Of a stretch of 37,495 nucleotides of DNA, positions 1 to 37,495 are shown piece by piece (position 1 is the first letter of the stretch; each line of letters starts with the position of its first letter). The notes under the pieces are model-generated. The model was not told the DNA's origin. It ran no database searches and worked only from the letters and a program-made list of their open reading frames with translations. The DNA comes from Gaiellales bacterium (GTDB taxonomy: Bacteria; Actinomycetota; Thermoleophilia; Gaiellales; JAICJC01). The DNA is taken from contig DASWRM010000041.1 of assembly GCA_036403155.1 (NCBI GenBank), forward strand, positions 1-37,495. The letters run 5' to 3'. The translations under genes and the position numbers were made by a program.

Positions 1-2
1 GG

Positions 3-128
3 ATGCTCGAGCTGCTCGAGCCCTGGCGGGGCCAGCGTCAGCGGGTCGTCCGCATCATCATCGCGAGCGGCTTCCGGAAGCCCCGCTTCGGCCCCCGGAT
101 GACGATCCAGGACCACCGCGGCCACTGA
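3..128 (+). CDS. C-terminal fragment, probable DNA-3-methyladenine glycosylase-like protein (5' cut by window)
   Basis: This open frame enters at the left edge and ends with TGA at 126-128, giving about 41 residues. The visible tail contains LEPWRGQR and, further on, RKPRFGPRM. From memory, this pattern of an aromatic/WR-G-R patch followed by PRFGPR resembles the C-terminal extension of actinobacterial HhH-GPD DNA glycosylases, which excise alkylated bases. None of the catalytic helix-hairpin-helix region lies in the window, so the assignment rests on the tail alone and is tentative. The gene converges on the FAD oxidase, with 48 bases between the two stop codons. Confidence 0.4.
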   Translation: MLELLEPWRGQRQRVVRIIIASGFRKPRFGPRMTIQDHRGH

Positions 129-176
129 CGGCGGCAGGGTGGACTGCTGCGAGGAGCTCGCCGGACGACGGCGGCG

Positions 177-1547
177 TCACGGCCCGTAGGCGAACATCCG
201 ATCGGGATCCCAGGCGGACCGCGTCGACGCGAGCCGGTTGAACGCGTCCCGCGGCCACGCGCTCGCGAACTGCTGGGTGGAGGCCACGTGCCCGAGGAAG
301 TTGATGTTCGTCTCCCGCGCGATCCACGGCAGGATGCCGGCGACGATGTAGTCGGACTTCTGCGGCATCGCCGTCTCGAAGAGCTCGGGGACGGGCACAC
401 CGATCATCACCAGGGTGAACGGGGCCTGGCGTCCGCCGATGGCGGTCCCGCCGTGCTGCTCCTCGCTCGCGGCGCCGCCGATGTGGCGGATCTCGATCGC
501 GATGAACGGCACGTCGGCCCGCGCGCCCGCGCGCGCCAGGAACTCGGTGACGAAATCCTGATCGATGTCCTCGAGCTGCATGCCGCGGTCCCACGCCGGG
601 CCGGGCTGGTCGGCGTCGTTGTGGATCGAGCCGATCGCGGAGGTCGGCATCTCTCCGACGAGGTCGAGGAAGGTGGGGGCCGCGGCGCGGATCGGAGCCA
701 GGATGCGCTCGCCCTCGTCGTCGTCGCCCACGAACGCGAACCGCAGATGGAGCACGAACTTGCCCCGCAGCGCCTCCGGGACCTCGTCGATCGGCGGGAA
801 CCGCACGAGAGCGACGGACGAGGTGACCGTGTCCGGCACGGTGTGCACCCAGTCCACCCAGGCACGCATGGCGTCCTCGATGTGGGCGGTGTCGAAGAAG
901 AGCCCGCCGCCGTAGACATGGGTGAGGGGAACGAGCTCCAGGTCCATCTCGACCACGATGCCGAGGCCGCCCTTGCCGCCGCGGAGCGCCCAGAACAGGT
1001 CCTCGTTCTCGTCGGCGCTCGCCGCGACCACCCGGCCGTCGGCGGTGACGACGGTGAACCCGCGCACCCAGTCGGCGGTGAAGCCGTAGGTGCGGGAGAG
1101 CGGGCCGAGCCCGCCGCCGAGGGTGTAGCCGACGGCGCCCACATTGGTCGAGGAGCCGGTGATCGGTGCCAGGCCGTAGCGGGCCGCCGCTTCGACGACC
1201 TCGCCCCACCGGGTGCCGGCGCCGATGGACGCGATTCGGCTGTCCCGGTCGATGCTCACGCCGCTCATCCGCCCGGTGGTGATGAGCAGACCGGTCGTGA
1301 TGGGGGCGAAGGCCCCGTGCCCGGTGGCCTGCACGAAGACGGGCAGGCCGTGGTTTCCCGCGAACCGGACCGCCTCGACGATGTCCGCGGTGGTGCGTGC
1401 GCCGACGACGATGTCGGGATCGTGGACGATCGCGGTGTTGAAGCAGGCGGCTTCCTGGGCGAGCCCCTCGTCGTCCCGAGCGAAGACCTCGCCGGACACG
1501 GCGTCGCGCAATTCGGCGACGTCTTCCGACGTGATCAGGGGCGCCAT
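177..1547 (-). CDS. FAD-binding oxidoreductase, berberine-bridge-enzyme-like (PCMH-type FAD domain)
   Basis: A 456-residue flavoprotein of the vanillyl-alcohol-oxidase/PCMH superfamily. Residues 40-210 form the FAD-binding domain: the ATGHG motif places His77 where family members carry an 8-alpha-histidyl FAD link, and GGGLG with SRTYG (about 144-155) matches the pyrophosphate-binding loop. The C-terminus (RLASTRSAWDPDRMF) is a typical BBE domain. The position that holds the second covalent Cys in bicovalent enzymes appears to be Ser133 (GSSTN), so at most single covalent attachment is expected. The ATG at 1547 is chosen because family homology begins there and TATTCT lies 6 bases upstream, consistent with a leaderless transcript. 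No signal peptide is visible. The substrate is unknown; relatives oxidise sugars, alkaloids or polyketides. It lies 104 bases downstream of the nucleoside hydrolase and appears to have its own promoter. Confidence 0.85.
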   Translation of the reverse strand: MAPLITSEDVAELRDAVSGEVFARDDEGLAQEAACFNTAIVHDPDIVVGARTTADIVEAVRFAGNHGLPVFVQATGHGAFAPITTGLLITTGRMSGVSIDRDSRIASIGAGTRWGEVVEAAARYGLAPITGSSTNVGAVGYTLGGGLGPLSRTYGFTADWVRGFTVVTADGRVVAASADENEDLFWALRGGKGGLGIVVEMDLELVPLTHVYGGGLFFDTAHIEDAMRAWVDWVHTVPDTVTSSVALVRFPPIDEVPEALRGKFVLHLRFAFVGDDDEGERILAPIRAAAPTFLDLVGEMPTSAIGSIHNDADQPGPAWDRGMQLEDIDQDFVTEFLARAGARADVPFIAIEIRHIGGAASEEQHGGTAIGGRQAPFTLVMIGVPVPELFETAMPQKSDYIVAGILPWIARETNINFLGHVASTQQFASAWPRDAFNRLASTRSAWDPDRMFAYGP

Positions 1548-1559
1548 ATCGTGAGAATA
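1548..1559 (-). promoter_or_regulatory. Leaderless-type -10 element of the FAD oxidase
   Basis: On the minus strand TATTCT (1559-1554) is followed by six bases and then the ATG at 1547. No Shine-Dalgarno sequence fits upstream. A TANNNT box 6-7 bases before a start codon is the signature of leaderless transcripts in actinobacteria and Deinococcus. Confidence 0.5.
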
Positions 1560-1651
1560 CTGGGTAGACCGAGCCGTCGTACCCCATTCTGGGGGGTGTT
1601 TCCGCGCCTGTCGCCGCCAGTCCCGCGCTCGCTGCACCCCGTCGGCGGAGC

Positions 1652-2617
1652 TCAGAGCTGAGACATCCTCTCCACGAAGTAGGCCGTGAACCCCGGCACG
1701 TCGACGCCGACCGCGATCCGGCAGTTGGCCGCCGGCGGGGAATCGGACGTGAGCAGGTCCGCCACCATGACCCCGCGAGCGATGCTCGGTCCGGTCACGA
1801 CGTCGACGGCGGCATCGCGCCAAGTGAGGAGGTCGGGACGCGGAACGGCGGCCAGCGCGAGGGGATCGTGCATGGCGCAGGAGTCCGCTGAGCTCGGGTC
1901 GCCCGGGTTCGTCGCATGCATGTGGTCGATCCAGGCGAGCGTGTACTCACCGGCGAACCGGGCGAACGAGCCTTCGGCCTCGGCCATGCGGCGCCCGTCC
2001 TCGCGACTCATCCGCACCTGGAGCGTGACGTCGAGGCCCACGAGGCGCAGTGGCGCCCCGGAGCGCAGCACGGCGGATGCGGCTTCCGGATCCACCCAGA
2101 TGTTGAACTCGGCGGCCGGCGTGACGTTGCCCAGGCCGATCGCGCCGCCCATGAAGACGATCCGCCCGAGCGCGGCGGCGGCGTCCGGGTGCCGGGCGAC
2201 GAACAGTGCGACGTTGGTGAGCGGGCCGGTGGCCACGAGGGTGACCGGGCGCCGCTCACCGAGTGCCAGCTCGGCGATCAGGTCGATCGCGTGGGCGGCC
2301 ACCGGCTCGCGGCCGGCAGGTGCCAGGTCGGGCCCGTCGATGCCGGTCGGGCCGTGGACGTCGCCCGGCGTGAAGGGATCCTGGACGAGCGGCCGGGCGG
2401 CACCCGCGGCGACGGGGATGTCGCTGCGTCCGAGGTGGTCGAGCACGCGGATCGCGTTCGCGCGCGTGTGGTGCAGGGGCGCGTTCCCCGAGACCGCCGT
2501 CACGGCGATCAGGTCGACCTCGGGGCTGCCGAGCGCCAGCATGATCGCGATGGCATCGTCGTGGCCGGGGTCGCAGTCGAGGATGATCGGTATCGCCACG
2601 GCGGTGGGTCCTATCAC
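1652..2617 (-). CDS. Inosine/uridine-preferring nucleoside hydrolase
   Basis: A 321-residue member of the IunH/RihABC family, which cleaves the N-glycosidic bond of ribonucleosides to give base and ribose. The hallmark calcium-binding motif DCDPGHDD lies at residues 14-21, and the distal half keeps the expected conserved Asp and Asn/His positions (for example FNIWVDPEAA and DPLA). Its length is normal for the family and there is no signal peptide, so it acts in the cytoplasm. The ATG at 2617 overlaps the ribokinase stop codon as ATGA (2614-2617), implying translational coupling; the conserved part begins about ten residues in, so a slightly later start is possible. Ribokinase directly upstream would phosphorylate the released ribose. 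The exact base preference cannot be read from sequence. Confidence 0.92.
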   Translation of the reverse strand: MIGPTAVAIPIILDCDPGHDDAIAIMLALGSPEVDLIAVTAVSGNAPLHHTRANAIRVLDHLGRSDIPVAAGAARPLVQDPFTPGDVHGPTGIDGPDLAPAGREPVAAHAIDLIAELALGERRPVTLVATGPLTNVALFVARHPDAAAALGRIVFMGGAIGLGNVTPAAEFNIWVDPEAASAVLRSGAPLRLVGLDVTLQVRMSREDGRRMAEAEGSFARFAGEYTLAWIDHMHATNPGDPSSADSCAMHDPLALAAVPRPDLLTWRDAAVDVVTGPSIARGVMVADLLTSDSPPAANCRIAVGVDVPGFTAYFVERMSQL

Positions 2618-3450
2618 CCGCCGGCCAGCCGGCGGTCCACCTCCGCGCGGCGAGGCATGGCCGGCTGGCAGCCCTCGCGCTCGACCGCCAGCGACGCGGT
2701 CGCCATACCCAGACGCAGTGCGCCGTCCAGCGGCAGCCCCTCCGCAAGGCCTGCCGCAAGGGCCCCGACGAGCGCGTCCCCCGCGCCGGTCGTGTCCACG
2801 ACGGCGGCCGGGAAGGCCGGGAGGATGGGGCCGTCGGGAAGCACCCGTGTGCCGGCCGCGCCCAGCGTGAGCACCGTGGTCGGCGCGCGGTGCTCGCCGA
2901 GCGCGTCCAGCTCGGTCTCGTTGACGATGGCGATGTCGAACCGGGCAACGAGGTCGCCGGGGAGGTTGCCGGCCGGCGCTGGATTCACGATCGCGGTCGC
3001 GCCCGTCGCGCGGGCCGCCGCGAGGACGGCTTCGGCGGCAGCGGGGGGAATCTCGGCCTGGGTGACCCAGACCGTCACGTCGCCGTCGGCGGCCGGTCCG
3101 TCGACACGCCGGTTCGCCCCGGGCAGCACGACGATCTGGTTCTCGCCTCCGCGCTCGACCAGGATCAGCGCCACCCCGGTCGGGTCGTCCACCCGCACGA
3201 CGCCGGACAGGTCGATCCCGTCCTGCGTCAGCGCCTCGATCAGGCGGTCGCCGAACCCGTCGCGTCCGCAGGCTGCGTGGAACGCGACGTCGGCTCCCGC
3301 GCGGGCGGCCGCCACCGCCTGGTTGGCACCCTTGCCGCCCGGCGCGTAGAGCAGACGGTCGCCGGTCAGCGTCTCACCGGGCCGCGGCAGTCGCTCGACA
3401 TACCCGAACACGTCCATGTTCATCGAGCCGCAGACGCCGACCTTCCCCAT
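2614..3450 (-). CDS. rbsK: Ribokinase (PfkB family)
   Basis: A 278-residue carbohydrate kinase, predicted to convert ribose and ATP to ribose 5-phosphate. PfkB signature 1 (GGKGANQA, residues 38-45) and signature 2 (DTTGAGDA, near residue 225, with the catalytic Asp of GAGD) are both intact. The N-terminal GSMNMDV strand is typical of ribokinases, as is VVLPGANRR, which resembles the sugar/ATP lid region. It starts at the ATG at 3450, 11 bases after the xylulokinase stop, and its stop overlaps the start of the nucleoside hydrolase. The trio xylulokinase-ribokinase-nucleoside hydrolase therefore looks like one pentose and nucleoside salvage operon. It is slightly shorter than E. coli RbsK but complete. 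Confidence 0.92.
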   Translation of the reverse strand: MGKVGVCGSMNMDVFGYVERLPRPGETLTGDRLLYAPGGKGANQAVAAARAGADVAFHAACGRDGFGDRLIEALTQDGIDLSGVVRVDDPTGVALILVERGGENQIVVLPGANRRVDGPAADGDVTVWVTQAEIPPAAAEAVLAAARATGATAIVNPAPAGNLPGDLVARFDIAIVNETELDALGEHRAPTTVLTLGAAGTRVLPDGPILPAFPAAVVDTTGAGDALVGALAAGLAEGLPLDGALRLGMATASLAVEREGCQPAMPRRAEVDRRLAGG

Positions 3451-3461
3451 CGCAGCGCAGC

Positions 3462-4886
3462 CTACAGCGGCCGGACGGCGGGGTAGCCGCGGCGGAACCG
3501 TTCGTATCCGGCCGCATACGCGGCCGCCCACTCCGGATCGGGGTCGACGCGGTCCGCGACCCGGACGCATCGAGCGACGGCGTCGTCCAGGTCGTCGAAC
3601 ACGCCCGCTGCGACGCCGCCGAGCAGCGCCGCGCCGTACGCAGACCCCTCCTCGGTCACCGTCCGCTCGAGCGGCATGCCGAGCACCGAGGCGGTGACGC
3701 GCCGCCAGAGCGAGCTGCCCGCGCCGCCGCCCGACAGGCGGCCGGCGGCGGGCCGGTCGCCGAGCTCGGCGAGCAGCTCGACCGAATCGCGGAGACCGTA
3801 GGCGACCCCCTCCATCACGGCTCGCGCGATGGCGCCGCGGTCGTGCTCGAGGCCCAGGCCGATCAGCGCGGCCCGGGCGTCCGGATCGTTGTGCGGCGTG
3901 CGCTCGCCGGACAGGTAGGGGAGAAAGAGCAGGCCACCGCTGCCGGGCGGCCATTCGGCGGCCTCGTCGTCCAGCGCACCGTGCGGCAGACCGCCGGCCA
4001 CCGACTCGCGGAACCACCGCAGCGAGGAGGCCGCGGCCAGCATCACCCCCATCGCATGCCAGCCCCCGGGCCGGGCGTGGCAGAACGTGTGCAGCCGGGC
4101 CGCGGGGTCGTACCGGTACCCGTCGAGTGCCGTGAAGACGACGCCGGACGTCCCCAGCACCACCGAGGCCGGCCCCGGGCGGACGATGCCGAGGCCGGCC
4201 GCCGCCGCGGCCTGGTCGCCGGCGCCGGCGGCGACCACCGCCGCGTCGCGCCGTCCCGCCGGCTCGGTGGACTCGTGAACAGGCGGCAGCCAGCCGGGCG
4301 GGATCTCGAGCGCCTCGAGCACCTCCTCGCTCCAGCGGCGCCGCGCGACATCGAAGAGGAGCGTCCCGGACGCGTCGCTGACATCGGTCGCCAGCTCGCC
4401 GGTCAGCCGGAAGCGCACGTAGTCCTTCGGCAGCATGACGTGACGGATGCGAGCCCAGACGTCCGGCTCGTGCGCGCGCACCCACAGCAGCTTCGGAGCC
4501 GTGAAGCCGGTCGCGGCGCGGTTGCCGGTCAGCTCGATCAGCCGCTCTCGTCCGATCCGCCGCTCGATCTCGGCGCACTCGGCGCCGGTGCGCCCGTCGT
4601 TCCAGAGCAGCGCGGGGCGAAGCGGACGCATGGCCGCATCGAGGAGCACCATCCCGTGCATCTGGCCGGACACGCCTATGCCGGCGACGTCGGGGCCGCC
4701 GAGCTCGCCCAGCGCGCGCTCCGCGGCGTGCCACCAGTCGTCGGGATCCTGCTCGGTCCAGCCGGGCTGCGGCATCGCCAGCTCGTAGCCGACCGACGCC
4801 TGTTCCGTGACCGCGCCCTGCTCGGGAGAGACGGCGACGGCCTTGAGGCCCGAAGTTCCGACGTCGAGGCCGATCAGGCGCGTCAT
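3462..4886 (-). CDS. xylB: Xylulokinase (FGGY family)
   Basis: A 474-residue FGGY-family kinase predicted to phosphorylate D-xylulose to xylulose 5-phosphate. The N-terminal ATPase-fold strand LIGLDVGTSGLKA (residues 4-16), the xylulokinase-typical GVSGQMHGMV (near 74-83), LLWNDGRT and the C-terminal SGGGAGSSLWRRV adenosine-binding region are all present. Length is within the normal range. The ATG at 4886 heads the operon xylB-rbsK-nucleoside hydrolase. Only 18 bases separate it from the divergent manA, and TAGCCT lies 6 bases before the ATG with no room for a normal leader. No xylose isomerase is in the window; the FGGY family also includes ribulo- and gluconate kinases, but the GQMHG motif favours xylulose. 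Confidence 0.9.
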   Translation of the reverse strand: MTRLIGLDVGTSGLKAVAVSPEQGAVTEQASVGYELAMPQPGWTEQDPDDWWHAAERALGELGGPDVAGIGVSGQMHGMVLLDAAMRPLRPALLWNDGRTGAECAEIERRIGRERLIELTGNRAATGFTAPKLLWVRAHEPDVWARIRHVMLPKDYVRFRLTGELATDVSDASGTLLFDVARRRWSEEVLEALEIPPGWLPPVHESTEPAGRRDAAVVAAGAGDQAAAAAGLGIVRPGPASVVLGTSGVVFTALDGYRYDPAARLHTFCHARPGGWHAMGVMLAAASSLRWFRESVAGGLPHGALDDEAAEWPPGSGGLLFLPYLSGERTPHNDPDARAALIGLGLEHDRGAIARAVMEGVAYGLRDSVELLAELGDRPAAGRLSGGGAGSSLWRRVTASVLGMPLERTVTEEGSAYGAALLGGVAAGVFDDLDDAVARCVRVADRVDPDPEWAAAYAAGYERFRRGYPAVRPL

Positions 4887-4904
4887 GCGAGTAGGCTACC
4901 GGCC
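4887..4904. promoter_or_regulatory. Divergent leaderless promoter core shared by xylB and manA
   Basis: The whole gap is 18 bases. The heptamer TAGGCTA (4892-4898) reads TAGGCT on plus, 7 bases before the GTG of manA at 4905, and TAGCCT on minus, 6 bases before the ATG of xylB at 4886. Both fit TANNNT at leaderless spacing, so one -10 element may serve both directions, with any upstream contacts inside the opposite gene. Confidence 0.55.
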
Positions 4905-5831
4905 GTGCGAGCCGAGCCGCTGCCGCAGACGCGTGTCTACCGGTTCTACCAGGGCGGTGCACTGCTGGAGCAGTTCCGGGGTGGCGGCGGGGACGACAGC
5001 GACCACCCCGAGGACTGGGTCGGATCCGTCACGGAGGCGCGCAATCCGGGCCGGGAGGTGCCGGACGAGGGGCTCACCCGGCTCGAGGATGGCCGCCTGC
5101 TCCGCGACGCGATCGCCGCCGACCCGGCGTCGTGGCTGGGCGACGGGGCGCAGGGAACGGGCGTGCTGATCAAGCTGCTCGACGCCGCGGAGCGGCTGCC
5201 GGTGCACGCACACCCCGGGCGCGAGTTCGCGCGGCAGCACCTGGCGTCGGAGTTCGGCAAGACCGAGGCCTGGATCGTCCTCGCCACCCGGTCGGACACG
5301 GCCGAGGTGTGGATCGGTCAGCGCGAGGCGGTCGACCGGTCGACGTACCGGGAGTGGATCGACCGGCAGGACACCGATGCGCTGCTGCACTCGCTCAACC
5401 GCGTGCCGGTCGCCGCCGGCGACGTCATCTACGTGCCGGCCGGAGTCCCGCACGCCATCGGAGCGGGCGTGCTGCTCGCCGAGTTGCAGGAGCCGACCGA
5501 CTTCTCGATCGTGTGCGAATGGACCGGCTACCCGATCGAGCCGGCGGACAGCCATCTCGGGCTGGGGTGGGACGTCGCGATCGAGGCGCTCGACCTCCGC
5601 CCGCACACGCCGGTGCGGACCCTGCCCGACGAGGCGCGGAGCTTCTTCTGGGCAGACGAACGCCCAGAGCCGGCCGGACGGTTCGCGGTGTGGATGGTGC
5701 TGGAGGGCTCCGGCACCATCGACGGCCGGACGGCGCTGGCGGGCGACTGCTTTGCGATTCCGGCCGCGCTGGAGGCGGTCGAGGTCTCGGTGGGTCTGCG
5801 GGTCCTGCGCTGCATGGGCCCGGGGGACTGA
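4905..5831 (+). CDS. manA: Mannose-6-phosphate isomerase, class I
   Basis: A 308-residue class I phosphomannose isomerase of the short Bacillus type, interconverting mannose 6-phosphate and fructose 6-phosphate. The zinc site is visible as LPVHAHPGREF (two His) followed by FGKTEAW, whose Glu is a ligand. The second cupin half has YVPAGVPHAIG and ELQEPTDFS, typical of the family. The start is set at the GTG at 4905 by homology (the QTRVYRFYQGG strand begins soon after) and by the TANNNT box 7 bases upstream; earlier in-frame codons would run into xylB. It may feed mannose-derived sugars into glycolysis or supply mannose 6-phosphate for glycan synthesis. It is divergent from the pentose kinase operon and convergent with the ABC ATPase gene. 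Confidence 0.92.
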   Translation: MRAEPLPQTRVYRFYQGGALLEQFRGGGGDDSDHPEDWVGSVTEARNPGREVPDEGLTRLEDGRLLRDAIAADPASWLGDGAQGTGVLIKLLDAAERLPVHAHPGREFARQHLASEFGKTEAWIVLATRSDTAEVWIGQREAVDRSTYREWIDRQDTDALLHSLNRVPVAAGDVIYVPAGVPHAIGAGVLLAELQEPTDFSIVCEWTGYPIEPADSHLGLGWDVAIEALDLRPHTPVRTLPDEARSFFWADERPEPAGRFAVWMVLEGSGTIDGRTALAGDCFAIPAALEAVEVSVGLRVLRCMGPGD

Positions 5832-5883
5832 GGTCGGCGGCGCAGGCCGTGGTGGGCCGGCCGGGTCAGCCCCGTCCGGGGCG

Positions 5884-5914
5884 GACCCGGGCCTCGGGTC
5901 TGGCCCTTTGGGCC
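5884..5914. terminator. Possible bidirectional terminator between convergent manA and ABC ATPase genes
   Basis: The 88-base convergent gap holds two adjacent hairpins: GACCCG/CGGGTC (5884-5889 with 5895-5900, loop of 5) and GGCCC-TTT-GGGCC (5902-5914). Neither is followed by a T-run, so termination is inferred only from position and stem strength. Confidence 0.3.
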
Positions 5915-5919
5915 TGCCT

Positions 5920-7119
5920 CTACCGGATCGCGTCCCCGCTCTCGGGATCGAAGAAGTGCATCCGCCGCGTGTCGACCTGGAGCTTGATCGGCTGGCCCAG
6001 CGCCGCTGACGTGCGCGGGTTCAGCCGGGCCACGAACGCGCTCGACTGCGACGCCGCCTCGTCCTCGATCTCGACCAGCAGGTCTGCGTCGGCCGCAAGA
6101 TCGCGCGTGTCGTCGGTGATCACCGGTGGCGCATCCACCCCGAAGTGCACGTAGACCTCCGAGCCCATCGCCTCCCGGTGGTCGACCACGACGGGAAGGT
6201 CCGAGCCCTCGATGCGGCGGCTGGCGTACTCGGGATCCTCGATGTCCTCCGGGCGGATGCCGAGAGCGACCCGCTTGCCGGCATACGCCTCCAGCGCGGG
6301 GCGCTCCTGGAAGACCTCGGCAGGCACGAGCAGTCGCATGCCGCCGAACTCGGCCCATGTCCCGCCGTCGGCCCGGCGCAGCTCTGCGTCCACCATGTTC
6401 ATGGCCGGTGAGCCGATGAAGCCCGCGACGAACAGGTTGGACGGCCGGTCGTACATCTGCTGAGGGGCGTCCACCTGCTGCAGGACGCCGCGGTTCATCA
6501 CCGCAACGCGGTCGCCCATCGTCATCGCCTCGGTCTGGTCGTGCGTGACGTAGATCATCGTCACGCCGAGGTCGCGCTGGATGCGCGAGATCTCCGTGCG
6601 CATCTGCACTCGCAGCTTGGCGTCGAGGTTCGACAGCGGCTCGTCCATCAGGAAGGCCTCCGGCTCGCGGACGATCGCGCGGCCCATGGCGACGCGCTGG
6701 CGCTGGCCGCCGGAGAGCGCCTTGGGCTTCTTCTTCAGCTGGTCTTCGAGTCCGAGCGTCTTGGCGGTCTCGCGCACGCGTCGGTCGATCTCCTTCTTCG
6801 CCACCTTCCGCAGCTTGAGGCCGAACGCCATGTTGTCGTAGCACGTCATGTGCGGGTACAGGGCGTAGTTCTGGAACACCATCGCGAGGTCCCGGTTCTT
6901 CGCCTCCACGTCGTTGATGACGCGCTCGCCGATCCGGATCTCGCCGCCGGTGATCTCCTCGAGGCCGGCCACCATGCGCAGCAGGGTGGTCTTCCCGCAC
7001 CCCGACGGCCCGACCAGCACCATCAGCGTGCCGTCATCGATCGTCAGGTCGACCGCCCGCACCGCCTCGGTGCCGTCGTCGTAGATCTTCGTCACCTCTT
7101 CGAACCCGATCTCAGCCAT
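5920..7119 (-). CDS. Sugar ABC transporter ATP-binding protein (MsmK/UgpC/MalK type)
   Basis: A 399-residue ATPase of the carbohydrate-uptake CUT1 family. Walker A GPSGCGKT (37-44), Q-loop [10 protein letters not shown], signature LSGGQRQR (135-142), Walker B FLMDEP (156-161) and the H-loop His193 are intact. The C-terminal part from about 240 is the TOBE/MalK regulatory domain. The ATG at 7119 has a purine-rich stretch (AAGGGA) at a workable Shine-Dalgarno distance. It is the last gene of the minus unit, 12 bases after the sugar isomerase. No permease lies beside it. The obvious partners are the two permeases at 12969-14877 in the divergent unit, although MsmK-type ATPases often energise several importers at once. 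Confidence 0.93.
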
Positions 7120-7131
7120 CCCAATCCCTTC

Positions 7132-8103
7132 TCATGTCCACCATGTGCTGCTCGGAGCCGGCTCCTGGAACAGGATACCGGCCAGAAATCCCGCCGCCTT
7201 GGCCACGCCCTCGTCGACCGAGAGCAGCCCGTCCTCGTGCTCGATGCTGACGACGTGGTCGTAGCCCGTCGTGCGCAGCGCGCTGACGATGTCGCGCCAC
7301 GTCTTCTCGTCCTGTCCGTATCCGACCGTGCGGAATGTCCACGAGCGGTCCTGGTACCGGTCGTAGGGCTTGGTGTCAAGCACGCCGTTGCGCGCGATGT
7401 TCGCCCGGTCGAGATACGTGTCCTTCGCGTGGACGTGGAACAGCGCCGACGCCGCGCCCAGCTCGCGGATCGCCGTGACGGCGTCCGCGCCCTGCCAGAA
7501 CAGGTGGCTGGGGTCGAAGTTCGCGCCGATGCGCGGACCGGCCGCCGCGCGCAGGCGCAGCAGCGTCTCGTTGTTGTAGACCACGAACCCGGGATGCATC
7601 TCGAGCGCGATGTCCACTCCCAGCGAGTCGGCGTACGCGGCCTGCTCCGTCCAGTAGGGGATGACGCGCTCCTCCCACTGCCACCGCAGCACGTCGGCGA
7701 ACTCGCTCGGCCACGCGCATGTGACCCAGTTCGGCTGGCTCGCGCCGGGCCCGTCGCCCGGGCAGCCGGAGAACCCGTTCACCACGCCCACCTCGAGCAG
7801 CGATGCCAGGCGGGCGGTCTTGAGCCACGTCTCGTGGCTGCTCGCGGCGAAGGCCTCGTCCGGATGCAGCGGGTTGCCGTGCTGGCTGAGCGCGCTGATC
7901 ACCATGCCCCGCTGATCGAGCGAGCGGCGCAGCGCCCGCGCCTTCGACTGGTCGGCAAGCAGCTCGTCCGGATTGCAATGCGCGCTGCCGGGGTAGCCGC
8001 CCGTGCCGAGCTCCACGGCGGTGATGCCCATGCCGGCCAGGCGGTCGAGCAGCTGCTCCAGCGGAGTGCCGCTGTAGAGCACCGTGAACAGGCCGAGCCT
8101 CAC
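7132..8103 (-). CDS. Sugar phosphate isomerase/epimerase family protein (AP-endonuclease-2 TIM barrel)
   Basis: A 323-residue xylose-isomerase-like TIM barrel. Metal-ligand motifs in order are ALEMHPG (Glu), ANFDPSH (Asp and His), HVHAKDT (His) and the terminal SIEHED (Glu). The regions DTKPYDRY and FRTVGYG match a widespread sugar-catabolic subgroup that commonly sits next to Gfo/Idh/MocA dehydrogenases. The GTG at 8103 overlaps the stop of the upstream dehydrogenase (GTGA, 8100-8103), so the two are translationally coupled and probably act in one pathway, for example isomerising, epimerising or eliminating from an oxidised sugar. The exact reaction cannot be read from sequence. Confidence 0.88.
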   Translation of the reverse strand: MRLGLFTVLYSGTPLEQLLDRLAGMGITAVELGTGGYPGSAHCNPDELLADQSKARALRRSLDQRGMVISALSQHGNPLHPDEAFAASSHETWLKTARLASLLEVGVVNGFSGCPGDGPGASQPNWVTCAWPSEFADVLRWQWEERVIPYWTEQAAYADSLGVDIALEMHPGFVVYNNETLLRLRAAAGPRIGANFDPSHLFWQGADAVTAIRELGAASALFHVHAKDTYLDRANIARNGVLDTKPYDRYQDRSWTFRTVGYGQDEKTWRDIVSALRTTGYDHVVSIEHEDGLLSVDEGVAKAAGFLAGILFQEPAPSSTWWT

Positions 8104-9272
8104 GCCGGCACGGCCTGGGGGAGGTCGACCCATCCGCCGGTGCGGCCGCTCTCGACGATCGCCTCGACCGTTGCGCTGACCCGGTGTGCGTCCGCGAAGG
8201 TCGCGACCAGCGAGTCGCGCTGCTCGCCCCGGCCGTGCGCGAGCACGTCCTCGGTGAACTCCGAGACGAGGTTGGCGAGCGCGTCGGGCCAGCCCTCCTC
8301 GTGGCCGGCCGGGTAGTGCACGAGCGCGGCCGCGCGCGGCTCGAGCAGCGCCGGGTCGCGGACCAGCACCTCGTTCGCGCGGTCGCGATGCCCGATCCAG
8401 AGCTGGTTCGGCTGCTCCTGGTTCCACGCGAGCGTGGCATCGGGCGTGTCGAGCTCCACCGTCAGCCTGTTGCGCATCCCCGGGCTCACCTGCGAGACGC
8501 TGAAGACGCCGGGGCACCCACCCTCGAGGTCGAACAGCACGGTGGCGAAGTCCTCGGTGTCGACGTCGAGCGACTCGCCTTCGCCGGACGCGCGCTCGAA
8601 CGTGGCATGGGTCGTGGGCGGGCGCCGGCGCGTCTCGTGAAGCCGGCCCAGGCGGGCGTACACCCGGGTCATGGTGCGGCCGGTCAGGTGCGTGACCAGG
8701 TCGATCCAGTGGGAGCCGATGTCCCCGACGGCCCGCGAGGTTCCGGCCTGGGCTGTCAACAGGCGCCAGTTCCAGTCGTCGTCGTTGAGCAGCCAGTCCT
8801 GCAGGTACCCGCCGCGGATCATGTGGGTCCGCCGCCCGGCCAGCATCGCGCGCGCCTGCTGGACGAGCGGGAAGTGCCGGTAGTTGAAGCAGACGCCCGT
8901 CACGGTGCCGGCGCGCTCCGCCGCCGCGACGAGCGCCGCGGTCTCGCCGGTGTCCATCGCCAGCGGCTTCTCGGAGAGGACGTGCTTGCCGGCCTCGAGC
9001 GCGGCGTGCGTGATTGCGGCGTGGAGGTGGTTCGGCGTGCAGTTGTCGATCACGTCGATCGAGCCGTCCGCGAGCAGCTGGTCGAGATCGGCACTGGACC
9101 GCTCGACACCGAGCCGCGCGGCCGCCTCGGCGGCCCGCTCGGGCGTCGTCGCCACGACCGCCGCAACCCGCGCGCCGGGCACGCGCCTGAGCGCCATGAC
9201 GTGCGCCGCGCCCGCGAAGCCCGTACCCACGACCGCATAGTTGACCGGTGAAGCGCCCAACGAGGTGGGCAT
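8100..9272 (-). CDS. Gfo/Idh/MocA family NAD(P)-dependent oxidoreductase
   Basis: A 390-residue sugar dehydrogenase-like protein. The N-terminal Rossmann fold has VVGTGFAG (14-21), and the family hallmark EKPLAM with catalytic Lys102 follows at 101-106. GDIGSHWIDL in the middle carries the expected GxxxxHxxD substrate/active-site pattern. Members oxidise hydroxyls of sugars, inositols or glycosides. I chose the ATG at 9272; an ATG six codons upstream (9290) is possible but lies closer to the divergent gene. It heads the minus unit dehydrogenase-isomerase-ATPase and is separated by 37 bases from the plus unit. No clear -10 element at leaderless spacing is seen. Confidence 0.9.
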   Translation of the reverse strand: MPTSLGASPVNYAVVGTGFAGAAHVMALRRVPGARVAAVVATTPERAAEAAARLGVERSSADLDQLLADGSIDVIDNCTPNHLHAAITHAALEAGKHVLSEKPLAMDTGETAALVAAAERAGTVTGVCFNYRHFPLVQQARAMLAGRRTHMIRGGYLQDWLLNDDDWNWRLLTAQAGTSRAVGDIGSHWIDLVTHLTGRTMTRVYARLGRLHETRRRPPTTHATFERASGEGESLDVDTEDFATVLFDLEGGCPGVFSVSQVSPGMRNRLTVELDTPDATLAWNQEQPNQLWIGHRDRANEVLVRDPALLEPRAAALVHYPAGHEEGWPDALANLVSEFTEDVLAHGRGEQRDSLVATFADAHRVSATVEAIVESGRTGGWVDLPQAVPA

Positions 9273-9309
9273 ACTACCGCCGATTCTCAAAGCGACCTGG
9301 GGAGGCGGA

Positions 9310-11397
9310 GTGGAACGAGGGGTGTACTTCGACGCGTGGTTTCCGCGCCAGCACTGCTACCACCCGAGCCTGCCCCCGCGGCGGCTGCGGATGGTGGAGG
9401 AGCTGGTCGAGTACCACGCAACCACGCTCGTGTGGGCGGCGCTCGGCGGCGGATCGATCTCCCTGCCCTACCTCGAGCAGGAGGCGTTCGACCCCGTCGA
9501 CCCGCGCTACCGGTTCTACGGGTTCCTGAACGACAGCGAGTTCATCGCCGAGTGCGACCGTCGCGGCATACGCGTGTTCGGCATCGTCTTCGAGGTTCAG
9601 GGCTGGGAGTTCCCGGCCGAGCTGGACGAGGACGAGAGCCGCATCCTCTCGCTGAACGAGCCGCGCGGCGTCGGAGCGCGCAGCTGGCTCGGGCTGCGCG
9701 AGTTCTCGCAGAACCGCTATCCGAAGCTGTGGAAGCCGATCGAACACTACTTCCCGGACGGCCTTCGCAACAGCCTCGGCGACCCCGTCCCCGACCTGCT
9801 CGAGGAGTGCTGCTCGCGCGACATCGACGGCACCCCGTGCCACGCGCTGTGGGTGGAGTGCCCCGACCGCGACCACCAGTGTTACACGATGGATCGCAAC
9901 AACCCGGTGTGGCGCGAGTACCTGAAGGCCGTCATCCGCATCCAGATCGATGCGGGCGTGCACGGCGTCCAGCTGGACGAGGCGGAGCTGCCGATCACGA
10001 GCCTCCAGTACGGCGGCTGCTTCTGCCGCGAGTGCATGGCGCAGTTCCGCGACCACCTGCGCGCGCTGCCGGACGACAGCCGGCCGGTCGAGCTCGAGGG
10101 CGAGGATCTCGCGGAGTTCCACTACGGCGAGTGGCTGAAGCAGCGCGGGTTCGACTTCAAGCACGGGCGCGAGCGGACGCCGCTCTACTGGGAATACCTG
10201 CGCTTCCAGCGCACCGCGATCGTCGGGTATTTCCGCGAGCTGGCCGACTACGCGCGGGAGTACGGACGGTCGAAGGGGCGCGAGGTTCAGGTGTCGGGCA
10301 ACTTCTTCAACCTGTTCGAGCACTACTACCCGCTCGAGCCGGCCGTCGACCTGATCATCACGGAGATGCGCAACACGATGCACCGCCAGCCGGACTGGTA
10401 CCGGTACGTCGCCGGGTTCGCCGGGGACAAGCCCGTGATCGTGGTGGAGAACCCCTACGGCGGCGTCGTGCCCGAGATGGTCGAGCAGCTGGCGCGTGGC
10501 CGCGGCTATGACCGCTACCGGCGGTCGCTGTACGAGGCGGCCGCGCTGGGCGTCAACATGAGCGTCCCCTACGGCGCCTGGATGGGCAGCGAGATCCAGG
10601 ACTCGTTCACGCCGCCGCACGAGCTGTCGCGCGAGATCCAGGACTTCCTGGCGGCGAACGAGCACCTCCACGCGCGCGGGACGGTGGCCGAGGTCGCCGT
10701 CGTCTACAGCATCGAAAGCGCGTTCGGGCGGCCGTCGGCGCGCGACGAGACGGCCGACAACCGGATGAACCTGCAGGAGGGAGAGGCGGCGCCGTTCTGG
10801 CGGGCCGGCGAGCGGCTGTCGGCGGAGGCGCTGCCGTACGACGTGATCATGTTCCCGGAGGGCGAGCTGCGGCCGGACACGATCACCGCCGCGGACATTG
10901 CCCGCTATCGCACCGTCGTCCTCCCCGACTGCCGGTTCCTGACCTGGCACCAGGCCGCCGTCCTGCAGGAGCACGCCGACGGTGGGGGCGCCATCGTCGC
11001 CCTGGGCCGGCTGGGGGAGAACCTGCCGGATGACGTCCGCGACCGGCTGTCGCAGGCCGTCTCGTGGGTGGATCGCGAGGAGGCCCTGGTGGGCGCGCTC
11101 GCCGGCGGCGCTCAGCTCGAGCTGGAAGGGCCGGCAACGGACGTCGCGGTGGGGCTCCACCGGCTCGACGCCGGTGTGGCGATGCACCTCATCCGCTACG
11201 ACCACGACGACGACCTGGACGCGGTGCCGCCGCTCGCCGAGCTGACGGTCACGCTGCGGCTGCCCGAGGAGCCCTCACGATGCGTTGCCCACAGCCCCGA
11301 GGGCCGCTTCTCCGCCGCACTCGAAAGGGCCGGCAACGGCCGCGTTCGGGTTCGCCTGCGGGACGTGCCGCTGTACGGGATCGTCGAGCTGCGGTGA
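9310..11397 (+). CDS. Glycoside-hydrolase-like protein, GH42/GHL6-like barrel with beta-galactosidase trimerisation-like domain
   Basis: A 695-residue protein without signal peptide, so cytoplasmic. Residues about 1-430 look like a TIM-barrel hydrolase: GVYFDAWFPRQ at the start, GIRVFGIVFE near 86-95, and GVQLDEAELP with Asp223/Glu224 as candidate catalytic carboxylates, followed by a CFCREC cysteine cluster (237-242). Residues about 470-600 resemble the Rossmann-like beta-galactosidase trimerisation domain (PYDVIMFPEGELR, VVLPDCRFLT, GGGAIVALGRLG). The overall plan recalls GH42 and the uncharacterised GHL6 family; activity is not proven. The start is the GTG at 9310 because GGGGAGGCGG, a strong Shine-Dalgarno sequence, ends just before it. 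It opens the plus-strand unit of the locus. Confidence 0.75.
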   Translation: MERGVYFDAWFPRQHCYHPSLPPRRLRMVEELVEYHATTLVWAALGGGSISLPYLEQEAFDPVDPRYRFYGFLNDSEFIAECDRRGIRVFGIVFEVQGWEFPAELDEDESRILSLNEPRGVGARSWLGLREFSQNRYPKLWKPIEHYFPDGLRNSLGDPVPDLLEECCSRDIDGTPCHALWVECPDRDHQCYTMDRNNPVWREYLKAVIRIQIDAGVHGVQLDEAELPITSLQYGGCFCRECMAQFRDHLRALPDDSRPVELEGEDLAEFHYGEWLKQRGFDFKHGRERTPLYWEYLRFQRTAIVGYFRELADYAREYGRSKGREVQVSGNFFNLFEHYYPLEPAVDLIITEMRNTMHRQPDWYRYVAGFAGDKPVIVVENPYGGVVPEMVEQLARGRGYDRYRRSLYEAAALGVNMSVPYGAWMGSEIQDSFTPPHELSREIQDFLAANEHLHARGTVAEVAVVYSIESAFGRPSARDETADNRMNLQEGEAAPFWRAGERLSAEALPYDVIMFPEGELRPDTITAADIARYRTVVLPDCRFLTWHQAAVLQEHADGGGAIVALGRLGENLPDDVRDRLSQAVSWVDREEALVGALAGGAQLELEGPATDVAVGLHRLDAGVAMHLIRYDHDDDLDAVPPLAELTVTLRLPEEPSRCVAHSPEGRFSAALERAGNGRVRVRLRDVPLYGIVELR

Positions 11398-11415
11398 CCC
11401 TGTGCCCCGGTTCTC

Positions 11416-11446
11416 TTGACCAGCATCCCACAATGCGCTTCACTAT
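11416..11446 (+). promoter_or_regulatory. Candidate promoter of the sugar importer operon
   Basis: In the 136-base gap before the binding-protein gene, TTGACC (11416-11421) is followed after 17 bases by TTCACT (11439-11444), or after 19 by CACTAT (11441-11446). Further down, CTCGT-N7-ACGAG (11488-11504) is an inverted repeat that could be an operator. These are eye-level matches only. Confidence 0.4.
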
Positions 11447-11533
11447 TCCGCGACCCGGCTAAAGGTGAAATGCGGACGCGCGCCGCACTCGTTCCGGGCA
11501 CGAGGGATATCGCGACTCAAGGGGACTGGTTCC

Positions 11534-12931
11534 ATGCGTAGAGTGATGTTCGCCGCTCTCACGCTCGTCGCTGCGCTCGCAGCAGCGGCGTGCGGCAGCG
11601 GAAGCTCTGACAATGGCACGGGAGGCAAGGTGGTCTCGGTCAACCAGAGCGAGCAGCAGGGCGCGCTGGTGGGCAAGAACCTCGACCTCAGCAAGCTCAG
11701 CCCGGACATCAAGGATCCCGATCACCCGGTGACGATCACGTTCGAATCGCCATGGGTGAGCTCGCCGCTGATCCAGAAGCTGGCGAAGGAGTTCCACCAG
11801 ATCCATCCCAACATCACGGTCCAGCTGCAGGCGGTCAACCAGGACTCCGAGCAGACCAAGCTGACCACCCAGATCGCGGGCGGCAACGCCCCCGACAGCG
11901 CCTACATGGACTCCAGCACGGTGGGAGCGTTCGCACCACGTGGCGCGCTGGTCAGCCTGAACGACTACATGGGCAAGAGCATCGCGACACCGCCGGCGGA
12001 CTATCCCGACGCGTTCAAGACGATGAACAGCTACCAGGGGCAGTTCTACGCGCTCCCGTATGACGGCGAGTCGACCGGCCTCTTCTACCGCAAGGACCTC
12101 TTCCAGACCGCGGGCATCCCGGCGCCGCCGAAGACGTGGGCCGAGATGCAGGCCGACGCGCAGAAGCTGACGAACTCGTCGCTGCGCCAGTACGGCATCG
12201 CGCTCTTCGCCACGCAGTACGAGACCTCGTACTACTTCTACCCGTTCCTCTACCAGGCGGGCGGATCGCAGACCACGGACGACGACAAGCAGGCGGCCCT
12301 CAACACACCCGAGGCGATCAAGGCCGCGCAGTTCTACACCGGGCTCTCGAAGTACTCGCCGCCCGACCTGTGGAACTCGAACTCCTACGACGGCCGCGTC
12401 GCGTTCGCGACCGGAAAGGTCGGCATGTACATCGCCGGCGCCTGGATGATCGGCGACCTGCAGCGCAGCTTCCCGAAGGTGACCAGCAAGTGGGAGGTCG
12501 CGCCGATGCCGACGATGGACGCGGGCAGCCCCTGCCAGACGACGATCGCCGGCAACTCGCTCGCGGTGTTCTCGCAGAGCAAGAACCCGGATGCCGCCTG
12601 GAAGTGGATCGAGTTCCTGGACGCTCCGCAGAACATGGCGCTCTGGAACGTCGGCACCAAGAAGGAGCCCTCGTCCCTGCTGCCGCCGCGCAAGTCGCTG
12701 ATCGCCGACCAGACCACCTTCTCGGCGAACCCGCAGCTGCGCATCTTCAGCGAGATGATGGCGAACTGCGGCATCACGAACCTCAGCAACAACACCAACT
12801 GGGGCGAGGTCGACGGCGGGCCGCTTTCGACCGCCCTGGCCAAGGTGATCTACGGCAAGGCGGACGCCGCGACGGCGATGAACGACGCGGAGTCCCAGGC
12901 GAACGAGATCCTGAGCAAGCCGACGACGTGA
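11534..12931 (+). CDS. Sugar ABC transporter substrate-binding lipoprotein (family 1, MalE-like)
   Basis: A 465-residue extracellular solute-binding protein of the CUT1 importers. The N-terminus is a lipoprotein signal: MRR, a hydrophobic stretch, then LAAAAC with Cys20 as the lipidation site and a Gly/Ser-rich linker after it. The mature part shows the family pattern TITFESPW, LAKEFHQIHPNITVQ and IAGGNAPDSAYMDS. The start at 11534 is chosen because the signal peptide begins there and a GGGGA Shine-Dalgarno-like stretch lies upstream; the open frame continues further upstream but without signal-peptide logic. It binds the ligand outside the membrane and delivers it to the permeases encoded next. 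Ligand identity is unknown; the surrounding hydrolases suggest an oligosaccharide or glycoside. Confidence 0.93.
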   Translation: MRRVMFAALTLVAALAAAACGSGSSDNGTGGKVVSVNQSEQQGALVGKNLDLSKLSPDIKDPDHPVTITFESPWVSSPLIQKLAKEFHQIHPNITVQLQAVNQDSEQTKLTTQIAGGNAPDSAYMDSSTVGAFAPRGALVSLNDYMGKSIATPPADYPDAFKTMNSYQGQFYALPYDGESTGLFYRKDLFQTAGIPAPPKTWAEMQADAQKLTNSSLRQYGIALFATQYETSYYFYPFLYQAGGSQTTDDDKQAALNTPEAIKAAQFYTGLSKYSPPDLWNSNSYDGRVAFATGKVGMYIAGAWMIGDLQRSFPKVTSKWEVAPMPTMDAGSPCQTTIAGNSLAVFSQSKNPDAAWKWIEFLDAPQNMALWNVGTKKEPSSLLPPRKSLIADQTTFSANPQLRIFSEMMANCGITNLSNNTNWGEVDGGPLSTALAKVIYGKADAATAMNDAESQANEILSKPTT

Positions 12932-12968
12932 CCGTCGGCCCAGGCACTGCGACCGGCGCGGGTGCAGC

Positions 12969-13919
12969 GTGGCGGTGACCGCCGCGCGCACCCCGCGCCG
13001 GGGTGCGCAGAAGTTCACGTCGAAGCGCAAGAAGAGCGTCCTTCGCCGGATGCGGGAGGAGTGGTCGGCGTACGCGATGCAGTCGCCGGGGCTGCTGCTG
13101 TTCGCCGTCTTCGTGCTCTTCTCGATCTCGTTCTCGATCTACATCAGCTTCCACCGGTGGGACATCCTGAACCCGGCGAAGCCGTACGTCGGGCTCGAGA
13201 ACTACCGCACCCTTGCCCACGACGACACCTTCAAGAAGTCCCTCTACAACACGTTCATCTACACGCTCTTCTCGGTCCCGCTGACGATGGTGGGCGGGCT
13301 GCTGATCGCGCTGCTGCTCAACCAGTCGATCCGGGGCCGCGGCCTCTTCCGCACGATCTTCTTCATCCCGGTGATCACGCCGATCGTGATCGCCGCGCTG
13401 ATCTGGAAGTGGGTCTACGACTACGACTACGGGCTCGCGAACTACTACCTGGAGAAGCTGCACATCATCGGCCAGCCGCAGCTGTGGCTGGCAAACCCGG
13501 ACCTCGCGCTGCCGGCCGTGATCGCCATGACGGTGTGGAAGGGGATGGGCTTTGCGATGGTGATCTACCTGGCCGGCCTGCAGAGCATCCCGGAGGAGTA
13601 CTACGAGGCCGCGAAGGTGGACGGCGCTGGGCCGCTTCACCGGCTGCGCTACATCACCATCCCGCTGCTCGCGCCGACGTCGTTCTTCCTGCTCGTGATC
13701 GGCATCATCGGCGCATTCCAGGTCTTCACCGAGATCTACATCATGACCGGCGGCGGGCCGCTGAGCTCGACCAGCACGATCGTCTGGTACCTCTGGACGA
13801 TGGGCTTCCGGAACTTCCAGATGGGCTACGCGACCGCGATCGCCTACGCGCTGTTCGCGATCATCTTCGTGTTCACGTGCATCCAGGTGCGGTTCCTCTA
13901 CCGGGAATCGGAGTACTAG
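12969..13919 (+). CDS. Sugar ABC transporter permease 1 (MalF/UgpA type)
   Basis: A 316-residue inner-membrane permease with about six hydrophobic segments after a basic N-terminal tail. The EAA loop, which contacts the ATPase, reads EAAKVDGAGPLHRLRYITIP near residues 218-237. The N-terminal SPGLLLFAVF and FHRWDILNP are typical of CUT1 permeases, and FTEIYIMTGGGP matches the family C-terminal signature. The GTG at 12969 is the first in-frame start, with another GTG two codons later; no strong Shine-Dalgarno sequence is seen. It follows the binding-protein gene by 37 bases and precedes permease 2 by 19 bases. It should form the heterodimeric channel with permease 2. Confidence 0.93.
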   Translation: MAVTAARTPRRGAQKFTSKRKKSVLRRMREEWSAYAMQSPGLLLFAVFVLFSISFSIYISFHRWDILNPAKPYVGLENYRTLAHDDTFKKSLYNTFIYTLFSVPLTMVGGLLIALLLNQSIRGRGLFRTIFFIPVITPIVIAALIWKWVYDYDYGLANYYLEKLHIIGQPQLWLANPDLALPAVIAMTVWKGMGFAMVIYLAGLQSIPEEYYEAAKVDGAGPLHRLRYITIPLLAPTSFFLLVIGIIGAFQVFTEIYIMTGGGPLSSTSTIVWYLWTMGFRNFQMGYATAIAYALFAIIFVFTCIQVRFLYRESEY

Positions 13920-13938
13920 TGGGCAAGGAGGAGCACTG

Positions 13939-14877
13939 ATGGCCGTCATCGCCCGCCGCAGGGGGCGCACCGGGGACGCCGTCGCACGGCCGCCGGCCCG
14001 CCGCAGGAAGACCTCGCCCGTCGCCCGTGCGTGGCACGTCGCCACGTACGTGATCCTGGCCGTCGGCGCGATCGTCTTCATCGGCCCGTGGGCATGGATG
14101 CTGGTCGCATCGATCAAGCCGATCGGCGAGATGTTCCAGTTCCCGCCGAGCTGGTGGACGCACAATCCGACGCTCTCGAACTACGAGAACTTTCTCAAGT
14201 CCGAGAACGTGGGCCGCTGGTTCCTGAACAGCGCGTACATCGCCTCGATGGTGACGATCCTGAACCTCGTCTTCTCGTCGATGGCGGCCTACTGCTTCGC
14301 CAAGCGCGATTTCCCGGGGCGAACCGCGCTGTTCCTGATGGGCCTGGGCACGATGGCGATCCCGTACGCGGTGTTCCTGATCCCGAACTACCTGGTGCTC
14401 AAGCACATCCCGCTGTTTGGCGGCAACAACCTCCTGGGCAACGGCGGCCACGGCTGGCTCGACTCGTACTGGGGGCTGATCGTCCCCGGCTCGGTGAGCA
14501 TGTTCAACATCTTCCTGCTGCGGCAGTACATGCGCACGATCCCGAACGAGCTGCTCGACGCCGCCCGCATGGACGGTGCGAACCACTTCCAGATCTGGCT
14601 GCGCGTGATCATGCCGCTGACGCGGCCGGCGCTGGCCGCCGTCGGCATCTTCACGTTCACGGGCGTGTGGGACGACTTCCTCGGCCCGCTGATCATCATC
14701 TCCAGCTCTGACCACTACACCGTGCAGCTGGGGCTCGCGTCGTTCGTGAAGAAGAACCAGACCTCGTGGGACCTCGTGATGGCGGGCTCCGTGCTCGCGA
14801 CGCTGCCCGTGCTGATCGCATTCCTGCTCTTCCAGCGACAGTTCATCCGCGGGATCGCGATCACCGGGCTGAAGTGA
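13939..14877 (+). CDS. Sugar ABC transporter permease 2 (MalG/UgpE type)
   Basis: A 312-residue inner-membrane permease, the MalG-type partner. The N-terminal basic tail is followed by a first membrane helix (VILAVGAIVFIGPWAWML), then by MSMF-like segments. The EAA-type loop reads DAARMDGANHFQIWLRVIMP near residues 211-230. The C-terminus ending in RGIAITGLK is characteristic of CUT1 MalG-type subunits. The ATG at 13939 is preceded by AAGGAGGAG, the best Shine-Dalgarno sequence in the operon. Its stop overlaps the start of the GH13 gene as GTGA (14874-14877), so importer and hydrolase synthesis are coupled. Confidence 0.94.
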   Translation: MAVIARRRGRTGDAVARPPARRRKTSPVARAWHVATYVILAVGAIVFIGPWAWMLVASIKPIGEMFQFPPSWWTHNPTLSNYENFLKSENVGRWFLNSAYIASMVTILNLVFSSMAAYCFAKRDFPGRTALFLMGLGTMAIPYAVFLIPNYLVLKHIPLFGGNNLLGNGGHGWLDSYWGLIVPGSVSMFNIFLLRQYMRTIPNELLDAARMDGANHFQIWLRVIMPLTRPALAAVGIFTFTGVWDDFLGPLIIISSSDHYTVQLGLASFVKKNQTSWDLVMAGSVLATLPVLIAFLLFQRQFIRGIAITGLK

Positions 14878-16832
14878 GCGGGCTGACGCGTGAGGAGCTG
14901 CTGCGGGCGTCCGGGCTCGCGGCATTCGGAGTCCTGATGGGAGGCTGCAGCGTGACGGGAGGCAACTCGCACCACCCCGCGCTCGCCAGGCGAGGCGGCG
15001 ACGCGTGGGCATGGGACAAGCAGCTCGACGGCGTGACGGACGGCTGCACGGACCTGCGGGTCAGCCTGAACGGGAAGGCGGCAAAGCCGTCGGTCTCCGG
15101 CAAGCGGTTCCAGATGCAGGCTCCGCTCGACCGGCCGAGCAACGCCGTCGAGGTGAGCTGCGGCGGGAGCAACGCCGTCCAGGTCGTCTACACGCAGCGC
15201 CTGACGGCCCGGCCGACGGCGCGGATCGACGTGGCCGTCAAGGGCGGCAAGGTGACGCTCGACGGGTCGTCCAGCGAGGCGACCGAGCCGACCGGCGCCG
15301 CGATCAGCACGTGGACGTGGACGCCGCGGGACTCGAACCCCGCGCAGCTGCGGTTCGACGGAGCGACCGACGGTCCAAGCGTCACGCTGCACGCGCCGCA
15401 TGCCCACGGCGAGTACTACGTCACCCTCGAGGTGGCGGACGCCGACGGGAACACCGACCACAGCACCACCTACTTCGTCGTCGACGAGCACGGCGCGCGG
15501 GCCGTCGACTTGGCGCATGAGTCGCCGGCGTGGATCGCGTCCGCCGTGGTCTACGGGGTGATCCCCTTCCTGTTCGGCTCGCCGCCGATCCAGGCGGTGA
15601 CGAAGCGACTCCCGTACCTGCAGAAGCTCGGCGTCAACGCCCTGTGGCTGTCGCCCATCACCGAGCCCGATGTCGGCGACTTCGGCTACGCCGTCACGAA
15701 CTACTTCAAGGTGAATCCCAACTACGGGACGGCCGACGACGTCAAGCAGCTCGTCGAGACGGCCCACGGGCTCGGCATCCGCGTGCTGATGGATTTCGTG
15801 CCGAACCACAGCTCGGATCACCATCCGTACTTCGTCGACGCGCAGAAGCACGGCACGTCGTCGGACTACTACGACTTCTACGACCGCGACGAGAACGGGG
15901 ACTACACCTATTACTTCGACTGGCAGAACCTGCCGAACCTGAACTACGACAACCCCGAGATGCGCCGCTTCATGACGGAGGCGTTCTCGTACTGGGTGCG
16001 GGAGTTCGACGTCGACGGGTTCCGGGTGGATGCCTGCTGGGGCGTGCGGCGTCGCCGCCCCGGCTACTGGGCCGAGTGGCGGGCCGAGATGAAGCGGATC
16101 AAGCCTGACCTGCTGTTGCTCGCAGAGGCAACCGGTCGTGACCCGTGGTACCTCGAACACGGCTTCGACGTCGGCTACGACTGGACGAACGAGCTCGGCC
16201 ACTGGGCCTGGTCGGACGTCTTCTACGACACCCCCAGCCTCGCCCAATCCCTGCACGACGCGATGGCCGCCGACCCGGAGCCCGCCAAGGTCTTCCGCTT
16301 CCTCAACAACAACGACACCGGCACCCGCTTCGTCAGCACCTACGACAGCGACACGACGCGCGTGGCGGCGACGCTGCTCCTGACGTTGCCGGGGATCCCG
16401 TGCGTCTACACCGGCGACGAGATCGGTGCGCAATACGACCCCTACCAGGACGTCCAGCCGGTCGACTGGAGCGACGACCACCTCGATCTCCGCGGCTACT
16501 ACACCAAGATCATCCATCTGCGTACCTCCGAGCCGAGCCTCACGTCCTCCGCATGGACCCCGCTCGACGCGAGCCCGAAGCGCTCGGGGCTGTACGCGTT
16601 CCTGCGCCACGCGCCGGACGGGAGCGATCCAATCCTGGTCGTCCTCAACTTCGCGCGCGAGGTGCTCGAGGCGCAGATCACGCTGCCTCCGGCGTTCGCG
16701 CACCTGTCCGGGGCATCGTTCCGCGATCTGCTCACCGGGAAGCGAGCCGCGGCCGGCGGCGGCAACCCCCTCGGGATCCGGATCACAGCCATCAACTCGC
16801 TCGTGCTCAAGCCGGAGGGAGCGGCCGCGTGA
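14874..16832 (+). CDS. Exported GH13 alpha-amylase-family lipoprotein with N-terminal PKD/Ig-like region
   Basis: A 652-residue alpha-glucan-acting hydrolase or transglycosidase. The N-terminus has a hydrophobic stretch ending LMGGC with Cys25 as lipidation site; TREELLR before it resembles a Tat motif with only one Arg. Residues about 110-205 form a PKD/Ig-like beta domain (VTLDGSSSEA, YYVTLEVADADGN). The GH13 barrel follows: region I DFVPNH (307-312), nucleophile Asp386 in GFRVDA, acid/base Glu418 in LLAEAT, and transition-state Asp481 in FLNNND, where the usual NHD is NND. PCVYTGDEIG and a C-terminal beta domain complete it. The GTG start overlaps the permease stop. As a surface lipoprotein it probably trims oligosaccharides before import. 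Specificity is unclear. Confidence 0.9.
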   Translation: MSGLTREELLRASGLAAFGVLMGGCSVTGGNSHHPALARRGGDAWAWDKQLDGVTDGCTDLRVSLNGKAAKPSVSGKRFQMQAPLDRPSNAVEVSCGGSNAVQVVYTQRLTARPTARIDVAVKGGKVTLDGSSSEATEPTGAAISTWTWTPRDSNPAQLRFDGATDGPSVTLHAPHAHGEYYVTLEVADADGNTDHSTTYFVVDEHGARAVDLAHESPAWIASAVVYGVIPFLFGSPPIQAVTKRLPYLQKLGVNALWLSPITEPDVGDFGYAVTNYFKVNPNYGTADDVKQLVETAHGLGIRVLMDFVPNHSSDHHPYFVDAQKHGTSSDYYDFYDRDENGDYTYYFDWQNLPNLNYDNPEMRRFMTEAFSYWVREFDVDGFRVDACWGVRRRRPGYWAEWRAEMKRIKPDLLLLAEATGRDPWYLEHGFDVGYDWTNELGHWAWSDVFYDTPSLAQSLHDAMAADPEPAKVFRFLNNNDTGTRFVSTYDSDTTRVAATLLLTLPGIPCVYTGDEIGAQYDPYQDVQPVDWSDDHLDLRGYYTKIIHLRTSEPSLTSSAWTPLDASPKRSGLYAFLRHAPDGSDPILVVLNFAREVLEAQITLPPAFAHLSGASFRDLLTGKRAAAGGGNPLGIRITAINSLVLKPEGAAA

Positions 16833-17830
16833 GATCGGCGGTGCTGCGGGCTCCTCGGGACTTCGTCATCGAGGACATCGACGTGCCGGAGATCGCGCCG
16901 ACGGAGGTGCTCGTCCGCGTGGTTGCCTGCGGCGTCTGCGCGTCGGAGCTCGACATGTGGACCGGCGACACCGACCGCGAGTTCCCCATCCGCGTGGGGC
17001 ACGAGCCGAGCGGGGTGGTGGAGCGGGTCGGATCCGAGGTCGAGGGCGTCCTTCCCGGAGACCCCGTCGCCCTGTTCGCGACCGAGTACGGGTTCTCGGA
17101 GTACGTCGCGGTCGACCAGCGGTTCGTCCTGCAGGCGGGCGATCTGCCGCTCGAGCTCGCGCTCGCGGAGCCCGTCGCCTGCGCGGTCAACGCTGTCGAC
17201 CTGGCGCACGTGCGGCTGGGTGACGACGTGCTCATCGTCGGAGCCGGGTTCATGGGCGCGCTGGTGCTGAAGCTCGTCCTCATGCAGGGGCCGCGTCACG
17301 TGATCGTCGCGGACGCCCGCCGCGAGGCGCTCGAGCGGGCCCGCGCCCTCGGCGCGACGCACGCGATCGACGTCACCCGCGAGGATCTGGTCGAGCGTGT
17401 CCGCGAGATCTGCGACCGCGTGCCGGCGGGCATCCACGACGCGGGCGTCGACCCGCTCGACGAGACGGGCGTCGACGTCGCCTTCGAGATCACGGGGGCG
17501 CAGGCGCCGCTCGACGTGCTCGGCGACGCTGTGCGGATGAGCGGCAAGCTGGTCGTCGTCGGCTACCACCAGGGCGGGAGGCGAACCATCCCGCTCGGCC
17601 AGTGGAACTACAAGGCGCTGCAGCTCGTCAACGCCCACTTCCGCGAGATCGCCACGATCATGCGCGGCATGCGCGTCGCCATGCGGCTGCTCTCGTCGGG
17701 GCGCCTGCGGCTGGACGACCTCGTGACGCACCGCTTCCCGCTCGACCAGATCGCCGATGCGTTCGCCGTCGCGCATGACAAGCCGGAGGGCTTTCTCAAG
17801 TCGACGGTCCTGATCGGAGGCGACCGATAG
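16829..17830 (+). CDS. Zinc-type medium-chain alcohol/polyol dehydrogenase (MDR), without structural-zinc lobe
   Basis: A 333-residue medium-chain dehydrogenase. The catalytic-zinc region shows ACGVCASE (Cys37) and GHEPSG (His58, Glu59), with AEPVAC (Glu114/Cys118) as the third ligand zone. The coenzyme fold has IVGAGFMGAL (137-146). The four clustered cysteines of the structural-zinc lobe, normally between about residues 85 and 115, are absent, making this a short form. The GTG start overlaps the GH13 stop (GTGA, 16829-16832). In a glycoside locus it most likely oxidises a sugar, sugar alcohol or glycoside with NAD(P). The substrate is not deducible. Confidence 0.87.
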   Translation: MRSAVLRAPRDFVIEDIDVPEIAPTEVLVRVVACGVCASELDMWTGDTDREFPIRVGHEPSGVVERVGSEVEGVLPGDPVALFATEYGFSEYVAVDQRFVLQAGDLPLELALAEPVACAVNAVDLAHVRLGDDVLIVGAGFMGALVLKLVLMQGPRHVIVADARREALERARALGATHAIDVTREDLVERVREICDRVPAGIHDAGVDPLDETGVDVAFEITGAQAPLDVLGDAVRMSGKLVVVGYHQGGRRTIPLGQWNYKALQLVNAHFREIATIMRGMRVAMRLLSSGRLRLDDLVTHRFPLDQIADAFAVAHDKPEGFLKSTVLIGGDR

Positions 17831-17874
17831 CCACGACGCCGCGGCAGAGACGCCGGGTCTGGCCCCGCCTCCCG

Positions 17875-20800
17875 ATGTCGCGGGAGCTGTTCGCCACGCC
17901 GCCGCGCGAGTACGGGATCCTGCCGTTCTGGTTCCTGAACGGCGAGCTCGACCCCGACGAGATGCTCGTGCAGCTGCGCGAGTTCCGCGACAAGGGCATG
18001 CCGGGGATCATCCTGCACGGCCGCTACGGGCTGGAGACGCCCTACATCGGCGACGTCTACCTCGACCGCATCAAGCTGGCCGTCGACGAGGCGGCGCGCC
18101 TCGGGCTGACAACCTGGATCTACGACGAGATGAACTGGCCGAGCGGCACCGCGGACGGCCGCGTCCTGCGCGAGCGGCCCGACCTCGCCCAGCGCTACAT
18201 CGAGTGCATCTCGATGGACGTGCGCGGCCCCTGGTTCGCCTACCTGACCGGGCAGGACAGCAGGTACGTCAACTTCGAGCGCTCGACGCCGGTTGCCGCC
18301 TTCGCCATCTCCAGCGAGGGCGAGGTGCTCGACCTGACGCCGAACCTCTCGTTCACCTACGTCATCCCGTGGGAGATCCCGCCGGGCAACTGGAAGCTGA
18401 TGTACATCGTCGAGAAGCGCGCGGAGTACTACATCGATGCGCTCGACCCCGAATCGACCAGCGAGTTCCTCCGCATCGGCTACGAGCCGTATCTCGACCG
18501 GCTGGGCGAGGTCGACCCCGAGCAGATGCTCGGCTTCTACACGGACGAGCCGGCCATGCACTACTTCCTGACCGCGCAGTCCAACCCGATCGTGCCGTGG
18601 ACGAAGGACATGTTCCGCCGCTTCCACGAGCGCTGCGGGTACGACCTGCGACGCCGCCTCCCGGATCTGTTCTTCGACGTCAGCCCCGACAGCGCCCGCG
18701 TCCGGCACGACTTCTACAACGCGATCAGCGACTTCTACGCCGACGCGTACTACCGGCAGATCCACGAGTGGTGCGGCGAGCGCGGCCTCCTGTTCACCGG
18801 CCATCTGCTGTATGAGGAGTGGCTGCGGCAGATGATCCGCGTCGAGGGCAACCTCTTCCGGCACTATCCGCACCTGGACGTGATCGGCGTCGACCACCTC
18901 TACCCGATCGTCGGCACCCGCGACCTCCCGGCCGAGCACGTGGCCATGAAGGTCGGTTCGTCGGCGGCCCACCAGCTCGGCAGCGAGCGGCTGCTGTGCG
19001 AGTCGTTCGGCGGCATCTTCATGGACGCCACGATGCAGCGCATGAAATGGGTGGCCGACTGGGAGTACGTGCTCGGGGTGAACCTGCTGAACCCGCACGG
19101 CTTCCACTACACGCTGGAGGGGCCGCGGAAGCGCGACTGGCCGCCTTCGATGTTCTACCAGTACCCCTGGTGGCGCTACTACGGCGCCTTCTCGGAGTAC
19201 ATCAGCCGGCTGAGCCACCTGCTCAGCGAGGGCCGCCACGTCGCGAAGCTGGCGGTGATCTGGCCGATCAATGCGATGTTCGCCGCCTACCGGCCGCAGG
19301 AGCGCACGCCGCTCGGCGACCGGATCGAGTACGACCTGAACGCGATCACGGACCTGCTCCTGCGCGTTCACCACGACTTTGACTACGTCGACGAGGATCT
19401 GCTCGCGCAGGCGGATGCGCAGGACGGGGCGCTGCTCGTCGGCGACGAGCGTCACGCGCTGGTGGTCGTGCCGCCGATGGCGCACATCCAGATGGCGACG
19501 CTCGAGCGGCTCGAGCGGTTCGTGCAGGAGGGCGGCGCCGTGCTCGGCGCCGTGCTGCTTCCCGCGGAGGCATTCGAGGGCGACCGGCTGGTGGACGTGC
19601 GCGACCGCGTCGCGAGGCTGTTCGGCGTCGAGCCCGGACGCGTCGGGCGGGTCGATCCTTCGCCGGGCATCCGTTTCACCCGTATCGAGCACGGTGCCGG
19701 ACGGGTGGGCTTCCTCGACACGGCGTCGCTTGCCCGTGCCCTCCCCGAGCGGCTGCAGGCCGAGCTCGGCCAGCAGGGCATCCCCGAGAGCCCGGCGTTC
19801 GTCGTCGAGCCGGGAGAGCTGGACACACGGTATGGGTTTCGCCCGCCCGCGGGCGACGCCGTCGACATCACGGACGAGGTCGTCGCCGAGCGCGAGTCGG
19901 TGCGCGTCGCGCTTGCGGATGCGGTGGCCGCGCTGATCGAGCCCGACGTCGAGATCGACAATCCGGAGGTGTTCGCGCTGCATCGCGTGCGCGACGGCCG
20001 CGACCTGCTGTTCCTCGTCAACTCCACCCGCCACCCGCAGGTCGCCGAGGTCGCCCTCCCCGGCGACGTCACGCCGATGCACTGGGATCCGTCCACCGGC
20101 GAGACGCGGCCGCATGCCCCCTGGCGGCACGACGGCCGGCGTACCCGGGTGACCGTCGAGCTGCCGCCGGTCGGGTCGGCGTTCGTCATGTGGGAGCCAG
20201 AGCCTCCGTCCGAGGGGGTGCGCGTCGTCGCCACCGATGTCGCGGTGGACTCACTCGACGGCGGCATCCTGACCGGCCACCATGCCGGCGGCGAGGCGAC
20301 CATCACGGTGGAGGAGGGCGGCCGGGAGCGCGAGCTTCGCGTGCCGCTCGACCCGCCGGTCGAGCCGGTCGAGCTCGCCGATGGCTGGACGCTTGCCGCC
20401 GAGACGCCGAACGCGCTGGTGGTGCGCGCGTGGCGCGCGCGGGCGGAGGACGATGGGACCGGCCCCGAGTGGTATGCCGGCAGCGACGTGGACGAGGACG
20501 CCGGGTGGCTCGAGATGGTCCCGGGCGCCTGGTCGTACCAGCTGCCGACCGAGCCAGACCGGCCGTACCCGATTCCGGTGTGGTACCGGATCCACGTGCG
20601 CATTGCCGAGCGGCCGCAGGAGCTGCGCCTGCTCGTGGACGGGTTCGCCGGGCTCGAGTGGCGGCTCCACGTCAACGGCGCGGCGGCCGTGGCGGCGCCC
20701 GAGCCGAGCGGCTTCGACAGCCAGATGCGCGCCGTCGACATCACGGGCCAGGTGCGCGAGGGGGACAACGTGCTCGCGCTGCGGCTGGTCGTGGCCGATG

Positions 20801-21246
20801 CCACCGACGGCCTGCTCGACCTCATCAAGCTGGTGGGGCCGTTCGGAGTCGAGGACGGCGCGATCACCGCGATCCGGGAGGACGCGCGGCCTGCGCCGTG
20901 GACAGAGCAGGGCTATCCGTTCCTCTCGGGGACGGCTGTCTACAGCCGTCGCGTCGATCTGCCCGGCGAGCTGGGCGCGGCGCGCGTGGTGGTCGAGGCG
21001 GACGCGGGCGATGACGTGCTGGAGGTGCTCGTCGACGGCGAGCCGGCCGGCGTCCGGCTGTGGGAGCCCTACGGCGTCGACATCACCGACCGGCTGGCCG
21101 GCCGCACCGGCTTCACGCTGGGGCTGCGCGTCGCGAACACCGCGGCGAACCTGCTCGGCGGGACGGATCGCCCGTCGGGGCTGCGCGGAGCCCCCCGGCT
21201 GGTCATACGACGCCCCGTCACCGCGGATCTGCGGAGCACGGCGTGA
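17875..21246 (+). CDS. Large GH106-like (alpha-L-rhamnosidase-related) glycoside hydrolase
   Basis: A 1123-residue cytoplasmic protein with no signal peptide. The N-terminal barrel begins PFWFLNGELD; near 81-91 WIYDEMNWPSG is very close to the YDE-x-x-WPSG block of GH106 and related large hydrolases, and GFYTDEPAM (Asp224/Glu225) supplies a second acidic pair. A Rossmann-like middle (about 480-560: VVVPPMAHIQM, GGAVLGAVLLP) precedes beta-sandwich domains; the C-terminal 250 residues look like a galactose-binding-type jelly roll (LRLLVDGFAGLEWRLHVNG). By family, it would remove rhamnose or a similar sugar from imported glycosides, but many GH106-like proteins lack tested activity. The ATG at 17875 lies 44 bases after the dehydrogenase and has no clear Shine-Dalgarno sequence. 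Confidence 0.78.
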   Translation: MSRELFATPPREYGILPFWFLNGELDPDEMLVQLREFRDKGMPGIILHGRYGLETPYIGDVYLDRIKLAVDEAARLGLTTWIYDEMNWPSGTADGRVLRERPDLAQRYIECISMDVRGPWFAYLTGQDSRYVNFERSTPVAAFAISSEGEVLDLTPNLSFTYVIPWEIPPGNWKLMYIVEKRAEYYIDALDPESTSEFLRIGYEPYLDRLGEVDPEQMLGFYTDEPAMHYFLTAQSNPIVPWTKDMFRRFHERCGYDLRRRLPDLFFDVSPDSARVRHDFYNAISDFYADAYYRQIHEWCGERGLLFTGHLLYEEWLRQMIRVEGNLFRHYPHLDVIGVDHLYPIVGTRDLPAEHVAMKVGSSAAHQLGSERLLCESFGGIFMDATMQRMKWVADWEYVLGVNLLNPHGFHYTLEGPRKRDWPPSMFYQYPWWRYYGAFSEYISRLSHLLSEGRHVAKLAVIWPINAMFAAYRPQERTPLGDRIEYDLNAITDLLLRVHHDFDYVDEDLLAQADAQDGALLVGDERHALVVVPPMAHIQMATLERLERFVQEGGAVLGAVLLPAEAFEGDRLVDVRDRVARLFGVEPGRVGRVDPSPGIRFTRIEHGAGRVGFLDTASLARALPERLQAELGQQGIPESPAFVVEPGELDTRYGFRPPAGDAVDITDEVVAERESVRVALADAVAALIEPDVEIDNPEVFALHRVRDGRDLLFLVNSTRHPQVAEVALPGDVTPMHWDPSTGETRPHAPWRHDGRRTRVTVELPPVGSAFVMWEPEPPSEGVRVVATDVAVDSLDGGILTGHHAGGEATITVEEGGRERELRVPLDPPVEPVELADGWTLAAETPNALVVRAWRARAEDDGTGPEWYAGSDVDEDAGWLEMVPGAWSYQLPTEPDRPYPIPVWYRIHVRIAERPQELRLLVDGFAGLEWRLHVNGAAAVAAPEPSGFDSQMRAVDITGQVREGDNVLALRLVVADATDGLLDLIKLVGPFGVEDGAITAIREDARPAPWTEQGYPFLSGTAVYSRRVDLPGELGAARVVVEADAGDDVLEVLVDGEPAGVRLWEPYGVDITDRLAGRTGFTLGLRVANTAANLLGGTDRPSGLRGAPRLVIRRPVTADLRSTA

Positions 21247-21740
21247 CGCGGCTTGCCGCCGAGCCGCTCGACCGCTCGGCGTTCGCCCCCTTCGGCGCCG
21301 TCATCGACCGCCCCGACCGGCCGCTGGACGCGTCGGGCCCGGGATGGAGCTGGTGGGCCGAGACGCAGCTGATCGGACCGACCGCCGACGGCTATGGGGT
21401 CGGGTACCTCGATCTTCAGCCGTCGGCTCCGTCGTTCGACTGGGCGGAGCGCCACATGCGCACCGAGGAGCTGATCGCGCCGCTGTCGGGCGGCTGCCTG
21501 CTCTACGTCGGCCCGCCCGACCGGCTCGAGCAGCCTGACGCCCTCCCGCCGCTGGAGCGGTTCCGCGTGTTTCGCATCGCGGCCGGCCAGGGTGTTGTGC
21601 TGGCCCCCGGCGTCTGGCACGGGGCTCCGCTCGCCGACGGCTCCCCGGCGACGGCTATGGTGCTCCTGCAGAAGGGCACCGGAACGGACGATACGGTCGT
21701 GGTCAGATTCGAGCACCGCCCGGTGCAGATCGATGCCTGA
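21243..21740 (+). CDS. Ureidoglycolate lyase (AllA)-fold cupin-like protein
   Basis: A 165-residue protein whose length and pattern match the AllA family: LDRSAFAPFGAVID at the start, the central HMRTEELIAPLSGGCLLYVGP, and the late GQGVVLAPGVWHGAP with its His in the usual metal or active-site position. Classical AllA splits ureidoglycolate into glyoxylate and urea, but no other allantoin or ureide genes lie here, and AllA-like proteins in sugar loci are generally uncharacterised. The GTG start overlaps the GH106-like stop (21243-21246). It precedes the ferritin-like gene by 11 bases. I infer a role in the sugar or amine pathway of this locus rather than purine breakdown. Confidence 0.78.
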   Translation: MTRLAAEPLDRSAFAPFGAVIDRPDRPLDASGPGWSWWAETQLIGPTADGYGVGYLDLQPSAPSFDWAERHMRTEELIAPLSGGCLLYVGPPDRLEQPDALPPLERFRVFRIAAGQGVVLAPGVWHGAPLADGSPATAMVLLQKGTGTDDTVVVRFEHRPVQIDA

Positions 21741-21751
21741 GGGGGCGAACG

Positions 21752-23119
21752 ATGCCGATCGTTGACCGCCGCGAGTTCGGCGGCCGCTTCTCCGTCAAGG
21801 AGAACTCGCAGCGGCTGGCGAACTACCGCTACCTCGAGATCCAGCTGATGGAGATCGTCGGCGGCTGGTCGCACACCACGCCGCAGCTGGCCTTCAAGGC
21901 CGCATTCGGTTACCAGGTGTACGACCACGCACAGGCGGCGGACATGCTCGGCGAGCGGCTCTGGCAGCTGCGCTCCGGGCGCGAGCGGCAGGAGCCGGCG
22001 ACCGACGAGGTCGCGCGGCTGTGCGAGCACGTCTGGACGCTGACCGACACGATCGACCGGCTCGTAGCCGTCTACCGGGTCCTGGAGCCGCATCTCGTCA
22101 GCACGTACGTCTACCACGCCGACGCGACCGATCCGCTCGCCGACGCGCCGACCGCCCGCGCCCTGCGCAGCCTCGCCGCGATGGACCAGTCGCACGTCGC
22201 ATGGGGCCAGGCCGCGCTCGAGTCGCTGACCCAGACGTCGGACGGACGGCGGCGAGCGCTCGAGGTGCAGGCCGACATCGAGTCCCGGCTGGTGGAGTGC
22301 GGCGGCGTGACCGGTCAGGGCATCGAGTCGCACTGGCTCGCCTTCCACAGCGCCCGCGACGCGGCCCGTCCGTCGGCGCGGGTGAAGCGCGGCAAGGGCG
22401 GCTACCGGTTCGTGAAGACGTCGCCGGCGCTCGACCATCCGGTCGTCGAGGAGCCGTTCTGGTTCTCCGGCGACCCCGCCGACTTCGCGGTCTACGAGAC
22501 CGAGGACGAGTGGTCGCTCGAGGGCTTCCGCCACAAGTTCCACCAGCTGCTGTACGGCGAGGTGGAGACCACAGACCGGATGGGCAAGATGCTGGCCGAG
22601 TTCCCGGACCTGCCGTGGGAGATGCGGATGGAGCTCGCCCACCAGATGTGGGACGAGGCGCGGCACATCGAGATCGTGGCGAAGGCGTGCGAGGAGCTGA
22701 TGGGCGCTGACCTCGGCTACGGGCCGTGGTCGCTGGTCTGGTGGTGGATGCAGAACGAGGAGGATCCGCTGCGGCGGATCACGGTGACCAACTCCTGGGC
22801 CGAGGCGAACCTGATGCAGACCCTGCGGATCTGGCGGCAGGAGGCGGAGAAGCGCGGGTACGGGCGGATCGCCGAGCTGTGCGACTACCTGCAGGCCGAC
22901 GAGCTGACGCACGTGAAGCTGGCGACGACCTGGATCCGCGAGCTGCTCCGCGACGATCCCGCCCGGCAGGACGACCTCGTGGCGTGGGGGCGCAAGGCGG
23001 TGGCGCGCATCGGCGGCTTCTGGAACGCGGACGACGTTCCGGAGACCACGCACTTCACGTTCCAGCAGTCCGCGCCCACGCAGGTGCCTGCGAGCGCTGC
23101 GCGCCACCCGGGTGAATGA
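21752..23119 (+). CDS. Two-domain ferritin-like diiron protein (DUF455-like)
   Basis: A 455-residue, mostly helical protein resembling DUF455/ferritin-like families. The C-terminal four-helix bundle carries a full carboxylate-diiron ligand set: Glu270 (or 272), Glu302-x-x-His305 (DEARH), Glu351 (WAEAN) and Glu384-x-x-His387 (DELTH). The N-terminal half (about 20-160) looks like a second bundle with a weaker set: Glu29/34, Asp58-His59 and Asp145-x-x-His148. This architecture suggests an O2-using diiron oxidase or oxygenase, or an iron/peroxide-handling protein; the reaction is unknown. The ATG at 21752 has GAGGGGG just upstream. It overlaps the HAD gene by 8 bases. It sits next to an H2O2-producing type of flavoenzyme, which may be relevant. 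Confidence 0.75.
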   Translation: MPIVDRREFGGRFSVKENSQRLANYRYLEIQLMEIVGGWSHTTPQLAFKAAFGYQVYDHAQAADMLGERLWQLRSGRERQEPATDEVARLCEHVWTLTDTIDRLVAVYRVLEPHLVSTYVYHADATDPLADAPTARALRSLAAMDQSHVAWGQAALESLTQTSDGRRRALEVQADIESRLVECGGVTGQGIESHWLAFHSARDAARPSARVKRGKGGYRFVKTSPALDHPVVEEPFWFSGDPADFAVYETEDEWSLEGFRHKFHQLLYGEVETTDRMGKMLAEFPDLPWEMRMELAHQMWDEARHIEIVAKACEELMGADLGYGPWSLVWWWMQNEEDPLRRITVTNSWAEANLMQTLRIWRQEAEKRGYGRIAELCDYLQADELTHVKLATTWIRELLRDDPARQDDLVAWGRKAVARIGGFWNADDVPETTHFTFQQSAPTQVPASAARHPGE

Positions 23120-23741
23120 CCCGCTCGTGGCTGCCCTCGAGGCGGCCGACACGGTGTTCTACGACTTCGACGGTGTGCTCGCGGACACGGAGCCCGTGCA
23201 CCTGCGCAGCTACCGCGAGCTGATGGCCGACATGGGCGGGGAGCTCGACGAGGGGCTGTTCCGGCAGCTGATCGGACGCAAGGAGCGGGAGATCTGGCCG
23301 GCGGTGATCAGCCGGCCGGTGGAAATCGACGCCCTCGTCGCCAGACGCGCAGAGCGATTCCTCGCCATCGCCGAGGACGAGCGGCTGGCGCTGGACGCCC
23401 GCCTCGAGTGGATGCTTCGCTGCGGTGGCGGCGAGCGCGTCCTGCTCAGCTCGGGCAACCCGGCGATCGTCGACCGGCTGCTGGAGGTCTGGGACGTCGC
23501 CGGCTCCTTCGCCGAGGTACACGCGCTCGGCGACAGCCCGGTCGACAAGGTGGAGCAGCTCCGCCGGCTGGTGGGCCGGCGCCGCGCGCGCGGCCCGTGG
23601 CGCGGCGTGCTGGTGGAGGACTCTCCGCGCATGCTGGCGGAGGGGCGGCACCTCGGCCTGGTCACGGTCGGCGTGGTGCACTCGCTGAACCGGCGCGAGG
23701 ACCTGGAGGCGGCGGACATGGTCGTCGACCGGGCGGCGTGA
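23112..23741 (+). CDS. HAD-superfamily hydrolase, beta-phosphoglucomutase/phosphatase-like
   Basis: A 209-residue HAD protein of the subfamily that includes beta-phosphoglucomutases and sugar-phosphate phosphatases. Motif I DFDGVLADTEP puts the nucleophile at Asp18 and the acid/base at Asp20, motif II is LLSSGN, a conserved Lys lies in PVDKVEQL, and motif IV is VEDSPRM. The alpha-helical cap lies between about residues 30 and 90. It begins at a GTG that overlaps the ferritin-like gene by 8 bases and ends in a GTGA overlap with the flavoenzyme, so it is embedded in the same coupled cassette. Likely substrate: a phosphorylated sugar or related metabolite. Confidence 0.85.
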   Translation: MNDPLVAALEAADTVFYDFDGVLADTEPVHLRSYRELMADMGGELDEGLFRQLIGRKEREIWPAVISRPVEIDALVARRAERFLAIAEDERLALDARLEWMLRCGGGERVLLSSGNPAIVDRLLEVWDVAGSFAEVHALGDSPVDKVEQLRRLVGRRRARGPWRGVLVEDSPRMLAEGRHLGLVTVGVVHSLNRREDLEAADMVVDRAA

Positions 23742-24898
23742 CCGAGACGCGCGTCGACGTGGTGGTCGCCGGCCTCGGCGGGATGGGGAGCGCGGCGGCT
23801 TACTGGGCGGCGGCGATGGGAGCGTCCGTCGCAGGGCTCGAGCAGTTCGAGCTGGGACACGACCGCGGCGGGTCGCACGACCATTCGCGGCTGACGCGGC
23901 TCGCCTACCACCACCCTGACTACGTCCTCCTGGCGCGGCGCGCGTTCGACGTGTGGCGCGAGGTGGAGCAGGCCGCCGGCGAGCAGCTCGTCGTCCTGAC
24001 CGGCGGGGTGGATATGTTCGCGTCCGATGCGCCGCTCGGGCGCGAGGTGTACGCGTCCAGCCTCGAGCAGGCCGGTGCGGCGTTCGAGCGGGTGACCGGG
24101 GTCGACGTCCGGCGCCGCTGGCCGCAGCTGCAGCCACCGGAGGAGGTGGAGGCCCTCGTCCATCCGCAGGCCGGCCTGGTCGCGGCCGACCGGGCGAACG
24201 CCGCGCACCAGCGGCTCGCGCAGGCGGCCGGCGCGCGGCTGGTGGAGCGCTGCCCGATTCGCGCGCTGCGAGCTGACGGTGGCGACATCGTGGTCGAGGC
24301 GGCGGCCGGGACGTGGCGGTGCCGGTCGGTGATCGCAGCGGCCGGCGCGTGGCTGAACGAGCTGCTCGAGCCGCTCGGCGAGGCGCTCCCGCTCACCGTC
24401 ACGCAGGAGCAGATCTCCTACCTGGAGGCCGGGGATCTGGAGGCGTTCGACCGCGCGCGGTTCCCCGTCTGGATTTGGCACGGAGCGCCGACGTTCTATG
24501 GGTTTCCGGTGTTCGGAGAGCGGGCGGTGAAGGTCGCGGAGGACCACGGCGGCCCGGTCGTCACCGCACGCAGCCGCAGCATGCAGCCGGACGAGGCGGC
24601 GGAGCGGCGGGTGGTGTCGTTCGCGCGGCGTGTGATCCCGGGGCTCGGGAGCCCGGTGCGGTCGAAGACGTGCCTCTACACGCTGACCCCGGATCGCGAC
24701 TTCGTGATATCCGCGCTGCCACGGCACCCGAACGTGATTGCGGCCGTCAGCGACGGCCACGGGTTCAAGTTCGCGTCGCTGATCGGGATGCTGCTCGCCG
24801 AGCTCGCGCTCGGACGCGAGCCGTCGGTCGACCTGACGCGCTTCCGGGCAGACCGTCCCGCGCTCGCCTCCGGCGCCGGCGAGCCGGCGCGGGTGTAG
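23738..24898 (+). CDS. FAD-dependent oxidoreductase, monomeric sarcosine oxidase / N-methyl-amino-acid oxidase family
   Basis: A 386-residue amine oxidase. The N-terminal FAD motif GLGGMGSAA (12-20) is followed by HDHSRLTRLAYH, a variant of the family SSHG-SR-I block. Cys312 in SKTCLYTLTPDRDF is the covalent-FAD cysteine of MSOX, and SDGHGFKF supplies His341 and Lys344, matching the active-site His and the O2-activating Lys region of the family. It should oxidise a secondary amine such as an N-methyl amino acid, or an amino sugar derivative such as a fructosyl amino acid, with H2O2 as by-product. The GTG start overlaps the HAD stop (23738-23741). It is the last enzyme of the plus unit. Confidence 0.88.
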   Translation: MTETRVDVVVAGLGGMGSAAAYWAAAMGASVAGLEQFELGHDRGGSHDHSRLTRLAYHHPDYVLLARRAFDVWREVEQAAGEQLVVLTGGVDMFASDAPLGREVYASSLEQAGAAFERVTGVDVRRRWPQLQPPEEVEALVHPQAGLVAADRANAAHQRLAQAAGARLVERCPIRALRADGGDIVVEAAAGTWRCRSVIAAAGAWLNELLEPLGEALPLTVTQEQISYLEAGDLEAFDRARFPVWIWHGAPTFYGFPVFGERAVKVAEDHGGPVVTARSRSMQPDEAAERRVVSFARRVIPGLGSPVRSKTCLYTLTPDRDFVISALPRHPNVIAAVSDGHGFKFASLIGMLLAELALGREPSVDLTRFRADRPALASGAGEPARV

Positions 24899-24940
24899 GC
24901 GGCACGTGTGCCGGAAAGCCGCGGGGGGTATGGACCGGTC

Positions 24941-25084
24941 ATGCTCTGGCTGCTCCTGCTCATCCTGGTGATCGTGGTGGTCGGCGTCGTCGGCGCCATC
25001 AAGATCGCGCTGTGGGTGATCCTGATCGCGGTGCTCATCGCCCTGCTGGCCGGCTTCCTCGGCCGCGGGCTGTTCAGCCGCTGA
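24941..25084 (+). CDS. Small hydrophobic membrane protein (47 residues)
   Basis: An ATG at 24941 opens a 47-residue frame with two hydrophobic segments: MLWLLLLILVIVVVGVVG, then AIK, then a second helix of about 25 residues, ending GRGLFSR. Length, the Lys between the helices and the short basic tail match the small proteins annotated as 'hydrophobic protein' in many actinobacteria, whose role is unknown. It lies 42 bases after the flavoenzyme. The nearest G-rich stretch (GCGGGGGG) is rather far for a Shine-Dalgarno sequence. A hairpin follows 18 bases after the stop. Confidence 0.7.
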   Translation: MLWLLLLILVIVVVGVVGAIKIALWVILIAVLIALLAGFLGRGLFSR

Positions 25085-25102
25085 CGCCCCCGGCGTCGCG
25101 AG

Positions 25103-25125
25103 ACCGTCACGTGCCTCGTGACGGT
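25103..25125 (+). terminator. Perfect 9-bp inverted repeat after the small membrane protein; terminator-like
   Basis: ACCGTCACG (25103-25111) and CGTGACGGT (25117-25125) form a stem with loop TGCCT. There is no T-run. The right arm is repeated exactly at 25147-25155, so an alternative pairing is possible. The remainder of the 215-base convergent gap (to 25299) holds no gene I can support, but it includes an unusually AT-rich CCAATTATTGG palindrome near 25205. Confidence 0.4.
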
Positions 25126-25299
25126 GTCCGACTCCCGTCGTGTGGGCGTGACGGTCGCGTTACGACCCTGTGGCAGGTGCGCCGCATGGTTGGGCGGATC
25201 CGGCGCCCACCCCAATTATTGGAGTCCAACCCCTGCCGCGTGCGTGTGATGCGCCCGTGACGCTTCGGTGAAGGCTCGTCCGGGAGGCTCCGGCAGCGC

Positions 25300-26379
25300 C
25301 TAGGAGCCGCTGAGCGCGATCGCGGCGGCCAGGCCGGCCACTCGCTCCCAGTCGCCGCCCTCCGTGACGGTCACATGGCCCAGCTTCCGGCCTGGCCGGG
25401 GTGCCTTGCCGTAGAGGTGGAGATGCGCGCCGCTGACTGCGAGCACCGACGCCGCGTCCGGCACGTCGCCGATCAGGTTCACCATCGTGGACGACCCGCG
25501 GGTTGCGACCGACCCCAGCGGCAGCCCGAGCACGGCCCGCAGGTGGTTCTCGAACTGGCTCGTCTCGGCGCCCTCGATCGTCCAGTGGCCCGAGTTGTGG
25601 ACGCGCGGCGCGATCTCGTTGGCAAGCAGCCGCCCGCCGACCTGGAACAGCTCGAGGGCCAGCACGCCGACGTAGTCGAGCTCCTCCATGATGCCGGTCA
25701 CGTACCGCTCTCCCAGCTCCTGCAGGTCTGGCGTCAGCGCCGGTGCGGGCGCGTGCGTCACCCGCAGGATCCCGTCGGCATGGTGGTTCTCGACCAGCGG
25801 GTAGCACCGCACCTCGCCTCCTCGCCCACGCACGGCGATGGCCGACAGCTCGCGGTCGAACGGCACGAAATCCTCGAGGATCAGGGGCACGCCGCCGAGT
25901 GCATCGAAGGCTCCGCTCGCGTCGGCCGGCTCGCGGAGCACCCGCTGTCCCTTGCCGTCGTACCCGAGCCGGCGCGTCTTCAGCACGCCTCGCCGGCCCG
26001 CTGCCTCGAGCTCCTCCTGCGAGCCGATCGCGGCGAAGCCCGTCGTCTCGATCCCCAGCCGCTCGAACAGCTGCTTCTCGGAGAGCCGGTCCTGCGCCAT
26101 CTCGAGCGCGCGCGGCGGCGGGTGCACCGGAACCCGTGCGGCGAGGCGCTCGGCGGAGCTCGCCGGGACCGACTCGAACTCGAAGGTGACGACATCGGCG
26201 TCCGCGGCCAGCCGGTCGAGCCCCTCGGGGTCGTCGTACGCGCCGACGATCAGTGCGCCCGCCGCGCCCGCCCCCGCGTCCGGCGCGGGGTCGAGGAAGC
26301 TGCAGCGAACGCCGAGCGGGATGCCGGCAAGCGCCATCATGCGCGCGAGCTGCCCGCCGCCCAGGATCCCGACGCGCAT
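25300..26379 (-). CDS. purK: N5-carboxyaminoimidazole ribonucleotide synthase
   Basis: A 359-residue ATP-grasp enzyme that carboxylates AIR with bicarbonate to give N5-CAIR in purine synthesis. The N-terminal GILGGGQLARMM, TFEFESVP, the ATP-grasp stretch LKTRRLGYDGKGQ, and NEIAPRVHNSGHWTIEGAETSQFENH near the active site are all classic PurK blocks. Length is normal. The ATG at 26379 shares one base with the purE stop (TGATG, 26377-26381), giving tight coupling in the order purE-purK. It is cytoplasmic and converges on the small membrane protein gene. Confidence 0.96.
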   Translation of the reverse strand: MRVGILGGGQLARMMALAGIPLGVRCSFLDPAPDAGAGAAGALIVGAYDDPEGLDRLAADADVVTFEFESVPASSAERLAARVPVHPPPRALEMAQDRLSEKQLFERLGIETTGFAAIGSQEELEAAGRRGVLKTRRLGYDGKGQRVLREPADASGAFDALGGVPLILEDFVPFDRELSAIAVRGRGGEVRCYPLVENHHADGILRVTHAPAPALTPDLQELGERYVTGIMEELDYVGVLALELFQVGGRLLANEIAPRVHNSGHWTIEGAETSQFENHLRAVLGLPLGSVATRGSSTMVNLIGDVPDAASVLAVSGAHLHLYGKAPRPGRKLGHVTVTEGGDWERVAGLAAAIALSGS

Positions 26380-26879
26380 CACCCGGCGGGATCGGGGTGC
26401 GCCAGCACGTCGCGCGTCTGCACCGCCCGGAACTCGTCCAGCGCCCGGCGGATCGCCTCGTCCTGCGTGGAGAGGATGGCCGCCGCGAGCAGCGCCGCGT
26501 TGACGGCCCCGGCGCGCCCGATCGCGAGCGTCCCCACCGGCACGCCTGCCGGCATCTGCGCGATGGAGAGCAGCGAATCGATCCCCGAGAGCGCCTTCGA
26601 CTGCACCGGCACGCCGAGCACCGGCAGGCTCGTCTTCGCCGCCGCCATCCCAGGCAGGTGCGCCGCGCCGCCCGCTCCCGCGATCAGCACCCGCAGGCCG
26701 CGGTCGCGCGCCGATGCGGCGTACTCGAACAGCAGGTCCGGCGTCCTGTGTGCCGAGACGACACGGTGCTCGCATGGCACAGCGAGCTCCTCCAGCGTCT
26801 CCACCGTATGGCGCATCGTCTCCCAATCCGAGCGCGATCCCATGATGACGCCCACCAGCGGGGCGGCGCTGTCGCTCAT
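26379..26879 (-). CDS. purE: N5-carboxyaminoimidazole ribonucleotide mutase
   Basis: A 166-residue class I PurE, converting N5-CAIR to CAIR after PurK. The N-terminal [13 protein letters not shown] holds the conserved Ser/Asp substrate loop, SAHRTPD the catalytic-region His, and [12 protein letters not shown] and [22 protein letters not shown] the rest of the active site. The start is the ATG at 26879; TAGTGT lies 7 bases upstream, consistent with leaderless expression. It diverges from the P-type ATPase gene across only 23 bases. Confidence 0.96.
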
Positions 26880-26902
26880 GGGTCGGACACTACACTGCCA
26901 CC
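26880..26902. promoter_or_regulatory. Divergent leaderless promoter core shared by purE and the P-type ATPase gene
   Basis: Within 23 bases, plus-strand TACACT (26891-26896) lies 6 bases before the GTG at 26903, and minus-strand TAGTGT (26892-26887) lies 7 bases before the ATG at 26879. The two hexamers overlap by the TA at 26891-26892. No Shine-Dalgarno sequence is present on either side. Confidence 0.55.
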
Positions 26903-29299
26903 GTGACCGACGAGGCGCAGGCGCCCCCGGCCACCGCGGCCGGTCTCAGCAGCGACGAGGCAGCCCGGCGGTTGGCGGCGCGGGGCCCGCTTCCGCCCGC
27001 TCCCAGCAGCCGCTCGGTCGCCAGCATCGTCCGCTCGAACACGCTGACGCTGTTCAATCTGATCCTCGCGGCGTTCTTCGTGCTGATCCTGATCGCGGGA
27101 CGCCCGGCGGACGGTCTGTTCGCGGGCGTGCTGGTCGCGAACGCCTCGATCGGCATCGTCCAGGAGCTGCGCGCCAAGCGCGTGCTCGACCGCGCCGCCC
27201 TGCTGGTCACGCCCCGCGCCCGCGTCGTCCGCGACGGCGACGAGCGGTTGGTCGACATGGGCGAGATCGTGGACGGCGACCTGGTAGCGCTGCGGCCGGG
27301 CGACCAGGTGGTGGCCGACGGCCGCGTTGCGGCCTCCGTCGGCATGCTGCTGGACGAGTCGTCGCTGACCGGGGAGTCGCTTCCCGTCCCGCGGGAGACC
27401 GATGAGGAGCTGCTGTCGGGCTCCTACTGCGTCGAGGGCAGCGGCAGGTATGTCGTGACCGGTACGGGGCCTGACAGCTACGCCTGGCGGCTGCTCGGCA
27501 CCGCGCGTGAGGACACGGCGCAGCGCTCGCCGCTCGAGCTGCAGATCAACCGCCTGCTCCGCGTCCTCGTCGGCGTCATGATCCCGCTGGGCGGTGCATT
27601 GGTGTGGACGCTCGAGCAGCGCGACACGCCGTTTCGCGAGGCGGCCGCCACGGCGACTGCCGGCATCGTCACCCTGGTGCCCGAGGGTCTCGTCCTGCTC
27701 ATGAGCCTGACGTTCGCCGTCGCCGCCGTGCGCCTCTCCCGGCGCGGCCTGCTGGTCCAGTACACCAACGCCGTCGAGTCGATCGCGAACGTCGACACCG
27801 TCTGCCTCGACAAGACCGGCACGCTGACCGACGGCACGCTGCAGCTCCACGCCGTCACCCCGCTCGGCGCAGCAACCGAGTCGGAGCTGCGAGACCTCGT
27901 GTCGGCGTACGCAGCCGGCGCGGCGTCCCGCAACGCGACGCTCGACGCGGTCGCCGCCGCGCTGCCCGGTTCGGCGTGGTCGCCTGCCGCCGAGGTGCCG
28001 TTCTCGTCGCGATGGAAGTGGAGCGCGCTCCAGCGCGACGGTAGCTGGCTCGTCCTCGGCGCCCCCGACGTGCTCCTGCCCGGGCCCGAGCAGCGGGTCG
28101 CCGAGCACGAGCGCGCCGGGCGCCGCGTGCTCGCATTCGGCCGTGCCCTGGGGCCGATCGACCCGTCCGATGACGGCCATGCGGCTCCTGCGGTCGACCC
28201 TCTGGGGCTCGTCGTCCTGGAGGAGCGGCTCCGGGACGACGCCGCCGACACGATCGCGTTCCTCTACCGGCAGGGGGTCGAGGTGAAGGTCATGTCGGGC
28301 GACTCCCCGGCAACCGTCGCGGCGGTCGCCGAGCGGGCCGGCGTGCGCGCCGGCGCGCGCGCGTGGGCGGGCACGGAGCTGCCCGAGGACGCCGCGGCGC
28401 TCGCAGCGACCGTCCAGGGGTCGACCGTGTTCGCTCGCCTGACGCCCGAGCACAAGCGCCGTCTGATCGGTGCGCTCAACGGCCACGGCGCGTACGTTGC
28501 CATGATCGGCGACGGGGTCAACGACGTGCCCGCCATGAAGGCGGCGCGCCTGGCCGTCGCCCTGGGCAGCGGAACCCAGCTCGCGAAGAGCGTCGCCGAC
28601 AGCGTGCTCGTGGCCGACCGCTTCGGCGCGATCCCGGACGCCGTCGCAGAGGGCCGCCGGATCATCGGGAACGTCCAGCGCGTGGCGAAGCTGTTCGTCA
28701 CCAAGTCGGTCTTCGCGGCCTTCGTGATCGCGACGTTCGGCCTGTGGACGGGCGAGTTCCCGCTGCTGCCGCGCCACCTCTCGCTCGCGGCCACGTTCAC
28801 CGTCGGGGTGCCCGGATTCCTGCTCGCGCTCGGCCCGGCCAGCGGCGCGCCCGAGTCAGGCGACTTCCTGCGTCGCGTGCTCCGCTTCTCCGTCCCGGCC
28901 GGGGTCGTCACGGGAGCCGCGACGCTGTTCGCCTACCTCGCGGTCAGCGACGTCCGGGGACACAACGACACCGAGGGCCGCACGGCGGCGGTCACCGTGT
29001 TCGTCGCCATCGGGCTCTACCTGCTGCTCGTCCTCGACGCCGAGCGGATGCAGGCCAGCCGCCGGTACGCGGCCGTGGTGGTCGCGCTCGCGGCTTCGCT
29101 GGGCGGCGGCTTTCTGGCGGTGCTCGGCGCGCCGGCCCTGCGCCACTTCTTCGCGCTCACGGTGCCCGGCTTCTGGGCGCTGCTCGTGATCGTCGCCTCC
29201 TGTGTCGGGGCCGCCTGGCTGCTCGGGCGCCTGGGGCTGTCTCCCTACCGGGGCAGCTCCCTGCCCGAGCCGGTGTCGCGCGCAGAGCGCAGCGCGTAG
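26903..29299 (+). CDS. ctpE: CtpE-like cation-transporting (probably Ca2+) P-type ATPase
   Basis: A 798-residue P-type ATPase, almost the same length as mycobacterial CtpE (797 as I recall it), which imports calcium. The actuator TGES (156-159), phosphorylation site DKTGT with Asp303, hinge GDGVNDVP and about ten membrane segments are present. Helix M4 has [12 protein letters not shown] (PEGL 260-263), the CtpE-type PEGL rather than heavy-metal CPC. Local matches such as [19 protein letters not shown] and [17 protein letters not shown] strengthen the CtpE call. The GTG at 26903 fits the TANNNT box 6 bases before it. The last 55 bases overlap the 3' end of the opposite-strand ornithine-cyclodeaminase-like gene. 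Calcium specificity is inferred from family resemblance. Confidence 0.88.
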
Positions 29300-30207
29300 T
29301 CGGCGAAGACGAGGTCGGCGGCGCCGTTGCCGAGGTTCTGGCAGACCACGCGTCCGGCCGGCCGCTCGCCCCTGATCGCCGCCCCCGTGTAGCCGTCCGG
29401 CTCGCGGTAGCCGGGGAACGAGCCGGCCTCGCGGTACCGCAGCAGCTGGCCCACGTCGTCCGAGTACAGGGCGGCGTCGTTGGCGACGTCCGCGCCGACG
29501 GACGTGGCGTAGTCGAGCGGGAGCACGAGCGCGTCGGGCCGAAGCCAGCCGGGATCCAGGCGACCGCCGTCGGCGCCGATCGGGATCGCGGTCACCACGA
29601 CGGCGGCGCCTTCCACGGCGTCACGTAGGGCACGCACGCAGGTCAGCGCGATCCCGGGCGCATGCTCGGCCGCCCACGCCTCGATCGCCTGCGCAGATTC
29701 CGGACGGCGGGTGACAACCGTGACGTCCTCGCGGCCGAGCGCCTCCAGGACGAGCAGGTGGGTCCGCGCCTGCACGCCGGCGCTCGTGACAGCGACGTGT
29801 CCGGGCTGCCGAGGCGCGAGCGCGTCGATGCACGCGCCGGACACCGCCGCCGTGCGCGCCCCGGTCAGCGCCGCGGCGTCCATCACCGCGATGGGCATCC
29901 CGGTGCCCGCGTCGGAGAGCACGACCAGCCCGACATGCGTCGGCAGGCCGATTGCCGCGTTGCGTGGATAGGCCGCGATCCACTTCAGCCCGAGCAGATC
30001 GCCGTCTCGCAGGTATGCCGGCATGGCGTTGGCGAACCCGTCCGCGCGAGGGTGGACGGACGGCTTCGGCGGAAGCTCCGCCGATCCGTCGGCCAGCGCG
30101 ATCAGCGCCCGCCGGGCCATTGCCACGGACTCGAGCGGCGGCGGCAGCGCGGCGGCCACCTCGGCTTCCGACAGGTGCAGGAGCCGCATCTGCGTCACGG
30201 TCGCCAT
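29245..30207 (-). CDS. Ornithine cyclodeaminase / mu-crystallin family protein
   Basis: A 320-residue NAD(P)-binding protein of the OCD/mu-crystallin family, whose members are ornithine cyclodeaminases, ketimine reductases or alanine/lysine dehydrogenases. Supporting blocks are [32 protein letters not shown] (catalytic-region Lys), [18 protein letters not shown] (substrate-binding Arg) and a Rossmann segment [20 protein letters not shown] in which the usual GxGxxG is SAGVQA. The classical loop is thus altered, so cofactor use is uncertain. The ATG at 30207 follows the ABC exporter stop by 12 bases; TAGGCT, overlapping that stop codon, lies 9 bases upstream, so it may also have its own promoter. 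The 3' end overlaps the P-type ATPase gene by 55 bases. Confidence 0.83.
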
Positions 30208-30216
30208 CGCCGCGCG

Positions 30217-30222
30217 AGCCTA
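30217..30222 (-). promoter_or_regulatory. Possible -10 element of the OCD-like gene inside the exporter stop codon
   Basis: Minus-strand TAGGCT begins with the TAG stop of the upstream ABC gene and ends 9 bases before the ATG at 30207. Spacing is slightly long for a leaderless start; read-through from the exporter genes is equally possible. Confidence 0.3.
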
Positions 30223-31953
30223 CACCGCGCGCAGGTCGTGCGCGAGGCGGCGGAACGGGCCGTCCTCGGCGAGCAGGTCGCGCTCCGTGCCCCGCTGGAT
30301 GACGTTGCCATGGTCGACGACGAGGATCTCGTCCGCGCGCCGCACCGTCGCCAGGCGGTGGGCGATGATGACGGACGTGCGGCCGTGAAGCAGCCGGTCG
30401 AGCGCGCGCTCGATCTGGATCTCCGTGGGCCGGTCGATGTTCGAGGTGGCCTCGTCGAGGATCAGGATCCGCGGGTCCGCGAGCAGAGCGCGCGCGATCG
30501 AGATCAGCTGCCGCTCGCCGGCGGAGAGCCCGGCGCCGCCCTCGCGCACCTCGTGGTCGAGCCCGCCGTGGAGCCGGGCGGCGATGCGGTCGACGCCGAC
30601 GGCCGCCGCCGTCTCGCGCACCTGCTCATCCGTCGCGTCGGGCCGCGCGAACCGGATGTTGTCCGCGATCGTGCCCGAGAACAGGAACGGGTCCTGCAGC
30701 ACCACCCCCAGCTGGCGGCGGTACGTCCGGAGACGGACGTCACGCAGGTCGATCCCGTCGACGCGCACGGCTCCCTCCCGCGGGTCGTAGAACCGCGCGA
30801 TCAGCTTCGCGAGCGTCGACTTCCCGCCGCCGGACTGGCCGACCAGCGCCAGGCAGCCGCCCGCCGGCACGTCGACCGCAATGCCGTGCAGCACCTCGTT
30901 GTTCCCGTACGAGAAGCGGATGCCGTCGAGCTCCAGGTGCCCCTCGATCGGCGGCATCGGCCGCGCGCCGGGCCGGTCGCCGATGTCCGGCTCGGTATCC
31001 AGCACCGTGGTGATCTTCACCATCGCCGCGGCGGCCGACTGCATCTGGCCGTAGACGTCTGACAGCTCCTGCAGAGGCTGGAACACCAGCTGCAGCAGGT
31101 AGACGGCGGTGATCAGCGTGCCGATCGTGATCTGCCCCTCCCGGTAGAGGTGCGCGCCCAGCAGCAGCACGGCGGCGGTCGACGTCATGCCGAGCAGCTC
31201 GATGGACGGGAAGAACACCGAGAGCAGGCTCTGCGTCCGAACGTTGGCCGCGCGATTCTCGAGGTTGAGCGTGTCGAACTGCGCCTGGAACGCGCGCTCC
31301 CTGTTGAACGCCTGCACGATCGCCATGCCCGACACCGACTCCGCCATGTGCGCGGTCACGGCCGCGATCCGCTCACGCACCTCCAGCTGGGCGACCGACG
31401 ACCGGCGCTGGAACCAGCGCGTCAGCACGAGCGCGGGCGGGAGCACGATGAACGCGATCATCCCGAGCCGCCAGTCGACGATGAACACGGCGACGATCGC
31501 CGTTGGAAGGAGCACGACGTTGGCTGCGAGCGTGGGCAAGCCCTGCGACAGCGCGTCCGAGAGCGCGTCGACGTCCGACGTCAGCCGAGCGATGATCCAC
31601 CCGGCGCGCTGCTCCGAGAAGTACCGCAGCGACAGCGCGGTCAGGTGCTCGAACAGGTCGCGCCGCAGACCGAGCACGATGCCCTGGCCGACGCCGGCCA
31701 GCCCGCGGATCAGGGTGGCGCTCAGGGCCCAGCCGGCTGCGCCGACGCACAGGTAGATCACGACGATCACGGACAGGTACTGGCGGTCGGCCTTCGCGAT
31801 GCCGTTGTCGATCGCGGCGCGGACGAGCAGCCAGCCGCCCGTCTGCGCAGCGGCCTGGCCGGTTGCGACGAGCAGCAGCATGGCCACGAGCAGGCGCTTT
31901 CCCCGGAGGTAGATGGTCAGCCGGCTGAGCCCTGTGCGGCGCTTATGCGGCAA
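30220..31953 (-). CDS. ABC exporter half-transporter, subunit 2 (catalytic Glu present)
   Basis: A half-transporter of about 577 residues: six-helix export domain (about 1-310) plus ATPase. Walker [11 protein letters not shown]-loop VLQDPFLF and Walker [10 protein letters not shown] with the catalytic Glu are intact, but the signature is LSAGERQ, not LSGGQ. This pairs with the opposite defects in subunit 1, the pattern of heterodimeric exporters such as TM287/288 or BmrCD. There is no ATG or GTG near the expected N-terminus; I chose a TTG at 31953, which overlaps the upstream stop by 11 bases and has GGAG about 9 bases before it. The substrate may be a drug, lipid or peptide; sequence does not tell. 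Confidence 0.88.
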
Positions 31954-33700
31954 GGGTCTCGTCTCCGAACAGTGCGGCGAAGTCGCCGCCGGCCGCCGCC
32001 AGCTCCGCGGGTGTGCCCTGCTCCGCGATGCGGCCGTCGCGGAGCACGACGGCGCGGTCGGCGATCGCCACGGTCGACAGCCGCTGCGTCGCGACGAGAA
32101 CTGTGCGGCCGAACAGTGCCGGCCGCACGGTGTCGACAAGGCGGCGCTCGGTCTCGGTGTCGACAGCCGACAGCGGGTCGTCGAGGACGATTGCGCCCGA
32201 GCCGGCGAGCAGCGCGCGGGCCAGCGCGACGCGCTGTCGCTGCCCGCCCGAGAGGTTCACGCCGCGCTCGCCGATGAGCGTGTCGTACCCGTCCGGGAGG
32301 TCGGTCACGAACGCGGCCACGCCGGCGGCCTCGGCGACCGCGAGCACCTCGTCCCACGGCGCGTCCGGGCGGCCGATGGTGAGGTTGTCGCGCAGGGTGA
32401 TCGAGAACAGAATCGGCCGCTGCGTGACCACCGACACCGCCGAGCGAACGTCCTCCAGGGAGAGATCGCGCAGGTCGACGCCTCCGATCCTGACGCGTCC
32501 GCCGGTCGGGTCGTAGAAGCGGGCGGCCAGGTTGAGCAGGGACGTCTTGCCCGATCCGGTCGACCCGCAGACCGCGACGATCTCGCCCGCCGCCACCTCG
32601 AGGTCGACGCCGCGCAGCACCTCCTCCTCGTCGCCGTAGGCGAACCGCACCTCCTCGAAGACGATCGGCTGCGGCCCGCGCGGCAGCGGGCGCGGCTCGG
32701 CCGTCTCAGGCAGCCGGTCGATCTGCTCGATCCACGCGAAGCTGCGGCCGGCGGACGCCAATGCCCGCTGGGCGAGATTCATGATCCACCCGAGCGACTC
32801 GAGCGGCCACGCGAGCTGCAGCAGGACGGTGTTGAACAGGACGAACTGGCCGATCGAGAGGTCGCCGTCGATCACTGCGCGGCCACCGAAGAACACGACC
32901 GCGGCGATGGACAGCGACGGCAGGAAGAACAGGCCGGGGAGATGGCGCGCCTCGACGCCCGCCTGCTCGAGCACCACGTCGCGCACCCGCTCCGCCTTGT
33001 CGGTGAACCGGGCCTGCACGTCGTCCTCGCGGCCGAACGCCTGCACCATCTCTATCCCGACCACCGCCTCGTCCGCCGCCTCCGTGACGTCGCCCTTGCG
33101 CACCTGCACGCGCCGGGAGATCGGCATCACGCGATGTGCGAACAGCCACGCGATCAGGCCGATCGGCGGCATCGAGAGGGCGGTGTACAGCGTCAGCCGG
33201 GCGTCCACGAAGCACAGCAGGATGCCTGCGCCGATGATCATCAGCATGCTCTGGATTCCCTGGACGAGCCCCCAGCCGATGAAGTACCGGATCGGGAAGA
33301 GGTCATTGGTGGCGCGCGAGACGACCTGCCCCGTCGGGTGGCGGTCGAAGAAGGCGCGCGGGAAGTGCAGATAGGCGCCGTAGAGCAGCTCCCGCATGCG
33401 CGCCTCGATGTGCACGCCGATCCGGGCGGTCGCATACCGGCGCGTGAAGTTCACGCCGAACCGCATCACCGAGAGCGCCATCACCGCTGCCACGTATGGC
33501 AACAGTGCGTCGCCGTGCGCGGGCACGACGGCATGGTCGATCGCCCGCTGGATCAGCGTGGGGATCAGCAGGGACAGCACCGTGTACAGGAGCGCGCATG
33601 CAAGGCCCAGCGCGACCGAGGGCCACTCCTCTCCCCAGAGCGTGAGCAGCCTGCGAAGCGTGGGCCACAGCGGGAGATCGGGCGGATCCACGTGCGGCAC
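31943..33700 (-). CDS. ABC exporter half-transporter, subunit 1 (degenerate Walker B)
   Basis: A 585-residue half-transporter with an export-type membrane domain (about 20-320) and a C-terminal ATPase. Walker A is GSTGSGKTS, the signature LSGGQRQR is canonical, but Walker B reads IVLDDPLSAVD, with Asp in place of the catalytic Glu. It should dimerise with subunit 2. I prefer the GTG at 33700 because TAGCCT lies 7 bases upstream; an in-frame ATG at 33721 would add seven residues and is the alternative. The gene is divergent from the MFS exporter. Confidence 0.88.
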   Translation of the reverse strand: MPHVDPPDLPLWPTLRRLLTLWGEEWPSVALGLACALLYTVLSLLIPTLIQRAIDHAVVPAHGDALLPYVAAVMALSVMRFGVNFTRRYATARIGVHIEARMRELLYGAYLHFPRAFFDRHPTGQVVSRATNDLFPIRYFIGWGLVQGIQSMLMIIGAGILLCFVDARLTLYTALSMPPIGLIAWLFAHRVMPISRRVQVRKGDVTEAADEAVVGIEMVQAFGREDDVQARFTDKAERVRDVVLEQAGVEARHLPGLFFLPSLSIAAVVFFGGRAVIDGDLSIGQFVLFNTVLLQLAWPLESLGWIMNLAQRALASAGRSFAWIEQIDRLPETAEPRPLPRGPQPIVFEEVRFAYGDEEEVLRGVDLEVAAGEIVAVCGSTGSGKTSLLNLAARFYDPTGGRVRIGGVDLRDLSLEDVRSAVSVVTQRPILFSITLRDNLTIGRPDAPWDEVLAVAEAAGVAAFVTDLPDGYDTLIGERGVNLSGGQRQRVALARALLAGSGAIVLDDPLSAVDTETERRLVDTVRPALFGRTVLVATQRLSTVAIADRAVVLRDGRIAEQGTPAELAAAGGDFAALFGDETLAA

Positions 33701-33751
33701 TGACAGCAGGCTACCAGCCATGATTTGGGCGGCCTACGCTAGCGTGCTGCG
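33701..33751. promoter_or_regulatory. Divergent promoter region, ABC exporter / MFS transporter, with ACGCTAGCGT palindrome
   Basis: On plus, TAGCGT (33740-33745) lies 6 bases before the MFS GTG at 33752. On minus, TAGCCT (33713-33708) lies 7 bases before the GTG at 33700. The perfect palindrome ACGCTAGCGT (33736-33745) also offers a minus-strand TAGCGT (33741-33736), which could serve the alternative ATG at 33721. Confidence 0.45.
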
Positions 33752-35029
33752 GTGCCGCGCATCGCGTCTCTCGTCCGCGCCGTCGCCGTCGACACGAGCG
33801 CCCTGCGGGAGTCGCGCGACTACCGGTTGCTCGTGGTCGGCGGGTTCGTCTCGGGGCTCGGGAGCCAGGTGACGCTCGTCGCGCTGCCCTATCAGGTGTA
33901 CCTGCTCACTCGCTCGTCATTCATGGTCGGACTCGTGGGGCTGGTCGAGCTGTTCCCACTGATCGCCTTCGGCCTCGTGGGCGGCGCGCTTGCCGACCGC
34001 GTCGACCGCAGGCGGCTACTGCTCGTCGCGCAGGTCGGCATGCTGGCGACCTCCGCAGGCCTGGCGGCGGGAGCGGCCGACGGCGACCCGCCGATCGCGC
34101 TGGTGTTCGCGCTGGCAGGGCTGGCCGCCGGCGGCTCCGCCATCGACCGGCCGACGCGGGCCGCGATCGTCCCCTCGCTCGTGGGACGTGCGCGGCTGAG
34201 GTCGGCGATCTCGTTCAACTACGGTCTCGTGCAGCTGGCGCTGGTCGTCGGTCCGGCGGTCGGCGGCATCCTGATCGCGGCGGTCGGCCTGACGTGGGCC
34301 TACCTGCTCGACGCCGTGACCTTCGTGGCCATGATCGTCAGCGTGCTCGCGATCTCGGCGCAGCCGCCCGCGGAGTCGTCCAGCGGGCGCGAGCCGTTCC
34401 TCGCCTCGGTCACGAGCGGGCTGCGATTCGCAGCCGAGCGCGGCGAGCTGATGGGCAGCTTCGTGATCGACATCCTGGCGATGACGTTCGGCATGCCCCG
34501 CGCGCTCTTCCCGGCGCTCTCGCTCAACGTGTACCACGCGGGTGCGACGGGGGTCGGCCTGCTGTATGCGGCGCTCTCAGCCGGGGCCATGGTGGCGGCG
34601 TTCTCGACGGGCTGGCTGACCCACGCCCGGCGGCTGGGCCGGATCGTCGTCTTCGCGATCCTGCTGTGGGGGATCGGCATCGCGGTGATGGGCCTCACCT
34701 CGAGCCTGGTGGTGGCGATGGCGTGCCTGTGCGTTGCCGGATCAGCTGACAGCGTCAGCGCCGTCTGCCGGTCGACGATCCTCCAGACGGCGACGCCGGA
34801 TCGCATGCGCGGACGCATGTCGTCGGTCTTCACGCTGGTTGTGGCCGGCGGCCCCCGGCTTGGGGACGTCGAGTCGGGCGCGGTGGCCGCGGCCGTGGGC
34901 ACGCAGGCCTCCGTGGTGCTCGGCGGGGTGGCCTGCGTGGCGGGCCTGCTCCCCGTGGTGGCCGCGTTTCCCGCCTTCTGGAACTACGACGAAGGGGGCG
35001 CCGCCGCCGAAGCGGCTGCGCCCCCCTGA
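33752..35029 (+). CDS. MFS transporter, EntS/DHA3-type exporter
   Basis: A 425-residue membrane protein with about twelve hydrophobic segments. After a 22-residue cytoplasmic lead comes SRDYRLLVVGGFVSGLGSQ, typical of EntS/MFS_3 exporters, and the loop 2-3 motif GGALADRVDRRRLL matches the MFS signature GxLaDrxDRR. Near the C-terminus ATPDRMRGRMSSVFTLVVAGGPRLGDVESG is a block shared by this branch. Members export siderophores, macrolides or other small molecules; the substrate here is not known. The GTG start has a leaderless-type -10 element. The last codons lie within a strong hairpin. It converges on the sigma factor gene, 18 bases apart. Confidence 0.88.
   Translation: MPRIASLVRAVAVDTSALRESRDYRLLVVGGFVSGLGSQVTLVALPYQVYLLTRSSFMVGLVGLVELFPLIAFGLVGGALADRVDRRRLLLVAQVGMLATSAGLAAGAADGDPPIALVFALAGLAAGGSAIDRPTRAAIVPSLVGRARLRSAISFNYGLVQLALVVGPAVGGILIAAVGLTWAYLLDAVTFVAMIVSVLAISAQPPAESSSGREPFLASVTSGLRFAAERGELMGSFVIDILAMTFGMPRALFPALSLNVYHAGATGVGLLYAALSAGAMVAAFSTGWLTHARRLGRIVVFAILLWGIGIAVMGLTSSLVVAMACLCVAGSADSVSAVCRSTILQTATPDRMRGRMSSVFTLVVAGGPRLGDVESGAVAAAVGTQASVVLGGVACVAGLLPVVAAFPAFWNYDEGGAAAEAAAPP
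34994..35025. terminator. Strong hairpin at the MFS / sigma-factor convergence
   Basis: The arms 34994-35007 and 35012-35025 pair over 14 bp with one mismatch (35002/35017) around a CGAA loop. The stem is almost entirely G/C and lies within the last codons of the MFS gene, 23 bases beyond the sigma-factor stop on the other strand. No T-run follows either way, but the position suits a bidirectional terminator. Confidence 0.55.
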
Positions 35030-35047
35030 TCTCGTCGAGGATGGTGG

Positions 35048-36112
35048 TTAGGCGGCGTCCCTGAGGCCGTCCAGCTCGGGCAGGCTGGCCAGCTGCGCCA
35101 GCGCCTCCTGCTCGAGCTGCCGGACGCGCTCGCGCGTCAGTCCGACCTCGCGCCCGACCGCCTCGAGCAGCATCGGCTCACCGCCGCCCAGCCCGTAGCG
35201 GAGCTCGATGATCCGCCGCGTGCGCGGGGTGAGGATGTCGAGCGCCCGCTCGAGCGCCTCGTTGCGGAGCCGCTCGTCGACCGTCTCGGTGATGTCCTCG
35301 CCGCTCGTGTCGGCGATCATGTCGCCGAGCTCCGTGTCGCCGTCCTCGCCCGTGGGCCGCTGGAGCGACACCATGTGCGGGCGCATCTGGTCGGCGTCAC
35401 GAACCTCGTTCAGGTTCAGCTTCGACTCCTTCGCGACCTCCTCGTCCGTCGCCTCGCGGCCCAGCTTGGCCTCGAGCACCCGACGGGCGCGGTCGATCTT
35501 GCGAATGCGGTCGTGCACGTGCACCGGCACGCGGATCGTCCGGCTCTGGTTGGCGACGGCGCGCTGCACCGCCTGACGGATCCACCAGGTGGCGTACGTC
35601 GAGAACTTCAGGTTCCGGCGCCACTCGAACTTCTCGACCGCCCGTACCAGGCCGATCGTCCCCTCCTGGATCAGATCCAGGAAGCCGACGCCGTGGCCGC
35701 GGTACTTCTTCGCGATCGATACGACCAGGCGCAGGTTGGCCTCGACCATCCGCCGCTTCGCTGCCTCGTCGCCCGCCTCGATCCGCTGCGCCAGCTGCTG
35801 CTCCTCGTGCTTGGTGAGCAGCGGCGTGCGACCGATCTGGGCGAGGTAGAGGTCGAGCGAATCGATGCTCGCCGGCGCGTACCAGACCGGCGCGGGCGCA
35901 GCCTCGGGCTCCGCGGTGCCGCCGTCCTCGTCGAGCTCGCGCACGGTGACCACGTCCACCCCGAGCTCTGCCAGCTCGGCGCGGATCGCTGCCGTGTCCT
36001 CATCTGACAGATCGAGTTCCGCGACCACGGCGGTGAGCTCATCCTCGTTCAGCTCGCCGGCGTCCTGTGCGCGCTCGATCACTTGCCGCAACTGCGGCTC
36101 CTGCATCAACAT
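35048..36112 (-). CDS. RNA polymerase sigma factor, RpoD/SigA family (group 1 or 2)
   Basis: A 354-residue sigma-70 factor. A short acidic N-terminal region (about 1-75) precedes region 1.2 ([14 protein letters not shown]). Region 2 is almost canonical, with [39 protein letters not shown] including the 2.3-2.4 melting and -10 recognition residues. Region 3 follows, and region 4.2 ends [19 protein letters not shown], which reads the -35 element. Region 1.1 is short, so this could be the principal sigma or a close SigB/HrdB-type paralogue. The ATG at 36112 has a second ATG two codons later. The upstream promoter matches the SigH/SigR type, which favours a stress-controlled role. The gene is single, with a strong hairpin after it. 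Confidence 0.93.
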
Positions 36113-36244
36113 AAGGGCTATCCCGTTCCTCGTTCTGGGGCGTCCGCTACCGTTCGGGAGACGCCGCCGTGGGTTGTCGTGTCGGAGGGCATAGGCGGTG
36201 CCGCGTGTCGTTTGCGGCCCAGTGGCGTGCCCCTCAAGATGATT

Positions 36245-36271
36245 AACGCGTCCCCTGCGCTACGTATTCCC
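36245..36271 (-). promoter_or_regulatory. SigH/SigR-type (thiol-oxidative/heat stress) promoter upstream of the sigma factor
   Basis: On the minus strand GGGAATA begins at 36271 and, 16 bases after it, CGTT ends at 36245. This equals GGGAAT-N18-GTT, the consensus known for Streptomyces SigR and mycobacterial SigH. It would start a transcript with a leader of roughly 120 bases before the ATG at 36112. Nothing else in the 204-base gap 36113-36316 looks like a gene. Confidence 0.55.
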
Positions 36272-36297
36272 GGCTCTGCAAGCCGAAAACCCGGCCC

Positions 36298-36317
36298 AGA
36301 TTGGGACGCTCCAATCT
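36298..36317 (-). terminator. Short hairpin just after the zinc-ribbon gene
   Basis: AGATTGG (36298-36304) and CCAATCT (36311-36317) pair perfectly around a 6-base loop, starting at the zinc-ribbon stop codon. On the minus strand a GTTTT stretch follows after a few bases. It would separate the ribbon gene from the sigma-factor promoter. Confidence 0.4.
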
Positions 36318-36475
36318 CAGCAGCAGCCCTCTTTGTAGCGGCAGGCGGTGCAGTGCCACGACGCCTTCACCCAGATCATCTCGGCCCCGCAGCGGGGGCA
36401 CGAGCTGGCCGCCGTTGTGCTGGTCGCCGTTCGCAGGCCGGCCCGGCAGGTGGGTGTGGGGCGGGCGCCGGCGAT
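36317..36475 (-). CDS. Small zinc-ribbon protein (CxxC...CxxC), start codon non-canonical or unknown
   Basis: The frame ends SSCPRCGAEMIWVKASWHCTACRYKEGCC. Two CxxC pairs (CPRC and CTAC) at zinc-ribbon spacing and the tail YKEGCC match a family of very short actinobacterial proteins of unknown function. The coding signal is therefore convincing, yet no in-frame ATG, GTG or TTG exists between the upstream TadG-like stop and the first CxxC; the only in-frame ATG lies inside the ribbon. Two possibilities: an ATC at 36475, placed 6 bases after a TACGGT box (52 residues), or a CTG at 36436 (39 residues). Coordinates show the longer form. A lost start or a sequencing error is also possible. It lies upstream of the sigma factor on the same strand. 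Confidence 0.6.
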   Translation of the reverse strand: MAGARPTPTCRAGLRTATSTTAASSCPRCGAEMIWVKASWHCTACRYKEGCC

Positions 36476-36498
36476 GAGGAAACCGTAGCGCCCGCCCC
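36458..36498 (-). terminator. Perfect 11-bp hairpin after the TadG-like gene
   Basis: The arms 36458-36468 and 36488-36498 (GGGGCGGGCGC and its complement) pair perfectly around a 19-base loop, beginning 6 bases after the TadG-like stop. No T-run is seen. It overlaps the possible 5' end of the zinc-ribbon gene, so it could also act on that gene's expression. Confidence 0.5.
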
Positions 36499-36504
36499 GG
36501 ATGA

Positions 36505-37495
36505 TCAGGCAGTGAGCTCGACCTGGTAGTCGGTGTTCTGATTCGGGTCGTAGGCGCCGAGGTCGTTGGACGGGTCGGTGTCCTGGATGTTCACGAACCG
36601 GCCGTTGACCTCCTTGCCGTCGTTGTTCGCGCAGTAGCTCGGATGCGCGGGATCGCCGCAGCTCTCGATCACGAACCAGGCGAAGCCGACGACCTTGACC
36701 TGTGACGCGCCGTTGGGCCAGATCGTGCCGCCCTGCATGTTCGTTACGACCGGGATCAACACCAGCTGCTTGCTGCTCGGCTCGAGGATCGTGTACGTGT
36801 TGTTCCCGATCAGCTGGACCACCTGGTTGAACGGCTTCCAGCTCGTGATTCGCGTGTTCAGGCCCTGCGCGGTCGGGCCGGCGTTCTGCCCCGACTTCAG
36901 GTCGAGGGCCTGGCCGACCTGGATCGAGCAGGCGTTCAGCGCGCCGGAGATCTCGTCGCGGTAGGGGTTCGCGCCGTTCGGAGTCGGACAGTTGATGCCG
37001 TTCTGGTACGGCAGCGAGACGGCGCCGTTGTTGCTGCTCGAGTTGTCCGTATAGATCGGATACGGCTGCCCCAGCTGGAACGTGGTCTTCATGACCGCCC
37101 ACGGCATCACGTCGAAGTTCGACGCGAGCGTCGTGATGCTCTTGACGGTGGCGGTCGCCGATGCGCGCACGGTGACGCTGTTCTTGCCGAGCAGCTTGGC
37201 GAAGAAGCTCGGGGAGGTGCGCTGCACCGTCACCTTGACGGAGTCGTTCGACGTCAGCGTCGTCGCATTGCTGATGGTGACGGTGTCGCCGGCCTTCTTG
37301 TTCGTCGTGTACTCGTTGTTCGCCGTGGTCTGGGCGGTTGCCCAGCTGACGGGAAGCACCGACGCGCCGGCCAGAGCGGCAGCGTCTGCCGAGGCCTGCA
37401 CCGCGCGCTTGTCCTGGTACCAGAGGCCGACGTCGATCGCCAGACCGCACATCCCCAACAGCACGAACATGAAGACGACGATCAGGACGAGCGCC
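36505..37495 (-). CDS. TadE/TadG-like pilus-assembly or exported protein (N-terminus beyond window)
   Basis: About 330 residues are visible; the gene is cut by the right edge. The upstream end shows a hydrophobic helix LVLIVVFMFVLLGMCGLAIDVG followed by LWYQDKRAVQASADAAALAGA, the hallmark of TadE/TadG-like (Flp_N / putative Flp pilus-assembly) proteins: one membrane helix, then a helical AADAAALAGA stretch. The rest is a polar domain rich in Asn, Thr and Ser with a few cysteines (NCPTP, ESCGDPAHPSYC), presumed outside the membrane. Base composition looks less G/C-rich than in the neighbours, as expected of Asn/Thr-rich surface proteins. Its role may be in Flp/Tad pili or an actinobacterial surface system; no other tad genes are in view. 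Confidence 0.8.
   Translation of the reverse strand, partial: ALVLIVVFMFVLLGMCGLAIDVGLWYQDKRAVQASADAAALAGASVLPVSWATAQTTANNEYTTNKKAGDTVTISNATTLTSNDSVKVTVQRTSPSFFAKLLGKNSVTVRASATATVKSITTLASNFDVMPWAVMKTTFQLGQPYPIYTDNSSSNNGAVSLPYQNGINCPTPNGANPYRDEISGALNACSIQVGQALDLKSGQNAGPTAQGLNTRITSWKPFNQVVQLIGNNTYTILEPSSKQLVLIPVVTNMQGGTIWPNGASQVKVVGFAWFVIESCGDPAHPSYCANNDGKEVNGRFVNIQDTDPSNDLGAYDPNQNTDYQVELTA

Follow-up and report, generated by a model that had tools for sequence, protein, structure and literature searches.

A candidate diiron protein and an AllA-like protein in a conserved, probable glycoside utilisation cluster of Thermoleophilia and Chloroflexota

When four genes of different enzyme families overlap or nearly touch one another, as they do at positions 21243–24898 of a 37,495-nucleotide stretch from a Gaiellales bacterium (contig DASWRM010000041.1; the whole analysed stretch is called the window here), the question arises whether their products act in one pathway. 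Gene calls and Pfam matches found the four families that the original prediction had named, all on the forward strand: an AllA-like cupin-fold protein (PF04115, 165 aa, 21243–21740; Pfam match and motifs), a DUF455-type two-domain ferritin-like protein with a candidate diiron site (455 aa, 21752–23119; Pfam match and ligand pattern), a HAD-superfamily-like phosphatase (209 aa, 23112–23741; motifs seen by eye) and a flavoenzyme of the monomeric sarcosine oxidase/N-methyltryptophan oxidase family (386 aa, 23738–24898). A coding-type GC3 of 0.89–0.95 upholds the four gene calls. The tight coupling predicted behind a GH106-like gene also agrees with the junctions. That gene ends at 21246 and overlaps the GTG start at 21243 by 4 bases, the AllA-like stop at 21740 is followed by an 11-base gap, and the diiron and HAD genes overlap by 8 bases, the HAD and flavoenzyme genes by 4. 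A search of 20800–25400 revealed neither a promoter-like nor a terminator-like site, which makes a single transcript across this region plausible. For this arrangement one route had been proposed for the oxidative breakdown of an amino sugar, N-methyl sugar or glycosylamine, in which the flavoenzyme would act on the C–N bond, the HAD protein would remove phosphate and the AllA-like protein would cleave a carbinolamine. Besides the translational coupling, the covalent-FAD cysteine and O2-activating lysine retained in the flavoenzyme speak for this route, as does the nucleoside hydrolase encoded on the divergent arm and in near relatives, since enzymes of this kind cleave N-glycosides. We nevertheless consider it very unlikely.

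The comparison set consisted of 18 other loci in Thermoleophilia and Chloroflexota, which were found with the alignment of the diiron protein and encode an ortholog 72–81% identical to it. The HAD and flavoenzyme genes are missing from all 18, 16 of which extend at least 2.3 kb downstream. Co-occurrence of the four families elsewhere, whose lack the original prediction had named as something that would refute it, was thus not seen, and a conserved four-gene cassette is rejected. What recurs instead in both phyla is a sugar ABC transporter together with GH13, Zn-dependent alcohol dehydrogenase, GH106-like, AllA-like, diiron and GH42-fold genes. Beside the diiron ortholog, identities are 48–65% for the binding protein and permeases, 53–61% for the alcohol dehydrogenase, 46–72% for the GH106-like protein (present in 6 of the 18 loci), 50–58% for the AllA-like protein and 57–78% for the GH42-fold protein. 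That the GH106-like, AllA-like and diiron genes are conserved together is thereby supported, and the suspected link to an imported glycoside stands on the conserved sugar ABC transporter, GH13, GH106-like and GH42-fold genes. Only the diiron and AllA-like genes, among the four, belong to this conserved sugar-glycoside utilisation cluster. One related genome, G004, has the same order as the window on two contigs: FGGY, MalK, PF01261 and MocA genes diverging from GH42-fold, binding protein, permease, GH13, alcohol dehydrogenase and GH106 genes, and on the other contig GH106, AllA, diiron and GH38, the last replacing the HAD and flavoenzyme genes.

The best explanation, which taken as a whole has in our view about an even chance, is that a long operon serving glycoside uptake and breakdown has its 3' end in 21243–24898, and that the HAD and flavoenzyme genes are local, lineage-specific additions to its transcript. 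This operon begins near 9310, far upstream of the four genes, a part that the original prediction did not include. The cassette is corrected accordingly: being local additions, the HAD protein and the flavoenzyme are no guide to the pathway, and the pathway proposed for the four enzymes is not upheld. In other loci, too, coupled genes directly follow the diiron gene, namely GH38 in G004/L043, PIG-L in G040/L057 and a URO-D-like gene in L054. That GH38 (G004) or PIG-L (G040) occupies the place of the pair speaks against the four-gene route, and it allows another reading, in which the HAD protein and flavoenzyme are working parts in this lineage and the 3' end offers an exchangeable slot that fits the module to different glycoside decorations. 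We lean against this possibility; there are only four differing slots, none repeated in content, and chance neighbours are therefore possible.

The flavoenzyme itself matches the DAO family (PF01266, 142.7 bits) and lies above the NCBIfam cut-off for N-methyl-L-tryptophan oxidase (PRK11259, 318.8 vs 257) but below that for soxA_mon (TIGR01377, 229.2 vs 479.65). The predicted covalent-FAD cysteine is present as Cys312, aligned to Cys315 of monomeric sarcosine oxidase (MSOX), and the O2-activating Lys265 is aligned to Lys265 of that enzyme. In MSOX Arg52 and Lys348 hold the substrate carboxylate. Both are conserved in the alignment as Arg54 and Lys344, which makes an N-alkyl amino acid a likelier substrate than a glycosylamine and speaks against the four-gene route. 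Kept from monomeric sarcosine oxidase and N-methyl-L-tryptophan oxidase are the positions of the covalent cysteine, Lys265, Arg49/52, Tyr254/317 and Lys348, whereas His269 is replaced by aspartate and Met245 by isoleucine, and the operon context differs. Fructosyl-amine oxidases are also much more distant matches (E ~1e-5) than sarcosine oxidases (E ~1e-54). The nearest relatives, 44–46% identical, lie in unrelated neighbourhoods (L122–L129), where no HAD or module genes were found except MalK-like ATPases; a Pfam scan of a few of their neighbours yielded SBP_bac_5, MFS and S-methyltransferase genes. Because the flavoenzyme is specific to this genome, and because it retains the carboxylate-binding residues of N-methyl amino acid oxidases, the idea of amino-sugar or C–N oxidation loses its main pillar.

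The HAD-like protein falls just below the Pfam cut-offs (24.8 vs 26.4 for PF00702, 23.5 vs 23.8 for PF13419); inspection by eye shows all four HAD motifs, which keeps placement in the superfamily likely. No close relative was found in 60 related genomes. The HAD protein and the flavoenzyme, presumably a phosphatase and an N-alkyl amino acid oxidase, probably serve a separate reaction. Their translational coupling in this species argues for some functional tie and counts against the explanation preferred here.

Upstream, the forward-strand genes of the operon encode the uptake and hydrolysis functions. The first (9310–11397) encodes U9241, a 695 aa protein that reaches no Pfam family (PF08532, GH42: 13.2 vs a gathering score of 25.8). 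Its predicted fold resembles GH42 and other GH-A-clan enzymes and the alpha-agarase AGA (9m0b; Z 21.4 over 525 residues), at 17% identity, with two conserved acids, E224 and E380, at strand ends; on this model it apparently represents an unclassified glycosidase family. Of 61 related genomes, three carry this gene, and precisely these three have the diiron ortholog (p = 2.8e-5 if independent, kinship ignored); among 17 genomes with the diiron gene, 12 have both. It is followed by genes for a sugar-binding lipoprotein (SBP_bac_1, 11465–12931), permeases of the MalF/UgpA (12969–13919) and MalG/UgpE type (13939–14877) and a GH13 protein (reading frame 14766–16832, true start probably near 14878), in which a lipobox-like LMGGC suggests a lipoprotein. 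The Zn-dependent alcohol dehydrogenase (MDR, 16829–17830) has sorbitol dehydrogenase as nearest solved structure, and in five loci without GH106 and AllA genes its gene lies directly upstream of the diiron gene. The GH106-like protein (1123 aa, 17875–21246) shares with GH106 alpha-L-rhamnosidases such as BT4145 a PF17132 match above the cut-off (80.9 vs 29 bits), but it reaches 81 bits vs 1300 for the equivalog AlphaRhamBT4145, covers part of the profile only and looks cytoplasmic, with no obvious signal peptide.

The divergent arm, on the reverse strand, carries genes for a Gfo/Idh/MocA oxidoreductase (8100–9290), an adjoining PF01261 xylose-isomerase-like TIM barrel protein (7135–8103, 108 bits), a MalK-type ABC ATPase (5920–7119) and the FGGY kinase xylulokinase XylB (3462–4886, 526 bits vs a cut-off of 380), and then for a PfkB/ribokinase-like kinase (2614–3465) and a nucleoside hydrolase (1652–2617, with relatives in L132 and L056), both of uncertain module membership. 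The MocA protein is nearest to levoglucosan dehydrogenase, at 172.8 bits vs 650 for the LgdA equivalog NF052479, and the PF01261 protein is weakly related to 2-hydroxy-3-keto-glucal hydratase and has a 67% identical copy in G004. Close orthologs of both were found in Thermoleophilia only, and Chloroflexota loci have more distant ones. Levoglucosan and 3-keto-glycoside clusters comprise LgdA, LgdB1, LgdB2/B3, LgdC and an ABC transporter, and the levoglucosan route employs the MocA and PF01261 families (PMC7676230, PMC10066097). Shared with these clusters are the sugar ABC transporter, an LgdA-like MocA protein and a PF01261 protein, with oxidation preceding cleavage. The module differs in its GH13, GH106-like and GH42-fold hydrolases, the alcohol dehydrogenase, the AllA-like and diiron proteins and a MocA protein far below the LgdA cut-off, and levoglucosan itself is an unlikely substrate.

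For the AllA-like protein a PF04115 match above the cut-off (45.4 vs 23 bits) and the ERH and GVWH motifs shared with 2bdr would fit a genuine ureidoglycolate lyase that recovers purine nitrogen and stands behind GH106 by accident. This is highly improbable. With none of the NCBIfam AllA models does the protein come near the cut-off (35.3 vs 160 at best; also 29.7 vs 260), and a function in the allantoin pathway is rejected by these curated thresholds. The window holds no allantoin-pathway genes, as had been predicted; genome-wide the best allantoinase match reaches 222 bits vs a cut-off of 357.85, and an allantoicase search gave no match, with control sequences equally silent. Wherever the AllA-like gene occurs, the diiron gene follows it directly, and in all five other loci with an intact AllA the gene lies between GH106 and diiron genes (~50–58% identity; a 32% relative in L133, whose aligned translation was in a wrong frame, was left out of this comparison). 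The protein is best read as an accessory that may or may not accompany the GH106 branch. One locus, L054, has GH106 without AllA, which counts against the explanation preferred here.

The diiron protein matches PF04305 (DUF455; 42.8 bits vs a gathering score of 34.3) only in its C-terminal half, residues 256–400. There E270, E302xxH305, E351 and E384xxH387 lie on four predicted helices; the N-terminal domain has no full metal site. None of the six ligands varies among the 16 orthologs compared, and five of the six are invariant also in family members at 24–26% identity, which have other neighbours and were used for ligand conservation only. The structural model is weak (mean pLDDT 49.6) because the orthologs are too alike, and only its C-domain was used; for helical bundles, Z values of 13 or below are uninformative. 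This domain matches the diiron oxygenases ADO (aldehyde-deformylating oxygenase), MiaE and R2lox with Z ~15–16 over 170–190 residues, the subfamilies being tied, and these have the same E-ExxH-E-ExxH pattern on four helices; the diiron protein differs in its low identity (10–17%) and its two domains with a degenerate N-terminal bundle. Ligand conservation, predicted helices and fold match together indicate that the predicted metal site is real. A sequence search of solved structures with the diiron profiles gave R2-type matches only, at E 0.05 or worse. The four-helix bundle and two-metal site would also suit many other roles, among them a protective one, in which peroxide made by oxidases is removed by a protein resembling dimanganese catalase or by an iron-handling ferritin-like one. 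Bacterioferritins are among the weak fold matches, and an H2O2-forming flavin oxidase is next in the operon. The best structural matches, however, are oxygenases and oxidases, and in the other loci the diiron gene stays with glycoside genes and has no flavin amine oxidase beside it; a protective role thus seems unlikely, though not negligible.

Reaction and substrate of the module can be inferred as those of a glycoside importer and degrader with an oxidative step, a view we hold and doubt in equal measure. The glycan would likely be trimmed outside by the GH13 lipoprotein, imported by the binding protein, permeases and MalK, and likely split in the cytoplasm by the GH106-like and GH42-fold enzymes. 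The MocA/PF01261 pair could plausibly perform a 3-keto-type oxidation and then an elimination or a hydration, in the way levoglucosan is used. Tentatively, at somewhat less than an even chance, a hydroxyl of the sugar would be oxidised by the alcohol dehydrogenase, and on the resulting product the diiron protein would use O2; that no gene for an electron-transfer partner lies close by counts against this reading. The AllA-like protein might, with a lower chance still, be a lyase or isomerase in the GH106 branch. In Thermoleophilia versions xylulokinase would pass the product to the pentose phosphate pathway. Carbon removal from fatty aldehydes by aldehyde-deformylating oxygenase is the model for a more specific and unlikely proposal: once the alcohol dehydrogenase has made a carbonyl, the diiron protein would remove or split off a carbon, so that a hexose unit becomes a pentose unit that xylulokinase can take up, with the AllA-like protein finishing the product. 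We know of no other ferritin-like diiron enzyme in glycoside catabolism, and it would be the first if this proposal were true.

A search of the literature at hand found no functional paper on this module or on DUF455 proteins of this type, nor was a characterised member of this DUF455 branch found. The cluster, common to soil actinobacteria and Chloroflexi, is an undescribed glycoside utilisation system across two phyla, in which the diiron protein is strictly conserved and shares its phylogenetic profile with a glycosidase-fold family that is unclassified. If the diiron protein oxidises sugars, an O2-dependent step would be added to bacterial glycoside catabolism and a function given to a DUF455 branch. 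Beyond the flavoenzyme the next gene is purK, on the opposite strand.

Four genes at 21243–24898 (+) had been read as a coupled cassette, with the oxidative breakdown of an amino-sugar, N-methylated sugar or glycosylamine as one hypothesis for its role. While the cassette observation was confirmed, the interpretation found only partial support, and the system is a variant of a glycoside utilisation cluster, two of whose conserved components are uncharacterised. The window makes up a whole contig in a draft assembly of 3.2 Mb, and the close relatives of this genome are Thermoleophilia. The genes for the AllA-like protein (21243–21740), the diiron protein (21752–23119), the HAD protein (23112–23741) and the flavoenzyme (23738–24898) are all present and tightly coupled behind a GH106-like gene, with overlaps of 4 bases (GH106-like/AllA-like), 8 bases (diiron/HAD) and 4 bases (HAD/flavoenzyme), and with 11 bases separating the AllA-like and diiron genes. 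Pfam matches back the AllA-like (PF04115), DUF455, DAO and GH106 assignments; the HAD protein scores slightly under the cut-offs, its HAD motifs nevertheless being present. The flavoenzyme exceeds the cut-off for N-methyl-L-tryptophan oxidase and keeps the covalent-FAD cysteine in alignment with monomeric sarcosine oxidase, together with the O2-activating lysine and the two arginine and one lysine active-site positions, whereas aspartate replaces His269.

The plus-strand run starts well before these genes, at about 9310, with U9241 (695 residues, no Pfam family, 9310–11397), followed by a sugar-binding protein, two permeases, GH13, a zinc alcohol dehydrogenase (ADH), the GH106-like protein and the four genes. 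A divergent arm encodes a MocA oxidoreductase, a PF01261 protein, MalK, xylulokinase, a ribokinase-like kinase and a nucleoside hydrolase. The last two form its end (1652–3465, −), and relatives of the nucleoside hydrolase also occur near the module in two other loci (L132 and L056). A FAD_binding_4 oxidase (177–1823, −), related to BagK/FevA1 (416 bits, cut-off 800), adjoins the sugar genes.

Full-length diiron orthologs (75–81% identity) were found in only two other genomes among 61 relatives searched. When 84,980 species genomes were scanned with the diiron-protein alignment, this yielded 18 loci (72–81% identity) from Thermoleophilia and Chloroflexota, mainly Thermomicrobiales, two of them on contigs already met among the relatives; as retrieval used two peptide patterns, these sample close orthologs only, and many contigs are short. 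Around these loci tblastn detected the sugar-binding protein and permeases (48–65% identity), ADH (53–61%), U9241 (57–78%, 8/18), GH106 (46–72%, 6/18) and intact AllA (50–58%, 5/18, plus a remnant in L053). HAD and flavoenzyme were found in none of the 18, 16 of which extend at least 2.3 kb downstream, so that the four families do not form a co-occurring cassette, and the lack of conservation of its key enzyme speaks against the amino-sugar scheme. The order is ADH-GH106-AllA-diiron where GH106 and AllA occur, and ADH lies immediately upstream of the diiron gene where both are missing (L044, L045, L049, L051, L060). The slot 3' of the diiron gene varies. In G004, which has the window's gene order spread over two contigs and a divergent arm including FGGY, MalK, PF01261 and MocA, the run terminates with GH38 (L043, 4064–7024) in place of HAD-flavoenzyme; in G040 a PIG-L deacetylase takes this position (L057, 10894–11664), and L054 has a URO-D-like gene (11370–12551). 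The closest HADs among relatives reach at most 35% identity, and flavoenzyme relatives, though widespread (51/61 genomes), are at best 44–46% identical, the regions around eight of them containing no HAD or module gene except MalK-like ATPases. This makes the pair a lineage-specific addition to the operon, which, given its translational coupling, may still serve the host's own version of the route. A frameshifted and truncated diiron remnant among unrelated neighbours in G003 (L033, G003:C118, 711–1024) marks a recent loss of the module there. Luciferase-like (PF00296) monooxygenase genes adjoin the diiron gene in L046 (1541–2761) and L053 (8297–9364), in differing arrangements.

The six ferritin-like dinuclear-site ligands of the diiron protein (E270, E302, H305, E351, E384, H387) sit on four consecutive predicted helices and are invariant in 16 orthologs; five are also invariant, and the sixth nearly so, in 14 sequences including 24–26% identical relatives. 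Foldseek matches of the model, though it is weak, were uniformly ferritin-like. On re-alignment, residues 250–455 matched aldehyde-deformylating oxygenases, MiaE and R2lox over 170–190 residues at Z 15–16; these subfamilies tie, so that the match points to no particular reaction. The N-terminal half resembles another bundle, one that lacks a complete site. More distant two-domain DUF455 proteins (24–26% identity; L034, L036, L039, L040) adjoin a protein that by eye resembles an ATP-grasp enzyme (LEFNADSPAGIGYTD); the two form a conserved pair of their own in related actinobacteria.

U9241 occurs in precisely the three of 61 genomes that carry a diiron ortholog, an identity of profiles with a chance of 2.8e-5 if independence is assumed and kinship ignored; long matches were present in 12 of 17 diiron-bearing genomes, AllA being present in fewer. 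Its predicted fold (mean pLDDT 70.4) resembles alpha-agarase AGA (Z 21.4 over 525 residues) and, at Z about 15, GH42 enzymes, and E224 (9/9 orthologs) and E380 (7/7 covering that position) are invariant. U9241 probably represents a glycosidase that falls outside the Pfam families.

Given the transporter and hydrolases, uptake and cleavage of a glycoside are likely. The MocA/PF01261 pair recalls the oxidation-elimination-hydration chemistry of levoglucosan use, which relies on enzymes from the same families as this pair (PMC7676230, PMC10066097), although the MocA protein scores well under the levoglucosan dehydrogenase (LgdA) cut-off. Direct adjacency of their genes suggests that ADH and the diiron protein work in sequence; the latter would use O2, and the AllA-like protein might act as a lyase or isomerase. 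AllA-like proteins may have a wider role in sugar pathways. A 32% identical relative (L133, about 7722–8120, G308) lies beside another ABC importer and IF-2B-family and BtpA-family proteins.
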